From: Haloarchaeobius iranensis
GTDB taxonomy: Archaea > Halobacteriota > Halobacteria > Halobacteriales > Natrialbaceae
NCBI RefSeq assembly: GCF_900103505.1
Contig: NZ_FNIA01000005.1
Location: 62,001-126,000, forward strand
Direction of reading: 5' to 3'
DNA length: 64,000 bases
Part shown: piece after piece, positions 1-64,000 of the stretch
How positions within the stretch are numbered: the first letter of the stretch is position 1
Layout of the letters: every line of letters begins with the position of its first letter
Position numbers and translations under genes: made by a program
The notes under the pieces: generated by a model
What the model was told of the DNA's origin: nothing
Database searches by the model: none
The model's input: only the letters and a program-made list of their open reading frames with translations

Positions 1-1450
1 CGTCTTCGCCGGCTTCTCGGCGGACGCACTCGCCACTCGGATGGAGCGTGCGGGCTCGCGCTACCTCGTCACCTGCGACGGCTACTACCGCCGCGGCGAG
101 GCGGTGAACCAGCGCCGCCGCGCCGACAACGCGCGGATGGCGCTCCCGTACGACCTCGACGCGACGGTCGTCGTCGACCGGCTCGCGGCCGGGAGCAGCC
201 ACACCGAGGACGGTGCCCGCTACGACGACCTCCTGGCCGCACACGAGGGCACGACCGTCGAGCCGGTGCCACGCGGAGCGTCCGACCCGCTCTTCCGGAT
301 GTACACATCGGGCACGACGGGCGAGCCGAAGGCCGTCACCCACACCACGGGCGGCTACCTCGCACAGGTGGCCTGGACGACCGAGCGCGTCCTCGACGTC
401 GACTCCGAGACGACCATCTGGGGGACCGCCGACCTCGGCTGGATCACGGGACACTCCTACGTCGTCTACGGCCCGCTCTCGCTCGGCGCGACGACGGTCC
501 TGAGCGAGGGGAGCCCGGACGCCGCCGACCGGGACCGCCCGTGGGAGATCGTCGCGGCGAACGACGTGAACGTCCTCTACACCGCGCCGACGGTCGTCCG
601 CTCGTTCATGAAGTGGGGCACGGCGTACCCCGAGGCCCACGACCGGTCCAGCCTGCGCCTGCTCGGGAGCGTCGGCGAGCCGCTGGACGCGGAGACGTGG
701 CACTGGTACCACGAGCACGTCGGGGGCGGCGACTGTCCGGTGGTCGACACCTGGTGGCAGACCGAGACGGGCGCGGTGCTGCTGACGACCCTGCCTGGCG
801 TCGAATCGATGAGGCCCGGGTCGGTCGGTCGGCCGCTGGCCGGCATCGAAGCGACCGTCCGCGACGGCGCGGACGCCGTCTGTGCGCCCGGCGAGCGCGG
901 CTGGCTCTCGGTCGACCGACCCTGGCCAGCGATGGCCCGCGAGCTCGCGACCGCCAGCGACTGGGGCGCGGTGGCGGACGCCCCCGAGCGCTGGCGCTAC
1001 CGCGTCGGCGACGAGGCGGTCGTCGACGAAGACGGCTACGTCACCGTGCTCGGGCGGGTCGACGACGTGCTCAACGTCGCCGGTCGGCGGTTCAGCACCG
1101 CCGAGATCGAGCACGCCATCGTCCAGGTCGACGGCGTCGCCGAGGCGGCGGTCATCGGCCGTGACGACCCCGACATCGGGACCGCCATCGTCGCCTACGT
1201 CACCACCGAGGACGGGCCGGCGGGCGCCGCGGTCGCGCGCGACGACGTCGACGCGGCCGTCGCGGCGGCCATCGGCGCTGGCTCGACGCCCGACGAGGTC
1301 GTGTTCACGCCCGACCTCCCGAAGACGCGCTCCGGCAAGATAATGCGCCGACTGCTCGGCGACATCGCGAACGGCGAGGACTACGGCGACACGAGCGCCC
1401 TGCGCAACCCGGAGGTCGTCGGCGAGCTGGAGGCGCGCCAGCGCGAGTAG
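1..1450 (+). CDS. acs: Acetyl-CoA synthetase (AMP-forming), 5' end cut by window edge
   Basis: ANL-superfamily enzyme that activates acetate with ATP and transfers the acetyl group to CoA in the cytoplasm. The frame is open from base 2. By comparison with the complete paralogue at 3473-5461, about 168 N-terminal residues lie outside the window. Visible motifs are the AMP-binding P-loop YTSGTTGEPK, the acyl-pocket motif DTWWQTETG, the hinge GRVDDVLNV and the C-terminal KTRSGKIMRR with the acylatable lysine. It is about 20 residues shorter than its paralogue just before the hinge and has AGRRFST where the paralogue has SGHRLGT, so it is a diverged copy whose acyl preference may differ. It is the first visible gene of the acetate module. 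Confidence 0.93.
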   Translation, partial: VFAGFSADALATRMERAGSRYLVTCDGYYRRGEAVNQRRRADNARMALPYDLDATVVVDRLAAGSSHTEDGARYDDLLAAHEGTTVEPVPRGASDPLFRMYTSGTTGEPKAVTHTTGGYLAQVAWTTERVLDVDSETTIWGTADLGWITGHSYVVYGPLSLGATTVLSEGSPDAADRDRPWEIVAANDVNVLYTAPTVVRSFMKWGTAYPEAHDRSSLRLLGSVGEPLDAETWHWYHEHVGGGDCPVVDTWWQTETGAVLLTTLPGVESMRPGSVGRPLAGIEATVRDGADAVCAPGERGWLSVDRPWPAMARELATASDWGAVADAPERWRYRVGDEAVVDEDGYVTVLGRVDDVLNVAGRRFSTAEIEHAIVQVDGVAEAAVIGRDDPDIGTAIVAYVTTEDGPAGAAVARDDVDAAVAAAIGAGSTPDEVVFTPDLPKTRSGKIMRRLLGDIANGEDYGDTSALRNPEVVGELEARQRE

Positions 1451-1606
1451 CTCGCTCCGGTTCGTCGACCTCGTTTCGTCACCAGCAGGGAAGCGAAACG
1501 AATCAGGCCGGAGCCGAGGGACAACAGGGGCTACTACTCTATACTGCCGGTGAACGCATGCGAGAGGCAGTAGAACTATTTCGCTGGCTGTGGAACCACG
1601 AAACAG

Positions 1607-3253
1607 ATGAGTCGGCACCTCGGCGACGCTGGCTACGAGCGACTGCGGCGGCACGCCGAGAGCCACCGCGAGGACCTCGTCTGCCGCCTCTGTGGCGAGG
1701 CCGGGCTCCGTCCCGCGGAGGTGACACAGGTCACGCCCGACGCGGTCGTCCCGGTCGACGACGCGTTCCTGCTCGACCTCCCGGACCGGACCGCGTTCCT
1801 GCCCGCCGACGTGGCGCACGACCTCCGGCTGTACGTCGACGCGACCGACTGCGCCCCCGAGGAACCGGTCGTCGACGTGTCGCCGCGGCGCGTGCAGATG
1901 CTCGTCCGCGAAGTGGCCGACCGCGCGGCCGAGGCGACGGGCGAAGCCCGCTTCGCGGACGTGTCGAGCCGGGACCTCCGCGAGCGGTTCCTGCTCCGGC
2001 ACCTCCGGACCGGCGTCGACCCGCGCGTCGTCGCTGCGGCGGCTGGGTTCGACAGCGTCGCCGGCCTCGCGCCCTACCTCGACGACCCCTCGGGCGTCGA
2101 ACTCGCGGCGGCACTCGCCGCGGACGGGCCGGACGACGGTACCCTGTCGGCCCGGTCGCGTGCCGCCGTGGCACTCCTCGCGACGCTCGCCGGCGAGTTC
2201 GCGTCCGTGACGACGACGGACGAGCTGTCCACCCGCCTCTGCGACCGTCTCGTGGCCGTCGACGGCTACGAGTCGGCGTGGGTCGCCCGCGCGACCGACG
2301 ACGGGCTGGCGCGGCAGGCACACGCCGGCTTCGACGGGGGCGTCGTCGACACCATCCTCGCGGACCACGCCGACGACCTACACGCTGTCCTGCGGTCCGG
2401 CACACACCGCGTCCTCGACCTCGGGGGCGACGACGTGGCCGTCTGTGTCCCCTTCGGCGCGACCGAGGGCGCGGAGCGGCTGCTCGGCGTCGGCGTCGCG
2501 AGGCCGGTCGACGACGCCGAGACCGACGCCCTCGTCGCGATTGGCGGACTGGCCGGCCGGGCACTCGACGCGCTCCGTCGCCGTCGCCGGCTCGTCGCCG
2601 ACGTGGTCACCGAACTGCGGTTCTCGGTCCGCGACCCCGCGGCCGTCCTCGTCGACATCTCGACCGGGCCGGCCGACCGCGTCGAGGTGACCGGCGTCGT
2701 CCCGGGCGGCCCAGGGCTGGTGCTGTACGCCGTCGTCGCGGGAGCGACACCCGACGCCGTCTCCGACGCACTCGCCGACGACGAGCGCGTCGAACGGGTG
2801 CGTTACGTCGACGACGCCGCCGACGGCCCGGTCGTCGAGCTCGCGCTGGCGTCCTCGCCGGCACTGACGCTCGTCGAGCTCGACGCCCGCGTCGAGTCCT
2901 ACGTCGCCGAGGACGGCGCGGGCTCGCTCGTCGCGACCGTCGCGGCCGACGCCGACGTGCGTGCGGTGGTCGACGCCCTGACCGAGCAGTACCCGGCGGC
3001 GAGCCTCGGCGCGAAGGAGACCGTCGAGCGCACGGTCGACCCCGGCGCGGGTTTCTCGACGTCGCTGCGCGACGACCTGACCGAGCGCCAGGCCGCGGTC
3101 CTCCGGGCGGCGTACCACGGCGGCTACTTCCAGTGGCCCCGTGAGTCGACCGCGGAGGAGCTGGCGGACTCGCTGGACGTCGCATCGCCGACGCTGCACA
3201 ATCACCTCCGTGTCGCCCAGTCGAAGCTGCTCGACGCGTACTTCGAGGGCTGA
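1607..3253 (+). CDS. Bat-type (bacterio-opsin activator-like) transcriptional regulator, HTH_10
   Basis: Predicted cytoplasmic transcription regulator of 548 aa. The N-terminal ~130 residues resemble the integrase-like domain found in many haloarchaeal Bat proteins. A GAF-like sensor region follows (about 180-320), then the bacterio-opsin activator region, then a C-terminal HTH_10 domain (last ~55 residues) beginning LTERQAAVLRAAYHGGYF and including SPTLHNHLRVAQ. No phosphoacceptor REC domain is visible. It lies between two acetyl-CoA synthetase genes and upstream of an acetate-type symporter, so control of acetate use is a reasonable inference from position only. The ATG at 1607 is chosen because the frame has no good upstream alternative and the conserved N-terminus begins there. 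Confidence 0.82.
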   Translation: MSRHLGDAGYERLRRHAESHREDLVCRLCGEAGLRPAEVTQVTPDAVVPVDDAFLLDLPDRTAFLPADVAHDLRLYVDATDCAPEEPVVDVSPRRVQMLVREVADRAAEATGEARFADVSSRDLRERFLLRHLRTGVDPRVVAAAAGFDSVAGLAPYLDDPSGVELAAALAADGPDDGTLSARSRAAVALLATLAGEFASVTTTDELSTRLCDRLVAVDGYESAWVARATDDGLARQAHAGFDGGVVDTILADHADDLHAVLRSGTHRVLDLGGDDVAVCVPFGATEGAERLLGVGVARPVDDAETDALVAIGGLAGRALDALRRRRRLVADVVTELRFSVRDPAAVLVDISTGPADRVEVTGVVPGGPGLVLYAVVAGATPDAVSDALADDERVERVRYVDDAADGPVVELALASSPALTLVELDARVESYVAEDGAGSLVATVAADADVRAVVDALTEQYPAASLGAKETVERTVDPGAGFSTSLRDDLTERQAAVLRAAYHGGYFQWPRESTAEELADSLDVASPTLHNHLRVAQSKLLDAYFEG

Positions 3254-3443
3254 CCGCCGCTCGGCGGCGGCGAGCGCGACCGGCGGCTAACTGTCTAGAG
3301 ACGGCCGGTGGCGAGCCGAAGCCAACGGTGACGGCCAGGGGAGAAACCCGCGACAGCCGAACGCGTGTTTCAGCCGCTGGAGCGCCCGAGAACGGCCGTT
3401 CCGTCTGGATCGGGACCAGACCAGCCCCGATTAGCGCCCCCGC

Positions 3444-3450
3444 TTTTTAC
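3444..3450 (+). promoter_or_regulatory. TATA-like box for acs at 3473
   Basis: TTTTTAC lies 23-29 nt upstream of the ATG at 3473, the spacing expected for a leaderless haloarchaeal transcript. The 219-nt gap before this gene suggests acs has its own promoter apart from the regulator gene. Confidence 0.55.
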
Positions 3451-3472
3451 GTGCCATGTCGGCTGATGGCAT

Positions 3473-5461
<1,989 letters not shown>

Positions 5462-5537
5462 CAGTCCCGGCCCGCGACCGTTCGCTCCCGCTGTTGCACC
5501 GCTGACGACCACACGACACACGACCACGACACGGACC

Positions 5538-5960
5538 ATGGCAGACACAGACACTCACGACACGGAGGCACACGCACCCGTCGAGACCGACGGCGGCCAC
5601 GACACCGCCGACTACCTCGACGCGGAGATACACCTGTTCAAACCCGCGACGCCGTTCATGCGGGACCACCTCAAGGTCATCTGGACGATGTTCGCGGTGT
5701 GGGCCCTGTTCGTCTTCGGCCCGGTCGTCGCGACCTATCTCGCGACGGACCTCATGACGAGCACGACGCTCCTCGGCTTCCCGCTGCACTACCTGTTGAC
5801 GGCCATCGGCGCGCCGGGCGGCGCGCTCCTGCTCTCGTTCGTCTACGCACGGCAGCGCGACAAACTCGACACGAAGTACGGTATCGACCACTCGACCGGC
5901 GGGACGGCCGAGCCTGACGCCGACGCCGTCCCCGCGACCGACGGAGGGACCGACGAATGA
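5538..5960 (+). CDS. DUF4212-family small subunit of sodium:solute symporter
   Basis: Small membrane protein of 140 aa. After a His/Asp-rich hydrophilic leader (residues 1-30), two hydrophobic segments are visible at roughly 48-70 and 80-105, separated by a short loop; the C-terminus is acidic. This is the pattern of the DUF4212 protein that accompanies VC_2705-type sodium:solute symporters in bacteria and archaea. Its stop codon overlaps the start of the large symporter gene by 4 nt (ATGA), indicating translational coupling. Its role is presumably assembly or stability of the transporter. Confidence 0.87.
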   Translation: MADTDTHDTEAHAPVETDGGHDTADYLDAEIHLFKPATPFMRDHLKVIWTMFAVWALFVFGPVVATYLATDLMTSTTLLGFPLHYLLTAIGAPGGALLLSFVYARQRDKLDTKYGIDHSTGGTAEPDADAVPATDGGTDE

Positions 5961-7708
5961 CGACGGCAGTCGGACCGCTCCAGCTCCTGCCGGACGCGCT
6001 GAACGCCTCGTTCAAACTCGTGCCGGCCATCATGGTCTCGCTGATGCTCCTGCTCTTTCTCGGCATCGGCTACGCCTTCCGCGTCGCGGACACGGAGGAC
6101 CTCTGGGTCGCCGGGCGCTCCATCGGCAACGTCGAGAACGGCATGGCCATCGGCGCGAACTGGATGTCCGCGGCGTCGTACCTCGGGATGGCGGCGCTCA
6201 TCGCCCTCTCTGGCTACTACGGCCTGGCGTTCGTCGTCGGCTGGTCCACGGGCTACTTCATCCTGCTCATCTTCCTGGCCGCGCAGATGCGCCGGTTCGG
6301 GAAGTACACCGCGCCGGACTTCGTCGGCGACCGCTTCGACTCCGACGCCGCGCGGGCCATCGCCGCGCTGACCACCATCCTCATCGGCTTCGTCTACTCC
6401 GTCGGGCAGGCCCGCGGGATGGGGCTCGTCGGCATCTACGTCTTCGGGGGTGACTACGTCACCATGGTCGTGCTGTTGATGGCCATCACGGTCGGCTACC
6501 TCGCCCTCTCCGGCATGCTCGGGGCGACGAAGAACATGGCGGTGCAGTACGTCATCCTCATCGTCGCGTTCCTCGCCGGCCTGTACGCCGTCGGCTTCAC
6601 CCAGGGCTACTCCACCGTCGCCCCGCAGATCGAGTACGGCGCGCTGCTCTCACAGCTCGACGCCGAGTTCACCGAGCCGTTCGCGACCGGCGGCGTCTAC
6701 ATCTGGGTCGCCACCGCCTTCTCGCTCATCGTCGGCACCTGCGGGCTCCCGCACGTGCTCGTCCGGTTCTACACCGTCGAGAGCGAGCGCACCGCGCGCT
6801 GGTCGACCGTCTGGGGCCTCTTCTTCATCTGCCTGCTCTACCTCTCCGCACCCGCCTTCGCCGCCTTCGGCACCGACCTCTACGCGAACAACGTCGGCGA
6901 GGTGTACGGCGCGAACGGGATGTCCGGCGCGGAGGGTGACGTCATCGTCGTCATCGCCAGCCAGCTCGCGAACCTGCCGACCTGGTTCGTCGGACTGGTC
7001 GCCGCCGGCGGCATCGCGGCCGCCATCGCGACCACCGCCGGGCTGTTCATCGCCGCCTCGTCGGCGGCCGCCCACGACATCTACACGAACATCGTCAACC
7101 CCGACGCGAGCCAGCGCCAGCAGCTCCTCGTCGGCCGCGCGACCATCGTCGGTCTCGGTGCGGTCGTCACGCTGTTCGCGCTCGACCCGCCCGCGCTGGT
7201 CGGCGAGCTCGTCTCCTACGCGTTCAGCCTCGCTGGGCTCGTCCTGTTCCCGATGTTCTTCCTCGGGCTGTGGTGGGAGAACGCCAACCGGCAGGGCGCG
7301 CTCGCCGGCATGACGACCGGCCTGCTCATCTGGCTCGCCGCCATCGTCAACGAGGTGCTGCCGGCGTACGTCGGCTTCCTCACCGCCGGCGAGAGCGGTG
7401 CCATCGTGCCCCTCTACGCCGACGTCTTCCCGGCTATCGGGGCCGCGCTGGCGGGGACGCCAATCGTCTTCGCCGTCACCATCCTCGTCTCGATGGCGAC
7501 CGCGGAGCCCGACGAGGAGATAAAGCGCATCGTGCGGCAGTGCCACAGCCCCGAGCCGATGGGACAGCAGCAGTCGGCCGAGGAGGTCGCCGCCACTGAC
7601 GGCGGCACCGACGCGGTGACCGACGGTGGCACCGCCCTCGACGGTGACGCCGCTGCCGACGACCCCGACGCCGCTGCCGACGATACGAACGAATCCACGG
7701 AGGACTGA
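5957..7708 (+). CDS. Sodium:solute symporter, ActP/VC_2705-like (acetate or short-chain acid uptake)
   Basis: Polytopic SSS-family transporter of 583 aa with about 13 predicted transmembrane helices. Near the N-terminus it reads DTEDLWVAGRSIGNVENGMA and IGANWMSAASYLG, matching the TM1-TM2 region of SSS transporters. The C-terminal ~60 residues are a low-complexity Asp/Ala/Thr tail, probably cytoplasmic. It overlaps the DUF4212 small-subunit gene by 4 nt and is followed 3 nt later by a UspA gene. Next to acs, acetate is the likeliest substrate, but pyruvate or propionate cannot be excluded from sequence alone. Confidence 0.88.
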   Translation: MTTAVGPLQLLPDALNASFKLVPAIMVSLMLLLFLGIGYAFRVADTEDLWVAGRSIGNVENGMAIGANWMSAASYLGMAALIALSGYYGLAFVVGWSTGYFILLIFLAAQMRRFGKYTAPDFVGDRFDSDAARAIAALTTILIGFVYSVGQARGMGLVGIYVFGGDYVTMVVLLMAITVGYLALSGMLGATKNMAVQYVILIVAFLAGLYAVGFTQGYSTVAPQIEYGALLSQLDAEFTEPFATGGVYIWVATAFSLIVGTCGLPHVLVRFYTVESERTARWSTVWGLFFICLLYLSAPAFAAFGTDLYANNVGEVYGANGMSGAEGDVIVVIASQLANLPTWFVGLVAAGGIAAAIATTAGLFIAASSAAAHDIYTNIVNPDASQRQQLLVGRATIVGLGAVVTLFALDPPALVGELVSYAFSLAGLVLFPMFFLGLWWENANRQGALAGMTTGLLIWLAAIVNEVLPAYVGFLTAGESGAIVPLYADVFPAIGAALAGTPIVFAVTILVSMATAEPDEEIKRIVRQCHSPEPMGQQQSAEEVAATDGGTDAVTDGGTALDGDAAADDPDAAADDTNESTED

Positions 7709-7710
7709 CG

Positions 7711-8175
7711 ATGTACGATAGAATCCTCATCCCCACGGACGGTAGCGAAACCGCCGAACTCGCCGTCGAACGTGCACTCGCCATCGCCGAGCGGTTCGAC
7801 TCGACGGTCGACACGCTGTTCGTCGTCGACACGGACGCGCTCGAGCTGAGCCTCGGCACCGAACAGGTCGACCGCGTCCGGTCCGGCCGCTTCGGCGAGA
7901 TGGACGAACTGGAGGCGACGGCCCGCGAGGCGACGGACCACGTCGTCGAGGCGGGGCGCGAGCGCGACGTCGACGTGAGCGCGCACTTCCGGGCGGGCCA
8001 GCCCCACAAGGTCATCGCGGACGTCGCCGAGGACCACGACGTGGACCTCGTCGTGATGGGCAGCCACGGGCGCTCGGGCGTCCGGCGGGTGCTGCTCGGG
8101 AGCGTGACCGAGAACGTGCTGCGCTCGACGCACCGGCCCGTCATGGTCGTCGACGAGCGCGGGGAGGACGACTGA
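7711..8175 (+). CDS. Universal stress protein, UspA family
   Basis: Cytoplasmic single-domain Usp of 154 aa. It begins MYDRILIPTDGSETA and carries the C-terminal nucleotide-binding motif GSHGRSGVRRVLLGSVTE, i.e. the G-2x-G-9x-G-S pattern of ATP-binding members. It starts 3 nt after the symporter stop codon, so it is almost certainly co-transcribed. Usp proteins often accompany SSS and other transporters in haloarchaea. A regulatory role on the transporter is an inference from position. Confidence 0.92.
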   Translation: MYDRILIPTDGSETAELAVERALAIAERFDSTVDTLFVVDTDALELSLGTEQVDRVRSGRFGEMDELEATAREATDHVVEAGRERDVDVSAHFRAGQPHKVIADVAEDHDVDLVVMGSHGRSGVRRVLLGSVTENVLRSTHRPVMVVDERGEDD

Positions 8176-8176
8176 G

Positions 8177-8401
8177 ATGGTCGACACCGCCAGCCTCGTC
8201 GACCACGTCCGCGAGCACCGCTCCGGGATGGCCGTCGACCTCGCGTTCGCGGTCGTCTGGGTCTCCGTCGTGACCGCGCTGTTCCGGGGGCTCGGCAGCC
8301 CGCGGTGGGCGTACCACCTCGCGCTGGCCGGCGGCGTGGTCGCCTACTACGGCTTCTTCGGGTCGCTCGCCGGTGCGCGGCGGCGGGGCAGCGAGCCGTA
8401 G
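8177..8401 (+). CDS. Small two-helix membrane protein, unknown function
   Basis: Predicted 74-aa protein with two hydrophobic segments (about residues 20-38 and 47-66) and a basic C-terminus. I do not recognise the family. The ATG lies 1 nt after the uspA stop codon, which supports a real last gene of the acetate/symporter operon. Its codon composition matches its neighbours. It might interact with the symporter, but only position suggests this. Confidence 0.7.
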   Translation: MVDTASLVDHVREHRSGMAVDLAFAVVWVSVVTALFRGLGSPRWAYHLALAGGVVAYYGFFGSLAGARRRGSEP

Positions 8402-8476
8402 CCGGGCAGCAGGGGGCCGACCCGGCGGCTCGCCGGGACCGACGGACAGTTGTGCGGCCCCGTCCACGTCCGAGCC

Positions 8477-9703
8477 ATGCGGGCCACCCGACCGCGCGCC
8501 GTCGTCGCCGCCGTCATCGCCTGTACGTTCTTCGTCGGGTTCGGCGGCGGCGTCGTCTTCCCCATCCTGCCGAACCTCGGCGCGGTGCTCGGCATCTCGT
8601 CGTTCATGGTGGGGCTCATCCTGAGCGCGAACCGGTTCGTCAGGCTGGTCGCCAACGCGCCGGCGGGCGCGCTCGTCGACCGGATCGGGACCAGGAAACC
8701 GTTCATCGCCGGGCTGGCCATCGAGGGGGTGGCGACGCTCGGCTACAACGTCGCCATCGAGGCGGCGGCCCCCGAGGCGTGGTTCCTGCTCGCGAGGGTC
8801 GCCTGGGGGCTCGGCAGCGCGCTCGTGTTCGCGACGGCGTACACCATCACCGCCGACGTCAGCGAGGCCAAATCGCGGGGGACCAGCATGGGGTTCGTCC
8901 GGGCGGGCATCACCTTTGGTTTCCCCGCCGGGCTCGTGCTCGGGGGCGTCGTCAGCGACCTCTACAGCGTCCCGGTCGCGTTCTCCGTCGCCGCCGCGTT
9001 CGCGCTCGTCGCCAGCGGACTCGCCTACGCCATCGTCCCCGAGACCCACGCGACCGAGGCCAAGTCCTCGGTGAAGCCCTGGGAGATCGACCGGAGCGTC
9101 CCCGCGCTGACGGCGGGCCTCGTCAACTTCGGCCTGTACTTCTCGTACGTCGGCGTGCTGTTCTCGACGCTCGTCGTCTTCCTCGGCGAACGCGGCATCG
9201 CCGTCTTCGGCTACACCGCACAGGGGACCTCGGGGTTCCTCATGGCGGGGACGGTGCTCGCCGGCTCGGTGTTCATGCTCGTCGGCGGGAGCCTGAGCGA
9301 CCGCGTCGGTGCGCGGGTGCCCATCGTGCTCGCGTTCCTCGTCGCCGCGTGTGCCGGCTTCCTGGTGCTCTCGATGGCGGGCTCCGCAGCGGGCCTGCTC
9401 GCCGGGTGTCTGCTCATCGGCGCGGGCCAGGGCGGCGTCGGCGGCCCGCTCCTCGCGCTGCTCGCGGACCTCACGCCGGGCGACCGGATGGGCCGTGCGA
9501 CGGGCACGAACAACGTCCTCGGCGACGTGGGTGGCGGGCTCGGCCCGCTCGTCGGGCTCCCGGCCGTCGAGGCGTTCGGGTTCGTCCCGGTGTACGCCGC
9601 CTGCGCCGTCCTCCCGCTCGCCGCGGGCGTCGTCCTGCTCGTCGGCGTCTACAGCCACACCGGCTCGCTGAACCCGCAGGTCGACGACGCCCCGGCGGAC
9701 TGA
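8477..9703 (+). CDS. MFS transporter
   Basis: Major facilitator superfamily carrier of 408 aa with about 12 hydrophobic helices in two halves. Family features are visible: the loop 2-3 region GALVDRIGTRKPFIAG (the G-x-x-x-D-R-x-G-R/T-R signature) and its second-half counterpart GGSLSDRVGARVPI. The ATG at 8477 is preferred over an in-frame TTG at 8450, because the positively charged start MRATRPRAVV leads directly into helix 1. The substrate cannot be told; a drug or organic-solute exporter is most likely. It is convergent with the next gene, whose stop codon begins 1 nt away. Confidence 0.88.
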   Translation: MRATRPRAVVAAVIACTFFVGFGGGVVFPILPNLGAVLGISSFMVGLILSANRFVRLVANAPAGALVDRIGTRKPFIAGLAIEGVATLGYNVAIEAAAPEAWFLLARVAWGLGSALVFATAYTITADVSEAKSRGTSMGFVRAGITFGFPAGLVLGGVVSDLYSVPVAFSVAAAFALVASGLAYAIVPETHATEAKSSVKPWEIDRSVPALTAGLVNFGLYFSYVGVLFSTLVVFLGERGIAVFGYTAQGTSGFLMAGTVLAGSVFMLVGGSLSDRVGARVPIVLAFLVAACAGFLVLSMAGSAAGLLAGCLLIGAGQGGVGGPLLALLADLTPGDRMGRATGTNNVLGDVGGGLGPLVGLPAVEAFGFVPVYAACAVLPLAAGVVLLVGVYSHTGSLNPQVDDAPAD

Positions 9704-9704
9704 C

Positions 9705-10304
9705 TCACTCGCCGAGGTAGCTGACGAACACCAGCCCGTCGGTCTTCAGCTCGTACTCGAGGTCGGTCGCCAGCGCGTTGTAGTCGAACGGGGCGGTGAC
9801 GAGGTGGAACCCGTTCGGCGTCTCCCGGCGGAGCTGGACCGTCGTCCGCTCGCGGAGGTCGGCTTCGAGGGCGTCCGCGTCGGCCGCCGTCGCGTCGTCC
9901 AGGTCGAAGACGAAGTTCGTCTCGTCGCGGCAGCCGTCGGACTGCAGCGTGGACTTGAACTCGCTGTCGACCCGCCCGAACTTCCGCAGCACGTCCTCGG
10001 AGCCGTTGAGCCGCGCCTCCAGCCAGTCGTCCATCGACCGACGGAGCGCGAACAGCGCCTGCTGGGTGTCGCGCGCGTTGGCGGTCAGGTAGAGCCGGTA
10101 CGTCGCGTCGAACCGCGAGACGGCGTGGTCTAGCTCCGCGACCGCGCGGTCGAGGCCGTCCGCGTCGCGGACGACCTTCCGGATGGCCGACGGCCCGTCG
10201 GGGTCGCGTCCCTCGTTCTCCTTCGACCGTGCCAGCGCGACCAGCATGTAGACGCGTTCGGGGCCGAACTCGCAGTACTCGCGGAGGGCCGGGAGGTACT
10301 CCAT
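9705..10304 (-). CDS. Unrecognised protein with hhhDhDD and TPNGFH-x5-PF motifs
   Basis: 199-aa soluble protein; I cannot assign a named family. The N-terminal half is predicted mostly helical. The C-terminal half has two motif-like segments: FVFDLDDA (131-138) and TPNGFHLVTAPF (162-173). A similar pairing of a hydrophobic DxDD strand and a T-x-N-G-[FY]-H motif occurs, as I recall, in uncharacterised phage and bacterial proteins, and is loosely reminiscent of archaeo-eukaryotic primase-like active sites. That similarity is speculative. The start at 10304 (MEYLPALREY) is chosen over an upstream in-frame ATG because the latter adds only low-complexity residues. It is convergent with the MFS gene and divergent from the VOC gene. 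Confidence 0.72.
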   Translation of the reverse strand: MEYLPALREYCEFGPERVYMLVALARSKENEGRDPDGPSAIRKVVRDADGLDRAVAELDHAVSRFDATYRLYLTANARDTQQALFALRRSMDDWLEARLNGSEDVLRKFGRVDSEFKSTLQSDGCRDETNFVFDLDDATAADADALEADLRERTTVQLRRETPNGFHLVTAPFDYNALATDLEYELKTDGLVFVSYLGE

Positions 10305-10408
10305 GGTGGCCGTCGGTTTCGGCGGCGGCCCCAAAGCTGTCCCGGGACCCCGTCAGGGTGTCACGAAGCGGCGGCAGGTACAATGGGTCGGCCCGCGAAC
10401 CACGACCA

Positions 10409-11395
10409 ATGCCGACGCTCACAGACTCGCCCGGTATCCACCACGTGACAGCCATCGTCGGCGAGCCACAGGCGAACGTCGAGTTCCACGTCGGGGTGCT
10501 CGGCCTGCGGTTCGTCAAGCGAACGGTGAACTACGAGAACATGCTCGCCTACCACCTCTACTACGGCAACCGCACCGCGGAGCCGGGCACCGTCCTCACC
10601 TGCTTCCCGTACCCGAACGACGTGCCCGCACGCCTGGGCAAGCCACAGTGGGCGTCGGTCGGCTTCGCCGTCCCCCCCGGGTCGCTGGCGTACTGGGCCA
10701 ACCGCCTCGACGACCACGACATCGAGTTCACGGGGCCGGTCGAGCGCTTCGACGAGCGCCTGCTCCAGTTCTCGGACCCGTCCGACACCAGCATCGAACT
10801 CGTCGCCGCCGAGAGCCCGGTCGAGCCCTGGACCGACGGCTCCGTCCCCGCGGAGCACGCCATCCGCGGCATCCACGGCGTCACCGCACTGTCGGCGAAC
10901 CCGTACGCGACCGCCGGGATGCTCGACACGCTCGGCTTCGAGCTGGTCGGCGAGGAGCCGGCGGGGGCCGAGTCCGACGAGCGCGACGGCGACGACGCCG
11001 AGGGCACGCGCGTCCGCTACCGCGCCGGCGGCGACCACGCCACCGTCGTCGACGTGCTCGACCGCGGCGCGGCGTACGGTCGCGAGGGCATCGGCACCGT
11101 CCAGCACGTCGCGGTCCGCGTCGACAGCGTCGACGAGCTGTACGACTGGCACTCGCTGTTCCGCGAGCGCGACTTCGACGTCTCGCGGGTGCGGGACCGC
11201 AACTACTTCCACTCGCTGTACGTCCGGGACCCCGGCGGCATCCTGTTCGAGCTGGCGACTGAGACGCCGGGGCTGACCAGCGACGAGGACGTCGAGACGC
11301 TCGGCGAGTCGCTGGTCCTGCCGGACTGGTTCGAGGAGGACCGCGAGCTCATCGAGTCCCAGCTCCCGCCGCTCTCCGCGCCGGGGCTGGACTGA
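10409..11395 (+). CDS. VOC-family ring-cleaving dioxygenase (MhqO/LinE-like)
   Basis: 328-aa protein with two vicinal-oxygen-chelate (glyoxalase) modules, about residues 5-150 and 155-300. The first opens with GIHHVTAIVGEPQANVEFH and reads VLGLRFVKRTVNYE, typical of putative Fe-dependent ring-cleaving dioxygenases. The second opens with AIRGIHGVTALS. Metal-ligand candidates are the His residues of HHVTA and QHVAVRV and the late Glu in GGILFELAT. An esterase gene follows after 3 nt. Together they resemble the MhqO/MhqD pair linked in Bacillus to quinone/hydroquinone detoxification, so a role against aromatic electrophiles is an inference from family and context. Confidence 0.87.
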   Translation: MPTLTDSPGIHHVTAIVGEPQANVEFHVGVLGLRFVKRTVNYENMLAYHLYYGNRTAEPGTVLTCFPYPNDVPARLGKPQWASVGFAVPPGSLAYWANRLDDHDIEFTGPVERFDERLLQFSDPSDTSIELVAAESPVEPWTDGSVPAEHAIRGIHGVTALSANPYATAGMLDTLGFELVGEEPAGAESDERDGDDAEGTRVRYRAGGDHATVVDVLDRGAAYGREGIGTVQHVAVRVDSVDELYDWHSLFRERDFDVSRVRDRNYFHSLYVRDPGGILFELATETPGLTSDEDVETLGESLVLPDWFEEDRELIESQLPPLSAPGLD

Positions 11396-11398
11396 GCG

Positions 11399-12088
11399 AT
11401 GGCGGGCGACGACACCGACGCAGCCGCGGCGGGCGACGAGGAGCCGGACCCCCACGCCGACCAGCCGGTCGTCACCGCCGGCGCACCGAGCATGGCCGCC
11501 GAGGTCGCCGTCGTCCTCGTCCACGGACGCGGGGCGACCGCCGACGGGGTCGTCAACCTCGCCGAATCGTTCTACCGGCACGGGGTCGCGTTCTTCGCGC
11601 CGCAGGCGGCACGGAGCCGCTGGTTCCCCTACGACGGGCGGGGGACTGTCGAGCGCAACGAACCGCACCTCTCCTCGGCGGTCGATGCGGTCGAGCGCGC
11701 GCTGGGCCAGGCCGACGACGCCGGCATCCCGCCCGAGCGGACGGTGCTCTTCGGCTTCTCGCAGGGTGCGGCCGTCGTCACGGAGCTCCTCCGCCGCCGT
11801 CCGCGACGGCTCGGTGGCGCCGTCGTGCTCTCGGGCGGGCTCGTCGGCCCGGTGGGCCGCGCCCGGCCGTCCGGGACCGACGGCTCGCTCGCCGGCACAC
11901 CCGTCTTCGTCGGCGCCGGGGACGCGGACGAGTACGTCCCGGTCGAGCGAATTCGGGCGACTGCCGACCTCTTCCGCGCGCTCGACGGCGACGTGACCGA
12001 GCGCGTCTACGAGGGGCTGGAACACGGCATCAGCGAGGCGGAGTTCGACGTGGTTCGGGAGTTGCTGGACGACCTGCTGGAGCCCTGA
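11399..12088 (+). CDS. Phospholipase/carboxylesterase-type alpha/beta hydrolase (MhqD-like)
   Basis: 229-aa serine hydrolase. After a ~33-residue acidic leader, the fold begins EVAVVLVHGRGATADG (oxyanion-loop HGRG). The nucleophile elbow is GFSQG (Ser about residue 121), the acid lies in GAGDADEYVP, and the catalytic His is in LEHGIS. The length without the leader (~200 aa) fits the carboxylesterase/phospholipase family. It starts 3 nt after the ring-cleaving dioxygenase gene and is surely co-transcribed. The likely role is hydrolysis of the ring-cleavage product or of a thioester/ester adduct. Confidence 0.87.
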   Translation: MAGDDTDAAAAGDEEPDPHADQPVVTAGAPSMAAEVAVVLVHGRGATADGVVNLAESFYRHGVAFFAPQAARSRWFPYDGRGTVERNEPHLSSAVDAVERALGQADDAGIPPERTVLFGFSQGAAVVTELLRRRPRRLGGAVVLSGGLVGPVGRARPSGTDGSLAGTPVFVGAGDADEYVPVERIRATADLFRALDGDVTERVYEGLEHGISEAEFDVVRELLDDLLEP

Positions 12089-12316
12089 GCGCTCCCGGCG
12101 CGGGTGCCGGACGGCTCAGAGCGAGACGCCGGCCTGTTCGAGGAGGCTGGGCTCCATGAGGAGCATACAACCGGGGGTACATCTGTCGTGCCTCCGCCGC
12201 CAGCGAGACAGCTGGCCGTCGCCCGTCGGTTCCGTGGACAGTCCGCGGAAGCGTCGAACCGGGCGGTACTCGTTCGTCTCCAGTCTGCAAGAACGCGGTC
12301 GCGGTGGGCCGTCGCC

Positions 12317-13033
12317 TCAGAGGAAGTCGGAGACGCTCGGGCTACCGTCGCCGCTCTCCTCGTCGCCACCGCCGCCCCCCATGTTCTGGAAGACGATGGG
12401 GTCGCGCGTCTGGAGCCAGACGCGGCCGTCGCCGGAGAACTTCGAGACGTAGCCCTCGCCGCCGAGCATGGCGGACTTGACGCCGCCGTCCTTCTGCCGG
12501 TCGAGGTTCAGGCCGTCGGTCCAGGCGACCAGGTGGTCCTCGTCGACGATGGCCGGGTCACCCGGGGAGACGTCGACCTCGTACACCGAGCCGTACGCCG
12601 AGAGGAACGCCATGCCGGTGCCGTCGAGCGCGAGCACCTTCAGCTGGCCCGAGGAGAACAGGTTCCCGGCCTCGTTCATCGCCGAGGACTTGTTGACGTT
12701 CGCCCCCCACGCGAGCGTCGAACCGGACTGGGACTTGATTCGACCCGTCTCGGCGAGGTCGAACGCGACGATGTCGCCGGGATGGTCGGGCGCGAGCACG
12801 ACGCGTGCGCCGGACTCGCGTGCCGTGAACTCGTTCGTGACGAGGTCCTTGCTGCTGCTGACTGCGCTCTTGACCATGCCGCCGAGCCCGCCGTCGCCGC
12901 CGACGTTGGCCTCCGTGTCCATGGTCTCGCTCCGGCTGACCATCGCGCCGGTCTTCGCTTTCATCGACTCCCCCCGCTCCATCGTGACCTGCAGTATCGC
13001 GTTGCTCGGTCGCTTCCGTATGTCGAACTCCAT
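12317..13033 (-). CDS. AIM24 / TIGR00266 family protein
   Basis: 238-aa protein with the AIM24 beta-rich fold. It starts MEFDIRKRPSNAILQVTMER, contains alternating Gly-rich strands such as SGSTLAWGANVNKSS and GGEGYVSKFSGDG, and ends in a Gly/Asp-rich tail. Bacterial and archaeal members are uncharacterised; the yeast namesake is mitochondrial. An in-frame ATG 21 nt upstream (13054) would add only MALDTTR and is an alternative start. Upstream, at about 13097-13107, lies an A+T-rich TATA-like stretch on the minus strand (TATTAAAAAC). The 228 bases downstream to 12089 hold nothing I can support. Confidence 0.85.
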   Translation of the reverse strand: MEFDIRKRPSNAILQVTMERGESMKAKTGAMVSRSETMDTEANVGGDGGLGGMVKSAVSSSKDLVTNEFTARESGARVVLAPDHPGDIVAFDLAETGRIKSQSGSTLAWGANVNKSSAMNEAGNLFSSGQLKVLALDGTGMAFLSAYGSVYEVDVSPGDPAIVDEDHLVAWTDGLNLDRQKDGGVKSAMLGGEGYVSKFSGDGRVWLQTRDPIVFQNMGGGGGDEESGDGSPSVSDFL

Positions 13034-13125
13034 ACGAGTGGTGTCGAGTGCCATCCGACTAATGTGTTTTCATACCGATGACAACGCCTTCCGTTTTTAA
13101 TATTGATAACCGGGCCGCGTGGCAC

Positions 13126-14331
13126 TCACTCCGCGCCGCCGAACGCGCCCGCGGCGGCGAGTTCGTTGAGCCGGGCCTCGTCGTAGCCGACCTCTGCGAG
13201 CACGTCCCGTGTGTGCTCGCCGAGCTGCGGTGGGAGGCGGTCGAAGCCGCTCTCGGCCGTGCCGTAGTGCAGCGGATGTTCGATGACCGGCACCGTCCGC
13301 TCGCCGTCGGAGAGCTCCGACAGCACGCCTCGCGCCTCGGTCTGCTCGTTGTACAGCGCGTCCTCGGGGTCGTTCACCGGCCCGGCGGGGATGCCCGCGT
13401 CCTCGACCAGCACGTCCATCCACTCGTCGGTGGGTCGCTCGGCGAACGCCGGCGCGAGTTCGGCCTCCAGCTCGTCCATGTGCTCGACGCGGTCGGCGTT
13501 CGTCTCGAACCGTTCGTCGTCGGCCAGTTCGGGTCGCCCGATGGCGTCACAGAGCCCGCGCCAGAGCTTCCGGTTCAGGCAGGCGACGTTGAGGTGGCCG
13601 TCGGCCGTCTCGAACGTCTGGTACGGTGCGAGCACGGGGTCCTTCGTTCCCATGCGCTCGGGCTGTTCGCCGGCGAACACCTTCCCGGCCTGCTTCGTGA
13701 GCCAGGGCAGCGTCGCGTCGAGCATCGCGAGGTCGATGTACTCGCCCTCGCCGGTCACCTCGCGCCGGTACAGCGCCGTCACGATGCCGAAGGCGGCCCA
13801 CATCGCGGTGATGAGGTCGGTCTGGGGAAGCCCGACCTTGACGGGTCGGCCGTCGGGCTCGCCGGTGACGCTCATGATGCCGCTCATCCCCTGCACGAGC
13901 AGGTCGTAGCCGGGGCGCTGGTGCCACGGCCCGGTCTGGCCGAACGCCGAGATGGCACAGTACACCACGTCGCCGTTCACGTCGCGGATGGACTCCTCGT
14001 CGACGTGTAGCTTATCGGCGGTGCCGGGTCGGTAGTTCTGGACGAACACGTCCGCCTCGGCGACGATGTCGTACAGCGCCGCCAGGCCCGCTTCGTGCTT
14101 GAGGTTCAGCTCGACGCTGCGCTTGTCGTAGTTGATGGTCCAGAAGTAGGGCGACTCGCCGTCGATGAAGGGCGGACCCGAGTGACGGTTGTCGTCGCCG
14201 ACACCGGGGCGTTCGACCTTGATGACCTCCGCGCCCTGGTTGGCGAGCATCAGCGACGCGAACCCCCCCGTGACGAACGTCGTCAGGTCGACTACGGTGA
14301 CACCGTCGAGAATCTGGCCGTCGGGGTCCAT
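13126..14331 (-). CDS. Class III CoA-transferase (CaiB/BaiF/formyl-CoA transferase family)
   Basis: 401-aa enzyme that moves CoA between carboxylic acids via an aspartyl-CoA intermediate. Family marks: ILDGVTVVDLTTF at the start, LMLANQGAEVIKVERPG, KRSVELNLKHEAG, FVQNYRPG and the C-terminal QLGEHTRDVLAEVGYD. The probable catalytic Asp is D172 in GLPQTDLITAM, the position of Asp169 in formyl-CoA transferase. The ATG at 14331 is chosen over one 54 nt upstream because MDPDGQILDG leads straight into the conserved N-terminus. It lies 60 nt downstream of moeA on the same strand. The substrate is unknown. Confidence 0.9.
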   Translation of the reverse strand: MDPDGQILDGVTVVDLTTFVTGGFASLMLANQGAEVIKVERPGVGDDNRHSGPPFIDGESPYFWTINYDKRSVELNLKHEAGLAALYDIVAEADVFVQNYRPGTADKLHVDEESIRDVNGDVVYCAISAFGQTGPWHQRPGYDLLVQGMSGIMSVTGEPDGRPVKVGLPQTDLITAMWAAFGIVTALYRREVTGEGEYIDLAMLDATLPWLTKQAGKVFAGEQPERMGTKDPVLAPYQTFETADGHLNVACLNRKLWRGLCDAIGRPELADDERFETNADRVEHMDELEAELAPAFAERPTDEWMDVLVEDAGIPAGPVNDPEDALYNEQTEARGVLSELSDGERTVPVIEHPLHYGTAESGFDRLPPQLGEHTRDVLAEVGYDEARLNELAAAGAFGGAE

Positions 14332-14391
14332 GACACAAGTGGACGCGCCCCACGGCAAAAACGTTCGCCCCGTGGCGGCCACCACTCACAC

Positions 14392-15615
14392 CTACTCGAC
14401 CGCCCCGTACGGCACGACGGCGACGGTCTCGTCAGCCGTGAACCCGTCCCGTGTGAGCACGAGTCCGTCGGCCCGGGTCGCATGCGTCGACGAGGCCAGC
14501 ACGCTCGGATCGAACGTCCGACCGTAGATGACGTGCCCGGAGTCCGGGTGGCCGAGGGGCGTCGTCCGACCGTCGTCGAGGGCGACGGGGACGGCGTACT
14601 CGACCGCCGTTCCGCCGGTTGTGTCCGTCTCGGGGACATCGAGGTCGACCGTCGCGGTCGCCGCCACCGTCGGGAGCGACCGCGAGGCGGTGAACAACGG
14701 CCGCGCGACGAGACAGGCGGCGGTGTGGGCGGCGACGGGCTTGCCGGGCAGCGCGACCGCGACGGCGTCGTGTTCGGGCAGGTGCGCGACGGTCACGGGC
14801 TTGCCGGGCCGTAGCGCGACGCCGTGGACGACGAGTCCGCCGAGCGCGGCCAGCGCGTCGACGACGTGGTCGCCGTGGCCGACGCTCGTGCCGCCGGTCG
14901 AGACGACGACGTCGTGGGCCTCGGCGGCCTCCGCCAGGAGCGCCCGCACCGCGTCGGCGTCGTCGGGCGCGGTGCCGGCGTGGACGGCGTCGTGGCCCCA
15001 CGAGCGGGCCAGCCCGAGCAGCATGTTCGAGTCGCGGTCGGGCTGGCTGCCCTCGTGTATCTCCGTGCCCGTCGCGACGACGCCGACGCTCGCGCGCTCG
15101 CGAACCCGGACGGACCCCACACCGAGGTCGTCCAGCAGCACGGCGTCCTTCGGCGAGAGGCGCTCGCCGGCCTGGAACACCGTCTCGCCGGCCGCGACGG
15201 TGCTCCCGCGCTCGTAGACGTGCGTGCCGGGCGCGAGGTCGGGGCCGGCGAGTTCGCCGTCCTCGACTGTCGTGTCCTCGCGCTTGACGACGACGGTCGC
15301 GCGGTCGGGCAGCGGCGCGCCCGTGGCGATGCGGACGGCCTCGCCCCGCCCGAGTTCCGGCGGGTCGTCGTCCGGCGTCACCTCGTCGCCCACGATGGCG
15401 AGCGGGTAGTCGTCGGCGGCGTCGCACGCGACGCCGTCCATCGTCGCGTAGTCGTGCGGCGGGACGGCGTCGGGTGCGACGACGGGGTCGGCCAGCACGC
15501 GGCCCGCGACCGCGTCGGGACCGACGGTATCGGTGCCGTGGGCGGCCAGCGCGTCGTCCCGGAGGGACAGCAGGCGCTCGACGGCGCGGTCACGTGGGAG
15601 GAGGTCGTCGGTCAT
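14392..15615 (-). CDS. moeA: Molybdopterin molybdotransferase MoeA
   Basis: 407-aa enzyme inserting molybdate into adenylylated molybdopterin, the last common step of molybdenum cofactor synthesis. Motifs in order: PPHDYATMDGVA (domain with the conserved MDG), RIATGAPLPDRA, VGVVATGTEI, VVSTGGTSVGHGDHV (MPT-binding) and VALPGKPVAAHTAA. The length is standard for a single MoeA without the fused C-terminal PBP domain. The start at 15615 (MTDDLLPRDRAVE) fits the family. It is relevant to this window because a molybdenum hydroxylase and its maturation proteins are encoded 10-20 kb away. Confidence 0.93.
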   Translation of the reverse strand: MTDDLLPRDRAVERLLSLRDDALAAHGTDTVGPDAVAGRVLADPVVAPDAVPPHDYATMDGVACDAADDYPLAIVGDEVTPDDDPPELGRGEAVRIATGAPLPDRATVVVKREDTTVEDGELAGPDLAPGTHVYERGSTVAAGETVFQAGERLSPKDAVLLDDLGVGSVRVRERASVGVVATGTEIHEGSQPDRDSNMLLGLARSWGHDAVHAGTAPDDADAVRALLAEAAEAHDVVVSTGGTSVGHGDHVVDALAALGGLVVHGVALRPGKPVTVAHLPEHDAVAVALPGKPVAAHTAACLVARPLFTASRSLPTVAATATVDLDVPETDTTGGTAVEYAVPVALDDGRTTPLGHPDSGHVIYGRTFDPSVLASSTHATRADGLVLTRDGFTADETVAVVPYGAVE

Positions 15616-15694
15616 GGTCGCGGCTTCGCCCCGGCTCGTGTTAACGGTTGTCACGGCAGTGCTCGTCGGTCGAGCGATGCTCGAACGCGCAAAC

Positions 15695-16159
15695 CTACCC
15701 GGGACCGTCGGTGGACGGAGCACCCTGCTCGTGCAACCGTTGCTCGTAGTCGTTCATGTGGGACTCGAGCCGCGAGAGGAACGTCTGTACGTCGTCGAGG
15801 CGGAACGTGAGTGGCTTCGGCCGGTCGTGGACGTTCACCGCCACCTTCCCCCGTTTCCGGTAGACGAGGGCGAGGCTCACGACGCCTGCGAGGACGAAGC
15901 CACTGGCGAGGAGGGGGTTTCGCTGTACCGAGAGCAGCCCGAACCCGACGAGCCCGACGCTCAACACGCCGACGAACCAGTCGACCTCTTGCGCGGTCAC
16001 CTCGTCGATGGAGTCGTACGCGACGCTCGTCACGGTCCCGTCGACCCGAACGAGTAGCCGTTCGTCCGTGAGCCCCAGTGGGTCACCCGAGCGCGTGGTC
16101 TCCGTGTAGCGGAGTGCTTCGCCGCTGGGGAGGACGCTGTCGAGTTGCGACCCAGACAT
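15695..16159 (-). CDS. PH-like domain membrane protein, unknown function
   Basis: 154-aa protein. Residues ~10-50 (LPSGEALRYTETTRSG, GLTDERLLVR, YDSIDEVTAQE) look like the small bacterial pleckstrin-homology fold seen in many haloarchaeal proteins. Two hydrophobic segments follow at about 60-78 and 82-98, and then a second strand-rich part (VAVNVHDRPKPLTFRLDDV). Start at 16159; TTAAG on the minus strand at about 16190-16197 is a TATA-like box 31-38 nt upstream. The function is not inferable. It is separated from moeA by 79 nt. Confidence 0.75.
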   Translation of the reverse strand: MSGSQLDSVLPSGEALRYTETTRSGDPLGLTDERLLVRVDGTVTSVAYDSIDEVTAQEVDWFVGVLSVGLVGFGLLSVQRNPLLASGFVLAGVVSLALVYRKRGKVAVNVHDRPKPLTFRLDDVQTFLSRLESHMNDYEQRLHEQGAPSTDGPG

Positions 16160-16226
16160 CAGGTACCACGAGTCACGACGTCCACTTAACCACACCGACG
16201 CGACGAACGAGGTCACCACACAGCTG

Positions 16227-16307
16227 ATGTGCGGCGAGACCGGCACGATACACTACAACTCGGTGTCCGACGAGTACACGTGCAACGTCGACGTCGTGTC
16301 CGAGTGA
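16227..16307 (+). CDS. Possible 26-aa micro-ORF or gene remnant
   Basis: A short + strand frame starting MCGETGTIHYNSVSDEY and ending DVVSE. A TATA-like CTTAACC lies 30-36 nt upstream, and the same A+T patch also serves the divergent PH-like gene. Composition is protein-like (acidic, two Cys) rather than random, but without homologues it cannot be told from the C-terminal remnant of a lost gene. The rest of the 199-nt gap 16160-16358 shows nothing else. Confidence 0.25.
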   Translation: MCGETGTIHYNSVSDEYTCNVDVVSE

Positions 16308-16358
16308 GTCCGGCACCGAGCGTTCGGTAACAGAGGACCGTCGGGGCCGGTGGACGAC

Positions 16359-17993
16359 TCAGTCCGCACCGGGTGCGGGTTCGTCGTCGCTCCCACCACC
16401 GAGCCGGTCGACGATGGACTGGAAGTCGCCCTCGTCCTCGGCGATGCGCTCCCAGTCCTCCAGGCCACGTTCCTCCCGGGTCCCGTCGATGGTGTTGTCG
16501 AGGACGAACCCGATGAGCCCACCGACTGCCATCCCGGTCGAGCCGACGACGAAGATGGTATCCGAGACGAGCTTCTCACCGAGAACCGGGCCGATGACTG
16601 CCGCGTTCTCCATACCGGTCTGGAACTCGGCCGGCCCGCTGAAGGTGCCCATGTACGCGGGTATCGCGAGCCCCGCGAAGAGCGATATCCCGATGATGAA
16701 CACGTTCCGCGAGGAGTCGAGGTCGACGAACTTGAGGTTCGAGAGACCGACTGCGGCGATCTGTCCGAACATCGCGATGAACAACCCGCCGACGATGGGG
16801 GCGGGAATCGTCGCGACGAGCTGCCCGAAGTAGCCCACGTAGCCCACGACGAGCATCACGATGGCACCGACCTGGACGACGTAGCGCGACGCGACGCCGG
16901 TGATACCGATGGCACCGATGTTCTCGGAGTAGGAGGTCGAGCCGTTGCCCGTCCCCATGACGCCGGCGAACATGTTGCCGAGGCCCTCCATCCCGATGCC
17001 GTGGTTGATGCGCTTCTTGCTCGGCGCGCTGACCCCGGAGAGCCGTGCGACGGCGTGGTAGTCACCGAAGCTCTCGACCATCGATGCGACGACGCCGGCG
17101 AACATCCCGATGGCGAACGCCGGCGTGAACTCGGGCATGCCCCACTGCAGGGGTGTGACCGGTTGGATGAGCGTTGCGCTGGTCACTGCCTCGAAGTTGA
17201 CGTACCCGACGGCACCCTCGCTGTACATCCCGGTGAACGACAGTGCGGCAGCGACGATCCAGGCGGCGACGATACCGAGCAGCACCGGGAACAGCCGGAC
17301 GTAGCGGCTGTACTTGTCGAGGTACTGTGAGAACGCGACGATGAGCAGGAGCGTCAGACCGAGGAGCCACCAGTTCTGCTGGCTGGTCTCGGCCCCGGTC
17401 GGGTTGATTATCTGTGGCGTGTTGAACAGCGCCAACCCGATGAGTGCGATGACCGGTGCGATGACGACCGGCGAGAGGTAGCGCTTGAGCGTCCCCATGA
17501 TGCCGGCGTAGCCGATGACGACTTCCGCCAGGGCGGCGACGATGATCGCGCCCTGAAGCTCGCGCATCACGAGTTCGAAGCCGGCACCGTCCGCGGTGAG
17601 CGCGAAGATTATCGCGATAGCTGGTGCCAGCATCGAGAACGTTCCACCCTGCACGAGTGGGTACCGGTTCCCGATCGTCGTCTGTGCGAGTGTCGCGACT
17701 CCCGAGACGACGAAGAACGTCCCGATGAGCTGTGCCTGTTGGCTGTCCGTGATGGTGACTCCTTGGAGGGACATCACGCTGATGAGTGCGAGCGGGATCG
17801 CGACCGTCGCACCGATCATCGTCAGATAGTGCTGGAAGCCGAGGAAAATCGACTCCAAAAGCGGTGGTTTGTCCTCGATTCCGTACTCGACGAAATCGGA
17901 TTCCGCCGATTCCTCGGGGCTCGCCTGTGGCCCCTCCGGTGTCGTTGCTTCTTCGAACTCTTCCAGGTCGTCGGTGTCGTCTTCGTTACTCAT
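16359..17993 (-). CDS. NCS2-family nucleobase permease (xanthine/uracil type)
   Basis: 544-aa membrane transporter with about 14 hydrophobic segments after a ~45-residue acidic cytoplasmic leader. NCS2 signatures: FLGFQHYLTMIGATVAIPLA in TM1, QGGTFSMLAPAIA in the TM3 region, [18 protein letters not shown] with the conserved Glu in TM8, and GNGSTSYSENIGAIGITGVA in TM10. Such proteins import xanthine, urate, uracil or related bases by cation symport. The nearby hydroxylase and amidohydrolase genes suggest it feeds an N-heterocycle catabolic route. An inverted repeat lies in its promoter (18005-18036). Confidence 0.9.
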   Translation of the reverse strand: MSNEDDTDDLEEFEEATTPEGPQASPEESAESDFVEYGIEDKPPLLESIFLGFQHYLTMIGATVAIPLALISVMSLQGVTITDSQQAQLIGTFFVVSGVATLAQTTIGNRYPLVQGGTFSMLAPAIAIIFALTADGAGFELVMRELQGAIIVAALAEVVIGYAGIMGTLKRYLSPVVIAPVIALIGLALFNTPQIINPTGAETSQQNWWLLGLTLLLIVAFSQYLDKYSRYVRLFPVLLGIVAAWIVAAALSFTGMYSEGAVGYVNFEAVTSATLIQPVTPLQWGMPEFTPAFAIGMFAGVVASMVESFGDYHAVARLSGVSAPSKKRINHGIGMEGLGNMFAGVMGTGNGSTSYSENIGAIGITGVASRYVVQVGAIVMLVVGYVGYFGQLVATIPAPIVGGLFIAMFGQIAAVGLSNLKFVDLDSSRNVFIIGISLFAGLAIPAYMGTFSGPAEFQTGMENAAVIGPVLGEKLVSDTIFVVGSTGMAVGGLIGFVLDNTIDGTREERGLEDWERIAEDEGDFQSIVDRLGGGSDDEPAPGAD

Positions 17994-18004
17994 GCGTGCC
18001 TCCG

Positions 18005-18036
18005 ATAGTGTGCCACGTGTCCACCTGCCACACTAT
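18005..18036. promoter_or_regulatory. Inverted-repeat candidate operator upstream of NCS2 permease
   Basis: Arms ATAGTGTGCCA (18005-18015) and TGCCACACTAT (18026-18036) are complementary except at one position and are separated by 10 nt. On the permease strand the outer arm contains TATAGTG, 33-44 nt before the ATG at 17993, so a bound regulator would cover the likely TATA box. The rest of the 292-nt gap 17994-18285 contains an A+T-rich stretch (about 18056-18068) and no gene. Confidence 0.45.
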
Positions 18037-18254
18037 ACCGCTTCAATCAGAAACATCGTAATTAAAACTGTCGTCGTTTCGGACGGCAAATTGGCCGTTG
18101 AAGCCGGGAAACGGGCTGTATGACACGTTCGGCCCCCGTTCTGGACAGCACAGAACCCCAACCAGTTACCCCACGGGCCCAGACACGTAGAAACTGAAAC
18201 TGGTCGCCCCCGTGTGCCGCGAGCCTCGTCGCGCGGGACCGACGGCGGGGTAAG

Positions 18255-18260
18255 CTATTT
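18255..18260 (+). promoter_or_regulatory. TATA-like box for CocE/NonD hydrolase
   Basis: CTATTT centred 28 nt upstream of the ATG at 18286 fits a leaderless transcript and supports that start over an in-frame ATG at 18214. Confidence 0.45.
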
Positions 18261-18285
18261 GCGGGCCGTGGCGGTGTGTGGGAGC

Positions 18286-20211
18286 ATGACAAACGAATCG
18301 CGCTACGCCGTCCACGCCGACCTGAACGTCATGGTACCGACGCGGGACGGGACCCGGCTCGCCACGGACGTCTACCGACCCGCCGACCCCGATACCCGCC
18401 AGCCGGTCGACGAGCCACGGCCAGTCATCCTCGACCGCACGCCGTACGACAAGACCGGCGGACGGACCCGGCACGGCGAGTGGTACGCCTCGCGCGGCTA
18501 CGTCATCGCCATCCAGGACGTGCGCGGCCGCTTCGACAGCGAGGGCGAGTTCGACATCCACGTCAACGAGGCCGAGGACGGCGCGGACACCGTCGAGTGG
18601 CTCGCCGAACGGAACTACTGCGACGGCCAGGTCGCCACGCTGGGCACGTCCTACGGGGCGTGGGTCCAGAGCGCGCTCGCCACGCAGGACCCCGACGGCC
18701 TCGCGGGGATGTTCGTCAACATGGGCGCGGCCAACGGCCGGGAGAAGACCTTCCGGCACAACGGCGCGTTCGAGCAGCGCTGGCTCTCCTGGGCGTTCAC
18801 GCTCGGGGCGGGCTTCGCCCACGAGAGCCTCGCCGACCCAGACGTCCAGCAGACCTTCGCTGACGTGGACTTCCGCGAGGTCCTGCGCGACGGTCCGGTC
18901 GAACGCGGTGAGACGGCGCTCGCCGAACTCCCGGCGTACGAGGAGTGGGCGTTCGACATCATGGAGACGGGAAGCGCGAGCGACGACCGCTGGCGGAACC
19001 CCGGCGTCAACTTCGAGCGCTACTACGACGAGAGCGCGGACGTGCCCACCGTCTACGCCGGGGGCTGGTACGACTCCTACACCGGCGCGACCTGCGACAG
19101 CTTCGTCGGCCTCGCGGACCGCAAGGACGCCGACCACTACCTGCTGCTGGGGCCGTGGACCCACCTCGCCCGGCTCCCCGGCGGCCACGACCACAGCGAG
19201 CAACTGCTCTTTCCGCCGCTGACGTGGGAGCACCCGACGGCCGGCGACCTCGCGTTCGGGGAGAACGCGACACGGAAGTACCGCGAGACGCGCAAGCGCT
19301 TCTTCGACCACTACCTCCGCGGGGAGGACGCCTGGAGCGACCAGCCCCGCGTCGAGTACTTCCTGATGGGCACCGGCGACGGCCACCGGACCGACGACGG
19401 CCAGCTGTTCCACGGCGGCGAGTGGCGAAGCGCCGACGAGTGGCCGCCCGCGGGCACGGAGATGACGCGGTTCTACGCCCACGGCGACGGCACGCTCTCC
19501 ACCGACCCGCCGACGGCGACCGACTCGGCGACGACCTACGAGTTCGACCCCGACGACCCGGTCCCGACCATCGGCGGCAACACCTCCTCCTACCTCACCT
19601 ACGAGCCGCGCGAGGAGTCCGTCGAGGCGTACCCGCTCGGCGACCGGAACATCGTCGACTTCGCGGGGCGGGGCGGCTACGACCAGCGCACGCACGAGGG
19701 GACCTTCGGCGCGAACGAGCCGTACGGCCCCCTCTCGGAGCGCGACGACGTGCAGGTGTTCCGCACCCCGCCGCTGGACGAGCCCGTCGAGATAGCGGGG
19801 CCCATCCGCGTCCGCGTCTACGGCGCGACCGACGGCCCGGACACCGACTTCACGGCGAAGCTGATCGACGAGTACCCCGCGAGCGAGGGCTCCCCCGACG
19901 GCTACGCGCTCAACCTCTCCGACTCCATCTGTCGCGGGCGCTACCGGGGGTACCGCGACGAGCCGGACCTGCTCGACCCCGGCACCGTCTACGAGTTCTA
20001 CATGGAGCCGTACGACACCGCGAACCGCTTCGACGCCGGCCACCGCATCCGGCTCGACGTCTCCTCCTCGAACTGGCCGCGCTTCGACGTGAACCACAAC
20101 ACCGGCGGGCCGCTCTACGGCGGCGAGGAGACGCGCGTCGCGGAGAACACCGTCTTCCACGAGGCGGAGAACCCGACCCACGTCGAGCTCCCGGTCCGGC
20201 CGACGGAGTGA
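18286..20211 (+). CDS. CocE/NonD family hydrolase (X-Pro dipeptidyl-peptidase S15 type)
   Basis: 641-aa serine hydrolase. The N-terminal alpha/beta hydrolase domain includes VPTRDGTRLATDVYRP, AIQDVRGRFDSEGEF and the nucleophile elbow GTSYGA (Ser122). The probable acid and His lie before and in LLLGPWTHLARLPGGHDH. The C-terminal ~220 residues form the PepX_C jelly roll, beginning near GPIRVRVYGATDG and including RIRLDVSSSNWPRFD. Relatives hydrolyse esters or amides such as cocaine or glutaryl-7-ACA, so the natural substrate is open. No signal peptide is visible, so it is probably cytoplasmic. Confidence 0.9.
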   Translation: MTNESRYAVHADLNVMVPTRDGTRLATDVYRPADPDTRQPVDEPRPVILDRTPYDKTGGRTRHGEWYASRGYVIAIQDVRGRFDSEGEFDIHVNEAEDGADTVEWLAERNYCDGQVATLGTSYGAWVQSALATQDPDGLAGMFVNMGAANGREKTFRHNGAFEQRWLSWAFTLGAGFAHESLADPDVQQTFADVDFREVLRDGPVERGETALAELPAYEEWAFDIMETGSASDDRWRNPGVNFERYYDESADVPTVYAGGWYDSYTGATCDSFVGLADRKDADHYLLLGPWTHLARLPGGHDHSEQLLFPPLTWEHPTAGDLAFGENATRKYRETRKRFFDHYLRGEDAWSDQPRVEYFLMGTGDGHRTDDGQLFHGGEWRSADEWPPAGTEMTRFYAHGDGTLSTDPPTATDSATTYEFDPDDPVPTIGGNTSSYLTYEPREESVEAYPLGDRNIVDFAGRGGYDQRTHEGTFGANEPYGPLSERDDVQVFRTPPLDEPVEIAGPIRVRVYGATDGPDTDFTAKLIDEYPASEGSPDGYALNLSDSICRGRYRGYRDEPDLLDPGTVYEFYMEPYDTANRFDAGHRIRLDVSSSNWPRFDVNHNTGGPLYGGEETRVAENTVFHEAENPTHVELPVRPTE

Positions 20212-20296
20212 TGGCGACACCGCGGAGCTGGCCGGCGACTCCCACCGGGCCGGAATCGAAGCCACGCTTTTGCCCTCAGCCCCGGAAGGTGCCCCC

Positions 20297-20584
20297 ATGG
20301 CTCCCGTCCGCCGTCTCGTCGTCGACGTCCTGAAACCACACGAGCCACCGCTCGTCGAGTTCACCAGACAGCTCTCGGATGTAGAGAGCGTCGACGGCGT
20401 CACGTCGTCGCTCATCGAGCTCGACAAGAAGGTACAGAACGTCAAGCTCTCCATCGAGGGCGAGTCCGTGGAGTTCGACGCGGTCGAGGAGACCGTCGAG
20501 GGCCTCGGCGCGACGGTCCACTCGGTCGACGAGGTCGCTTGCGGGGAGCAGGTCGTCGAGGTCCGCCGGACCCCGCAGGACTGA
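20297..20584 (+). CDS. DUF211 domain protein
   Basis: 95-aa single-domain protein starting MAPVRRLVVDVLKPHEP, with SLIELDKKVQNVKLSIEG and a C-terminal VDEVACGEQVVEVRR, the DUF211 (ferredoxin-like fold) pattern common in euryarchaea. A TATA-like GCTTTTG lies 25-31 nt upstream (20266-20272), supporting this start over an in-frame ATG at 20270. It is followed 2 nt later by a VIT/CCC1-like membrane gene. The biochemical role is unknown; the pairing suggests metal or ion handling. Confidence 0.88.
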   Translation: MAPVRRLVVDVLKPHEPPLVEFTRQLSDVESVDGVTSSLIELDKKVQNVKLSIEGESVEFDAVEETVEGLGATVHSVDEVACGEQVVEVRRTPQD

Positions 20585-20586
20585 CC

Positions 20587-21168
20587 GTGCCCTCGACCTA
20601 CCAGCGGCTCCTGCGGCTGCTCGGGAAGGAGGACGTCCGCTCCATCGCCCGCCGGTACTTCATCTCGAACGGCTTCGACGGGACGCTCACCAGCATCGGG
20701 GTCGTCGTCGGCGCGGTGCTGACCGGGGTGCCCGATGGCATCACGGTCGTGAAGATCGGCCTCGGCGCGGCGGTCGGGCTCACCACGTCGGCCGTCTGGA
20801 GCGTCTGGGAGATCGAACGCGCCGAGACGAGCGCGGAGAGACGCCGCATCGAGCGCGCGATGCTCACCGACCTCGACGACACGCGCATCCAGCGCGAGCA
20901 GCGCGGCGCGCGACTGTTCCACGCCGTCGCGAGCGGGCTCGGGCCGCTGATCGGCGTGCTCGTCCCCCTCTCGCCGTTCCTGTTCGAGGGGACGGTGTTC
21001 AGCATGGCCGAGGCCGCCGTCGTCGGCGTCGCCCTTGGCGTCGGCGTGCTCTCGACGTTCGGCGCGTACATGGGCTCCATCTCGGGGCACCGGTGGTACG
21101 TCTCGGCGGCGCGGATGGGGGTCGCGGGGCTCGTCGTCGCCGCCATCAACCTGCTGCTTCCGGGGTAA
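20587..21168 (+). CDS. VIT1/CCC1-like membrane protein
   Basis: 193-aa membrane protein with about five hydrophobic segments. The first, YFISNGFDGTLTSIGVVVGA, matches the D-G-x-x-x-x-x-G-[LV]-V-V-G signature of the VIT1/CCC1 iron/manganese transporter family, and a charged linker (EIERAETSAERRRIERAM) corresponds to the cytoplasmic metal-binding region. The GTG at 20587, 2 nt after the DUF211 stop codon, is the best start because it begins just before the conserved helix; the upstream ATG lies inside DUF211. Its 3' end overlaps the convergent P-ATPase gene by 23 nt. Confidence 0.83.
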   Translation: MPSTYQRLLRLLGKEDVRSIARRYFISNGFDGTLTSIGVVVGAVLTGVPDGITVVKIGLGAAVGLTTSAVWSVWEIERAETSAERRRIERAMLTDLDDTRIQREQRGARLFHAVASGLGPLIGVLVPLSPFLFEGTVFSMAEAAVVGVALGVGVLSTFGAYMGSISGHRWYVSAARMGVAGLVVAAINLLLPG

Positions 21169-23845
21169 GTCCGCCGCCCTCGCCGTCGTTGTCATCGTCG
21201 TCCTCCTGGTGGCCGGTGTGCCGCCGCACCAGCGAGCCGACGGCGAGCAGCGGGCCGAGGCCGACGAGCAGCGCCGCGCCGATGACGCCCCAGTCGGCCA
21301 GCCCGAGGGCGACGGTGCCGAAGTACGCCGAGAGGGGCGTGTACAGCACCGAGAGGTGGAGCAGGAGCGACGCGCCGACGGCGAGCGCGAGCCACCGGTT
21401 CGAGACGAGCGGCGTCCCCCGCGACCAGCGCACGACGTACAGTTTCAGGAACTCGAAGACGACGAAGCCGGTGAACACCATCGTCATGGCGTACGGCGTC
21501 ACGCTGGCCGCGCCGTCGAGCACGTAGACGAGCAGGCCGAGCATCACGACGGTCACGGTGAGTCCCGCACCGCCGATGAACGTGAGCATCTCGCGGTCGA
21601 TGATACCGGCGGTCCGGCTGCGCGGCTCGCGGTCCATCACGTCGCCGGCGGGGTCGGTGCCGAGTGCGAGTGCCGGCAGGCCGTCGGTGAGCAGGTTGAT
21701 CCAGAGCAGCTGGACCGCCGGGAGGACGAGGTAGCCGAAGAGCGACGCGATGAACACGAGCGCGACCTCGGCGGCGTTCGCGCTCAGCAGGTACGCGACG
21801 AACTTCCAGATGTTGTCGAAGATCTTCCGCCCGCGGCTGATGGCGGTGCGGATGGTCGCGTAGTTGTCGTCGAGCAGGACGATGTCGCTGGCCTGCTTGG
21901 CCACGTCGGTGCCGCGGATACCCATCGCGATGCCCACGTCGGCGTTCTTCAGCGCCGGCGCGTCGTTGACACCGTCGCCGGTCATCGCGACGTCGTAGCC
22001 CACCGCCTGTAGCGCCTGGAGGATGCGCACCTTGTGGACGGGTTCGGCGCGGGCGAACACGTCCACTGCCTCGACCCGGGCCTGGAGCTCCTCGTCGGAG
22101 AGCGCGGCGACCTCGCTCCCGGTCATGACGTCCGATTCGATGCCGACCTCGCGGGCGATGGCGCCCGCCGTGACCGCGTTGTCGCCGGTTATCATCTTCA
22201 CGCCGATGCCGGCGCGGTGGGTGTCGGCGATGGCGTCCCGCACCTCCCTGCGAGGCGGGTCAAGCAATCCCTGGAGCCCGACGAGGACGAGGTTCTCCTC
22301 GGTATCGCCGTCGTCGCTCCGGTCCTTGTACGCGAACGCGAGCACCCGGAGTGCGTCGTCGGCGAACGTCTCGACCTGCTCGCTGACGCGGTCCCTGGTC
22401 GCCTGGTCCAGCTCGACGGGGCCGTCAGCGGTGAGGATTCTCGTCGACCGTTCGAGGACCACGCCCGGCGCGCCCTTGACGTACACCACGTCGTCGTGAA
22501 CGGTCGCCATGCGCTTGCGCTCTGCCGAGAACGATATCTCGTCGACGCGCTCGCGCGCCTCCCGGAGCGCCGCCACGTCGATGCCGTGGTCCGCGGCGGC
22601 CGTGACGAGTGCGCGTTCGGTCGGGTCGCCGTCGTCGGCCGTCGCGTCGTTGCAGACTGCGCCGATCTCCAGCAGGAGGCCCACGCGGTCGCCCGTCTCA
22701 GCGGCTGCGACCGGGTCGGCGGTGTCTGGCACCTCGCCGCCGTCGCTGGCTGGCTCGGCGGCGGAACCCGTGTCCGCGGTGCCGTCGTCCGACCCGTCAG
22801 CGAGGTCGACCGTCTCGTCGGCCACCCAGCCGGCCTGGACGCGCATCTCGCCCTCGGTGAGGGTGCCGGTCTTGTCGGTACAGACCACGTCGACCGACCC
22901 GAGCGCCTCGACCGCCGGCAGCGTGCGGACGAGCGCGTTCTCGTCGGCCATCTTGCGCACCCCGAGCGCGAGCGTCAGCGTGACGATGGCAGGCAGTCCC
23001 TCGGGGATGGCCGCGACGGCGAGCGAGACGCCCGTCAGTCCGGCCTGCACCCACGACGTGCCGCCGTAGACGAGCACCGGGATGACGATGCCGGCGAGCG
23101 CGATGACCGCGAAACCGAGCCGCCGACCGAGCGCGTCGAGGCTACGCTGGAGCGGCGTCTGTGTCTCCGCGGCGGTGAGCAGCTCGGTCGCGATGGCACC
23201 GACCTCGGTCTCCATCCCGGTCTCGACGACGACCGCGACGGCGCGCCCCCGGGTTACGCTCGTGCCCCGGTAGACGGTGTTCGAGCGCTCCGCGAGGGGT
23301 GTCTCCGCGGGCAGGGTGCCGGGGGACTTCTCGACGGGGACGCTCTCGCCGGTGAGCGCGGCCTCGTCGACCTCGATGGAGTGCGTCTCGACGAGGCGCG
23401 CGTCGGCCGGCACCACGTCGCCCTCACTGAGGACCAGCACGTCGCCCGGCACGAGTTCGGACGCGGGGACGGTCCGCTCCGCCCCGCCCCGCCGGACCAC
23501 GACCTCCGGCGCGGACAGCTCCCGCAGCGCATCGAGACTCTGCTCCGCGCGGTACTCCTGGACGAAGCCGAAGATACCGTTCGCGAGCAGGATGATGGCG
23601 ATGAGGACGGCGTCGACGGCGTGGCCGACGAGGAGCGAGAGCGCGGCGGCGGCGAGCAGCACCCAGATGAGTGCGCTGGTGAACTGCGAGAGGAACACCC
23701 GCAGCGGCCCGCGGGCCGCCTCGGTGTGTATCTCGTTCGGCCCGTGCTCCGCCAACCGCTGTGCCGCTTCCCCGGGGTCGACCCCGTCGGGCGACGAGTC
23801 GAGCTCCTCGAACACCGCCTCGACGTCCTCGGTGTGCCACGCCAT
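21146..23845 (-). CDS. P-type ATPase, P2A (SERCA/PMR1) Ca2+-transporting type
   Basis: 899-aa ion pump. In order: N-terminal cation-ATPase domain, TGES in the actuator domain (165-168), PEGLP in M4 with the ligand Glu (E282), the phosphorylation site DKTGTLTEG (D324), a nucleotide-binding domain containing an inserted acidic Asp/Thr-rich stretch, the hinge [17 protein letters not shown], and C-terminal helices. Ca2+-site residues of SERCA are conserved: the Asn and Glu of SANAAEVA in M5 and N, T, D of [10 protein letters not shown] in M6. This argues for Ca2+ (or Mn2+) export over Na+/K+ transport. The gene overlaps the convergent VIT-like gene by 23 nt. Confidence 0.92.
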
Positions 23846-23879
23846 CTGGTGTCGACTGGGACGACGGGGGCCGGGAAGT

Positions 23880-24056
23880 TAGGGCTACTGTCGCCGGCAC
23901 CGCCTGCCCGTCCGGAGAGTTGAGGCCACGTCGGTCGTGACGCCGCAGGCGCGCGCAAACCCGGACCTCCCCGGGCCCTGGCTCGGGTCGGTCGCCCGTC
24001 TCGCCCCCGAGGTCGCCGCTCCACTCGTCGAGGGCGACCGCACGCTGGGTCGACAC
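23880..24056 (-). pseudogene. Decayed N-terminus of a zinc-type alcohol dehydrogenase
   Basis: The minus strand from the ATG at 24056 reads MSTQRAVALDEW, then DRPEPGPGEVRV, the classic start of medium-chain dehydrogenases. Skipping one T after the GTT valine codon restores ARACGVTTDVAST, the family's Cys zinc-ligand region. So this is an ADH start broken by a +1 frameshift, and nothing of the remaining ~300 residues follows. It occupies the 217-nt gap between the P-ATPase and the cyclase-family gene. Confidence 0.62.
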
Positions 24057-24062
24057 GGCCGC

Positions 24063-24827
24063 TCAGGCCTCGGTGAAGGCGACGCACCGGGAGACCGAGG
24101 ACTCGCCGCCGCGGAAGCGCCACGGGAACGTCCCGATCTGGCAGCGCTCGTTCAGCAGCTCCGCGGGGACCTGCGCGTTCTCGACGTGGACGATGCCCTC
24201 GGGGAACAGCTCGGTGTGCATCAGCTGGTAGCCCTCCGGCGGGAATATCTCGTCGAGGTCGTCGACGCCGTGCTTCTCGCGGGCCTCGCGGGCGAGTTCG
24301 GGGCGCACGTCGCGGATGACCGTGTTCATCGGGTGGTCCGCGCTCCCGCAGTCGAGCATGAGGTAGTTGAGGTCCATCTCCTTGCACCACTCCGCGAACT
24401 CCATGTTCGGGCCGGGGTGCTTGCAGAAGAAGGCGTGCGGGTCGGCCGCCTCGCGGTGCCAGGCGTACTCCTGGTAGCCGGTGTGGATGAACAGGATGTC
24501 GCCCTCGCGCACGTCGCAGACGTCCTCTATCATCTCGCTGGTGTAGATGTCGTAGTCCCCGACCTCGTCGGAGATGTCGGCGACGACGGCGTCGCCCACG
24601 AGTTCGTCGAGCGACATCGACTCGATGTCACGCCCGTGGGCGATGAAGTGCTTCTCGCCGTCGAGGTGTGTCCCCGTGTGGTTCATGAACTCGATCTTCT
24701 GGCCGTTGACCTTCTCCGTGTCCAGGCTCTTCTCGTACCAGATCTTCGGGTTATCGTAGGTGGGCCAGGCCGGCGTGTCCTGCGACCACGGCTGCGTCAG
24801 GTCGTGCATCTCGTAGCCGTCGAGCAT
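24063..24827 (-). CDS. Cyclase-family metal-dependent hydrolase (PF04199, kynurenine formamidase-like)
   Basis: 254-aa hydrolase. The metal-binding signature HTGTHLDGEKHF is at residues 50-61 (H-x-G-T-H-x-D), and further conserved positions are in GDILFIHTGYQEY and LDCGSADHPMNT. Relatives hydrolyse N-formylkynurenine, isatin or cyclic amides. The ATG at 24827 (MLDGYEMHDLTQPW) begins directly at the family start (D-L-[ST]). It is divergent from the molybdenum-hydroxylase FAD-subunit gene across a 153-nt shared promoter region, suggesting that it acts on a related substrate. No export signal is seen. Confidence 0.88.
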   Translation of the reverse strand: MLDGYEMHDLTQPWSQDTPAWPTYDNPKIWYEKSLDTEKVNGQKIEFMNHTGTHLDGEKHFIAHGRDIESMSLDELVGDAVVADISDEVGDYDIYTSEMIEDVCDVREGDILFIHTGYQEYAWHREAADPHAFFCKHPGPNMEFAEWCKEMDLNYLMLDCGSADHPMNTVIRDVRPELAREAREKHGVDDLDEIFPPEGYQLMHTELFPEGIVHVENAQVPAELLNERCQIGTFPWRFRGGESSVSRCVAFTEA

Positions 24828-24882
24828 GACAGTGAACCACACGGCGGGAGGTAATGAAAGTTCGCCGCTGCACCGACAAGCG

Positions 24883-24910
24883 GTGTGCTCACACACGCCA
24901 AGATTTAATA
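24883..24910. promoter_or_regulatory. Divergent promoter region with GTGTG/CACAC palindrome and TATA box
   Basis: GGTGTG (24883-24888) and the CACAC run (24891-24897) form a short inverted repeat directly upstream of TTTAATA (24904-24910), a TATA-like box on the + strand for the FAD-subunit gene. The start of that gene is ~70 nt further on, implying a leader of about 45 nt. The palindrome is also upstream of the divergent cyclase gene, so one factor could act on both. Confidence 0.4.
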
Positions 24911-24980
24911 CGGCGTCCTGCCGTGGTATTGGGTATCGTTCGTCGAACACCGCCCGAGTCGGTCAGTCCCAACAGCCACA

Positions 24981-25886
24981 ATGAAGCCAGCCCAGTTCCA
25001 GTACCACCGTCCCACCTCGCCCGCTGAAGCAGTCGAACTCGCGGCCGAGCTGGAGGAGGCAGAGTTCATGGCAGGTAACCAGTCGCTCGGCATCGTGATG
25101 TCGAACCGGCTGGCGACGCCCGCGAACATCGTCGACCTGAGCCGCATCGACGAGCTCGACTTCGTCGCGGTCGAGGACGACGCGGTCCGCGTCGGCGCGC
25201 TGACGACACACCGCAGCATCTCGCAGTCGACGCGACTCGCCGAGCACGTCCCGATGCTGCCCGAGGCGGCCGCACAGATCGCCGGCCCGAGCGTCCGCAA
25301 CCGCGGCACCATCGGCGGGAGCCTCGGGGAGGCGGACCCGGCCGGCAACTACCCGGCCGCCCTGGTCGCGCTCGACGGCGACATCACGCTCCGTGGCCCC
25401 GACGGCACACGCACGGTCGACGCCCGTGAATTCTTCATCGCCTACATGTTCACCGACATGGCCGAGGCGGAGCTCATCGAGTCGGTCTCGGTGCCACGCG
25501 GGCCGTTCCCGCCAGAACGGACCGGGATGGCGTTCGACGAGCTGAAACGTGCTGCACAGACCTGGCCGACCATCTCGGCGGGGGCGTCGGTCCGCGTCGA
25601 CGACCCCGACGCGGACGCGCCCGTCGTCGAGGACGCGCGCCTCGCGCTGGCGAACGCCGCGGACGTCCCGCTGCACGTCCCCGACGCCGAGGCCGCCGTC
25701 GAGGGCGAGCCGCTCTCGGACGCGACGCTCGACGAGGCCGGGGACGCCGCCCGCGAGGCCGCCGAGCCGTCCGAGGAGATGCACGCCGACCGCGAGTTCA
25801 AGCTCGACGTGGCGGGGGAGTACGGCCGTCGGGCGCTCGAGACGGCGTACGACCGGGCCTGCGGCACGGGAGGTGAGCCAGCGTGA
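24981..25886 (+). CDS. Molybdenum hydroxylase FAD-binding subunit (CoxM/XdhB-like)
   Basis: 301-aa medium subunit of a xanthine dehydrogenase/CO dehydrogenase-family enzyme; it passes electrons from the iron-sulfur subunit to the acceptor through FAD. The FAD-binding segments are visible: AGNQSLGIVMSNRLATP (the AGG-Q-S-L loop variant) and RNRGTIGGSLGEADPAGN (the T-I-G-G loop). The C-terminal CO_deh_flav_C domain ends the protein. Its stop codon overlaps the start of the CoxG-like gene (GTGA). The partner large and small subunits are encoded at 28797-31805 on the other strand, an unusual separation. Confidence 0.93.
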   Translation: MKPAQFQYHRPTSPAEAVELAAELEEAEFMAGNQSLGIVMSNRLATPANIVDLSRIDELDFVAVEDDAVRVGALTTHRSISQSTRLAEHVPMLPEAAAQIAGPSVRNRGTIGGSLGEADPAGNYPAALVALDGDITLRGPDGTRTVDAREFFIAYMFTDMAEAELIESVSVPRGPFPPERTGMAFDELKRAAQTWPTISAGASVRVDDPDADAPVVEDARLALANAADVPLHVPDAEAAVEGEPLSDATLDEAGDAAREAAEPSEEMHADREFKLDVAGEYGRRALETAYDRACGTGGEPA

Positions 25887-26398
25887 TCGAGTTCGAGGGC
25901 GAGTTCGAGCTCGACATGCCGCCCGAGGAGCTGTGGCCGTACTTCACAGACCCCGACGTCATCGCCGACTGTGCGCCCGGCATGAAGGAACTGAAGCAGA
26001 ACTCGCCGTCCGACCTCGAGGCCGTGATGTCGGTGAAGGTCGGCAGCGTCAGCCCCACGTTCGACGTGGAGGTGACCGTGGTCGAGGCGACGAAACCCTC
26101 GACGCTCCGGATGAGCGCGGTCGGCAACGCCAGCCGGAACGCCTTCGAGACGGCCGCACACATGGACCTCCAGCCGACTGAGGCGGGTGGCACCCTCGCG
26201 ACGTGGACGGCCAGCGCCGAGGTGTCGGGGCTCATCGCGAGCCTCGGCCAGCGCGCGCTCGGCGGCGTCACGACCCGACTCGTCAACAACTTCTTCGACG
26301 ACCTCCAGGCGACCGCGGAGGAGGGCGAGCCGGCGGAATCGCGGCTGGAGGGGGCCGAGGGCGCCGAGCCGGTGGTCGAGGTCGACGCCGGGGAGTAG
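25883..26398 (+). CDS. CoxG-like SRPBCC-domain protein
   Basis: 171-aa START/SRPBCC-fold protein (CO dehydrogenase subunit G family), starting IEFEGEFELDMPPEELWPYF and containing DPDVIADCAPGMKEL. Such proteins accompany aerobic Mo hydroxylases and have roles in membrane attachment or substrate/quinone delivery. The GTG start at 25883 overlaps the previous stop codon and is preceded by a clear Shine-Dalgarno sequence (GGAGGTGA, 25869-25876), one of few in the window, supporting coupled translation. The C-terminal ~25 residues are an acidic tail. Transcription may end in the following 228 nt. Confidence 0.87.
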   Translation: MIEFEGEFELDMPPEELWPYFTDPDVIADCAPGMKELKQNSPSDLEAVMSVKVGSVSPTFDVEVTVVEATKPSTLRMSAVGNASRNAFETAAHMDLQPTEAGGTLATWTASAEVSGLIASLGQRALGGVTTRLVNNFFDDLQATAEEGEPAESRLEGAEGAEPVVEVDAGE

Positions 26399-26472
26399 AC
26401 CGCAACCGTCCCGACGGCTCCAGGCCGGTGACTTTTCGACCCTGTGGCTCGGTCTCACGGTCGACGAAGCCG

Positions 26473-26745
26473 ATGTCCGTCGACCTCCGCTACGCCGTCA
26501 TCGACATCGGCTGCGGTTCCGGGGTGAACGTGGTGCCGCTCTGCGAACCAGTCGGCCGCGTGGGCGCCGTCCCCGGCGTCGAATCCAGCCGGCGGGTGCT
26601 CGCCGCCGAGGCCAACCGGGAGCGCCTCAGGACAGCGAGAGCGAGTGCTCCCCTTCCGAGTCGACCCGGAGGAGACACGTCAGTTCCCGCTGCGTGGGCA
26701 ACTCCACGGAGCCGTCACCGTCGTCCCGCCCGTACTCGACCGTGA
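26473..26745 (+). pseudogene. Fragment of a class I SAM-dependent methyltransferase
   Basis: From the ATG at 26473 the frame reads RYAVIDIGCGSGVNVVPLCE and continues GAVPGVESSRRVLAAEANRE, i.e. methyltransferase motif I (D-x-G-C-G-S-G) and the motif II region. Then homology stops as the frame runs into the convergent lipoprotein gene. A complete enzyme would need well over 150 more residues, so this is most likely a truncated remnant. A recently evolved short protein is less likely. Confidence 0.42.
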
Positions 26746-27295
26746 CGTCGGTCCGGTACTCCCCGGGCGTGGGACAGCCGTCGGTCGGGCCGCGGTAGTA
26801 CACCTCGTGTCGGACCGTGTGCGACGCACCGGCGGGGACCGCTGTCGGAACCGATGTCGAGATCCGGCTCCGGTAGGCCGTGCCGTCGTCGGCGTCGATG
26901 ATCCGCCAGCAGCCGTCCCGTCTCGTCGGCTCGCCGCGACGGAGCTGGACGCGACTCGTCGAGGTCGGCAGCAGCAGGAACTCGCCGGGGTCGCCGGCGA
27001 GCGGTTCGAGGTACTCGAACGGGGCGGCACCGTGGCTGCCGGGTCGGGTGACGACGTCCGTGGAGCCGGCGTTCTCGATCCGGAACGCGGCGCTGGCCGG
27101 TGCGTCGGGCGAGGCCTGTTCGACGATGTCGGCGTGGAACCGGAGCGGGCCGTAGTCCGGGGCACCGGTCGTCCCGGTGGCGCGGGGGTCGTCGGTCGTG
27201 TCGGGCGCGTCGTTCGACGCGACGCTGCAGCCCGCGATGGCCCCGGTCACGACGACGGACGCCGACTTGAGGAGCCGCCGTCTGCGGAGGGACAT
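26627..27295 (-). CDS. Predicted lipoprotein, unknown function
   Basis: 222-aa protein with an Arg-rich start (MSLRRRRLLK), a hydrophobic segment and a lipobox TGAIAGC, so exported and lipid-anchored at the outer face, possibly by Tat. The mature part begins with a Thr/Asp-rich linker followed by a beta-rich domain (HADIVEQASPDAPASAAFRI) that looks immunoglobulin-like. Start at 27295. No known partner: it sits between the CoxG-like gene and an FAD oxidoreductase, inside the divided Mo-hydroxylase locus, and need not be related to it. Confidence 0.75.
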   Translation of the reverse strand: MSLRRRRLLKSASVVVTGAIAGCSVASNDAPDTTDDPRATGTTGAPDYGPLRFHADIVEQASPDAPASAAFRIENAGSTDVVTRPGSHGAAPFEYLEPLAGDPGEFLLLPTSTSRVQLRRGEPTRRDGCWRIIDADDGTAYRSRISTSVPTAVPAGASHTVRHEVYYRGPTDGCPTPGEYRTDVTVEYGRDDGDGSVELPTQRELTCLLRVDSEGEHSLSLS

Positions 27296-27394
27296 ACGAT
27301 AGCGTGCGACGGTTCCGGCAAGTGCTTTGTCCCGGTTGCGCCCCCGTCTCCGACACAAGCCCCCCAACTGGCCGGACGCTGCGGTTCCGTAACA

Positions 27395-27402
27395 CTATAT
27401 CC
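27395..27402 (+). promoter_or_regulatory. TATA box for FAD-dependent oxidoreductase
   Basis: CTATATCC is centred 29 nt upstream of the ATG at 27427, a strong leaderless-type promoter that fixes the start well inside a longer open frame. Confidence 0.6.
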
Positions 27403-27426
27403 GGTGGCGGCCCTCACCTCGACCGG

Positions 27427-28779
27427 ATGACGCTGGCGAACGTGCCGCGCTACGAGGAGTCGACAGTGGCCCGACAGGGCGACCACGCCGTCGTCGTCGG
27501 CGCGAGCATGGCCGGGCTGGTCGCCGCGCGGACCGTCGCCGACGCGTTCGACCGGGTGACGGTGCTCGACCGCGACGCGCTCGCGGACGACCCGGTTCCG
27601 CGCCGCGGGGTTCCCCAGGGCCACCAGCCCCACGTGCTGCTCGAGGCCGGGCGGGCGACGCTGGCGGACCTATTTCCGTCCTTCGCCGAGGAACTGCTCT
27701 CGAACGGCGGGCTGGTGCTCGACTGGACGCACGACCTGGTCCACTACGAGGACGGCGGCTACCTCGAACCGGGACCGCGCCGCCGGCCGATGTACGCGGC
27801 GAGCCGGCCGCTGTTCGAGGCGGTCACGCGGCGGTGTCTGGCGGCGGTCGACGGTGTCCGGCTCCGTCCCGAATGCCGGTTCGTGGACTACCAGCTCGCC
27901 GACGCCGGGACGGCCGTCGACGGCGTGGTCGTCGAGTCGGGTCGCTCGGACGGCACCAGCACGCTCCCGGCGGACCTCGTCGTCGACGCGACGGGGCGCA
28001 CGTCGCGGACGCCGGCGTGGCTGGCCGAGCACGGCTACGAGCGCCCGCCCGAGGAGGAGGTGACGGTGGACGTCCGGTACTCGACGGCGGTCGTCGACCG
28101 ACCGTCCGCGGACCGGCGAGCCTTCTTCGTCCCGCCGACGGCACCCCGGACCAGGGGCGGCGGCGCGTTCCCCGTCGAGGGCGACCGCTGGCTCGTCACG
28201 CTCCAGGGCGTCCACGGCGACGACCCCCCGACGGAGCCCGAGGGACTGCACGGGTTCGCCGACAGCCTGCCCGTCGACCACCTCGCGCGGCTGCTCGACG
28301 AGCGCGAGTGGGTCGGCGACGGTGTCGAGAGCTACCCGTTCCCGTCGAACGTGAGGCGCTACTACGAGCAGTTGGACCGGTTCCCGGACGGGCTGGTCGT
28401 CCTCGGCGACGCCGTCGCGAGCTTCAACCCCGTCTACGGCCAGGGGATGTCGGTGGCGTCGCTCGAAGCCCTGGTGCTGCACCACACGCTCGCCGACGGT
28501 GGCCTCGACGGGCTGGGGGTGCGCTTCTTCGACCGCGCGAGCGAGGTCGTCGACGTGGCGTGGTCGATGGCGGTCGGCTCGGACCTCGGCTACGCGGCGA
28601 CGGCGGGCTCGCAGTCAGTGGTCGAAGCGGCGTTCACGCGCTACCTCGCCCGGCTGGTCCGGACCGCACAGGACGACGCCACCGTCGCCGACGCCTACGG
28701 CCGGGTCGTGACGATGGAGGAGCCGCCGACCTCGCTGCTCAGCCCGGCTCTCGTCGCTCGGGTACTGTCGCCGCGATAA
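27427..28779 (+). CDS. FAD-dependent monooxygenase/oxidoreductase
   Basis: 450-aa flavoprotein. The N-terminal dinucleotide-binding motif is HAVVVGASMAGLVAARTVAD (G-x-S-x-x-G, a variant of GxGxxG). A mid-protein DLVVDATGRTSRTPAWL and a C-terminal GLVVLGDAVASFNPVYGQGM (the GD motif binding the FAD ribityl chain) place it in the group of squalene-epoxidase/geranylgeranyl-reductase-like oxygenases. Start at 27427, defined by the TATA box. It lies inside the Mo-hydroxylase region but on the opposite strand to the large subunit. A role in the same pathway is possible but not shown. Confidence 0.85.
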   Translation: MTLANVPRYEESTVARQGDHAVVVGASMAGLVAARTVADAFDRVTVLDRDALADDPVPRRGVPQGHQPHVLLEAGRATLADLFPSFAEELLSNGGLVLDWTHDLVHYEDGGYLEPGPRRRPMYAASRPLFEAVTRRCLAAVDGVRLRPECRFVDYQLADAGTAVDGVVVESGRSDGTSTLPADLVVDATGRTSRTPAWLAEHGYERPPEEEVTVDVRYSTAVVDRPSADRRAFFVPPTAPRTRGGGAFPVEGDRWLVTLQGVHGDDPPTEPEGLHGFADSLPVDHLARLLDEREWVGDGVESYPFPSNVRRYYEQLDRFPDGLVVLGDAVASFNPVYGQGMSVASLEALVLHHTLADGGLDGLGVRFFDRASEVVDVAWSMAVGSDLGYAATAGSQSVVEAAFTRYLARLVRTAQDDATVADAYGRVVTMEEPPTSLLSPALVARVLSPR

Positions 28780-28796
28780 GCGCGTTCCGACCGGTC

Positions 28797-31247
28797 CTAC
28801 TCCTCGGCCTCGCGGAGCCGCTTGCGCGCCCGGTGCGCGGTGAACGGCAGGCGGTCGGCGGTCACGCCCAGCGGTTCGAGTGCGTCGTTGATGGAGCAGG
28901 CGATGGCCGCGGGGGCGTCTATCATCCCGCCCTCGCCGACGCCCTTCGCGCCCGTCTCGGTGAACGGCGACGGGTGGACGGTGTGTTCCATCTCGATGTC
29001 GGGCATGTTCTTCGTCGACGGGAGCAGGTAGTCGAACATGGTGATGGCCTGGGGCTGGCCGGAGTCCTGGTCGTAGCCGAACTCCTCCATGAGCGCCGCG
29101 CCGAGGCCCTGTGCGATGCCGCCGTGGGCCTGCCCCTCGACGATCATCGGGTTGAGCATCGTCCCGCAGTCCCGCAGGGTGTAGAACTTCAGCACTTCGA
29201 CCTCGCCCGTCTCCACGTCCACCTCGACGATCGGTGCGTTGACCGCGTACGCCGCGGTCGGGTACACCGGGTACTTGCTCGTGAGCGCGTCGTCGAACTC
29301 CGGGAAGTCGGTCGCGGGGTGCTCGTAGTCGTAGCTGACGCGGGTCCGCCCCTCGTCGTCCAGCGCCGCGAGGTCGGCGAGCGAGAGCGCGTCGTCGATA
29401 CCGCCAAGCTCGACGCGGCCGTCGCGGTAGTCGACCGCCTCGCGCTCGACGCCCCAGTGGTCGGCGGCGAGCGCGGCGAGGTTCTCGCGCAACCGCTCGC
29501 CGACGCCGACGCTCGCTCCGGAGAGCATCACGGCCATGCGCGAGGCCGCGCTGCCGTACTCGGTCGGGGCCTCGACGCTGTCGAGGTAGTCCACCTCGAT
29601 GTCGCTCGGGAGCAGGCCGAGCTCGTCGGCGAGCAGCTGGGCGACGAGCGTCTGGTGGCCCTGCCCGGAGCTGTCGGTGGCGAGCCAGGCCAGCACCGTT
29701 CCGTCGGGCTTCACCTCCGCCCGGAGGTGTTCGGGCAGTTCGGCGACGTCCTCGCGGGTTCGGTTCGCGAGCGTCTCGTCGTCGGTGCGCTGGCGGTCGG
29801 TCCAGTCCGAGCCCGAGACGCCCGGCTCGATGAGGACCGCGGTCTGGGTGCCACGGTAGAACCCCTCCTCGCGGCGCTCTTCGACGACCTCGGGGTCGAG
29901 CAGGCCGCCCTCGCAGCGCTCGTTCTCGTCGAGTATCTCGCCCATCCGGTCCATCGCGCCGGGGTAGTCCCCGGAGTCGTAGATGTTGCCCGAGGGAATG
30001 CGGTACGGCAGCTGGTCGGGCGTGACGAGGTTGCGCCGGCGGAACTCCGTCGGGTCGATACCGAGCTCGCGTGCGGCGTCGTCGACCAGCATCTCCAGCG
30101 CGTACTGGTGCGGGTCGACGCCGAAGCCGCGGTAGGCGGTCTGGGCCGTCTTGTTCGTCAGCACGAGGTCGTACTCGTAGGCCACGTCGTCGATGGCGTA
30201 GGCGTTCGTCAGCACCGACAGGGGCTTGAGCACCTGGTTGACGGGGTAGTGCGGCCACGCGCCGAAGTCGTCGACGAACCAGACGTCGAGCCCGCGCATG
30301 GTGCCGTCGTCGTCGCAGGCCAGGCGCATCTCGTAGGTGCGCTCCGAGCAGTGCATGTCGCCGCCCTGCAGGTTCTCGATGCGGTCCTCGACGAACTTGA
30401 CCGGCCGGCCGAGCTGTTCCGCGGCCATCGACGCGAGGTTGCAGTACCGGTGGATGGCGATCTTCGTCCCGAAGCTCCCGCCCACGTCGGCGGGGACGTT
30501 CAGCTCGACCCGGTCGGCCGGCCGGCCGAGCGTCTCGTAGACGGTGTCGTCGACGAGCGTGTGCAGCTGGATGTTGCAGTCGATGTGGAAACTGTCGCCG
30601 TCCTCGTCGTACTGGGCGACGACGCCGGCCGTCTCGAGGGGGACACCGGAGACGCGCCCCCACTCGTACGTGCCCTCGACGACGCGGTCGGCGTCCGCGA
30701 ACGCACCGTCGGGGTCGCCGAACGTGAGACGCACGTTGTCGGCGACGTTCGACCCGGCGTCCTCGTGGACGAGGGTGTCGGCCTCGCGTGCCGCCATCCC
30801 GTCGACGACGGGGTCGAGCGTCTCGTACGTCACGTCGACCAGGTCGGCCATGTCCTCGGCGAGGTAGCGGTCCGCGGCGACGACGACGGCGATTGGTTCG
30901 CCGACGAAGCGGGCCTTCCCGTCCGCGAGCGACCACTCCTCGTACCCCTCCAGCCCGCAGGGCTGTGGGTTGTACGACTCCTTCAGGTCATCGATGGTGA
31001 GCACGAGCTCGCAGTCGGGGTGGTCCTCGGCCGCACTCGTGTCCACGTCGACGACCTCCGCGTGGGCGTGGACGCTCCGGACGATGGCCATCTCGAGGCA
31101 GTTCGGCGGCGTCACGTCGTGGATGTACTCCGCCTCGCCGGTGAGGATGCGCCGGTCCTCGAACCGGCGGACGCTCTGGCCGGTGAACGACCGGCCCTCG
31201 AGCTCGCCCCCGGCCTCCTGGCCGGCCTGCGGTTCGGACTCGGACAT
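28797..31247 (-). CDS. Molybdenum hydroxylase large (Mo-cofactor) subunit, XDH/CoxL family
   Basis: 816-aa catalytic subunit that hydroxylates its substrate at the molybdopterin site. Visible: the a/b hammerhead start GQSVRRFEDRRILTGEAEYI, a Moco region GGSFGTKIAIHRY, the active-site loop TAYRGFGVDPHQ (371-376 AYRGFG), and GVGEGGMIDAPA with the catalytic Glu (about E772). The loop lacks the CSFR of true CO dehydrogenase and the AYRGAGR of form II CoxL, so CO is an unlikely substrate. It starts directly after the stop codon of the small-subunit gene (no gap). Confidence 0.93.
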   Translation of the reverse strand: MSESEPQAGQEAGGELEGRSFTGQSVRRFEDRRILTGEAEYIHDVTPPNCLEMAIVRSVHAHAEVVDVDTSAAEDHPDCELVLTIDDLKESYNPQPCGLEGYEEWSLADGKARFVGEPIAVVVAADRYLAEDMADLVDVTYETLDPVVDGMAAREADTLVHEDAGSNVADNVRLTFGDPDGAFADADRVVEGTYEWGRVSGVPLETAGVVAQYDEDGDSFHIDCNIQLHTLVDDTVYETLGRPADRVELNVPADVGGSFGTKIAIHRYCNLASMAAEQLGRPVKFVEDRIENLQGGDMHCSERTYEMRLACDDDGTMRGLDVWFVDDFGAWPHYPVNQVLKPLSVLTNAYAIDDVAYEYDLVLTNKTAQTAYRGFGVDPHQYALEMLVDDAARELGIDPTEFRRRNLVTPDQLPYRIPSGNIYDSGDYPGAMDRMGEILDENERCEGGLLDPEVVEERREEGFYRGTQTAVLIEPGVSGSDWTDRQRTDDETLANRTREDVAELPEHLRAEVKPDGTVLAWLATDSSGQGHQTLVAQLLADELGLLPSDIEVDYLDSVEAPTEYGSAASRMAVMLSGASVGVGERLRENLAALAADHWGVEREAVDYRDGRVELGGIDDALSLADLAALDDEGRTRVSYDYEHPATDFPEFDDALTSKYPVYPTAAYAVNAPIVEVDVETGEVEVLKFYTLRDCGTMLNPMIVEGQAHGGIAQGLGAALMEEFGYDQDSGQPQAITMFDYLLPSTKNMPDIEMEHTVHPSPFTETGAKGVGEGGMIDAPAAIACSINDALEPLGVTADRLPFTAHRARKRLREAEE

Positions 31248-31805
31248 CTACGCCCCCTCCTCGCCGTCGTCCCGGGCCGGCTCGAGGTCCGCGGCGAGCT
31301 TGTCGGCGGCGCGGTCGACCGCGCGGTAGATGTTCTGGTAGCCGGTGCAACGGCAGATGTTGTCCGCGAGCCCCTCCTCGATCGCCTCGCGGTCGGGGTC
31401 CGGGTTCTCCTCGAGGAGGGACTTCGTCGCCATGACGAAGCCGCTCGTACAGAAGCCACACTGGAGCGCGTGCTCCTCGTGGAACGCCTCCTGGACGGAG
31501 TGGAGTCTGCCGTCCTCGGCCAGTCCCTCGACGGTCTCGACCGCCAGGTCCTCGGCCTGGACCGCGTACAGCAGGCAGCTCTTGACCGTCTCTCCGTCGA
31601 GCGAGACGGTGCAGGCGCCGCAGACCCCGTGCTCGCAGCCGACACGGACCCCGTGAAGGTCGCACTCGTTCCTGAGGAAGTCGGAGAGCTTCAGGCGTGG
31701 CTCGACCTCCCGGGTCACCGCCTCGCCGTTGACGGTGACCGAGATCTCGCGAGTCGGACGCTCCCCCGAGTGAGGTGTGTCCTCGATACCCATGGTAGAT
31801 ACCAT
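31248..31805 (-). CDS. Molybdenum hydroxylase [2Fe-2S] small subunit (CoxS/XdhC-type small chain)
   Basis: 185-aa iron-sulfur subunit carrying electrons from the Mo site to FAD. The N-terminal plant-type ferredoxin cluster is bound by C57, C62, C65 and C77 (GCEHGVCGACTVSLDG). The second, helical-domain cluster is bound by C116, C119, C151 and C153 (QCGFCTSGF, NICRCTGYQ). All eight cysteines are present. The ATG at 31805 suits the TATA-like box 20-27 nt upstream; an in-frame ATG at 31793 is an alternative. It is directly followed by the large subunit. Confidence 0.94.
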   Translation of the reverse strand: MVSTMGIEDTPHSGERPTREISVTVNGEAVTREVEPRLKLSDFLRNECDLHGVRVGCEHGVCGACTVSLDGETVKSCLLYAVQAEDLAVETVEGLAEDGRLHSVQEAFHEEHALQCGFCTSGFVMATKSLLEENPDPDREAIEEGLADNICRCTGYQNIYRAVDRAADKLAADLEPARDDGEEGA

Positions 31806-31824
31806 CGTACTTTCGGCGATTCGA

Positions 31825-31832
31825 CCTTAAGC
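31825..31832 (-). promoter_or_regulatory. TATA-like box for Mo-hydroxylase small/large subunit operon
   Basis: GCTTAAGG on the minus strand ends 20 nt and begins 27 nt upstream of the ATG at 31805. This is the expected place for leaderless transcription of the two-gene operon. Confidence 0.45.
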
Positions 31833-32093
31833 CTTGCCGTGGTTCGCGGTGAAAACATCCCGTTCCGGGCCACCAGCGGCCGTCCCGGCCGTCCGGCGCT
31901 CGCCGGTCAGCCGCCGCCGTACACCGTCGTCTCGGGGTGGAACCGGACCTCGCCGGCCACGGTGCCGGAGCGCAGGGGCGGCAGCAGGACGTCGCTGTCG
32001 GGGTGGGCTCCGCGCCGGGCGTCCCAGGTGGCGCCCGCGTCCGGTGGTCGGCGCGTCGCGAGGACACCCGGGTCGCTGCCCTCGCTGGGATAG

Positions 32094-32100
32094 CTCTAAG
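32094..32100 (+). promoter_or_regulatory. TATA-like box for amidohydrolase gene
   Basis: CTCTAAG lies 26-32 nt upstream of the ATG at 32126, consistent with a leaderless transcript. The ~290 nt between this gene and the divergent small-subunit gene contain no supported gene. Confidence 0.45.
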
Positions 32101-32125
32101 TCCCCCGATACTGTCTCTTGGTACC

Positions 32126-33550
32126 ATGGCACGAGCAGACCTCTGCATCCACGACGCTCGCGTCGTCACGCCGTCGGGCACCATCCACGGCGGCGTGGCG
32201 TCGACCGACGGCACCATCACCGCGGTCGGCGGCGACGGCTCGCTGCCCGACGCGGACCGGACCATCGACGCCGGGGGGAACTACCTCGTCCCCGGCTTCA
32301 TCGACCCGCACGTCCACTGGGGGCTGTCGCGCTACGAGTTCGAGTACCACGAGGGGCTCGAGCACGACTTCGAGACGGAGACGCGGGGCGCGGTCCACGG
32401 CGGCGTGACGACGGTCGTGAACTTCCTGCTCCAGCCCGAACCGTACCTGCCGGACATGGAGTTCTTCCGACGGGCCGGCGAGGAGAACTCCTACATCGAC
32501 TTCGCCTACCACGCCATCATCCACAAGGACCACCACTTCGAAGAGGTAGACGGGCTCGCAGAGGAAGGCGTCCGGTCGTTCAAGATTTTCTTCAACTGGT
32601 ACAAGCACGCCGCGCCGGAGCTGGGCATCGAGCACTCCCACGCGGGCCGGGTGTACGACCTGCTGTCGCAGGTCGCCGACATCCCGGGCGGCGTCGTGAT
32701 GTTCCACGCCGAGAACGAGGACATCGCCTACGAGCGCCGCCAGGAGCTGCAGGAGGAGGGCCGCAACGACCTCGGGGCGTGGTCGGAGTCCGCCCCGAAC
32801 ATCTGTGAGTTCATGCAGATCGAGCAGATCGGCCACATGACCGAGCTGACCGATTCCCGGGCGTACATCGTCCACATGTCTACGGGGGAGGGCGTCGACA
32901 TCTGCAAGTGCTTCCAGGAGCGGGGCGTGAACCTCCACGCGGAGACGCTGCCGGCCTTCCTCACCCACACGAAGGACGAGGAGGAGCTGGGCGTCTGGGG
33001 GAAGATCTCGCCGCCGCTCCGTGGCGAGTGGAGCAAGGACCGCCTCTGGCAGGGGCTCCGGGAGGGCACTGTCGACTACCTCGGCACGGACCACTGCCCG
33101 CACAAGATAGAGTTCAAGGAGAAGGACACGGGCAAGCACGGCGACATCTGGGACGCCATCCCCGGCGACAACAACGGCATCGAGTACTTCCTGCCGGTGC
33201 TGCTGAGCGAGGGCGTCAACAGGAACCGCATCAGCATGGAGCGCCTCGTGGAGATCTGTGCCGAGAACAACGCCAAGCGCTGGGGCCTCTACCCCCGGAA
33301 GGGCGCGCTCGTCGAGGGGAGCGACGCCGACATGGTGGTCGTCGACATGGAGAAGTCGAAGGTCGTCGACGACGACTTCTACCACACGATGGAACCCCGC
33401 TACTCGACGATGCACGGGATGGAGCTGACCGGCCTGCCGACCCACACCGTCGTCGGCGGCGAGGTCGTCGTCGAGCACGACGAGCTGCAGGTCGAGCCCG
33501 GCGGCCGGCACTACCTCCACCGCGGCGACAGCGGCGTCGAACTGGAGTAG
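32126..33550 (+). CDS. Dihydropyrimidinase/hydantoinase/allantoinase-type amidohydrolase
   Basis: 474-aa cyclic-amidohydrolase with a binuclear metal site. Metal ligands: the H-x-H of GFIDPHVHWG (H62, H64), a bridging carbamylated Lys in SFKIFFNWYK (K153), His in MFHAENED and IVHMSTGEG, and the catalytic Asp in GTDHCPHK. Length and motif order are those of D-hydantoinase, dihydropyrimidinase and allantoinase. Sequence alone does not separate these, though the order of a nucleobase permease, a Mo hydroxylase and this enzyme favours a purine or pyrimidine-derived ring. A MocA-like gene follows after 6 nt. Confidence 0.9.
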   Translation: MARADLCIHDARVVTPSGTIHGGVASTDGTITAVGGDGSLPDADRTIDAGGNYLVPGFIDPHVHWGLSRYEFEYHEGLEHDFETETRGAVHGGVTTVVNFLLQPEPYLPDMEFFRRAGEENSYIDFAYHAIIHKDHHFEEVDGLAEEGVRSFKIFFNWYKHAAPELGIEHSHAGRVYDLLSQVADIPGGVVMFHAENEDIAYERRQELQEEGRNDLGAWSESAPNICEFMQIEQIGHMTELTDSRAYIVHMSTGEGVDICKCFQERGVNLHAETLPAFLTHTKDEEELGVWGKISPPLRGEWSKDRLWQGLREGTVDYLGTDHCPHKIEFKEKDTGKHGDIWDAIPGDNNGIEYFLPVLLSEGVNRNRISMERLVEICAENNAKRWGLYPRKGALVEGSDADMVVVDMEKSKVVDDDFYHTMEPRYSTMHGMELTGLPTHTVVGGEVVVEHDELQVEPGGRHYLHRGDSGVELE

Positions 33551-33556
33551 GTCGGC

Positions 33557-34159
33557 GTGACCCTGCCCCGCTCCGTCGTCGGCGTCCTCCTCGCGGCCGG
33601 CACCGCCTCGCGCTTCGGCGACGGCCAGAAGCTCCTGGCCGAACTCGACGGCGAGCCGCTGGTCCACCACGCGGCCCGGACGCTCCTCGACGCGAACGTC
33701 GACGGCATCGTCGCGGTGCTCGGTGACCGGCGCGAGCGCGTCGCCGCGGCGCTCCCCGAGGGGGTCGAGACGGTCCACAACCCCGACTACGCGGAGGGCC
33801 AGGCGACGACGGTCGCTCGCGGTGTGCGAGCGGCCGCCGACCGCGGCGCTGACGCGGCCGTCATCGCGCTGGGGGACATGCCCTGCGTCGACGCCGGCAC
33901 CGTGGCTGCGCTCGTCGACGCCTTCCGGGGCACCGGGAGTGACATCGTCGTCCCGACGGCCGAGGGGCGGCGCGGGAACCCGGTACTGTTCGGCGCGGCG
34001 CACTTCGACACGCTGCAGAGCGTCTCGGGCGACCGTGGCGGCCGGGCGCTGTTCGACAGCTACCCGGTCGAGCGCGTGGCGGTCGCGGACCCCGGCATCC
34101 ACCTGGACGTCGACACCGAGGACGACATGCAGGCGCTGGCAGAACGGTGTCCGGAGTAG
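33557..34159 (+). CDS. MocA/MobA-like molybdopterin nucleotidyltransferase
   Basis: 200-aa NTP-transferase. The nucleotide-binding motif LLAAGTASRFGDGQKLL is at the start (G-x-x-R-F-G, then K), and IALGDMPCVD is the D-M-P metal-site motif. This matches MocA (CTP:molybdopterin cytidylyltransferase), which makes the MCD form of the cofactor used by XDH/CODH-family hydroxylases. The GTG at 33557 lies 6 nt after the amidohydrolase stop codon, so the two are co-transcribed. It presumably matures the hydroxylase encoded nearby together with XdhC. Confidence 0.87.
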   Translation: MTLPRSVVGVLLAAGTASRFGDGQKLLAELDGEPLVHHAARTLLDANVDGIVAVLGDRRERVAAALPEGVETVHNPDYAEGQATTVARGVRAAADRGADAAVIALGDMPCVDAGTVAALVDAFRGTGSDIVVPTAEGRRGNPVLFGAAHFDTLQSVSGDRGGRALFDSYPVERVAVADPGIHLDVDTEDDMQALAERCPE

Positions 34160-34164
34160 CTCCG

Positions 34165-34437
34165 CTACGGCACGACGACGGCCCGGTACCGAACCTCGCC
34201 GGCGTCCATCGCGCGGTAGGCGGCCTCGGCATCGGCGAGGGGGACCGTCTCGACGGCGGTCTCGGCCTCCTCGGGGATGGCGGCGAGCGCCCCGGCCCTG
34301 GCGGTGGCGTACTCGGCGTAGCCGCCGTCGCGGTGCAGCCCCATCACGGGCTTTGCCTCGCAGAGGACGAACTCGCCGGCCTCGGTCATCTGCACCGCAC
34401 GCATCGTCCCGTCGGGTGTGGGTAAATCGTTTGACAT
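34165..34437 (-). pseudogene. Zinc alcohol dehydrogenase remnant with two internal deletions
   Basis: The 90-codon frame is three separate ADH pieces joined in frame: an N-terminal strand (MRAVQMTEAGEFVL), a middle piece from the catalytic domain (LHRDGGYAEYATARAGAL), and the C-terminal end (VPLADAEAAYRAMDAGEVR with YRAVVVP). A complete enzyme has about 340 residues, so the zinc-ligand region and the whole Rossmann domain are gone. The frame stays open, so a short protein could still be made, but it cannot be an active dehydrogenase. Confidence 0.72.
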
Positions 34438-34506
34438 GGGTGCCACGTTACGGCCGCACCGACGTCGGTGGTTCCGGGCGTGGATTTACGTACCAGATCC
34501 GATAGT

Positions 34507-35655
34507 TCAGTCGTCGACGATGATCTCCCGCTCGCCGTGGATGGCGCCCTCGCGGTCGCGGAGCCGACCGCCCTCACGCCCGTTCAGCACGGCGAGCGCC
34601 TCGCTGACGATGCTGAGGGCGATCTGGACCGGCTCCCCGCCGCCGATGTCGAGGCCGACCGGCGTGGCGACGCGGGCGAGCTGCGCCTCGGTGAACTCGA
34701 CGCCGTCGGCGGCGAGCTCCTCGCGGATCTGTTCGAACCGTTCCCGGGGGCCCATCAGGCCGACGTAGGGTGCGTCGCTCTCCAGCACCGACGCGAGCGC
34801 GAGCTCGTCGTCGAGCTTGTTGTGGCTCATCAGCACGACCGCGGTCCGCTCGTCGGCGTGCTCGCCGAGGTTCGCGGGCCGCAGCGACAGCACCTCGTCG
34901 GCGGCCGGGAACCGCTCCGGGTCGGCGTGGCCGCCGCGGGCGGTCGCCACGGTCACCGCGAAGCCGACGTGCCGTGCGAGGTTCGAGACCGGCCCGGTGT
35001 CGGGCTGGCCGCCGAAGACGAGCATCTCCGGAGCCGGCTCGACGCCGTCGACGAACACCGTCACGTCGCCGGCCTCGGCCGAGACGGTCCGGGCGACCCA
35101 GGTGCCCGTCTCGGCGCAGTCGACCGCCTCGTCGCGGATCGCCTCGACGACGCCGTCGGGCAGCCCCGCCCGGTCCGACGGCGTGGCGACCGTTCCGTCC
35201 GTCTCGACGACGGCGCGGGCCCCGAGCGGTGCGTCGCCGTCCACGGCGGTCACCGTCGCGACCGAGTCACCCGTGTCGAGCGCCGCGAGCACCGCGTCCC
35301 ACGAGTCGTCGACCGGTTCGACGAGCACGTCGATGACGCCGTTGCAGCCGAGCCCGAGCCCCCACTCGTCGTCGTCGTCCATCAGGTCGAACGTCTCGAT
35401 GACGGGCTCGCCCGACGCGAAGACGGGGTTCGCGAGGTCGACGACCGGCCCCTCCAGACAGCCGGCGGTGATACCGCCGAGATGGTCGCCCTCGGGTGTC
35501 AGTACCATCTTCGCGCCCGGACGGCGGTACGCCGAGCCCTCGACGTCGACCACCGTCGCCACCGCGCCCGGCTCGCCCGACTCGCGGAGCGACGACAGCC
35601 GCCGCTTCACGTCGAGCGCGGTCGCGCTCCAGGGGTCCGCCGTAGATTGGTACAT
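34507..35655 (-). CDS. xdhC: XdhC/CoxI-family molybdenum hydroxylase maturation protein
   Basis: 382-aa protein that, in the family, binds Mo cofactor and promotes its sulfuration and insertion into XDH-type enzymes. N-terminal XdhC_CoxI domain: VEGSAYRRPGAKM, GGITAGCLEGPV (conserved Cys) and GLGLGCNGVIDV (second Cys). The C-terminal Rossmann-like domain runs from MLVFGGQPDTGP to ALVGLMG-type YVGLMGPRERF and LDIGGGEPVQIALSI. Start at 35655 with a TATA-like box 23-31 nt upstream. It lies at the edge of the Mo-hydroxylase locus on the minus strand. Confidence 0.92.
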   Translation of the reverse strand: MYQSTADPWSATALDVKRRLSSLRESGEPGAVATVVDVEGSAYRRPGAKMVLTPEGDHLGGITAGCLEGPVVDLANPVFASGEPVIETFDLMDDDDEWGLGLGCNGVIDVLVEPVDDSWDAVLAALDTGDSVATVTAVDGDAPLGARAVVETDGTVATPSDRAGLPDGVVEAIRDEAVDCAETGTWVARTVSAEAGDVTVFVDGVEPAPEMLVFGGQPDTGPVSNLARHVGFAVTVATARGGHADPERFPAADEVLSLRPANLGEHADERTAVVLMSHNKLDDELALASVLESDAPYVGLMGPRERFEQIREELAADGVEFTEAQLARVATPVGLDIGGGEPVQIALSIVSEALAVLNGREGGRLRDREGAIHGEREIIVDD

Positions 35656-35677
35656 GGTATCGTTTAGCAGTCGAGGT

Positions 35678-35686
35678 GGTTTAGCC
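35678..35686 (-). promoter_or_regulatory. TATA-like box for xdhC
   Basis: GGCTAAACC on the minus strand is centred 27 nt upstream of the ATG at 35655, consistent with a leaderless start. Confidence 0.45.
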
Positions 35687-35775
35687 GTTTTCCCGACCGC
35701 CCGGTCGGTCGAATGGGCTGAGGATACAGGTACTGAGCGCTCTGAGTTCTATATATCTAATAGCAATCTCCACAA

Positions 35776-35784
35776 GCTATTTTT
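35776..35784 (+). promoter_or_regulatory. TATA-like box for Tat-exported protein
   Basis: GCTATTTTT lies 27-35 nt upstream of the ATG at 35811, in a locally A+T-rich stretch (35748-35790) that also contains TCTATATATCT about 60 nt upstream of the start. Confidence 0.5.
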
Positions 35785-35810
35785 GTTGGGTTCGAGTAGC
35801 GCTCGATGCA

Positions 35811-36821
35811 ATGTCCGACCCAGCGACCCCCCGCAGACGTACAGTCCTCAAGCGACTCGGTGCCGGCGGCCTCGCGCTCCTTGCCGGCGGCACGGCAGCC
35901 GCCGGCGCGTCCCCCGACGACCCGCCCTGTTCACCCTACGAGTGTCCGGGGCAGTACCCGGACTACCCCATGTTCGACGACGACGACGACAGCGCGACCT
36001 CCTACAGCACCGACTACGACACCGAGCACCAGTCCGTCGCCAAGGTGTACGAGCCGCAGGTCCCCGAGGACGGAGACGGTGAGCCCATCGTCGACAGCTG
36101 GGTGGTCTGGATGACGACCTCGTCGTTCGTCAGCACGACCGCCCGAGAGGACCACCCACTCGACGGCTACATCGACTACATCATGGAACAGGAGACGGTC
36201 TGTACGTACGAAGAGGGCTCCGGGACCTCCCTCGACCAGAAGAACCTCGACGGCTGGTACGGTGCCAAGGGCTTCACCGATGGCGACGACTCCTACGGCT
36301 GGGACGACTTCGCCTTCGACACCGTCGAGTACGGCGCCGGCTTCGTCCCCTACGTGGGGACCGGGCAGGCGACCTGGAACTATCTGGACGGCGTCGCCTC
36401 CGGTGTCAGCGAGAACATCGACAACACCGAGGAGATCACGCGACGCTGGCACTACAACGACGGCGACGAGACCCCGCTTCCCGGCGGCCCCTGGAAGGGC
36501 AAGACCACGACCTATCTCAAGTTCCGCGCCGACATGAACGAGAGCACCACGATGGACATCACGCTCGACAACGAACCCACCACCTACGACAACTTCGGCA
36601 AGACCCACACCACGATGTCGTTCACGTTGGACGCCCCCGACGTGCAGCCACAGGCCCTCTCCGAGCTCTCGGACGAGAAGCTCGCCGAGATGGGTATCGA
36701 CCGCATCGACTCCGACACCATCCGGCGCAACCCCAGTCACGCCCGTCGACTCGGCGAGACCAGCCGCCAGCGCGTACAGGAGGGCGGCAGCGTGTACGTC
36801 GCACGCCGGACCGACCACTAG
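35811..36821 (+). CDS. Tat-exported protein, unknown function
   Basis: 336-aa protein with a twin-arginine signal: RRRTVLKRLGAGGLALLAGG followed by an Ala-rich cleavage region (TAAAGASP, about residue 33). The mature part is very acidic with Asp/Tyr-rich stretches (DDDDDSATSYSTDYDTEH) and no domain I recognise. The C-terminal ~60 residues (LSELSDEKLAEMG, SHARRLGETSRQRV) look helical. No lipobox Cys is seen, so the protein is probably released or wall-associated. A well-formed promoter suggests independent transcription. Confidence 0.8.
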   Translation: MSDPATPRRRTVLKRLGAGGLALLAGGTAAAGASPDDPPCSPYECPGQYPDYPMFDDDDDSATSYSTDYDTEHQSVAKVYEPQVPEDGDGEPIVDSWVVWMTTSSFVSTTAREDHPLDGYIDYIMEQETVCTYEEGSGTSLDQKNLDGWYGAKGFTDGDDSYGWDDFAFDTVEYGAGFVPYVGTGQATWNYLDGVASGVSENIDNTEEITRRWHYNDGDETPLPGGPWKGKTTTYLKFRADMNESTTMDITLDNEPTTYDNFGKTHTTMSFTLDAPDVQPQALSELSDEKLAEMGIDRIDSDTIRRNPSHARRLGETSRQRVQEGGSVYVARRTDH

Positions 36822-36868
36822 CGGACCCTCACGGTTCGATTCGCTGCTTCGGGTGGAGCGAACCCGAC

Positions 36869-36877
36869 GTTTCAAAT
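36869..36877 (+). promoter_or_regulatory. TATA-like box for HNH-like gene
   Basis: GTTTCAAAT lies 25-33 nt upstream of the ATG at 36902, consistent with leaderless transcription of the HNH-like/GT87 pair. Confidence 0.45.
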
Positions 36878-36901
36878 CCCACACCGCCCAACCCCCTCTC
36901 G

Positions 36902-37483
36902 ATGGAGAAGACGCCGACGGGGACCTCCGTGGGGGTGGACGACCCGTACGAGCACGCCACGCTCTGTGACCACCTCACGGGAGAGGCCACCTGCCGGTAC
37001 GCCTTCGAACACGCCCAGCACGACCCGGAGTTCGCCCGGGAGCGCCGCGCCGACGAGTTCGCGTGCCCGGTCGTCAGCGACGACGCGGCCCCGGACTGGG
37101 ACTGGGGGGACTGCCCGCACTTCAGGGCGACGGCGACGGACCGGGAGTGTGCTCGTTGCGGCCTCGAAGCGAAGCCGATGCAGCTCGACGCCGACGAGCG
37201 GCCGCTGCTGGAGGAGCACCACCTCTCCTACGCCGACGCGGGCCGGGAGGTGAGCCACGAGATAACGGTGTGCCTCTGCCGGTGGTGTCACGCGAAGGTC
37301 CACGAGTCGTGGGCGCGGGTGACGGACGACGTGAACCCGGACGCCGAGGCCATCGCCGCACGGGAGGAGCGCCGGAGCAGGGAGCAGCGCGAGCTGTCGT
37401 TCGACACCGCGCGGGAGCGGCGGTCGGAGGACGACCACGAGGGCGACGACCGGCGCGGTGGGGCCCCCGGTGGCGGGGACTGA
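36902..37483 (+). CDS. HNH-like zinc-binding protein
   Basis: 193-aa protein. Residues ~80-140 carry an HNH/zinc-knuckle arrangement: CARCGLEAKPMQL, then EEHHLSYAD, then CLCRWCHAKVHESW, giving two C-x2-C pairs around a His-His and an H-x3-H. This fits a treble-clef HNH nuclease fold. The N-terminal 70 residues contain further Cys/His (LCDHLTGEATCRY, GDCPHF). The C-terminal ~50 residues are a charged, probably disordered tail. It lies 1 nt before the GT87 gene. No toxin or restriction partner is visible, so the function is undetermined. Confidence 0.72.
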   Translation: MEKTPTGTSVGVDDPYEHATLCDHLTGEATCRYAFEHAQHDPEFARERRADEFACPVVSDDAAPDWDWGDCPHFRATATDRECARCGLEAKPMQLDADERPLLEEHHLSYADAGREVSHEITVCLCRWCHAKVHESWARVTDDVNPDAEAIAAREERRSREQRELSFDTARERRSEDDHEGDDRRGGAPGGGD

Positions 37484-37484
37484 G

Positions 37485-38699
37485 ATGGACCGGCGCACGC
37501 CACCCCGGCTGGTACTGCTCGCGGCGGTCGTCGTCGGCTGCAGCATGCTCGGTTCGCTCTGGCTGAAGCGCCCGGCTGACCTCGGGCTCGACCTCGCGGT
37601 GTACCGGGTTGCGGCGGACGCGTGGCTCTCGGGCGGAGCGCTGTACGAGGTGTCGCCGGCCCGCGCCCCCGAGTTCACGTTCCTCTATCCGCCCCTCTCG
37701 GTCCTGCTGTTCGTCCCGTTCGCGGTCATCTCGGAAGCGGCCGCGCTGGCGACCTTCTCGGCGCTGAACGTCGGGGCGGGGCTCGCGCTCGCCAGGGTAG
37801 TCGTCCGCTATCTCCGCGAGCGTGGCGTGGCGCTGTCCCGGGTGGACGTGGGGTTGCTGGCGGCGGCGTGTACGGTGTCGGGCTATCGGGGCGCGTCGCT
37901 GTACTTCTCGCAGGTGAACGTGTTCCTCGCCCTGGCGCTGGCGGTCGGCTTCGTCGCACTGGAGCGGGAGCGGGAGGAGCTGGCGGGCGCGGCACTGGCC
38001 TTGCCGGCGTTCCTGAAGCTCTTTCCCGTGGTCGTCGGCGCGTGGCTGCTCCGGCGGCGGGCGTGGCGCGGGGTCGCTGCGGCGGTGGGCGTCGGCCTCG
38101 GCCTGCACCTGCTCGGGGCGGTGCTGTTCGGCCCCGACCTGGTCCTGACCTACGTCGAGGTCGCGCTCTCGGAGCGCGCCGGTGTCGGGGTGTTCGCGGG
38201 CGGGCTCGGGGCGACGGAGACGTATCTGACGCTGCACCGGGCCGGCTCGCACCTCGTCGGCGGCGGTAGCCTGGCCCGATACGGCTTCGCCGCCGCGGTG
38301 CTGCTGCCGTCGCTCGCGGTCTGCTACCGGGACGTCTCGACGCCGGACCGCCGGCTCACCGCGTGGTTCGCGACGCTCGTCGCGATGCTCCTCGGCTTTC
38401 CGTCGTACCAGGTGTACGTCGGGCTCCTCCTGTTCCCGCTGTTCGCGCTGCTGTACGCGTTCCCGGGGGGTCGGGTCCGACAGCTGTTCCTCGTGGGGGC
38501 CGCGCTGTCGACGACGGTGTACGCCGGCGGGGAGTTCGTCGTGGCTGCGGGAGCCGTACCCGCCGTCGGGGGCCTGCTCGCGGCCGTGCTCCGGCCGGTG
38601 CTGACGCTCGCCGCGCCAGCGACGTACGGCCTGCTGTGTTGTCTCGGTGCCTGTGTGGCGTTGCACTTGACGACGGCCACCGGCGAGCCAGCCACGTGA
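37485..38699 (+). CDS. Glycosyltransferase family 87-type membrane protein (DUF2029)
   Basis: 404-aa polytopic protein with about 10-11 hydrophobic segments. The N-terminal GLDLAVYRVAADAWLSGGALY and FTFLYPPLSVLLFVPF match the GT87/DUF2029 family: an acidic residue in the first extracellular loop, then F-x-Y-P-P. These are GT-C enzymes using polyprenyl-phosphate sugars. SQVNVFLALALAVG and LPAFLKLFPVVVGAW are also typical. The ATG at 37485 follows the previous stop codon by 1 nt and is favoured over an upstream in-frame ATG. It probably acts in surface glycan or lipid glycosylation at the membrane. Confidence 0.85.
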   Translation: MDRRTPPRLVLLAAVVVGCSMLGSLWLKRPADLGLDLAVYRVAADAWLSGGALYEVSPARAPEFTFLYPPLSVLLFVPFAVISEAAALATFSALNVGAGLALARVVVRYLRERGVALSRVDVGLLAAACTVSGYRGASLYFSQVNVFLALALAVGFVALEREREELAGAALALPAFLKLFPVVVGAWLLRRRAWRGVAAAVGVGLGLHLLGAVLFGPDLVLTYVEVALSERAGVGVFAGGLGATETYLTLHRAGSHLVGGGSLARYGFAAAVLLPSLAVCYRDVSTPDRRLTAWFATLVAMLLGFPSYQVYVGLLLFPLFALLYAFPGGRVRQLFLVGAALSTTVYAGGEFVVAAGAVPAVGGLLAAVLRPVLTLAAPATYGLLCCLGACVALHLTTATGEPAT

Positions 38700-38748
38700 G
38701 GAGAGCCGCGGCTCTCGGGGACGCGTCCGACGAACGCAGAAGACCTGC

Positions 38749-38994
38749 CTAGTGGACCAGCGGCGGGTCGGTGGGTTCGTCTTCGGTGCGCGCCTCGATG
38801 GCGGTCTCGATACCGGCGAGCAGGCGGTGGATGGCGGCTTCGTGGTCTCGTTTGTTCCGGTTGCACGCGTTCGGGCTGACACCGAGGGTGTCGTAGGCCG
38901 CGAACGCGTCCGGTGGAACCGACTCCCCCGTCTCCATATCTCGACGCACCAGGTTCAACAGCTGGTGTACGTGGAGGAGTTCTTGTTTTCGCAT
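38749..38994 (-). CDS. UPF0058 family protein
   Basis: 81-aa helical protein beginning MRKQELLHVHQLLNLVRRDM, with AYDTLGVSPNACNRNKRDHE and AIHRLLAGIETAI, the UPF0058 pattern common to haloarchaea and methanogens, of unknown function. The start at 38994 is supported by CTTTTAC (39021-39027, minus strand), 27-33 nt upstream. It is convergent with the GT87 gene. Confidence 0.9.
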   Translation of the reverse strand: MRKQELLHVHQLLNLVRRDMETGESVPPDAFAAYDTLGVSPNACNRNKRDHEAAIHRLLAGIETAIEARTEDEPTDPPLVH

Positions 38995-39020
38995 CCAACA
39001 GTGATTACTCTTCAAGCCGT

Positions 39021-39027
39021 GTAAAAG
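39021..39027 (-). promoter_or_regulatory. TATA-like box for UPF0058 gene
   Basis: CTTTTAC on the minus strand, 27-33 nt before the ATG at 38994; leaderless-type spacing. Confidence 0.5.
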
Positions 39028-39086
39028 TGTAGCATCGTTCGCGAGGCGTAGCACTGGACTACAGCCCCACTCCTGGCGGCGAGCGG

Positions 39087-39281
39087 TCAGATGATGTCGC
39101 CGACGCGCCGTGGCTCCCCACGCAGGTCGGGGCTCTCCTCGACCATCTGGAGCACCTCGTGGTCCGTCACGTCGCGGTAGTCCTTCCCCGTTGCCTCCTC
39201 GATGAGCGCGCTCTCCAGTCGGAACTCGGTGCCTTCGTACACTACGTCGCAGCCGTCGTCGTCGAACGAGAGGGTTGTCAT
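39087..39281 (-). CDS. Small conserved haloarchaeal protein (DUF5800-like)
   Basis: 64-aa acidic protein starting MTTLSFDDDGCDVVYEGTEF and ending GEPRRVGDII. I recall this as the haloarchaeal DUF5800 family, but no function is known. The start at 39281 is the first ATG of the conserved part of a longer frame. It is divergent from the bactofilin-like gene. Confidence 0.78.
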   Translation of the reverse strand: MTTLSFDDDGCDVVYEGTEFRLESALIEEATGKDYRDVTDHEVLQMVEESPDLRGEPRRVGDII

Positions 39282-39354
39282 GTTCGGACGGAGGTGACGC
39301 GACGGTAAAAACCCACAGAAGCGCGTCTGACGGGCGTCAGACGCGGACACGGGG

Positions 39355-39360
39355 TTTAAG
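39355..39360 (+). promoter_or_regulatory. TATA-like box for bactofilin-like gene
   Basis: TTTAAG lies 25-30 nt upstream of the GTG at 39385 and supports that non-ATG start. Confidence 0.5.
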
Positions 39361-39384
39361 AGGCCGTAGAGCGGATACGGCTGT

Positions 39385-40239
39385 GTGTCGCTGAGTACGG
39401 ACCCACTCGACGAACTCTCCATTCCCGACGGGACGACGGTGGAGGAGCACGACCTCGTGACCGACGGCGACGTGCTCATGGGCGGTCGCTCGACCGTCGA
39501 GTTCGGCATCCGGGGACGGAACGTCCTCGCGGGCGAGGGGGTCCGCATCGGCGGTGGCGTCGAAGCAGAGGCGGACTGCCGCCTCGACATGTGGTCCGAC
39601 GTGGCCGGGAACGTCCTCGTCGGCCGTGACGCGTTCATCGGCGAGCGGACCCACATCGGCGGCCAGCTGATGGTCTCGGGCGACCTCGACGTCGGCGACG
39701 ACGTGGACATCGAGGACGGCTTCGAGGCCAACGGCTGGATCGTCATCCGGAACCCGATGCCGACGATCGTCTTCCTGTTCGTCTACCTCAAGCAGCTGAT
39801 GCTGCTCGGGGAGGAGGAGGCCGCACAGAACCTGGTGAACGAACTGTCGGACGAGGAAGACCCCGAGGAGCCGCCGCTCATCATCCCGCGGGGCGCGACG
39901 GTGAGCGACGACGCCTGGCGTGTCTCGACGCCGGCGTCCATCGGTGACGAGTGCCGGCTCCACGGCAACATCCGCGCAGAGTCCATCGAGGTCGGCCAGG
40001 ACTGCAACATCTTCGGCAGCCTGCGCGCGAAGCACGACATCTACATTGGCGAGGGCACTCGCGTCCACGGCGACGTGACCACCCGCAAGGGCGAGGTCCG
40101 CATCGCGCCCGGCGCGCTCGTCCTCGGCGACGTCTCCTGCTCGGACCTGGAGCTCTCGAAGGGGGCGGAGGTCGACGGGACGATGCGTGCCCGGGGCAAC
40201 ATCACGATGCAGGGCATCGCGCGCCGCGACGTGGAGTAG
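39385..40239 (+). CDS. Polymer-forming cytoskeletal (bactofilin-like) / left-handed beta-helix protein
   Basis: 284-aa protein made of short repeating strands with Gly/Asp/Val turns (for example GRNVLAGEGVRIGGGVEAEA and GQLMVSGDLDVGDDVDIEDG), typical of a beta-helix such as bactofilin or a hexapeptide acyltransferase. A hydrophobic stretch at ~126-142 (MPTIVFLFVYLKQLMLL) interrupts two helix halves and may contact the membrane or another subunit. The start codon is GTG at 39385, 25-30 nt from a TATA-like box. Acyltransferase catalytic residues are not evident, so a scaffold role is favoured. Confidence 0.82.
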   Translation: MSLSTDPLDELSIPDGTTVEEHDLVTDGDVLMGGRSTVEFGIRGRNVLAGEGVRIGGGVEAEADCRLDMWSDVAGNVLVGRDAFIGERTHIGGQLMVSGDLDVGDDVDIEDGFEANGWIVIRNPMPTIVFLFVYLKQLMLLGEEEAAQNLVNELSDEEDPEEPPLIIPRGATVSDDAWRVSTPASIGDECRLHGNIRAESIEVGQDCNIFGSLRAKHDIYIGEGTRVHGDVTTRKGEVRIAPGALVLGDVSCSDLELSKGAEVDGTMRARGNITMQGIARRDVE

Positions 40240-40356
40240 TCGCAGTCTCGCTCGTTTCTTCCTCTGTTTACGTCTGGCTACCGGGAGTCCGGTTCGGGTT
40301 TCCGACGGTGAGTACCATCGGAAAACATATCGGCTGATGGATAGATGTTCTCGACG

Positions 40357-40833
40357 ATGCAGCCCTCCAGACGGTCGCTGCTGGTCGGCCTCGGTACTCC
40401 GACGCTCTTCGGACTCGCCGGCTGTCTCGGTGCTGACGGCGAACAAGAGCGTGAGTTGATGATACGAGTCCGAAACCACACAGATGAAGGCCGACGACTC
40501 CGTGTCGAGGGAACGATAGGACAAGACACAGTTATCCAGCAGCGTCTGTCCGTTCCACCTACGCTATCGCCCGAGGTGCGCGCAGTTGGGACCGTGTTCT
40601 CGCTGGGGCAGCTATCGTCGGACACACAGGTGACGGTCGAGGTGACGATGGTCGGCAGCGACAGGACCGGGCGTGCGACCGTTACCACCGACTGTGCCGG
40701 GAACGTAGCGATTCGCGACAAACCAGCTCGTGGGAGCGCGGTCGAAGTGAGAGTTCGAGACGGCGGTTCGCTGCTGGTCGAAGGAGACGAGGATTCGAAC
40801 AGATGTTTCTCCGACGACAACTGGGATTGGTAG
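40357..40833 (+). CDS. Small lipoprotein, unknown function
   Basis: 158-aa protein with a Tat-like signal (MQPSRRSLLVGL) and lipobox FGLAGC, so a lipid-anchored extracytoplasmic protein. The mature domain is beta-rich (ELMIRVRNHTDEGRRLRVEG; TQVTVEVTMVG). The start at 40357 is preferred over an in-frame ATG at 40345 because CATAT at 40326-40330 is 27-31 nt upstream. It is convergent with another lipoprotein gene 48 nt away. Confidence 0.77.
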   Translation: MQPSRRSLLVGLGTPTLFGLAGCLGADGEQERELMIRVRNHTDEGRRLRVEGTIGQDTVIQQRLSVPPTLSPEVRAVGTVFSLGQLSSDTQVTVEVTMVGSDRTGRATVTTDCAGNVAIRDKPARGSAVEVRVRDGGSLLVEGDEDSNRCFSDDNWDW

Positions 40834-40881
40834 AGCAGGTTGGGACGGGGACAAAACCTGTCGATGACCAGAACGAACTGC

Positions 40882-41412
40882 TTACTCGTCGATGGTCGTC
40901 TCCAGCAGCACCTCGGGCTCGACGAACTCGCCGTTCCAGACGACGGTGACGGTCTGGCCGGCCTCGGCCTCGAAGAACACCTTGTTCCCGACGGAGATGG
41001 GGTAGTCGACGGCGGCGGCCTCGCCCTCGTTCAGCTGGTCCTCGTCGGCGACCCAGTACGTGAACGTATCGCGCTCGTCGAGGCTGGCCGTGCCGGCGAA
41101 GCTACTGGTCGACGTGGCGTCGGGGACGACGGGGACGCGCTCGCCGTCGACGCGGACTTCGACGGAGGCGGTCGCGCCGGAGGTGACCTCGTCGCCGTCC
41201 ATGTGGACGGCCTTCCGCCAGGTCTCCTCGACGGTCTCGATGGCCATGCTCAGTTCCGGCGCGGAGCGGGGGTCGGTACGTGTCGTCGCTGTCTCTGTCG
41301 GGTCGGTCGGCTGGCCGCCGGGTCCACCCGTGCCCAGCGTGGAGACACAGCCGGCGAGGCCCAGGGTCGACAGCGTCGTCGTCGTCGCGGCGAGGAGGTC
41401 GCGTCGTTTCAT
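40882..41412 (-). CDS. Small lipoprotein, unknown function
   Basis: 176-aa protein starting MKRRDLLAATTTTLSTLGLAGC, a short twin-Arg-type signal with a lipobox (LAGC), followed by a Gly/Thr/Pro linker. The mature domain, from about residue 55, has strands such as SMAIETVEETWRKAVHMDGD and KVFFEAEAGQTVTVVWNGEF, resembling the C-terminal half of haloarchaeal pilin-like (DUF1628) proteins, although that link is weak. Start at 41412. Confidence 0.76.
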   Translation of the reverse strand: MKRRDLLAATTTTLSTLGLAGCVSTLGTGGPGGQPTDPTETATTRTDPRSAPELSMAIETVEETWRKAVHMDGDEVTSGATASVEVRVDGERVPVVPDATSTSSFAGTASLDERDTFTYWVADEDQLNEGEAAAVDYPISVGNKVFFEAEAGQTVTVVWNGEFVEPEVLLETTIDE

Positions 41413-41578
41413 ACGTGTAACTGTTCACACGATAGGGCTTTAGGAGGTTTCGGCTTGTCTCCGCTTCGTGTGGCAGTCTCTCGGTCCATGCCAACTTTAC
41501 CCATACTATCATGGGTCTGATGGGAGGCCGTGACGCCGACCGAAAGGCAGTTTCCCGCGGCGCGAGTAGCGGCCTGGT

Positions 41579-42760
41579 ATGCTCTCTATCGCGCTGGCGG
41601 GCAAGCCCAACGCGGGCAAGTCCACGTTCTACTCGGCGGCGACGCGGGCGGAGGTCGACGTGGCGAACTACCCCTTCACGACCATCGACGCGAACCGGGG
41701 CGTGACCCACGTCCGGACCGACTGTCCGTGTCTCGACCGCGACGAGCGCTGCGGGAACGACAACTGCCACGACGGCAAGCGATACGTTCCCGTGGAGCTG
41801 CTCGACGTGGCCGGCCTCGTCCCCGGTGCGCACGAGGGGAAGGGGCTTGGCAACCAGTTCCTCGACGAGCTGACGAACGCGGACGTCATCGTCAACGTCG
41901 TGGACGCCTCCGGCGCGACCGACGAGAAGGGCGAGCCCGTCGAGCCGGGCAGCCACGACCCCCTCGACGACGTGGACTTCATCGAGTCGGAGATGGACCT
42001 CTGGCTGGCGGGCATCGTCGACCGCAACTGGGAGTCAGTCGAGCGCAAGTCCCGCTCGCCGGAGTTCGACATGGACGAGGCGCTCGCGGACATGCTCACC
42101 GGCTTCGGCGCGACCCAGGCGGACGTGCAGGCGGTGCTGCGCGGGCTGGACTACCCCGACGACCCGATGGCCTGGACCGACGAGGACCGCGAGGCGCTCG
42201 CCCGCGACGTGCGCCGGCGCACGAAGCCCATCGTCGTCGTCGCCAACAAGGCCGACGTCGCGTCCGAGGGGAACGTCGAGCGCCTGCTCGCTCTCGACAA
42301 ACCCGTCATCCCGGCGACGGCACAGGGCGAGCTCGCGCTCCGGAAGGGCGCGGAGGCCGGTGCCGTCGACTACGACCCCGGTGACGAGTCCTTCGGCGTC
42401 GTCGGCGAGGTGTCCGACGCCCAGCGCGAGCTGCTCGACGGGCTGCGCGACACCGTGGCCGAGTACGGCGGGACGGGGGTGCAGGCCGCGCTCGACTACG
42501 CCGTCTACGACCTGCTCGACCACCTGACGGCCTACCCGGTGCAGGACGCCTCGAAGTGGACCGACGCGAAGGGGAACGTGCTGCCCGACGCCTTCCTGCT
42601 GCCTCGGGGGTCGACTCCCGTCGACCTCGCGTACGCGGTCCACTCCGACATCGGGGATGGGTACCTGCACGCCGTCGATGCGCGAAGTTCGCGCGAGATC
42701 TCCGATTCGTACGAACTGGCGGAGGGCGATGTCGTGAAGATCGTCTCGACCGCGAAGTAG
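41579..42760 (+). CDS. OLA1/YchF-related GTPase with TGS domain
   Basis: 393-aa Obg-superfamily GTPase, probably ribosome-associated. G1 is GKPNAGKST (residues 8-16), G2/switch I is NYPFTTIDANRG, G3 is DVAGLVPGAHEGKGLGNQ and G4 is NKAD. An insert with four Cys (CPCLDRDERCGNDNC) follows switch I. The C-terminal ~70 residues (LPRGSTPVDLAYAVHSDIG) are the TGS domain. The NKAD and NAGKS forms and the Cys insert fit the archaeal/eukaryotic Ygr210-like branch rather than bacterial YchF. Start at 41579. Confidence 0.92.
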   Translation: MLSIALAGKPNAGKSTFYSAATRAEVDVANYPFTTIDANRGVTHVRTDCPCLDRDERCGNDNCHDGKRYVPVELLDVAGLVPGAHEGKGLGNQFLDELTNADVIVNVVDASGATDEKGEPVEPGSHDPLDDVDFIESEMDLWLAGIVDRNWESVERKSRSPEFDMDEALADMLTGFGATQADVQAVLRGLDYPDDPMAWTDEDREALARDVRRRTKPIVVVANKADVASEGNVERLLALDKPVIPATAQGELALRKGAEAGAVDYDPGDESFGVVGEVSDAQRELLDGLRDTVAEYGGTGVQAALDYAVYDLLDHLTAYPVQDASKWTDAKGNVLPDAFLLPRGSTPVDLAYAVHSDIGDGYLHAVDARSSREISDSYELAEGDVVKIVSTAK

Positions 42761-42793
42761 AGTCGGACGGGAGGCCCCCGTTCTCAGGCCCAA

Positions 42794-42800
42794 AGTATTC
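42794..42800 (+). promoter_or_regulatory. TATA-like box for lipoprotein gene at 42826
   Basis: AGTATTC lies 26-32 nt upstream of the ATG at 42826. Confidence 0.4.
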
Positions 42801-42825
42801 CGATTCGGGGTCGGAATTCGAAACC

Positions 42826-43281
42826 ATGCCCTCCACCCGCCGCAACGTGCTCCGAGCGACGCCGGTGTTGCTCCTGTCCGGCTGTTCCGGAATCGACTCA
42901 TCGCCGTCCAGGCCACCGACCAGCGAGTTGCCACCGTCGACTCCGCCAACCACCGAGGTACCACGTGTCGAGTCGTACCCGTTCACGTTCGACGGAACCG
43001 TCGAGGCGACCGACGGCGGAACTCGTGGCTGGTTCTTCGACGGGACGTTCACGAAACACGCGACGGTGTCTGGCTCCGTCACCCACGGCGAGCCGGTGTC
43101 GGTCGCGGTGACCGAGGAGAACGTCGAACGCGCTCGCTGGCCCGAGTCCATCGTCTCCGGGGATGTCGACGTGTCGGAGCTCGATATCGAGGCGGAGGTG
43201 ACCGATGGGAACGGTTCGGTACTCCTCGACTGTGGTCAGGAGACGACCCTGGAGCTGACGGTCGAGGTGACGACGATCTAA
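42826..43281 (+). CDS. Small lipoprotein, unknown function
   Basis: 151-aa protein: MPSTRRNVLRATPVLLLSGC is a short signal with a lipobox (LLSGC), then a Ser/Pro/Thr-rich linker of about 25 residues, then a beta-rich domain (FTFDGTVEATDGGTRGWFFD; VTEENVERARWPESI). It is similar in architecture, not obviously in sequence, to the other small lipoproteins in this window. The start is supported by a TATA-like box. It ends 70 nt before the ParB-like frame. Confidence 0.76.
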   Translation: MPSTRRNVLRATPVLLLSGCSGIDSSPSRPPTSELPPSTPPTTEVPRVESYPFTFDGTVEATDGGTRGWFFDGTFTKHATVSGSVTHGEPVSVAVTEENVERARWPESIVSGDVDVSELDIEAEVTDGNGSVLLDCGQETTLELTVEVTTI

Positions 43282-43351
43282 CATCGTGGGAACGGGCGTA
43301 CTCGACCGGTGAGAGAGCCCTGCTCCCTCGACCCGGGAAATCCGCAGTGCC

Positions 43352-43888
43352 ATGTCGGAAGTTCACACCAACTGTAAACTGTGGCTGCGGCGAACCCGCA
43401 GCCGATGCAGCCCACGTGATAGCGTCCCCGGTCGATTCCCAGCGTGCAACCCGTTCACTGACCACCAAATCGCAGTTCCCCGGCTCCCACCACGCCCCCC
43501 ACATGGCCGAGACCCTCTCCCCCTCGACGAGCCACAGCCGAGCCAGCCCTATCTCAACCGGGGGAAGCTCGACGGCGTACTCTCGTGGTTCGACCCGGAC
43601 GAGCCCGACTACGACCCGCTGCCGGTTATCGAACGCGACGGCGAGTGGGCGCTCATCGACGGCCACACCCGGGCGTTCGGCACGAGCCTCGCCGGGGCCG
43701 ACGAGCTGCGGGTCGTCCACGACACCGACGACCACCCGCGAGAGCTGTACGGGCGGTGCGTGGAGTGGTGCCGTGACGTGGACATCACGACGGTCGCGGA
43801 CCTCCACAGCCGGCTCGTGAGCGAGGGAGCCTACGAGCGGCTGTGGCTCGACCGCTGTCAGCGCGCCGCAGCCGAAGGCGGCGGTTGA
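43352..43888 (+). pseudogene. ParB/Srx-like domain gene with probable 2-nt frameshift at its start
   Basis: Conserved-looking sequence runs from LPLDEPQPSQPYLNRGKLDG through LPVIERDGEWALIDGHTRAF (the ParB-type G-x-R/H-T-x-A-like motif) to the C-terminus. The ATG at 43503 is in a different frame. Removing one TC from CTCTC near 43516-43520 would give M-A-E-T then LPLDEPQPSQ, a natural start. As it stands, translation in the conserved frame would have to begin at the ATG at 43352 and include ~50 unconserved residues, with no TATA box at the right distance. It may be a pseudogene, a sequencing error or a recoded gene. The body of 120 residues is otherwise intact. Confidence 0.55.
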
Positions 43889-43928
43889 CCCAGTACACTC
43901 ATGCGCTGTCGCGGGCTACTGACGGTGA

Positions 43929-44591
43929 ATGTCACGTCGAGACGAACGACTCACCCGCGACACCGAGGTCGACTCGGTGGCGACGCTGTTCCTCTGGGTC
44001 CGGGGCGGTGCGTTCGGCGCGGTCGCGTTCCTCTTCGGCGTCGGGTTGTTCCACTTCATCCTCGGGTCCAGGTTCGCCGGCGAGGCAGGGGCCGCGGCCG
44101 CGGCCATCGGGCGCTGGCGCGTCTCGGCGTGGGTGTACTACAACGCCCACCTGGTCCCGACCGAGGGGGCCGCCCTCGAGGGGGTCTCCGTGGTCGCGGG
44201 CGGAGGGAACACGCTACTCCGGCTCGCGGCCGCGGACCCGCTGCTGTACGGGCTGTGTCTCCTCCCGCCCGCGATGCTCGTGGTCGGGGGCTACCGGACG
44301 GCAAAGCGCCGGCCGAAGAACACGCGGTGGCCCCGGGCGGGGGCCGCCGTCGCACTCGGCTACTGCTTCGTCGCGGCGGTGTTCCTCATGCTCGCGTCCA
44401 TCCAGCCCGCGGGACCGATCCCTGGCGTGCCGGAGGGGGCCCGGCTGCGGCCGAACCCGTTGCTCGCCATCGGGCTCGCCGCGCTCGCCTACCCCTGTGT
44501 GTTCGGCCTCCTCGGAGCGGTGCTCGGCCGACGCGCGTCGTGGACCCGACCGAGCCAGCAGCGCCGCGACCGGCAGCGCCACCGGAAGTAG
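43929..44591 (+). CDS. Conserved-looking multi-pass membrane protein, unknown function
   Basis: 220-aa protein with four or five hydrophobic segments (for example FLWVRGGAFGAVAFLFGVGL and LLYGLCLLPPAMLVVGGY) and an Arg-rich C-terminus. The short region RWRVSAWVYYNAHLV between helices, then a large polar loop, is a pattern I associate with uncharacterised haloarchaeal membrane proteins. No transporter motif is visible. Start at 43929. Confidence 0.72.
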   Translation: MSRRDERLTRDTEVDSVATLFLWVRGGAFGAVAFLFGVGLFHFILGSRFAGEAGAAAAAIGRWRVSAWVYYNAHLVPTEGAALEGVSVVAGGGNTLLRLAAADPLLYGLCLLPPAMLVVGGYRTAKRRPKNTRWPRAGAAVALGYCFVAAVFLMLASIQPAGPIPGVPEGARLRPNPLLAIGLAALAYPCVFGLLGAVLGRRASWTRPSQQRRDRQRHRK

Positions 44592-44678
44592 TCGGCCGTG
44601 CAGGCAGATCCCGTCGACGACCCGCAGCGACTGAGACTGCGTTCGGGAGCGCGTCGAGCTCCGCCGCAGTGGGGCCGG

Positions 44679-45530
44679 TCACGAGAGCGGCTGGTAGTAC
44701 ACCGCGACGAGCAGCACGGCGAGGAACAGGTAGCAGCCCCGCACGAGCAGCATCGTCGCCAGCTCGTCGGTGCCGCGGCGGGCGAACGCTGCGACCGGGA
44801 CGAACACGAGGACGGCGGCCGCGGCCGACGGCGGGAACACGCTGACGGCGGCGAAGGCGAGCACGGCGACGAGCCCGACCGCCATCAGGCCGAAGGCGAC
44901 GGTCCGGGCGCGCTCGCGTCCCACGACGACGGCGACGGTTCGCTTGCGGATGGAGCGGTCGTAGTCGTAGTCCTTCGCGTCGTCGATGACCTTCACGCCC
45001 GACAGCAGCACGAGGAACACGACGGCGAAGGCGACCGGGACGGCCGCGAAGCCGGCGGTCTGGACGTAGTAGCCGCCGACGATGGCGACCGCGATGCCCA
45101 GGGGGTAGCCCGTCGTCGCGGTGACCGGATTCGTGTCGAGCTGTGGCGCGTGGAGGTAGGCGATGAGCCAGCACGGCAGCGTGACGAGCGCAGCGACGGG
45201 GTCGACGGACAGCCACAGCGCGCCGAGACAGAGGAGGAACCCGGCGGTCGAGAGCGCGAGGGCGATTCGACAGCCGCGCTCGGTCAGGGGGTGGTCGTCG
45301 TCCTCGTCGCGCACGTAGAAGTCGACGTAGCCGTCCTTCACGTGGGCGGTGTAGACCGCGAGGAAGACTGCCACCATGTGAACCGCGCCGAGGACCACGT
45401 CGAACTCCCCGGCGAGGACGCTCCCGAACCACGACGCGGCGAGCGGCGGGAGCATGAACACGGGATGGACCTGCGAGGAGAGCGCGCGGGCGTCGGCGAC
45501 GACTCCGGAGTCGTGCCGGGAGAACGTCAT
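44679..45530 (-). CDS. UbiA-superfamily prenyltransferase
   Basis: 283-aa membrane protein with 8-9 hydrophobic segments, probably transferring a prenyl group to a lipid or quinone precursor. The first Asp-rich motif is AHVKDGYVDFYVRDEDDDHP, which differs from the canonical N-D-x-x-D-x-x-x-D by having Lys-Asp for Asn-Asp and a longer spacing. The second, VIDDAKDYDYDRSIRKRT, matches D-x-x-x-D-x-x-x-D and leads into the usual VVGRERA. The deviating first motif makes the substrate uncertain. Start at 45530. Confidence 0.82.
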   Translation of the reverse strand: MTFSRHDSGVVADARALSSQVHPVFMLPPLAASWFGSVLAGEFDVVLGAVHMVAVFLAVYTAHVKDGYVDFYVRDEDDDHPLTERGCRIALALSTAGFLLCLGALWLSVDPVAALVTLPCWLIAYLHAPQLDTNPVTATTGYPLGIAVAIVGGYYVQTAGFAAVPVAFAVVFLVLLSGVKVIDDAKDYDYDRSIRKRTVAVVVGRERARTVAFGLMAVGLVAVLAFAAVSVFPPSAAAAVLVFVPVAAFARRGTDELATMLLVRGCYLFLAVLLVAVYYQPLS

Positions 45531-45628
45531 GCGGTATCATTCGGCACCGATACCAATAACTCCGCGGGTGGGCGACGGGGCTGCCGGAGTGATGCAGGAG
45601 CCGGGAACACTGGCCGCGCTGGCGGTGC

Positions 45629-47335
45629 TCAGACCGTCTCGTCGACGAACGACTCCAGCAGCTTGCGCTCGGCGGCGCGGAGGTGCTCGTGGAGTGTCGG
45701 CGCGGCGATGTCCATCGCCTCGGCGACCTCCTCGGCGGTGGAGTCGCGCGGCCACTCGTAGTAGCCAGCGGAGTAGGCCGTCTCCAGCGCGGCCTGCTGG
45801 CGGTCCGTCAGCCGGTCGCTGAGGCCCTGCCGGAACGACTCCGTGGACTGGACCGACCGCTCGACCTCGCGCTTGGAGACGAGGTCGGTGTCGTCGTACG
45901 CCGACTGGACGGCGCCCGCGATGGCCTTCAGGTCGGCGTCGGGCGCGGCCTCGACGACGACGGTCCCGTCGCCGTCCTGCACGTCGAACGACCGGACGGT
46001 CGCGCCGACGGCCGAGAGCGTCTCGATTGCGGCCTCGGTCACGGAGAGCTCGAGCAGCGATTCGTCGCCGCCCGCCACGAGCCGTGCGTTCGCGATGGCG
46101 TCCAGTTCGGCCGCGAGGGCGAGGGCCTCCTCGCCGTCGCCCCCGACGAGGTCGACGAAGCACGTCAGCCCGGACTCGTCGTTCGAGGCGATGCCACGTA
46201 GCGAGAGCTCGCCGCCGGTCTCGGTCGCGATGCGGACGAGCGGGTCCGACCGGTCGCCGTGGCGGAACTCCAGCTCGGCGACGGTGTCCGCGAGCAGGAG
46301 GCGGCGCTGCTCGACGGCCGTGATGCCGTTGGCGATGCGCGCGCCGAGCTGGGCGAACACGTCGGTCTCGTGGTCGCTGATGGTGTGGTCCGACGCCGTC
46401 CCGACGACGAGCGCACCGTAGGACTTCTCGCGGTAGGACAGCGGCGTGACGAGGACGACGCCGTCCTCGAACCCGTCCAGAGCCACGTCGGGGTCGGGCA
46501 GCAGCTTGAGCTCGCCGTCGTCGACCGCCGACTCGACGCCGCCGGCGAGCTCGTCTCCCGCGATGTCGGCGTCCCCGGCCACCGGGCCGGCGGCCTCACG
46601 GAGCCTCACACCCCGGCTGTGGTCGGTGTACTCCACGACCAGCGAGGCGCGGTACGGTTCGGTCCCGACGACGGCCTCGCAGACCGCGGCGTCGATGGCC
46701 TCCCGGGTGTCGGCGTCGACCAGCGCCCGGTCCACGCGTCGGATGACGCGGTTGACGGTCGTCAGTCGCTCGAGCTGCTGTTCGCGCTGTGCGATCGCCT
46801 CCTCGTTCGCCTCGTACGACTCGTCCAGTTCGCTCTGGAGTTCGACGAGCTGGTCCTCGTCGCGGAGCGCCTCCCGTTCGCGAGTCGACAGCGCGGCTTC
46901 GGTCGCCTCCAGCGCGAAGTACTCGCGGACCTCCTCGGAGAAGTCCGAGCGCGCGAGCAGCTCGTCCGCGGTGTCGACCACGTCGTCGCGGTCGACCGGC
47001 TTCACGAGGTACTCGTCGAACGGCATGTCGACGATGTCGGTGTCCGGGGCGACGGCGGTCATCATCGCCACCGGGAACTCGTAGCCCTCCTCGCGGAGGA
47101 CGTCGAGCGTCTCGTCGCCGGACTTGCGGGGCATCCGGCGGTCGAGGAGCACGAGGTCGACCTCGTCGTCGACCGCCTCGAGTGCGTCCTCCCCGCTGTA
47201 GGCCGTCCGGACGCGGTAGTCGTCGTCCTCCAGCCAGTATCGACACGTGTCCGCGAGGTCCTCGTCGTCGTCCACAACGAGGACTGTGGGTCGAGAGGCC
47301 CCCACCTCTGCGTCCCGCGACAGGTTCGTTGCCAT
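45629..47335 (-). CDS. REC-HalX-GAF-HTH_10 (Bat-type) response regulator
   Basis: 568-aa transcription factor. REC domain (17-125): acidic pocket VLVVDDDED, phosphoacceptor D65 in LVLLDRRMPRKSGDE, and the conserved Lys in EYLVKPVD (K112). It is followed by a HalX-like helical segment with a coiled-coil stretch (QLVELQSELDESYEANEEA), a GAF domain (about 205-345), the bacterio-opsin activator region, and a C-terminal HTH_10 (LTDRQQAALETAYSAGYYEW; APTLHEHLRAAERK). No histidine kinase is next to it, so its input is unknown. It shares only the C-terminal half layout with the regulator at 1607. Confidence 0.9.
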   Translation of the reverse strand: MATNLSRDAEVGASRPTVLVVDDDEDLADTCRYWLEDDDYRVRTAYSGEDALEAVDDEVDLVLLDRRMPRKSGDETLDVLREEGYEFPVAMMTAVAPDTDIVDMPFDEYLVKPVDRDDVVDTADELLARSDFSEEVREYFALEATEAALSTREREALRDEDQLVELQSELDESYEANEEAIAQREQQLERLTTVNRVIRRVDRALVDADTREAIDAAVCEAVVGTEPYRASLVVEYTDHSRGVRLREAAGPVAGDADIAGDELAGGVESAVDDGELKLLPDPDVALDGFEDGVVLVTPLSYREKSYGALVVGTASDHTISDHETDVFAQLGARIANGITAVEQRRLLLADTVAELEFRHGDRSDPLVRIATETGGELSLRGIASNDESGLTCFVDLVGGDGEEALALAAELDAIANARLVAGGDESLLELSVTEAAIETLSAVGATVRSFDVQDGDGTVVVEAAPDADLKAIAGAVQSAYDDTDLVSKREVERSVQSTESFRQGLSDRLTDRQQAALETAYSAGYYEWPRDSTAEEVAEAMDIAAPTLHEHLRAAERKLLESFVDETV

Positions 47336-47447
47336 TGGCGATGCGTATGGGTCCGACGCGCAAATGGAGTCGGACCTAAACAGTTTGGCTCGGCCGCGGA
47401 GGGGACGACGAGTCGACGAAAACGGTTGTTCGTGGCGTGCGCGCGGC

Positions 47448-48569
47448 TCAGCGGACTGCCTCGGTCGCTTCGCGCATCACGTCCAGCGCCTCCTCGAGCT
47501 CCTCCGTACTCGTCGCGTAGGAGATACGGGCGTACCCCTCGCCGTGCTCGCCGAACGCCTCGCCGGGGACGACGACGACCCCGCGGTCGAGCACCTCGTC
47601 GACCCAGCCGTCGGGCACCTTCGGCATGACGTAGAACGCGCCCTTCGGCTCCGGCACTTCGAGCCCCATATCGGTGAGGCCGTCGACGACGAGGTCGCGG
47701 CGCTCCTCGAACGTGGCGACCATCTCGTCGACGACGTCCTGCGGGCCGTCGATGGCGCCCTCGGCGGCGTACTGCGCCGGGGCCGACGCGCAGGCCTGCA
47801 CGTACTGGTGGACGCGGAGCATCCGCTCGATGCGCTCGTTCGAGCCGACCACCCAGCCGAGCCGCCAGCCGGTCATCGAGTACGTCTTCGAGCAGGCGGA
47901 GACGACGACGACGTTGCCGGAGTCGGTGTACTCCATCGGGGAGTGGTGCTCGCCGTCGAAGACGATGTGCTCGTACACCTCGTCGGAGACACAGAGCACG
48001 TCGTGCTCCTCGGCGATGCGGGCGAACTCCCGCATGTCCGCCTCGGACTGGACCGCGCCGGTCGGGTTGCCGGGGCTGTTGACGATGAACGCCGCGGTGT
48101 CCTCGGTGATGTGCTCCTCGACCGTCGCCGGGTCGAGCGTGAGGTCCTCGCGGAGCGGCACCGGCTTCGGCTCGCCGCCAGCGACGTGGGTGAGCGCCTC
48201 GTACGCGACGAAGCCGGGGTCGGGGTAGATGACCTCGTCGCCCTGGTCGACGTGGGCCTCCATGACGAGGTGCAGGGCCTCGGAGCCGCCGGCGGTCGCG
48301 ATGATGTCCTCGGGCTCGACCGCGAGGCCGCGGTCGCGCTCGAACTTCGCCGAGATGCTCTCGCGGAGCGACTCGGTGCCCTTGTTCGAGGTGTAGGCGT
48401 CGGTCTTGCCCTCCTGGATGGCCTCGACGGCCGCCGAGCGCGCGTGCTCGGGCGTCGGGAAGTCGGGCTGTCCGAGGCCAAGGTTGATGGCGTCCTCGCC
48501 GGCCGCCTCGAATACCTCGCGGATGCCACTGATACTGACCTGTTCGACCCGGTTCGAGAACTCGGTCAT
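47448..48569 (-). CDS. PLP-dependent aminotransferase, class I/II (aspartate aminotransferase-like)
   Basis: 373-aa cytoplasmic fold-type I aminotransferase. Motifs: LGLGQPDFPTPEH at the substrate end, YTSNKGTESLRE, FIVNSPGNPTGAV (cofactor/substrate Asn), VCVSDEVYEHIVFDG-type LCVSDEVYEHIVFDG (PLP-binding Asp and Tyr) and the Schiff-base Lys K228 in SACSKTYSMTGWRLGW. The length fits. The substrate specificity (aspartate, alanine or aromatic) is not resolvable here. Its stop lies 112 nt after the next gene's start on the same strand. It does not appear to be in an operon. Confidence 0.92.
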   Translation of the reverse strand: MTEFSNRVEQVSISGIREVFEAAGEDAINLGLGQPDFPTPEHARSAAVEAIQEGKTDAYTSNKGTESLRESISAKFERDRGLAVEPEDIIATAGGSEALHLVMEAHVDQGDEVIYPDPGFVAYEALTHVAGGEPKPVPLREDLTLDPATVEEHITEDTAAFIVNSPGNPTGAVQSEADMREFARIAEEHDVLCVSDEVYEHIVFDGEHHSPMEYTDSGNVVVVSACSKTYSMTGWRLGWVVGSNERIERMLRVHQYVQACASAPAQYAAEGAIDGPQDVVDEMVATFEERRDLVVDGLTDMGLEVPEPKGAFYVMPKVPDGWVDEVLDRGVVVVPGEAFGEHGEGYARISYATSTEELEEALDVMREATEAVR

Positions 48570-48653
48570 ACACCAACCAGCGTAGCGATTGCGGATAACT
48601 CTTGATGTGATTCGTGATATCGATTCACACCGCAGTCGGCCAGCGCGGCCGGG

Positions 48654-49391
48654 CTACTGGTACATCCGGAGCGGCTGTGCCTTCGAGCTCTCCTCGTCTT
48701 TCGCCTGGCGCATCTTCTCGGCGAGCTTCTCCTTCTGTTTGCGTATCTCTTCGGCGCGGTCGACCAGCTCGGAGATATCGACCTCGATGCCGGTCAGCGG
48801 GCCGATGCCGTGCTCGATGAGGACGCGTGCCGCCTCGGGGTCGGGGAACCGCTCGTTCGACTGCACTACGAGGCCGACGCCGTCGAGGCCGACCTCCCCG
48901 GCCTCGTTGAGGAACGCACCGGTCGGTCCGCTGACGACACCGTTCTCCGGTGGCAGGTCGATGTCGAGCTCCTCGAGCAGCCCCCCCGCGTCGCCCGTCG
49001 AGATTCCGAACAGCTCCGGCACACCCGACTTCTCGGCGGGGAGGCCGCTGAGGAAGACTGGCGTGATGTCCTCGTCCGTCAGCCAGCCGACCAAGCAGTC
49101 CGCGAACTCGGAGACGGCGGCGGCGTTCACCGGGATGTCGCTCTGGAGGGCGACGAGGTCCTCGTCGGGTGCCGCGTAGATCCTGACCGGCGGGAGCAGT
49201 TCGCGCTCGCCCTCGTGGTAGACGCTGATGGGGGCGAGGCTGTCGCAGTGGACCGTCCCGTACAGCTCCATGTCGAACTCCTCGACGAGGTGGTCGGTCG
49301 CTATCTTCCCGACGAGGCCGACGCCGGGCATCCCTTCGACGAGCATCGCTCCGTCGACGTCCATCTCCGCGTGCTGTTTGATGTGTCCCAT
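48654..49391 (-). CDS. PAC2-family protein (proteasome assembly chaperone-like)
   Basis: 245-aa protein. It starts MGHIKQHAEMDVDGAMLVEG and has the PAC2 core GMPGVGLVGKIATDHLVEEF, FLSGLPAEKSGVPELFG and GPTGAFLNEAGEVG. The C-terminal ~45 residues are a charged helix (IRKQKEKLAEKMRQAKDEE), a usual addition in archaeal members. Archaeal PAC2 proteins assist proteasome assembly. The start at 49391 is supported by CTTTTAC (49417-49423), 26-32 nt upstream on the minus strand. It is divergent from the RNA methyltransferase. Confidence 0.9.
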   Translation of the reverse strand: MGHIKQHAEMDVDGAMLVEGMPGVGLVGKIATDHLVEEFDMELYGTVHCDSLAPISVYHEGERELLPPVRIYAAPDEDLVALQSDIPVNAAAVSEFADCLVGWLTDEDITPVFLSGLPAEKSGVPELFGISTGDAGGLLEELDIDLPPENGVVSGPTGAFLNEAGEVGLDGVGLVVQSNERFPDPEAARVLIEHGIGPLTGIEVDISELVDRAEEIRKQKEKLAEKMRQAKDEESSKAQPLRMYQ

Positions 49392-49416
49392 ATCTGGACC
49401 GACACACCGACGTGAA

Positions 49417-49423
49417 GTAAAAG
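49417..49423 (-). promoter_or_regulatory. TATA-like box for PAC2 gene
   Basis: CTTTTAC on the minus strand, 26-32 nt before the ATG at 49391. Confidence 0.5.
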
Positions 49424-49485
49424 CTCCCCACCAGTGCGTCGGCCGTTCGAAACCGACAAACCGTTCGCCCGCGAACCCGTGCTCG

Positions 49486-50412
49486 ATGGAGCCATTCGAG
49501 CGGTACCGGGATGTCGTCGACGACTTCGAGGCGTTCATCGACGCCTGTCGTCGCTCGCTCCCGATGGCGGTCCGCGTGAACACGCTGAAGGCGACGCCAG
49601 AGCAGGTCGAGCGCGCGTTCGACGAGGCGGGCGTCGGCTACGAGCGCGCCGACTGGCACCCCCACGTCGTGCGCGTCGAGACGGACACACCGGGAGCGAC
49701 CTGGCCGAGCATCCACGGCTGGGTCCACGGGCAGGAGGAGGTCTCGACCATCCCGGGGACCGTCCTCGCGCCGGAGCCGGGCGACCGCGTCCTCGACGCC
49801 TGCGCGGCCCCGGGGAGCAAGGCGACCCAGCTCGCTGCCGAGATGGACGATGCGGGCACGCTCGTCGCCAACGACAACAACCTCGGCCGGCTCTCCGCGC
49901 TCCGGTTCAACTGCGAGCGCCTCGGCGTCACCAACGTCGCGGTCACGAACCGCGACGCGCGGAACTTCTCGCTGAAGCCCTTCGCCGCCGGGGGCGAACA
50001 CGAGGGGCCACAGTTCGACCGCGTCCTCGTCGACGCGCCCTGCTCCTGTGAGGGCACCATCCGGAAGAACCCGGACGCCCTCGACGGCTGGAGCGAGGAC
50101 CACGTCGCCGGCATCGCGGGCGTCCAGAAGGGCATCCTCCGCCGGGCCATCCAGGTCACCCGCGACGGCGGGCAGGTCGTCTACTCCACCTGCACGTTCG
50201 CCCCCGAGGAGAACGAGGCCGTCCTCGACCACGTCCTCGAGAGAGAGGACTGCCGCCTCGTCGACTACGACCTCGCGCTCGAACACGACGACGGGCTCAC
50301 AGAGTGGCGCGACACCGAGTTCGACCCGCAGGTTGCGAAGGCAAAGCGCGTCTACCCCCACCAGAACGACACGGGGGGGTTCTTCACCGCGAAACTGGAG
50401 GTGAGCGCATGA
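49486..50412 (+). CDS. RNA m5C methyltransferase, NOP2/NSUN/RsmB family
   Basis: 308-aa SAM-dependent methyltransferase acting on tRNA or rRNA. SAM site motif I is LDACAAPGSKATQL (103-116). The catalytic pair is C186 in DAPCSCEGT (motif IV) and C236 in STCTF (motif VI, nucleophile). It lacks the usual C-terminal RNA-binding PUA domain, but a gene encoding a PUA-like protein overlaps its stop codon by 4 nt, so the two may act as one enzyme. The ATG at 49486 is chosen because the upstream frame is antisense to the PAC2 promoter region. Confidence 0.93.
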   Translation: MEPFERYRDVVDDFEAFIDACRRSLPMAVRVNTLKATPEQVERAFDEAGVGYERADWHPHVVRVETDTPGATWPSIHGWVHGQEEVSTIPGTVLAPEPGDRVLDACAAPGSKATQLAAEMDDAGTLVANDNNLGRLSALRFNCERLGVTNVAVTNRDARNFSLKPFAAGGEHEGPQFDRVLVDAPCSCEGTIRKNPDALDGWSEDHVAGIAGVQKGILRRAIQVTRDGGQVVYSTCTFAPEENEAVLDHVLEREDCRLVDYDLALEHDDGLTEWRDTEFDPQVAKAKRVYPHQNDTGGFFTAKLEVSA

Positions 50413-50912
50413 GCGAGAACGACGGGCAGCGCTTCGACCGTCTCCCAGCGACCGCCGCGGAGCGCGAGGTCGACGGCCGGGCGACCCGCGAGGAGGTCGT
50501 GGACTGGTGGGCGGACCGGTTCGGCATCTCCCCGGAGACGTTCGACGACCACACGTTCTGGGAGAAGGGCGCGGGCAAGATCTGGATCTTCGCGGGCGAC
50601 GCGCCGAGCCCGATCACCATCGAGGGGCTCGGGATGACGTTCCTCCGCACGCGACAGGAACACTGGAAGCCGACGACCGACGCCGTCCAGCGGTTCGGTC
50701 GCCTCGCCACGAAGAACGTGTTCGAGCTGACCGACGAGCAGGCCGAGCGCTTCGTCGACGGGCAGGACCAGGAGATCCCCTACGACGGCGACTGGGGCTA
50801 CGTCATCGCCGCCCACGAGCTAGCGGGCGAGCGCGAGCCAATCGGCGTCGGACTCTACGTCTACGGCGAGCTCAAGTCGACGGTGCCGAAGGGGCGACAG
50901 CGGTCGGTCTGA
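50409..50912 (+). CDS. PUA-like RNA-binding partner of the RNA methyltransferase
   Basis: 167-aa protein starting MSENDGQRFDRLPATAAERE, then EEVVDWWADRFGISPETFDD, HTFWEKGAGKIWIFAGD and a C-terminal WGYVIAAHELAGEREPIGVG. The pattern W-x-x-[RK]-[FY]-G-[IV]-x3-x-F, and the later G-x-G-L-x-x-x-G resemble the FAU-1/RsmF-type C-terminal RNA-binding modules. I recall it as DUF7122-like, but do not rely on that. It overlaps the methyltransferase gene by 4 nt (ATGA), strong evidence for a functional pair. A T5 stretch 4-8 nt after its stop is a likely terminator. Confidence 0.8.
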   Translation: MSENDGQRFDRLPATAAEREVDGRATREEVVDWWADRFGISPETFDDHTFWEKGAGKIWIFAGDAPSPITIEGLGMTFLRTRQEHWKPTTDAVQRFGRLATKNVFELTDEQAERFVDGQDQEIPYDGDWGYVIAAHELAGEREPIGVGLYVYGELKSTVPKGRQRSV

Positions 50913-50915
50913 GCC

Positions 50916-50920
50916 TTTTT
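50916..50920 (+). terminator. T-tract terminator after the PUA-like gene
   Basis: TTTTT begins 4 nt after the TGA at 50910-50912. Archaeal RNA polymerase terminates at such T-stretches on the non-template strand. Confidence 0.4.
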
Positions 50921-50962
50921 ACCCGAACACGCACCCAGACGGGGCGTGACCTGACCACACGC

Positions 50963-51003
50963 CGCGCGACGGCCGAGGCGGGTGCGTGACGCACCGTCGC
51001 GCG
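50963..51003. other. Nested inverted repeat in convergent intergenic gap
   Basis: Outer arms CGCGCGAC (50963-50970) and GTCGCGCG (50996-51003), with inner arms GGTGCG (50981-50986) and CGCACC (50990-50995) around TGA. It can fold into a two-part hairpin on either strand. It lies in the 153-nt gap between the PUA-like gene and the bax1 3' end, so may act as a shared terminator or RNA structure. Confidence 0.45.
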
Positions 51004-51065
51004 AGCTGCTGCGTCGCCTGTTCGCCACCCAGCGGTTAGGCAGCGACGGCTCGGGCCCCGTCCGC

Positions 51066-52583
51066 TTACGCTCCGTCCGTCTCGCGCACCGTCCCCCCGC
51101 CAAGTCCGGCCCACTCGACCCGGTACCCCAGGTGCGAGAGCGTCGCGCTCGCGTCGTCCAGTCCGAACTCGTCGAGCACCGCCTCTGCCTCGTCGAGCGC
51201 CATCCCCGTCTCGATGCGCTGGCCGACCGCGTCGAGCACTGCCTGCCGCACGAGCGTCCGCCCGACGCGCTCGTGCTCGGGAGACGACTTGCCCTCGACC
51301 GCGCCCTCGCTGACGCCGTGGCGGTCAGCGAGTGCCGACAGCGTCACCACGTCGTCGTCCGGCAGGAGTTCGGCCGGTAGCTCCTCCGCCGCGCTCGCGA
51401 CCAGCTCGTCCTCGTAGCGCCGGAGCGCGTCGCGGACGTCCTTCACCCGGATGGACCCCGAGTAGGTGATGACGCGGTGGTCCATCGCTGCGATCTCCTC
51501 GCCGACGCCGAGCGACTCGTCCACCGCGACGAGCATCTCCACGTCCTCCAGCTCGTCGAGTTGGGCGAGCTTCTTGGCGACGTACTCTGGCGTCCAGAAC
51601 CCCATCACCTCGAAGTAGACACGGAACTCGTCGTCGCCGGGCCGCCAGTCGAACGCGAAGTCCGGGATCATCACCCGCGAGCCGGTCGCGAGCGGTTCGG
51701 GCTCGCGGACGATGTCCCAGTCCAGCCCGAGCGACTCGAACCGCGTCGCCACGTCGCGCTCGACCTCGCTGTCGAACTGGACCTCGGCGACCGGTTCGGT
51801 GCCGGGCACCCGAACCGGATCGTCGTCCGTCAGCACCAGTTCCCGCTCGGTGCCGTGGTCGTCGATGGTCGCCGACAGTCGCCAGTCGTCGGTCTTCGCG
51901 ACGGTGCGGAGCAGCCGGGCGAACCGGGTCCCGTAGCGGCGCGACCGTCGAAACAGCGCGTCGGGGCCGGTGACGACGACCTCGCGGCCGTCGTCGGTCC
52001 GGTGTATCTCGTACAGCAGGCGGAGGCGCTTGACCGCCGAGACGAGCGCCTTCGGGTCCGACGAGCGCACCCGTACCTCGGTCGCGTCGAACAGCGCCGT
52101 CTGTGCGAGCGAGAGGTTGTACTGCGCGACGAGTTCGGGTGGCGACCAGGGCGGGTCGACGCTCGCGAGTACCTGCCGGTCCTCGAGGTCGGCGTAGAGC
52201 GACCTGGCGAGGTCGGCGGCGGCGACGCCACGGGCCGTCGCCGCCCGTGTAAGTGCCTCGTCGCGCTCCGCGGCGGTAACGACGCCGACGGTTTCGGCGG
52301 CCTCGAACGCCGCTCGCCGGGCGCGCTCCGGCTCGACCGGGGCGCGTGTCTCGAACGCCGTCTCCCGTTCGATGAGCTTCGCGAACCCGCGGACGAGCTT
52401 GAAGTCCGGCGCGTCGGCCTCCAGTTCGGCGAGCACGTCCTGGAGGTCCCCGCGCTGTTCCCCGACGTGGCCCTGGAACACACCGAGCGTGCGCGCCACG
52501 AGTTCCTCGTGCTCCGGGCGGGCGAACTGCGGGTGGTAGCCGCCGCCGGCGCGTGACACCCGGAGCAGGTCCTTCGTCAGCAT
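51066..52583 (-). CDS. bax1: Bax1 nuclease (DUF790), XPB partner
   Basis: 505-aa DUF790 family protein. Archaeal Bax1 binds the XPB helicase and acts as a structure-specific nuclease in DNA repair. The nuclease-like core is MIPDFAFDWRPG followed by YFEVMGFWTPEYVAKKLAQL (D-x(n)-E-x-x-G/K type). The N-terminal MLTKDLLRVSRAGG is the family start, giving ATG at 52583 over an upstream candidate. The C-terminal part is helical and winged-helix-like. Its xpb partner lies upstream on the same strand, separated by an opposite-strand lipoprotein gene. Confidence 0.9.
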   Translation of the reverse strand: MLTKDLLRVSRAGGGYHPQFARPEHEELVARTLGVFQGHVGEQRGDLQDVLAELEADAPDFKLVRGFAKLIERETAFETRAPVEPERARRAAFEAAETVGVVTAAERDEALTRAATARGVAAADLARSLYADLEDRQVLASVDPPWSPPELVAQYNLSLAQTALFDATEVRVRSSDPKALVSAVKRLRLLYEIHRTDDGREVVVTGPDALFRRSRRYGTRFARLLRTVAKTDDWRLSATIDDHGTERELVLTDDDPVRVPGTEPVAEVQFDSEVERDVATRFESLGLDWDIVREPEPLATGSRVMIPDFAFDWRPGDDEFRVYFEVMGFWTPEYVAKKLAQLDELEDVEMLVAVDESLGVGEEIAAMDHRVITYSGSIRVKDVRDALRRYEDELVASAAEELPAELLPDDDVVTLSALADRHGVSEGAVEGKSSPEHERVGRTLVRQAVLDAVGQRIETGMALDEAEAVLDEFGLDDASATLSHLGYRVEWAGLGGGTVRETDGA

Positions 52584-52640
52584 CGTCCGTTCATGGGAGC
52601 CGGGCAGTGAAAAGCGCCACTCCCCGACCGGAGTCACAAA

Positions 52641-52650
52641 GGTTTCGTAC
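52641..52650 (+). promoter_or_regulatory. TATA-like box for lipoprotein gene at 52673
   Basis: GGTTTCGTAC lies 23-32 nt upstream of the ATG at 52673, within the 89-nt gap shared with the divergent bax1 gene. Confidence 0.35.
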
Positions 52651-52672
52651 CGACCCATCGAAGCCGCGCTCG

Positions 52673-53143
52673 ATGCGACGGCGTGCCCTCTGCCGGAGCC
52701 TCGTCACCGGAGCCGTGCTGCTCACGGGCTGTAGCCGCCGCCCTGGCGACCAGCCCGGCGCGGACCATCGGCCGCCCGAGACCGAGCCGCCGGTGCCGAC
52801 GACCGACGACGTCACCGATGCGACGGCCGAACCCACACGACGGCTCGGTGAGGGCCTCTCGGTCGGACTGGAGACCGACGAGAGCGACGACCAGTTCCTC
52901 GCGACCGCGGTGGTGGCCAACAACCGGGAGGCGATGGTCGACCTGACGCTCGTGGCGGTCTGGACGCGTGACGGGGAACGGGTCGAACGGGAGCGTCGAG
53001 TGCGGCTCGCTGCCGGGGCGACGGGCCGGTTCGAGTTCACGTTCGACCGGGTCGGCTCCATCTCCTTCGAGTGGCGCGAGCTGGCGGGGAGTGCTACCCC
53101 CGACGGCGGCTCGCGACGCGCTCCTCGGCGGTCTCGGCGCTGA
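52673..53143 (+). CDS. Small lipoprotein lying between xpb and bax1
   Basis: 156-aa protein: MRRRALCRSLVTGAVLLTGC is a short Arg-rich signal with a lipobox (LLTGC), followed by a Pro/Thr/Glu-rich linker (RPPETEPPVPTTDDVTDAT) and a beta-rich domain (FLATAVVANNREAMVDLTLV; RVRLAAGATGRFEFTF). It is oriented against the xpb-bax1 strand, and its last 50 nt (53094-53143) overlap the xpb 3' end. The last ~12 residues (RRAPRRSRR) are basic, probably because they are constrained by antisense coding of xpb. Confidence 0.72.
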   Translation: MRRRALCRSLVTGAVLLTGCSRRPGDQPGADHRPPETEPPVPTTDDVTDATAEPTRRLGEGLSVGLETDESDDQFLATAVVANNREAMVDLTLVAVWTRDGERVERERRVRLAAGATGRFEFTFDRVGSISFEWRELAGSATPDGGSRRAPRRSRR

Positions 53144-54458
53144 CGAGTTCGTACAGCAGCGCGCGGCCCCCATCGGCTTTCGGTCGGAGGATGCGCCCGA
53201 GTCGCTGAGTGAACTCCCGCTCGCTCCCGCTGCCGGAGAGGATGACGGCGACGTTCGCGTCGGGCACGTCGACGCCCTCGTCGAGGACGTTCGAGGTGAC
53301 GACCCGGGAGTAGCTGCCGTCGCGGAACCTCTCGAGCACCTCGCGTCGCTCGCCCGTCCCGGTCTCGTGCGTGATGGTCGGGATCAGGAACCGCTCGGAG
53401 ATGTCGTACGCGAGCTCGTTGTGCGCCGTGAAGACGATGATGCGGTCCTCGCGGTGGTCGTCGAGGATGGCCTCGAGCGCGTCGACCTTCGCCTGGCTGC
53501 CCATCATGATGCGGCGGGCGCGCTGCTTCGCCAGCAGCGCCTCGCGTGCCTCGGGGTCGGTGCCGGAGCGCTTGACCAGCTCCTGGTAGTCGCTCCCGCT
53601 GGTGAACCGGATGTTGCTGCGGGCGAGGTAGTCGGTGAACGTGGACTGGTGGTCCTCGTAGCGCTCGCGCTCTTCGGGGGTGAGCTCGACGGTGAGCCGC
53701 TTCACGTCGTAGCTGGCGAGGTGGTCGCCGGCGAGGTCGTCGGCAGTGAGGCGATAGACGAGCGGGCCGACGAGGTCCGCGATGACCTCGTGAGCGTCGT
53801 CTGGGCGCTCGAAGGTCGCGGTGAGACCCATCCGGGCGGGTGCGGCGAGCAGGCTGCCGATGTCGCGGTAGCCCTCGCCGCCGAGGTGGTGGACCTCGTC
53901 GAAGACGACGAGGCCGAAGCGGTCGCCGACATCGGCCGCCTTGAGGTACGCCGAGTCGTAGGTCGAGACGGTCAGCACCTCCTCGCGTTGCTCGCCGCCG
54001 CCGAACTGCCCGACTGGCACGTCGAACTCGCGCTCGAGTTCGGTACGCCACTGGTGGACCAGGTCGAGCGTGGGAACGACGACGAGCGTCGGCGTCCGGA
54101 GTCGCTCGATGGCACCGATCGCGACGACCGTCTTGCCGCTGCCCGTCGGAAGTTCGATACAGCCGCGGTTCGGGAGGGGCTCGTCGCCGTCACCCCCTGC
54201 TGCCCACGCGTCGAGCGCATCCTGCTGGTAGCTGCGGAGCTCGTAGTCGGACCCGAGGTCGGGCACCGGGTCGAGGGTGAGCACGTGGTCGTCGACCGCG
54301 CGGTCGTGGCTGGCGAGCCAGTCGCGAACCGCGGCGTACCGGTGCGCTGGCGCGCGACCGGTGTCGCTTCGGGCGTCGTACTCGACGTCTGGTATCTCGT
54401 CGAACCCGTCGCTCTCGACCCGCAGCGTGCCGTCCTCGAAGCGGAGCGAGACCGTCAC
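53094..54458 (-). CDS. xpb: XPB-type DNA helicase (Rad25 homologue)
   Basis: 454-aa SF2 helicase for repair/transcription-linked DNA opening. An N-terminal damage-recognition-like domain is followed by Walker A LPTGSGKTVVA (104-110 GSGKT region), the box FDEVHHLGGEG (187-191), GLTATFERPDD (motif III), SNVLDEGVDVPDANVAV (V) and QRLGRILRPK (VI). The RED-like motif is not obvious. The GTG at 54458 (VTVSLRFEDG) is chosen because the frame upstream is antisense to the grpE promoter and unconserved; GTAAC about 30-36 nt upstream is a possible TATA box. Bax1 is its functional partner. Confidence 0.9.
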   Translation of the reverse strand: MTVSLRFEDGTLRVESDGFDEIPDVEYDARSDTGRAPAHRYAAVRDWLASHDRAVDDHVLTLDPVPDLGSDYELRSYQQDALDAWAAGGDGDEPLPNRGCIELPTGSGKTVVAIGAIERLRTPTLVVVPTLDLVHQWRTELEREFDVPVGQFGGGEQREEVLTVSTYDSAYLKAADVGDRFGLVVFDEVHHLGGEGYRDIGSLLAAPARMGLTATFERPDDAHEVIADLVGPLVYRLTADDLAGDHLASYDVKRLTVELTPEERERYEDHQSTFTDYLARSNIRFTSGSDYQELVKRSGTDPEAREALLAKQRARRIMMGSQAKVDALEAILDDHREDRIIVFTAHNELAYDISERFLIPTITHETGTGERREVLERFRDGSYSRVVTSNVLDEGVDVPDANVAVILSGSGSEREFTQRLGRILRPKADGGRALLYELVSAETAEERVASRRRG

Positions 54459-54547
54459 TGGCTGGTGATTGCCGCCCGGTCGAGTTACGTGTTCCGGGTG
54501 GGTGGCTGACCGCCGACTTCGGCTGCCTCCCTCGCCGCGTACCTGAA

Positions 54548-54556
54548 CCCTTTTGG
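54548..54556 (+). promoter_or_regulatory. TATA-like box for grpE
   Basis: CCCTTTTGG lies 24-32 nt upstream of the ATG at 54580. The 121-nt gap is shared with the divergent xpb gene. Confidence 0.4.
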
Positions 54557-54579
54557 TCACCCACTGGTTTGTTTCGCAC

Positions 54580-55614
54580 ATGGACGAAGACGAGGATACG
54601 GAGCAGTCGACCCCGGAGCAGGGGTCGGCAGCCGCAGACGAGCCGCCGGAGTCGCCTCCGGAGGAAGTCGAGGAACCCACTGACGACGCGGCGGTCGACG
54701 AGGATGGGACCGCCGACGCGTCGGCCGAGTCCGACGCGCAAACGCCCCCGGAGGAACCAGGACCCGAAGGCGCGCACGCGGCCGCCGACGAAGCGGAGTC
54801 GGAACCGGACGAGGGTGCGGACGCCGCCGCGTCGGACGAGCGGGCCCAGCCAGCGGGCTCGCCCGTCGGTGAGGACCTCGTCGAGCGCGCCAGCCAGTAC
54901 GAGGAGGAGCTCGGGGCCGAGGTGGCGGCGCTCGTCGAGCGGGCGTTCGAGCTGAAGGACGACGCGGACGACCTGCGTCGCCGGGTCGACGAGCTGGAGG
55001 GCGAGGTCGAGGACCTCGAAGACGAGCGCGAGGACCTGAAACAGCGTCTCGTCCGGAAGCAGGCGGACTTCAAGAACTACAAGGAGCGTTCGAAGAAGAA
55101 GCAGGACCAGATTCGAGAGCGCGCCACGGAGGACCTCGTCGAGCGACTCCTCCCGGTTCGCGACAACCTCACCCGCGCGCTCGACCAGAAGGGCGAGGAC
55201 GCGGACATCCGCGAGGGCGTCGAGGCGACGCTGCGTGACTTCGACCGCGTCCTGGAGGACGAGAACGTCGAGGAGGTCGTCCCGTCGGCGGGCGACGAGG
55301 TCGACCCACAGCGCCACGAAGTGATGGTGCGGGTCGACAGCGAGCTCCCCGAGGGCGAGATCGTCGACGTCTACCGGCCGGGGTACGAGATGGCCGACAA
55401 GGTCATCCAGACCGCGCAGGTGACCGTGAGCAACGGTGCCGACCACGAGCCCGACGAGGCGGTCGCTCTGGGCGGCGAAGTCGAGCAGGACGACGCGTCG
55501 GAGGAGTCGACCGACGACGCGTCGGAGGCCTCGGCCGACGAGGGGACAGGGTCGGCAGACGACGAGAAGGCACCGGCGGAGGAGGAAGCCGCCGCGGGCG
55601 ACAACCGGCACTGA
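54580..55614 (+). CDS. grpE: GrpE nucleotide-exchange factor with long acidic extension
   Basis: 344-aa protein against ~180-200 in typical GrpE. Residues 1-~105 are a Glu/Asp/Ala/Pro-rich disordered extension. The coiled coil (LKDDADDLRRRVDELEGEVE to RKQADFKNYKERSKKKQDQI) and the GrpE core (LLPVRDNLTRALDQKGEDAD; EVVPSAGDEVDPQRHEVMVR; RPGYEMADKVIQTAQVTVS) follow. The C-terminus adds another ~55 acidic residues. It exchanges ADP on DnaK and is the first gene of the grpE-dnaK-dnaJ group. Confidence 0.95.
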   Translation: MDEDEDTEQSTPEQGSAAADEPPESPPEEVEEPTDDAAVDEDGTADASAESDAQTPPEEPGPEGAHAAADEAESEPDEGADAAASDERAQPAGSPVGEDLVERASQYEEELGAEVAALVERAFELKDDADDLRRRVDELEGEVEDLEDEREDLKQRLVRKQADFKNYKERSKKKQDQIRERATEDLVERLLPVRDNLTRALDQKGEDADIREGVEATLRDFDRVLEDENVEEVVPSAGDEVDPQRHEVMVRVDSELPEGEIVDVYRPGYEMADKVIQTAQVTVSNGADHEPDEAVALGGEVEQDDASEESTDDASEASADEGTGSADDEKAPAEEEAAAGDNRH

Positions 55615-55634
55615 CGGCGGTCAGCGGCCGGAAG

Positions 55635-55737
55635 CGTAAAGCCAACCCCGACAAACGCGAAAATTAGCTTTACGGCCGGCATGCTGGCGAGCAACGGCTT
55701 TAATTCGTTGGAGAGTCGAGTAAAGCAAGTTTTAAAA
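55635..55737 (+). promoter_or_regulatory. dnaK promoter with GTAAAGC motif cluster and TATA box
   Basis: TTTAAAA (55731-55737) lies 27-33 nt before the dnaK ATG. Upstream, GTAAAGC occurs at 55636-55642, its complement GCTTTAC at 55667-55673 (with one more pair, CGTAAAGC/GCTTTACG), a related GCTTTAA at 55697-55703, and GTAAAGC again at 55720-55726, adjoining the TATA box. The 149-nt gap is A+T-rich for this genome. It is a good candidate for heat-shock control. The inverted pair alone could also terminate grpE transcripts. Confidence 0.55.
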
Positions 55738-55763
55738 CCTCAAGCGAGTTAGTAGACCTTAAC

Positions 55764-57662
55764 ATGGCGAGCAACAAGATAATCGGAATCGACCTTGGGA
55801 CGACCAACTCCGCGTTCGCGGTGATGGAAGGTGGCGATCCGGAGATCATCGTCAACAGCGAGGGCAACCGGACGACGCCCTCGGTCGTCGCGTTCACCGA
55901 CGACGGCGAGCGCCTGGTCGGCAAACCGGCGAAGAACCAGGCGATCCAGAACCCCGAGCGCACCATCGCGTCCATCAAGCGGCACATGGGCGAGGACGAC
56001 TACACGGTCGAGATCGACGGCGAGGACTACACACCGGAGGAGATCTCGGCGATGATCCTCGGGAAGCTCAAGCGCGACGCCGAGGAGTACCTCGGCGAGG
56101 AGGTCGAGAAGGCCGTCATCACGGTACCGGCGTACTTCAGCGACCGCCAGCGCCAGGCGACCAAGGACGCCGGCGAGATCGCCGGCTTCGAGGTCGAGCG
56201 CATCATCAACGAGCCGACGGCCGCCGCGATGGCGTACGGGCTCGACGACGACTCCGACCAGACCGTCCTCGTGTACGACCTCGGGGGCGGCACGTTCGAC
56301 GTCTCCATCCTCGACCTGGGCGGCGGCGTCTACGAGGTCGTCGCCACGAACGGCGACAACGACCTCGGTGGCGACGACTGGGACGAGGCCATCATCGACT
56401 GGCTCGCCGACGAGTTCGAGGACGACCACGGCATCGACCTGCGCGAGGACCGCCAGGCGCTCCAGCGTCTGAAGGACGCCGCCGAGGAAGCGAAGATCGA
56501 GCTCTCCAGCCGGAAGGAGACGGAGATCAACCTCCCGTTCATCACGGCGACCGACGACGGCCCCATCCACCTCGAGAAGTCGGTGACGCGGGCGAAGTTC
56601 GAGAACCTCACGCAGGACCTCATCGAGCGCACCGTCGAACCGACCGAGCAGGCGCTCGACGACGCGAACTACGACAAGGGCGACATCGACGAGGTGCTGC
56701 TCGTCGGTGGCTCCACCCGGATGCCCCAGGTCAAGGAGAAGGTCTCCGAGCTCATCGGGCAGGAGCCCAAGAAGAACGTCAACCCCGACGAGGCGGTCGC
56801 GCTCGGCGCGGCCATCCAGGGGGGCGTGCTCGGCGGCGAGGTCGACGACATCGTCCTGCTCGACGTGACGCCGCTCTCGCTGGGTATCGAGGTCAAGGGT
56901 GGCCTGTTCGAGCGTCTCATCGAGAAGAACACGACCATCCCGACCGAGGAGTCGAAGATCTTCACCACGGCCGCGGACAACCAGACGTCCGTGCAGGTCC
57001 GCGTGTTCCAGGGCGAGCGCGAGATGGCCGAGGACAACGAGCTGCTCGGTGAGTTCCACCTGACCGGCATCCCGCCGGCGCCGGCCGGAACGCCGCAGAT
57101 CGAGGTCACCTTCAGCATCGACGAGAACGGCATCGTCAACGTCTCCGCCGAGGACAAGGGCTCGGGCAACCGCGAGGACATCACCATCGAGGGTGGTGCG
57201 GGCCTCTCGGACGCCGAGATCGACCAGATGCAGGCCGAGGCCGAGGAGCACGCCGAGGAGGACCGCAAGCGCCGCGAGCGCATCGAGGCGAAGAACAACG
57301 CCGAGGCGACGCTCCAGCGCGCCGAGACGCTGCTCGAGGAGAACGAGGACGCCGTCGACGACGACCTCCGCGAGACCATCGAGGCCGAGATGGACGAGGT
57401 CGAGGCGGTCATCTCCGACGACGACGCGAGCAAGGAGGAGATCGAGGACGCAGCCGAGTCGCTCTCGACGGAGCTGCAGGAGATCGGCAAGCAGATGTAC
57501 GAGGGCGCGGCGGCTGCGGGCGGTGCCGGCGCCGCGGGCGGCGCAGCAGGCCCCGGCGGTGCGGCGGGCCCCGGCGGCGCAGCCCCCGGCGGTGACGCGG
57601 CCGAGGACGACGAGGAGTACGTCGACGCCGACTTCGAGGACGTCGACGACGACGAGGAGTAA
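55764..57662 (+). CDS. dnaK: Hsp70 chaperone DnaK
   Basis: 632-aa ATP-dependent chaperone. The ATPase domain starts [15 protein letters not shown], with [33 protein letters not shown] and [15 protein letters not shown]. The substrate-binding domain includes [16 protein letters not shown] and [17 protein letters not shown]. The C-terminus is a Gly/Ala-rich stretch and ends with the acidic tail [16 protein letters not shown], close to the EEVD-like bacterial end. Halophilic acidic composition is evident. The promoter is described separately. GrpE is upstream and DnaJ downstream, the standard trio. Confidence 0.98.
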
Positions 57663-57675
57663 GGAGTCGAATCCG

Positions 57676-57696
57676 ACGACGGCGCCGCCGTCGTCT
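57676..57696 (+). terminator. Hairpin after dnaK
   Basis: GACGACGGC (57676-57684) and GCCGTCGTC (57688-57696) form a perfect 9-bp stem with a 3-nt loop, 14 nt after the dnaK stop codon. A T-rich stretch TTCTTTTC follows at 57727-57734, next to the dnaJ promoter. Confidence 0.45.
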
Positions 57697-57765
57697 CCCA
57701 CGGGGACGCTCGCCAGCCGAACCCGTTCTTTTCAAGTGTTCCAATCCGCTACAGTGTGATAACCA

Positions 57766-58941
57766 ATGAGTGAGGACTTCTACGACGTTCTCGGTGTCGG
57801 CAGGGACGCGTCCGAGGACGAGATCAAGCAGGCCTACCGGAAGAAGGCCGCCGAGTACCACCCGGACGTGTCCGATGCGGAGGACGCCGAGGAGAAGTTC
57901 AAGCAGGTGAAGAAGGCGAAGGAGGTCCTCACCGACGACCAGAAGCGCCAGGCGTACGACCGCCTCGGCCACGAGCGCTTCGAGCAGGCCGAGAAGCGCG
58001 GTGGCTTCGACCAGGGCGCTGGCGGCGGTGCGGGCGGCTTCGGCGGCGGTCGCGGTGGGGACCCCTTCGGCGGTCAGGGAGGTATGGGCGGCATCAACGA
58101 CATCTTCGAGCAGTTCTTCGGCGGCGGCCAGGGCGGCCAGCGCGGGCAGAGCCGCGGGCCACAGCCCGGCCGCGACCTCCGGACCCAGATCAGCCTCGAC
58201 CTCGAGGAGGTGTACGAGGGCGTCGAGAAGCAGGTGACGATATCTCGGCCCGCGCACTGCGACACGTGCGAGGGCGAGGGTCACCCGCCGGACGCCGACG
58301 TCGAGACCTGTCCCGAGTGCAACGGCCAGGGTCGGGTCACGCGCGTCCAGCAGACCCCTCTCGGGCGGGTCCAGCAGACCCAGACCTGTCGCCGCTGCGA
58401 GGGCGAGGGCGAGCTGTACGACGAGCAGTGTGCGGACTGCGGCGGCGACGGCGTCGTCGCGGAGGAGGCCTCCCTCTCCGTCGAGATTCCCCCGGGCGTG
58501 CAGCACGGCCAGACCATCCGGATGGGTGGCGAGGGCGCGGTCGGCGAGCCCGGCGGGCCACGTGGCGACCTCATCATCGAGGTCAGCGTCGCCGACCACG
58601 ACGACTTCGAGCGCGAGGGCGACGACCTCTACTACCGGCTCCCCGTCTCGTTCCCGCAGGCGGTCTTCGGCGACACCGTCGAGATAGAGACCCTCGGCGG
58701 CCGCGTCGAACTGGAGATCCCCGAGGGCACCCAGAGCGGCGAGACCTTCCGCCTGCGCGGCAAGGGGATGCCGCACCTGCGTCGCCGAGGCGAGGGGGAC
58801 ATGTTCGTCCAGGTCCACGTGGTGACGCCGTCGGACCTGAACGAGGAGCAGCGCGAGGCGCTGGAGGCGTTCGCCGAAGCCGGCGGCGAGGACATCGAGG
58901 TGAAGAAGGGGTTCTTCGAGAAGATCGAGAGCTTCTTCTGA
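57766..58941 (+). CDS. dnaJ: Hsp40 co-chaperone DnaJ
   Basis: 391-aa co-chaperone that stimulates DnaK. J domain (1-~70) with the HPD motif in AAEYHPDVSDAED, a Gly/Phe-rich linker (GAGGGAGGFGGGRGGDPFGG), and a zinc domain with four C-x-x-C-x-G-x-G repeats (CDTCEGEG, CPECNGQG, CRRCEGEG, CADCGGDG). It ends with the C-terminal peptide-binding domains. Start at 57766, 103 nt downstream of dnaK, with its own T-rich promoter region. All parts are present and the length is standard. Confidence 0.97.
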   Translation: MSEDFYDVLGVGRDASEDEIKQAYRKKAAEYHPDVSDAEDAEEKFKQVKKAKEVLTDDQKRQAYDRLGHERFEQAEKRGGFDQGAGGGAGGFGGGRGGDPFGGQGGMGGINDIFEQFFGGGQGGQRGQSRGPQPGRDLRTQISLDLEEVYEGVEKQVTISRPAHCDTCEGEGHPPDADVETCPECNGQGRVTRVQQTPLGRVQQTQTCRRCEGEGELYDEQCADCGGDGVVAEEASLSVEIPPGVQHGQTIRMGGEGAVGEPGGPRGDLIIEVSVADHDDFEREGDDLYYRLPVSFPQAVFGDTVEIETLGGRVELEIPEGTQSGETFRLRGKGMPHLRRRGEGDMFVQVHVVTPSDLNEEQREALEAFAEAGGEDIEVKKGFFEKIESFF

Positions 58942-59027
58942 ACATATCCGGGTGGATCGTTTCGGGTGTTGGTTGTGTCGTTCTCGGTTCGGTAAGCCGG
59001 TTAGTCGCGGGAATCCCTGGCGACGAC

Positions 59028-59277
59028 AACAGCCAGAAAGCCCCGGCGAACGTGAGGCCCCCTTGGGACCGCAGACAGCCAGAAAGCCCCGAGGCGCTGG
59101 AGTCGGGGGACTCGCGCGGTCCTCGCTCCGCTGCGGTCCTTGCGTCGTCCGCCTTCCTCCAGCGCCTCGCCCCTTTCAGTCCCAGCGTCGGAGCAAGCTC
59201 CGACGAGCCCCCGTTCGCTCGCAGGCTCGCTCACGGGGATACCCCGCACAGCACCGCACCTCGTACCTCCCCAGCCG
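59028..59277 (+). repeat. Composite intergenic repeat, copy A
   Basis: Contains two copies of ACAGCCAGAAAGCCCC (59029-59044, 59075-59090) and, at 59170-59277, a ~108-nt unit nearly identical to 62540-62645. The unit includes the palindrome CGTCGGAGCAAGCTCCGACG (59186-59205) and GAGCCCCCGTTCGCTCGCAG. Beyond it, CTCGCTAGCGCTCAC is repeated directly (59341-59355, 59392-59406). It lies in the 579-nt gap 58942-59520, which holds no supported gene. Frames here are open only because of G+C bias. Confidence 0.75.
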
Positions 59278-59489
59278 ATTGCGATGCTCGGTCGCAGGCT
59301 CCCTGCGCTTCTCATCCCTTGCACGAGTGTGGCGAGCGGCCTCGCTAGCGCTCACGGGTCGCAAGCTCCCCGTTCGCAGTCGCGGTTCTCGCTCGCTAGC
59401 GCTCACTCCGAACCGCGCACCGCTCGGCACGCTCGCCAGCCGCGCGCCACCGGGGAGGTTCTCCAACATCGTCACCGGAGACTCCACGC

Positions 59490-59497
59490 ACTTTTCC
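59490..59497 (+). promoter_or_regulatory. TATA-like box for AMP-binding half protein
   Basis: ACTTTTCC lies 24-31 nt upstream of the ATG at 59521. Confidence 0.4.
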
Positions 59498-59520
59498 CGA
59501 CCTGCGTCCAACATCGAGCT

Positions 59521-60237
59521 ATGGAGACCCTCGCCGACGTGCTGGCACGGGACCGACGGAGCGACGCGCCGGCCCTGTTCGCCGATGGGCCGACGACGCA
59601 GCGCTACGACTACCGGCGCTTCCTGACGACGGCGTGGAAGACGGGCAACCTGCTGCACAAGCGCGGCGTGCGGACGGGGGCGGAGGTCGCAATCGTGCCG
59701 TCGCCGCGCGCCCAGCCCGTACTGACGTTCCTCGGAGCGTCGCTGCTGGGGGCGGTGACGACGTTCGACCCGCCCAAGGCGGTCGAGGCGCGGGCGTTCG
59801 TCGCGCCGACGGACCGGCTCGGGGAGTTCGACATCGCGCCGGGGACGGCGACGGTGGGCTACGGCACGGACCCGGAGAACCCGGCGCACGACTACTGGGA
59901 GGGCGGGGTCTGGAGCGAGAACCCGACGATGCCGCCCGAGCCGACGGCACCGTCCGACCCGATACTCGACGACGGCGACCGACAGTACACGCACGGGGAC
60001 CTGGTCGCGGGGGCCGAGTGGGCCGCCGACGAGTTGGGGCTGACCGCCGAGAACACGGTCGTGGTCAGCGGGAGGGTGGCCTCCCCGGCGGTGCTCGCAG
60101 CCGGCGTCATCGCGCCGCTGGTCGCGGGGGCATCCATCCGACTCGACGACGGCGACGAGGACGCCGTCGCGGTCGCTGAGGGGGCGAGCGTCGACGTGTC
60201 GCCCGGGTTCTTCGACCGGGTCGAAGCGTCGCGGTAG
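59521..60237 (+). CDS. AMP-binding-like partial protein (acyl-CoA synthetase N-terminal relative)
   Basis: 238-aa protein. The start METLADVLARDRRSDAPALF and DYRRFLTTAWKTGNLLHKRG resemble the N-terminal subdomain of acyl-CoA synthetases (substrate prompt plus the Y-x-E-x-x-x-x-W-K-x-G-N region). GAEVAIVPSPRAQPVLTFLGAS continues it. The ATP P-loop, hinge and catalytic lysine are absent. A second similar segment (YTHGDLVAGAEWAADELGL) follows, so it may be an internal repeat of the N-terminal motif. Length (~240) is complete with normal codon use, so it looks like a stable noncatalytic relative. Confidence 0.65.
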   Translation: METLADVLARDRRSDAPALFADGPTTQRYDYRRFLTTAWKTGNLLHKRGVRTGAEVAIVPSPRAQPVLTFLGASLLGAVTTFDPPKAVEARAFVAPTDRLGEFDIAPGTATVGYGTDPENPAHDYWEGGVWSENPTMPPEPTAPSDPILDDGDRQYTHGDLVAGAEWAADELGLTAENTVVVSGRVASPAVLAAGVIAPLVAGASIRLDDGDEDAVAVAEGASVDVSPGFFDRVEASR

Positions 60238-60339
60238 CGCGGGAGCGAGCGGTCCAACAGCTTGGCTCGAGTCCGACCCGGGTGAACGTCGTCTCTCCAG
60301 GTATGAGCGAACACCGTCAGCCCCACGGCCGCGACGGCG

Positions 60340-62343
60340 CTACCGTGCGTTCTCGAGCCGCTCCAGCGCCTCGGGGTTCTCGATGCTGCTCATGTCGCCG
60401 AGGTCCTCGCCCTGGTACGTCGCCTCGATGGCGCGCCGGATTATCTTCCCGGACTGGGTCTTCGGGAACTCGTCGACGAAGAGCACCTCCCGCGGACGGA
60501 ACGGCTTGCCGAGCTCCTCGCCGACCTGTGCCCGGAGCTCGTCGCGGAGTTCGTCGGTCTCCTCGTAGCCCTCCTCGAGGATGACGTAGGTGACGACGGC
60601 GGTGCCGGTGGTGTCGTCGGGTGCACCGACGGCGGCGGCCTGGTTCACCGCATCGTGGTCCATCAGCGCGCCCTCGACCTCGGCGGGGCCGACCTTCCGG
60701 CCCGCCACGTTGAGCGCGTCGTCGGCGCGGCCGTGGAGGAACCAGAAGCCGTCCGCGTCCTTCTGGGCCCAGTCGCCGTGGTCCCAGAGGTCGTCCCAGG
60801 AGGACCAGTACTCGTCGAGGTAGCGCTCGTCGCCCGACCAGAGGCTCTTGGTCATGCTGGGACAGGAGTCACGCGCGACGAGGAAGCCGCGCTCGTTGGT
60901 GTCCACGATGGACTCGCCGTTGGCGTCGACGATGTCGATGTCCATCCCCAGGCCGGGGCCGCCCAGCGTGCAGGGCTTGAGGTCGTTGATGGGCATCGGC
61001 ATGAGGAAGCAGCCACAGATCTCCGTGCCGCCGGAGATGTTGATGATGGGGGCCTCGCCGCCGCCGACGGTCTCCAGGAACCACTGCCAGGATTCGGGGT
61101 CCCACGGCTCGCCGGTCGAGCCGAGGATACGCAGGCTGGAGAGGTCGTGCTTTGCGACCCATTCGTCGCCGTGCTTGCGCAGCGCGCGGATGGCCGTCGG
61201 CGAGATGCCGAACTGGGTGAGGCCGTGGCGGTCGATCATCTCCCAGAAGCGGTCGGGCTCCGGATGGTCCGGCGCGCCCTCGTACATGCAGATGGTGTTG
61301 CCGAACGTGTGGTTGCCGATGAGCGTCCACGGTCCCATCATCCAGCCGATGTCGCTCACCCAGAAGAACCGGTCCGAGGGCTTGAGGTCGAAGCCGAAGT
61401 ACAGCTCCTTGGCGCACTGCAGCTGGACGCCGGCGTGGGTGTGGACGATGCCCTTTGGCTTGCCCGTCGTCCCCGAGGAGTACAGCAGCATCGACTCCTG
61501 GCTGGAGTCGAGCGACTTGGAGTCGTACTCGTCGGACCGGGGTTCGATGGCCTCCGCCCAGGTGTCGTCGCGGCTGGTCCACTCGATGGACTCCTCCTCG
61601 CTCTCGACGAGACCGAGGCGCTCGTAGACGACGGTGTGCTCGACGTGGCCCGCCTCGTCGATGGCGTCGTCGGCCGCGCCCTTCAGTCGGACCTCGCCGC
61701 CGCGGCGGTAGAAGCCGTCGCCGGTGAACAGCACCGAGCACTCGGCGTCCGAGATGCGCGTCGCCGTCGCGTCCACCCCGAAGCCGGAGAAGATGGGCAC
61801 CGCGATGGCGCCGACCTTGAAGCAGCCGTAGAGGATGGAGACGACCTCCGGCACCATCGGCATGTACAGCCCGACCGTGTCGCCCGTCCCCACGCCCACC
61901 GACTCCAGGTAGTTCGCGACCTGGTTTGACTGCCTGGCCAGCTCGTGGTACGTCACCTCTCGGACCTCGCCGTCCTCGCCCTCCCAGATGGTCGCGACCT
62001 TGTTGCGCGTCTCGCTGTCGGCGGCCGCGTGCCTGTCGACGACGTTGTGCGCGAGGTTTATCTCGCCACCGGGGTACCAGTCCGTGAACTGCGGCCCCTC
62101 GCTGTCGTCACGGACCGTGTCGTACTCCTCGTAGAACTCGATGCCCAGGTAGTCCACGAGCTCGTCCCAGAACCAGTCGACGCCCGACTCGTCGACGCCG
62201 TCGACCTCGGTGGTCGTCCGCTCGATGAGCTCGTCGTAGTCCGCGATGTCGTACTCCTGCATGAACTGCCAGACGTTCGTCGACTCGACGAACTCCTGTG
62301 AGGGTTCGAACGCGACCTCGGATACGTCTTCCAGGGATTCCAT
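60340..62343 (-). CDS. Acetyl/short-chain acyl-CoA synthetase (AMP-forming)
   Basis: 667-aa ANL enzyme distinct from the two acs genes at 1-5.5 kb. The ACAS N-terminal domain is followed by the P-loop LLYSSGTTGKPKGIVHTHAG, the acyl-site segment INISGGTEICGCFLMPMP (no WWQTE tryptophan motif, so the acyl pocket differs from acetate-specific enzymes), the hinge GRADDALNVAGRKVGPAEVE, and KTQSGKIIRRAI with the catalytic lysine at about K633. A larger or branched acid is likelier than acetate. The start at 62343 (MESLEDVSEV) fits a TATA-like TTTCTATG 29-36 nt upstream. Confidence 0.9.
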   Translation of the reverse strand: MESLEDVSEVAFEPSQEFVESTNVWQFMQEYDIADYDELIERTTTEVDGVDESGVDWFWDELVDYLGIEFYEEYDTVRDDSEGPQFTDWYPGGEINLAHNVVDRHAAADSETRNKVATIWEGEDGEVREVTYHELARQSNQVANYLESVGVGTGDTVGLYMPMVPEVVSILYGCFKVGAIAVPIFSGFGVDATATRISDAECSVLFTGDGFYRRGGEVRLKGAADDAIDEAGHVEHTVVYERLGLVESEEESIEWTSRDDTWAEAIEPRSDEYDSKSLDSSQESMLLYSSGTTGKPKGIVHTHAGVQLQCAKELYFGFDLKPSDRFFWVSDIGWMMGPWTLIGNHTFGNTICMYEGAPDHPEPDRFWEMIDRHGLTQFGISPTAIRALRKHGDEWVAKHDLSSLRILGSTGEPWDPESWQWFLETVGGGEAPIINISGGTEICGCFLMPMPINDLKPCTLGGPGLGMDIDIVDANGESIVDTNERGFLVARDSCPSMTKSLWSGDERYLDEYWSSWDDLWDHGDWAQKDADGFWFLHGRADDALNVAGRKVGPAEVEGALMDHDAVNQAAAVGAPDDTTGTAVVTYVILEEGYEETDELRDELRAQVGEELGKPFRPREVLFVDEFPKTQSGKIIRRAIEATYQGEDLGDMSSIENPEALERLENAR

Positions 62344-62470
62344 GTCGTGTGGTGCTTTTCGGGGACGGGTCATAGAAATTGCCCTCAACGTTCGTGCGGT
62401 TTCTGTGTGGATTGGCTGGTCTCCTCGTGGGATAGGGTTGGGATAAATCGTTGGAACCGCTGGTGACGGG

Positions 62471-62645
62471 AACAGCCAGAAAGCCCCGACGGGAGAGCGC
62501 GGCGCTCCCGAGCTCACGGGCGCGGAGGGCCCGTGAACGCCCCTTTCGGCCCCACCGTCGGAGCAAGCTCCGACGAGCCCCCGTTCGCTCGCAGGCTCGC
62601 TCGCGGGGACACCCGACCGCGACCCACCTCGGGCCTCCCCAGCCG
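62471..62645 (+). repeat. Composite intergenic repeat, copy B
   Basis: AACAGCCAGAAAGCCCC at 62471-62487, then at 62540-62645 the unit shared with copy A, including the identical palindrome CGTCGGAGCAAGCTCCGACG (62556-62575). Both copies have the same orientation and order of parts. They bracket the two AMP-binding genes. The rest of the 567-nt gap 62344-62910 shows no supported gene; its 3' part holds only the promoter of the GT4 gene. Confidence 0.75.
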
Positions 62646-62873
62646 CGCGCCGTGCCGGTTGGCTCGGCGAAGCCCTTCCCAGCCACGGGGCCAAGACACC
62701 CCGCGCCGGCAGGCGCGTGGGTGTCGAGGGGGAGGGCTGGGCCGGTGCGGTCGCGGTGGGCAGGATGTGCTGGCTGAGCGGGGGAACCAGTCGTAGTTCA
62801 GGAGGTCGACCCGTCTCGACCGACAACGACCCGCAACGGGAAGGGACGAGACGATGCGCACGAGAGCCGGGGT

Positions 62874-62881
62874 CTTTATTA
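62874..62881 (+). promoter_or_regulatory. TATA-like box for GT4 gene
   Basis: CTTTATTA lies 30-37 nt upstream of the ATG at 62911, suggesting a start a few bases before the codon. Confidence 0.5.
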
Positions 62882-62910
62882 CCGAACCGGGTGCCTACTT
62901 CGCATAGACG

Positions 62911-63981
62911 ATGCGTGTCGCGTTCGTCGCGCTGGAGACGGCACTCCACGTCGACAGCGAGGCGAACCGACGGCTGAAGAGGCTCGCGGAGGACCTCGCG
63001 GCCCGCGGGCACGACGTCTGCGTGTTCTGTGCGAAGTGGTGGACCGGCGACATGGCCGAGTGGGAACACGAGGACGTGGTCTACCGCGGGCTGGTCGACG
63101 AGTGCGAGTCCGAGCGGAAGTTCCGGTACGCGCTCCCGATAGCGGTCCGCAAGTTCGGGGCGGAGGTCGTCCACGCCGCGGGGCGGCCGCCGAAGCAGGT
63201 GTCCGCGGCGAAGAAGGCCGCCCGGGTCGCGCGGGCGCCGCTCGTCACGGACTGGTACGGCGATTGCGACGAGTACGGGCGCGCCCACCGGAAGGCGTTG
63301 CAGAAGTCGGACCGGGTGGTCACGCCGTCGGAGATGGTCCGGACGCACGCGTGGGAGCACGGCGCGAGTGAGGACGCCGTCGACGTGGTCCCGAACAGCA
63401 TCGACTTCGACCTGCTGCAGTCGGTCGAGCCGCGCGAGGTCGCCGACGTGGTGTACGCCCGGCGGCTGGACGCGGGGGCGAACCTGGAGTCCGTGCTGCT
63501 GGCACTCGCGGAGCTGCGACAGGTGGACTGGTCGGCGGTCGTCATCGGCGACGGGCCGGAGCGGGCGGCGTACGAGCAGCAGGCACGCGACCTGCGCATC
63601 GACGACCGCATCACGTGGCTGGGCGAGTGCGACCGCGAGCAGCGGGTGGCGGTGTACCGCGGCGCGCACGTGTTCGCCCAGACCGCCCACGAATGCCGCT
63701 TCGCCACCGAGCTGCTGTGGGCGCTGGCGTGTGGCTGCATCGGCATCGTGGAGTACCACGCCGACTCGTCGGCGCACGAACTGCTGGTGCGGCGTGACGC
63801 CGAGTTCGACCGCGGCTTCCGCACCACGAGCGAGCAGGAGCTCGCCGACGCCATCAGCGAGGCGGCCGGGATGGAGCGGCTGGCCGTCGACGACCGGTTC
63901 GCGGAGTTCGACAGGCGGGAGATACTCGAACGCTACCTGCAGTGCTACCGCGAGGAGATGGAGTCGGTGGGGCTGTTCTGA
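62911..63981 (+). CDS. Glycosyltransferase family 4-like protein
   Basis: 356-aa GT-B enzyme, probably adding a sugar to a lipid or glycan at the inner face of the membrane. The N-terminal domain starts MRVAFVALETALHVDSEANR and contains AEVVHAAGRPPKQVSAAKKA and PSEMVRTHAWEHGASEDAVD. The second, nucleotide-sugar-binding half has VVIGDGPERAAYEQQARDL and a C-terminal AHVFAQTAHECRFATELLWA with the E-x(7)-E-like acidic pair. No neighbour indicates the acceptor. It ends 19 nt before the window end. Confidence 0.87.
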   Translation: MRVAFVALETALHVDSEANRRLKRLAEDLAARGHDVCVFCAKWWTGDMAEWEHEDVVYRGLVDECESERKFRYALPIAVRKFGAEVVHAAGRPPKQVSAAKKAARVARAPLVTDWYGDCDEYGRAHRKALQKSDRVVTPSEMVRTHAWEHGASEDAVDVVPNSIDFDLLQSVEPREVADVVYARRLDAGANLESVLLALAELRQVDWSAVVIGDGPERAAYEQQARDLRIDDRITWLGECDREQRVAVYRGAHVFAQTAHECRFATELLWALACGCIGIVEYHADSSAHELLVRRDAEFDRGFRTTSEQELADAISEAAGMERLAVDDRFAEFDRREILERYLQCYREEMESVGLF

Positions 63982-64000
63982 CGCTCAGCCGTCCAACGTT

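Follow-up and report, generated by a model that had tools for sequence, protein, structure and literature searches.

Genes of the locus

The window analysed here is a 64,000-nucleotide stretch of a Haloarchaeobius iranensis contig (NZ_FNIA01000005.1), and its segment 24063–35655 holds the subunits of a molybdenum hydroxylase among genes for hydrolases and maturation factors. The first gene, on the minus strand, encodes a cyclase-family metal-dependent hydrolase (24063–24827; the open reading frame runs to 24950, with the likely true start at 24827), which falls in PF04199 with 115.9 bits against a cut-off of 23.1 (E = 2e-33). On the plus strand follow the FAD subunit of the hydroxylase (24981–25886; PF00941 and PF03450), which is conserved in the loci of relatives, and a CoxG-like protein (25883–26398; PF06240, E = 2e-24). 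Next come a minus-strand lipoprotein gene, recognized from the RR...AIAGC lipobox in its sequence (26627–27295), and a plus-strand gene for an FAD-dependent oxidoreductase with weak matches to Pyr_redox_2 and FAD_binding_3 (27304–28779). The large, Mo-binding subunit (28797–31247; PF01315, PF02738 and PF20256) and the [2Fe-2S] subunit (31248–31805; PF00111 and PF01799) are both encoded on the minus strand. The plus strand then carries a hydantoinase/dihydropyrimidinase-like cyclic amidohydrolase (32126–33550; open from 31937, with a likely ATG at 32126; PF01979) and a MocA-type NTP transferase of the molybdenum cofactor cytidylyltransferase kind (33557–34159; PF12804; 137 bits for TIGR03310, under the cut-off of 186), and the segment closes with a minus-strand XdhC/CoxI maturation factor (34507–35655; PF02625 and PF13478). 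The named core genes are all long and open with Pfam matches far above cut-off, and the original prediction was correct in listing the hydroxylase subunits, cyclase, amidohydrolase, MocA and XdhC. None of the core enzymes reaches the cut-off of an NCBIfam equivalog model.

Two further minus-strand genes lie upstream where they had been predicted: a MoeA-type molybdopterin molybdotransferase (14392–15723; NCBIfam MoeA models, under cut-off), whose orthologues recur in relatives' clusters (recurring group k17), and an NCS2 nucleobase permease (16359–17993; PF00860, E = 3e-75; NCBIfam xanthine permease and NCS2 models, under cut-off). The prediction had overlooked three genes whose counterparts also recur in relatives' clusters. 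These encode a CaiB/BaiF family III CoA-transferase (13126–14385, minus strand), a small conserved open reading frame adjoining the permease (15695–16246, minus strand) and a CocE/NonD (S15) serine hydrolase (18214–20211, plus strand; TIGR00976, 343 bits with a cut-off of 66) that is present in 31 of 50 cluster stretches. The small reading frame has no Pfam match, and a homologue stands beside the permease or the hydantoinase in many genomes that carry the cluster. The NCBIfam models nearest to CaiB are succinate–glutarate, CoA:oxalate and succinyl-CoA:mesaconate CoA-transferases, none above cut-off.

The hydroxylase is encoded in two opposed units, a division that the original prediction had singled out. 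The split is real, but the arrangement is widely conserved: in 39 of 50 loci compared, the unit of FAD subunit and CoxG is convergent with that of the large and [2Fe-2S] subunits, and in about a fifth of relatives the FAD gene lies on the strand of the large subunit or elsewhere. The two units are 58–385 bp apart in 33 of these 39 loci. In this genome, CoxG and the large subunit are separated by 2.4 kb holding the lipoprotein and FAD oxidoreductase genes, a spacing limited to Haloarchaeobius and a few others, and among the loci compared these two genes occur in Haloarchaeobius only. The wide spacing in Haloarchaeobius is therefore a local insertion of two genus-specific genes, whereas opposed transcription is common and unremarkable, and we rejected the split as a noteworthy trait. 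An intact contiguous operon in relatives, which had been named as the sign of such an insertion, was found in part: most relatives have opposed units too, but directly abutting.

Co-inheritance across Halobacteria

We surveyed orthologues in 391 Halobacteria genomes. The cyclase (at least 82%) was found in 46 of them and the hydantoinase in exactly the same 46, while the large subunit was present in these carriers plus one further genome (47 of 391). Carriers are spread over several families of the order, and co-occurrence of the three genes persists even where they lie more than 100 kb apart: the large subunit is 100 kb from the cyclase in one carrier (G323), the hydantoinase is 130 kb away in another (G231), and in a third (G243) the module genes are on separate contigs. 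It is well supported that the cyclase, hydantoinase and Mo-hydroxylase form one co-inherited haloarchaeal unit with a patchy distribution. The predicted N-heterocycle module combining a Mo-hydroxylase with two different amidohydrolases is thus well supported by co-occurrence and by neighbouring genes; as to the substrate, the prediction holds in part, the evidence pointing more to pyrimidine bases than to purines, nicotinate or hydantoin.

Enzyme families and active sites

With Mo-binding domains, two [2Fe-2S] domains and an FAD subunit all present at Pfam scores far above gathering, the enzyme is a molybdenum hydroxylase of the XDH/CODH type. The catalytic Glu (GVGE; GxGE) and a Gln (GQG) near Mo, the Phe of AYRGFG and a Lys at position 341 are invariant in 55 large-subunit sequences. 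The best solved relative, matched over its full length with the catalytic Glu conserved, is an N-heterocycle hydroxylase, quinoline 2-oxidoreductase (PDB 1t3q), from which the module enzyme differs in having Phe rather than Val in the RGxG motif, in its invariant Lys 341 and in its gene context.

Both hydrolases retain intact metal sites. The ligands of the hydantoinase (HxH, Lys, His, His, Asp) are invariant in 35 sequences and recur in HyuA and AllB of E. coli. Its nearest PDB entry is L-hydantoinase 1gkr, which, like the dihydropyrimidinases, it matches over its full length and at all metal ligands including the Lys position, although the sequence after that Lys (FKIFFNWYKH) differs and the protein lies under all curated cut-offs (279.5 of 393 bits for TIGR02033 and 224 of 358 for TIGR03178). 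The cyclase has the metal motif HTGTHLDGEKH, with H50, H54, D56 and H60 invariant. The HxGTHxDxxxH pattern is common to kynurenine formamidase and the solved PF04199 structures 1r61 and 4co9; however, the module cyclase has Glu in the motif where the solved relatives have Pro, matches these structures in its N-terminal part only and scores 36.5 of the 223 bits needed for the kynurenine formamidase (arylformamidase) model TIGR03035. A structure prediction from 14 close orthologues had a mean pLDDT of 39. Relatives in bacteria, a 42% match of the hydantoinase in Aminobacter and a 38% match of the cyclase in Rhodococcus ruber, stand in different gene contexts that give no hint of a substrate.

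A candidate route for pyrimidine bases

Further evidence comes from partner genes. A CaiB orthologue (at least 68%) is present in all 46 carriers and in 10 of 34 non-carriers, and the clusters of relatives also hold a cytosine permease, an NCS2 permease and a cytosine deaminase. The deaminase gene, codA, was found in 16 of 46 carriers and 0 of 34 non-carriers (p = 4e-5, a value uncorrected for kinship), and in 13 of 50 stretches it lies inside the cluster with a CodB-like permease, one representative of which scores above the NCBIfam cytosine-permease cut-off. Membership of the NCS1 or NCS2 family does not fix the substrate, and the pbuX-type score of the NCS2 permease is as compatible with xanthine as with pyrimidines. 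The deaminases of relatives keep the catalytic residues of CodA, and 32 of the 33 sequences carry Ser in place of Asp314. The 5-methylcytosine deaminase of K. pneumoniae has Ser at the equivalent position (PMC6186785), suggesting that the relatives' proteins are putative deaminases of the cytosine/5-methylcytosine type. Neither a codA match nor a urease was found in this genome, and therefore the link to pyrimidines comes from relatives; urease is commoner in carriers (24 of 46) than in non-carriers (6 of 34). Uricase is absent from 41 of 46 carriers, including this one, and present in the other 5.

From the directly observed gene content, near-perfect co-occurrence, intact catalytic motifs and, in relatives, deaminase specificity residue, we infer the substrate, the order of steps, the step assigned to each hydrolase and the products of the following scheme. 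We hypothesize, with confidence that is evenly balanced, that this locus is one instance of a module conserved in haloarchaea and serving the oxidative degradation of pyrimidine nucleobases. Bases would be imported by the NCS2 permease, joined in relatives by CodB-like permeases, and in some carriers a CodA-type deaminase may convert cytosine or 5-methylcytosine to uracil or thymine. MocA, MoeA, XdhC and probably CoxG would mature the three-subunit Mo-hydroxylase, which would hydroxylate ring C6 to give barbiturate or 5-methylbarbiturate. The hydantoinase-like amidohydrolase would open this ring to a ureido acid, the cyclase-family hydrolase, possibly with CocE/NonD, would split the N-acylurea into (methyl)malonate and urea, and the CaiB-type enzyme would form a CoA ester that enters central metabolism. 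In favour of this proposal, the genes present correspond to the established oxidative route, which leads from the base through barbiturate and ureidomalonate to malonate and urea (PMC3758960). The bacterial pathway of uracil dehydrogenase, barbiturase and ureidomalonase shares the predicted order, in which an oxidation and two hydrolyses of amide bonds lead to a dicarboxylate and urea (PMC3758960), whereas the module is archaeal, adds a CaiB CoA-transferase and would open the ring with a metalloenzyme of the hydantoinase or cyclase family where the bacteria use an AtzD-fold barbiturase. Against the pyrimidine proposal, codA is found in only a third of carriers, CaiB-like copies also occur in some non-carriers, and the barbiturases known so far have the AtzD fold and belong to neither the hydantoinases nor the cyclases.

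Since the core genes fit any route that oxidizes and then hydrolyses, the Mo-hydroxylase could instead activate, and the hydrolases open, another N-heterocycle such as hydantoin, a modified base, a pyridine or pyrazine, or creatinine, with CodA and CodB as mere feeders in some strains. The nearest structures, L-hydantoinase and quinoline oxidoreductase, agree with this, as does the lack of codA in 30 of 46 carriers including this one; however, the nucleobase permeases and the carrier-restricted deaminase point to bases, and a dicarboxylate-type CoA-transferase is what malonate or methylmalonate would call for. We consider this alternative possible, though rather doubtful.

Pyrimidine bases are favoured over purines by the absence of uricase from 41 of 46 carriers and by the cytosine/5-methylcytosine type of the deaminase linked to the cluster. 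A purine route, in which the hydroxylase would produce urate as a xanthine dehydrogenase and the hydantoinase-like protein would act as an allantoinase, draws on the XDH-type enzyme, the pbuX similarity of the permease and the Haloferax volcanii purine cluster HVO_B0299–B0310 (pucL, pucM, pucH, amaB, coxSLM, uraA4), which likewise groups a Mo-hydroxylase with an allantoinase-like cyclic amidohydrolase and an NCS2 permease (PMC8305020). The module differs from that puc cluster in adding cyclase, CocE and CaiB, with codA and codB in relatives, and in the usual lack of uricase. In addition, the hydantoinase is under the allantoinase cut-offs and in one carrier, Halostagnicola larsenii, AllB is a separate protein. 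We rejected xanthine dehydrogenase as the identity of the enzyme on uricase absence, on cut-offs (236–296 bits for equivalog models requiring 780–916) and on motifs, including Ile in all 55 large subunits at the position that we take, by XDH residue numbering, to be Glu802. The residue comparison is weak evidence, since the control, E. coli XdhA, itself has Gln for Glu802 and Tyr for Phe914. Altogether a purine route seems improbable.

Reductive pyrimidine catabolism, with the hydantoinase-like protein as dihydropyrimidinase and the Mo-hydroxylase serving another purpose, is similarly improbable. Among NCBIfam models, the amidohydrolase scores best with those for dihydropyrimidinase, and codA and permeases lie nearby in relatives, but the dihydropyrimidinase cut-off is missed, no dihydropyrimidine dehydrogenase or ureidopropionase was identified among the recurring cluster genes, and the Mo-hydroxylase is a constant partner. 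A 55% paralogue in Natronorubrum bangense, accompanied by a Zn-dependent hydrolase and a methylmalonate-semialdehyde dehydrogenase, fits that route better. Finally, a CO or aldehyde dehydrogenase with the hydrolases as unrelated neighbours is very unlikely: CoxG is present and the three subunits (large, FAD and FeS) score highest with the CODH group 5 and glyceraldehyde dehydrogenase models of NCBIfam, but these scores remain far under cut-off (460 of 950 bits), cyclase and hydantoinase co-occur with the hydroxylase near-perfectly, and the large-subunit motif, TAYRGFGV, is neither the AYRCSFR of form I nor the AYRGAGR of form II CoxL (PMC12996764), and we rejected CO dehydrogenase on these cut-offs and motifs.

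About one in eight of the Halobacteria genomes sampled (46 of 391) has the module. Even so, its proteins fall into no curated specific family, and their similarity to CO/xanthine dehydrogenase and hydantoinase models stays under cut-off. To our knowledge, the oxidative pyrimidine route has so far been found in a few bacteria only; our literature search, which covered open-access and not subscription papers, found no description of haloarchaeal oxidative pyrimidine catabolism or of this module. More tentatively, we speculate that in the archaeal route thymine, which some strains would derive from 5-methylcytosine, is converted via 5-methylbarbiturate into methylmalonyl-CoA. The oxidation would fall to a Mo-hydroxylase clade with no earlier assignment, and the barbiturase, of the hydantoinase or cyclase family, would have no kinship with AtzD, so that non-homologous proteins would stand in for the ring-opening enzymes of bacteria. 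If pyrimidines are indeed the substrate, the module would be a gene-level candidate for archaeal oxidative pyrimidine catabolism, with a candidate uracil/thymine hydroxylase; it would add a second way in which evolution has solved the opening of the barbiturate ring and would offer a likely fate for the 5-methylcytosine released by DNA turnover in brines.

Gene content and layout of the hydroxylase locus

The window lies in a 3.77 Mb genome that is 99.9% complete, and every gene named in the original prediction was borne out by codon-position composition together with Pfam and NCBIfam scans. The molybdenum-hydroxylase large subunit (28797-31247, minus strand) is 95% identical to that of Haloarchaeobius sp. 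FL176, the nearest named record, and adjoins the [2Fe-2S] subunit (31248-31805, minus). The FAD subunit (24981-25886, plus) and CoxG (25883-26398, plus) end 2.4 kb short of the large-subunit stop. Two genes lie between them, one for a lipoprotein whose lipobox reads AIAGC (26627-27295), the other for an FAD oxidoreductase (27304-28779). To place this division, which had been read as a hydroxylase in two separately transcribed halves, we compared 50 stretches carrying an orthologous large subunit. The FAD/CoxG unit is opposite in strand to the large/[2Fe-2S] unit in 39 of the 50, with a gap of merely 58-385 bp in 33 of these; the six wider gaps (2.1-3.7 kb) belong to four Haloarchaeobius loci and two further stretches, L089 and L090. 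FAD gene and large subunit share a strand in eight stretches, and in three no FAD gene was found within 6 kb of the large subunit. Among the loci examined, the lipoprotein and FAD oxidoreductase are restricted to the four Haloarchaeobius loci. The opposed units are thus real, yet common across families, and the 2.4 kb spacing is a local insertion.

Other arrangements were seen. A P-type cation ATPase (21146-23845) separates the CocE hydrolase from the cyclase, an insertion confined, in the loci examined, to the window and its FL176-like relative (L005/L056), and in one relative a gene resembling TnpB, of an RNA-guided nuclease family, sits between cyclase and FAD subunit (L074:12824-14233). 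The window's genome encodes a second Mo-hydroxylase (G000:C45:27723-30050, L050) with contiguous large (37% identical), FeS and FAD genes on one strand. In another genome, a second hydroxylase of the same clade (58%; G110:C2:243653-246055, L075) keeps its large, FeS, CoxG and FAD genes on the same strand, with no cyclase or hydantoinase orthologue within its 20 kb stretch.

Co-occurrence of the core genes

Orthologues of the cyclase (24063-24827, minus; 82% or better) occur in 46 of 391 Halobacteria genomes, and those of the hydantoinase-like amidohydrolase (32126-33550, plus; 73% or better) in exactly the same 46, the next related group sitting at 63% or less. The large subunit is found in these 46 carriers plus one genome at 60% (G240). 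The naive hypergeometric value (< 1e-58) is overstated owing to kinship and linkage; a better argument is that the association outlasts broken linkage, with the large subunit 100 kb from the cyclase in one genome (G323), the hydantoinase ~130 kb away in another (G231), and the core genes on separate contigs in a third (G243). Two of six Haloarchaeobius genomes (G056, G081) lack all three genes. Conservation across families is among the highest in the cyclase (82-93%), followed by the hydantoinase (73-83%), the large subunit (~60-77%) and CoxG (~50-65%).

Recurring around the core in relatives are MocA, XdhC, MoeA, NCS2 permeases, a CocE/NonD hydrolase, an IclR regulator, a UspA protein, a zinc alcohol dehydrogenase and a CaiB/BaiF CoA-transferase, which in the window (13126-14385) adjoins moeA. 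CaiB orthologues (68% or better) occur in all 46 carriers, one as a partial match; since copies at 65-75% occur in 10 of 34 other genomes, CaiB is linked to the core, not exclusive to it. On one contig (L109, G406:C3) large subunit, cyclase and CaiB each occur twice, ~210 kb apart, representing a duplication or an assembly artefact.

Candidate substrates and core enzymes

No core enzyme attains a curated equivalog cut-off in the NCBIfam scan, so none can be named by family membership alone. Among solved structures the large subunit is nearest quinoline 2-oxidoreductase; its catalytic Glu, the Gln of GQG, the Phe of AYRGFG, Lys 341 and Ile 263 are invariant in 55 sequences. The AYRGFG motif matches neither CoxL form I nor form II. 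All hydantoinase metal ligands are kept in 35 sequences, and the cyclase retains HxGTHxDxxxH, with Glu in place of the Pro of solved relatives.

Three lines point to pyrimidine bases as the probable substrates. First, 13 of 50 stretches include a CodA-type deaminase (CodA2) and a CodB-type permease in the cluster; representatives score above the cut-offs of one NCBIfam cytosine-deaminase subfamily model and of the cytosine-permease equivalog, respectively, and the CodA2 match to E. coli cytosine deaminase spans nearly the full length. Sixteen of the 46 carriers have CodA2, 15 of them with at least 66% identity and the remaining one with 49%, against none of the 34 other genomes searched (Fisher p = 4e-5, kinship not accounted for). 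Its catalytic residues are kept; at the Asp314 equivalent, 32 of 33 sequences carry Ser, as does the Klebsiella 5-methylcytosine deaminase, where this position governs acceptance of 5-methylcytosine (PMC6186785). As codA is absent from the window's own genome, the substrate there is deduced from relatives. Second, a uricase-dependent purine route is unlikely, uricase being absent from the window's genome and from 41 of 46 carriers; in H. volcanii, by contrast, the enzyme is part of the known purine cluster (PMC8305020). Third, the module matches in number and kind of enzymes the oxidative pyrimidine route of a few bacteria, which oxidize the base to barbiturate and convert this by two hydrolyses into malonate and urea (PMC3758960). 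Urease is commoner in carriers (24/46) than in others (6/34); it is absent from the window's genome, where urea would need excretion or another cleavage.

Elsewhere, another cytosine-deaminase-like gene, this one encoding Asp at position 314 (G007:C2:30896-34595, L129), directly adjoins a different Mo-hydroxylase large subunit (36%), which suggests a second deaminase/Mo-hydroxylase pairing. In Natronorubrum bangense, a 55% hydantoinase paralogue clusters with a Zn-dependent hydrolase, an isochorismatase-family gene and a methylmalonate-semialdehyde dehydrogenase (L078:8186-13452), possibly a reductive pyrimidine or hydantoin route.

A possible oxidative route

The order of steps that we infer would begin with base import and optional deamination to uracil or thymine. 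The Mo-hydroxylase would then act at C6 to give (5-methyl)barbiturate, with electrons leaving through the [2Fe-2S] and FAD subunits. The hydantoinase-like enzyme would open the ring, and the cyclase-family enzyme or CocE/NonD would hydrolyze the N-acylurea, although the roles of the two hydrolases could be swapped. The nearest solved and curated relatives of CaiB take dicarboxylates (succinate--hydroxymethylglutarate, oxalate, mesaconate), and in the last step CoA would be transferred to (methyl)malonate.

Follow-up and report, generated by a model that had tools for sequence, protein, structure and literature searches.

In bacteria, dnaK is controlled by the CIRCE/HrcA system, CIRCE having the form TTAGCACTC-N9-GAGTGCTAA; at up to three mismatches, this element has no match in the window, as we call the whole 64-kb stretch of Haloarchaeobius iranensis DNA that was analyzed. 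Transcription of Natrinema hsp70 is reportedly the subject of a paper by Zhang et al. from 2009. The hsp70 promoter of Natrinema sp. J7 is orthologous to the one described here, and the Natrinema loci in our set carry both an upstream element (element A) and the core described below. The hsp70 mRNA of strain J7 is reported to have a 4-nt 5'-UTR (PMC4574771), and a 2015 paper from the same line of work refers to conserved elements among haloarchaeal hsp70 promoters as unknown. Judged by our sequence comparison, these promoters do appear to share conserved elements. We recognized no description of a haloarchaeal hsp70 promoter element or architecture in the searchable literature, a weak negative result, with subscription papers lying mostly outside that literature.

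Several other archaeal heat-shock systems have been described. In Halobacterium, dnaK is reported to be heat-regulated, rising about 1.7-1.8-fold (PMC1971269), and deletions of tbpD and tfbA are reported to lower hsp1 and cctA, with dnaK going unmentioned in the main text (PMC2121645); these deletion data agree with a separate wiring of dnaK, without showing it. Control of hsp5 has been ascribed to a BRE and a TATA box read by TFB2 or TFBb, which are said to suffice (PMC9133787, citing Lu et al., 2008). The dnaK promoter resembles that of hsp5 in serving a stress gene through a specific BRE/TATA core, but it adds an upstream element in fixed phase, and its core letters depart from the general haloarchaeal BRE, published as CGAAA alongside a TATA of TTWT (PMC4983044). 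Phr of Pyrococcus and HSR1 of Archaeoglobus are described as winged-helix heat-shock regulators that also control their own genes, the Phr operator comprising TTTA at -10, TGGTAA at the start site and AAAA at +10 (PMC9133787). The sites at dnaK differ from these operators in sitting upstream of and at the BRE. The HSR1 operator CTAAC-N5-GTTAG was not found in the gap between grpE and dnaK at two mismatches, and its single two-mismatch match, in the dnaK coding region, is at chance level.

This gap (149 nt, 52% G+C) extends between the end of grpE at 55614 and the start of dnaK at 55764. The locus contains the following features:

54553..55614, + strand: grpE, the 5' neighbor; ORF, best NCBIfam GrpE match E = 2.2e-32, under the model's curated cut-off
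55626 and 55674: GGCCGG, the flanks of the inverted pair
55635..55642, + strand: first GTAAAGC copy, CGTAAAGC, with GTAAAGC itself exact from 55636
55667..55674, - strand: inverted copy, GCTTTACG, with inverted GTAAAGC at 55667-55673
From 55697, by the count of the initial annotation: near copy, GGCTTTAA, with GCTTTAA at 55697-55703
55699..55707, + strand: upstream element A, TTTAATTCG, consensus TTTWATTCG, 24 nt before the core
55720-55726: third GTAAAGC copy, exact, overlapping the dnaK core
55723..55735, + strand: dnaK core, WAGYAASNTTTAA, with AGCAAG at the BRE position (55724-55729)
55730-55737, + strand: TATA-like TTTTAAAA, following the BRE-position letters
55738..55756, + strand: TATA-to-start stretch, in which the A at 55751 is invariant in the profiles
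55760..55764, + strand: expected transcription start, predicted from the Natrinema J7 hsp70 analogy and the spacing from the TATA
55764..57662, + strand: dnaK; ORF, NCBIfam DnaK E = 3.2e-279
57766..58941, + strand: dnaJ; ORF, NCBIfam DnaJ E = 1.8e-131

The GTAAAGC copies and the inverted pair

The initial annotation had reported exact or near copies of GTAAAGC at 55636, 55667 (inverted), 55697 and 55720 beside a TATA box, together with a perfect 8-nt inverted pair bearing GGCCGG on both sides. These positions were confirmed, and the pair CGTAAAGC/GCTTTACG is present with both of its flanks. Within the window, GTAAAGC occurs three times, always in the gap, against an expected 1.07 (at least three copies in 8 of 100 shuffles). 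In 20,000 dinucleotide shuffles, the chance was 0.0001 for three copies of this given 7-mer in the gap, 0.09 for any 7-mer in at least three copies and 0.13 for any 8-nt inverted pair, so that the cluster counts as mildly unusual, which the pair does not. With a spacer of 5-40 nt, the pair is found at a single place in the H. iranensis genome (listed on both strands).

Comparison among the six genomes of the genus separated these copies. The 55720 copy belongs to a longer block, GTAAAGCAAGTTTTAAA, that is invariant in all six. The 55636 copy is present in five, in one of them shifted by 1 nt, and was not seen outside the genus. The inverted 55667 copy, and hence the pair, is exact in H. iranensis only and is probably incidental. 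An operator role for the inverted pair was rejected, as the pair is species-specific and within chance (13% of shuffles). A hairpin or terminator in the RNA was also considered; the segment 55612-55700 folds through the pair, not clearly better than its shuffles (z = -1.20).

Among 125 distinct haloarchaeal dnaK promoters, GTAAAGC stands at the core position only in this genus and Halorubellus, other promoters having TAGTAAC, TAGCAAG and similar letters there, and two Halomarina promoters show its reverse complement over the TATA (within the last 130 nt). Neither GTAAAGC nor the inverted pair is enriched at the dnaK promoters of relatives, where the initial annotation would have expected them. 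The search it had suggested before other heat-shock genes likewise gave no upstream match: GTAAAGC, the core and TTTWATTCG were all absent in the genus at 18 of 18 thermosome matches and at 30 of 42 hsp20 matches, the latter being those for which loci were returned; the region covered ran from the beginning of each family match back to 450 nt upstream of it. The single GTAAAGC match in these loci lies inside a thermosome coding region. Six thermosome promoters have a different TATA region, TTTATATAG and variants of it, and co-regulation of the thermosome and hsp20 genes with dnaK was rejected for want of a common motif. GTAAAGC as a conserved unit was rejected too, being confined to the genus and Halorubellus and absent before the thermosome and hsp20 genes. 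Because a core is common to all 103 promoters of our first set, GTAAAGC amounts to a local variant of the letters at and near the BRE position. At the 55697 and 55720 sites of the initial annotation, the letters that are conserved read TTTAATTCG and AAGCAAG-TTTTAAAA. As far as the sequences indicate, the repeated letters are mostly incidental, yet the last two copies overlap a conserved promoter.

The core and its upstream elements

To describe this promoter, 80 named loci and whole-genome loci were combined into 125 placed dnaK promoters, of which 103 were distinct, that is, not identical to another over the last 80 nt (identical ones were counted once). From 26 additional dnaK upstream regions, 22 were added to give an enlarged set of 125 distinct promoters, four being omitted (duplicate, too short or with no recognized start); it should be noted that all these counts cover related, non-independent sequences. 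The core WAGYAASNTTTAA is present at 11 or more of its 13 letters in 103 of 103 distinct promoters (72 at 13, 24 at 12 and 7 at 11 letters, each score being the best of its window and thus partly favored by the search itself), always 37-46 nt before the start codon. In the H. iranensis window, the core reads AAGCAAGTTTTAA, and it is unique in the genome. Two of its letters deviate from CGAAANNTTTAWA, both of them in the BRE part, and the window has no other + strand match to CGAAANNTTTAWA within two mismatches. An archaeal TFB/TBP promoter has a BRE and a TATA some 25 nt ahead of its start, an arrangement found here relative to the predicted transcription start.

Upstream of the core, element A is exact in 51 of the 103 promoters. 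Its distance from the core is 24 nt in 50 of them; the remaining one has it at 25 nt, with another TTTWATTCG copy at 49. At eight or more of nine letters, it is present in 58 of the 125 distinct promoters (53 with the 24-nt distance and 5 with 25 nt). The exact spacing is held across at least 16 named groups (15 genera, plus MAG-only groups taken together), and within the genus the element forms part of a second invariant block, TTTAATTCGT, at 55699-55708 in all six genomes. A search of 61 genomes for TTTWATTCG-N16-AGYAA returned 28 matches, one per genome in 28 genomes and all before dnaK, against none for the reversed control; these were 28 of the 37 genomes of the host's family and 0 of the 24 others. 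By itself, TTTWATTCG occurs 11 times in the H. iranensis genome (three for the reversed control) and just once with the core. When the family was sampled with a single genome for each genus (28 for each gene), 8 of 19 columns from -30 to -12 at dnaK reached at least 1 bit, whereas none of 19 did so at a winged-helix gene used as a control. In the searched genomes, the bipartite site occurred at dnaK and nowhere else, so that its input appears dedicated to this gene and not common to the thermosome and hsp20 genes. An 11-nt word, TGGCGAGCAAC, which varies in relatives, occurs both at 55685-55695, 5' of element A, and at 55765-55775, at the dnaK start codon.

A different element, B (AAAYCGCANGACNGCG, two positions free), was found at 14 or more of 16 letters in 35 of the 125 distinct promoters, a score that 2 of 2,500 shuffled promoters reached. 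In 33 of the 35 it stands 49 nt ahead of the core, with a single promoter each at -48 and -50. The clades with element B include Haloferax, Halobellus, Halorussus, Halorhabdus, Halomarina and others, all without element A, and no promoter among the 125 carries both elements. At a looser cut-off (B at 13 or more letters, at -48 to -50), 58 promoters carry A, 40 carry B and 27 carry neither. The length of the grpE-dnaK gap ranges from 107 to 519 nt in the B group, where the script could measure it (many values were unreadable), and because it varies, it does not dictate the fixed spacing. Element B was also considered as a palindromic operator and rejected, as one outer pair showed no covariation and the other weak covariation. 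Two Halolamina loci (L038, L066) contain a GAACCGCAAGCGGGCG stretch similar to element B but spaced differently from the core. Natronococcus and relatives (L047, L052, L059, L071, L280, L283) are without element A, and a second TATAAT-CCAAAGTG unit lies in these loci about 35 nt 5' of the dnaK TATA-CCAAAGTG unit.

The stretch between the TATA and the start is strongly kept within clades and differs between them. In most of the family it contains AAAGTGCGCACAA, which is almost absent elsewhere in the genomes (19 of 23 matches at dnaK). A role of CAAAGTGCGCAC as a regulon site was rejected, its 23 matches in 21 of 61 genomes falling at dnaK in 19 cases and scattered in 4, with none in the genus. 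The B clades have CCGRN-N4-NCGGT at this place, the variable pair of which covaries (complementary in 24 of 37, against a shuffled mean of 15.7, with relatedness ignored). Neither this word nor the family word AAAGTGCGCACAA is present in the host genus.

Readings of the dnaK promoter

Taken by sequence, the core WAGYAASNTTTAA recurs throughout the sampled haloarchaea, with element A at 24 nt in one large clade and element B at 49 nt in others. The presence of two promoter pieces at a fixed distance in many relatives suggests a dedicated dnaK switch, and we consider it probable that the site is a dnaK promoter built of separately conserved modules and served by a putative upstream factor, the GTAAAGC copies not being working units. 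A TFB paralogue and TBP would bind the core and direct a nearly leaderless mRNA start at about 55760-55764. Their assembly would be helped or tuned by a sequence-specific factor that occupies the upstream element on a constant side of the helix. Clades seem to have swapped the upstream input and kept the core. The view of the initial annotation that there is more structure here than a plain promoter needs was right, in that conserved modules stand at fixed spacings at dnaK. Its reading of the GTAAAGC sites as a regulator array for heat-shock genes did not hold up: three exact copies lie within 91 nt, two of them 84-85 nt apart and largely retained in the genus, but the inverted copy is not conserved there, the motif is missing before the thermosome and hsp20 genes, and beyond the genus and Halorubellus the last 130 nt of the 125 promoters contain no GTAAAGC, all of which makes such an array extremely unlikely.

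A more serious contender, though in our judgment still an unlikely one, is that general factors act alone, a stress-induced TFB/TBP pair reading the variant BRE and TATA and the upstream elements adding basal strength only. The part conserved across the class is exactly the BRE/TATA, hsp5 is described as controlled in this way (PMC9133787), and the genus is rich in TFB genes, with 21-31 TFIIB-domain matches per genome in its six members (G000-G005), roughly two per protein; if two domains correspond to one protein, this paralogue set is unusually large. Left unexplained are a 9-letter element at one exact spacing and another element in other groups. TTTWATTCG might instead be a second, upstream TATA box, giving tandem dnaK promoters. 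It resembles a TATA, two other genes of H. iranensis (L215, L220) likewise have TTTTATTCG 29-32 nt ahead of their starts, and Natronococcus has its upstream TATAAT copy; however, no conserved BRE precedes TTTWATTCG (no column above 0.7 bit from -45 to -25) and its TTCG letters, unexpected in a TATA, are kept at 98-100%. Element A was rejected as a TATA box for lack of a BRE ahead of it, and we regard tandem promoters as very unlikely. For two sets of clades, the comparison yields the exact letters and spacings of dnaK promoter elements, and it points to a wiring of dnaK separate from that of the thermosome and hsp20 genes.

A 101-residue winged-helix protein

Another possibility involves the winged-helix gene mentioned above (G000:C49:136119-136418, L109), which encodes a 101-residue protein (MIDRLEKEVDML...) with orthologues in 61 of 61 genomes at 63-100% identity, more distant second copies aside. 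Its promoter and leader hardly vary: the last 18 nt before its start, GACAAGTTAACAAATGCC, are invariant in 28 genera of the family, and its core is as strict as that of dnaK. A search of 31 genomes for AGYAASSTTTAAM gave 18 matches (nine at dnaK, seven at the winged-helix gene and two others), against 19 for the reversed-pattern control; as the total does not exceed the control, the case for a shared core lies solely in which genes were matched. The dnaK gene could then form a single-target circuit, in which the winged-helix protein, as a class-wide regulator, would control itself and act through AGYAASSTTTAAM, with clade-specific partners reading element A or B. Such a circuit, which would share with Phr and HSR1 the combination of autoregulation and target control, seems to us distinctly improbable.

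By eye, the core letters of 58 dnaK and 61 winged-helix loci showed no clear coupling (dnaK was not matched in three genomes, G051 was too short and the winged-helix gene of G025 gave no start), and in G011 AGCAAC at dnaK stands against AGTAAG at the winged-helix gene. No good core was found at dnaK and/or the winged-helix gene in several distant lineages (G019, G026, G028, G050, G053, G059). The structural model of the protein (mean pLDDT 91.0) shows a winged helix flanked by long helices and is most like the CggR DNA-binding domain, with the Pfam CggR_N match under its cut-off. Sequence comparison with the PDB gave a weak match (E = 0.029) to 2p4w, labeled an ArsR-family regulator, which we take to be Phr of Pyrococcus.
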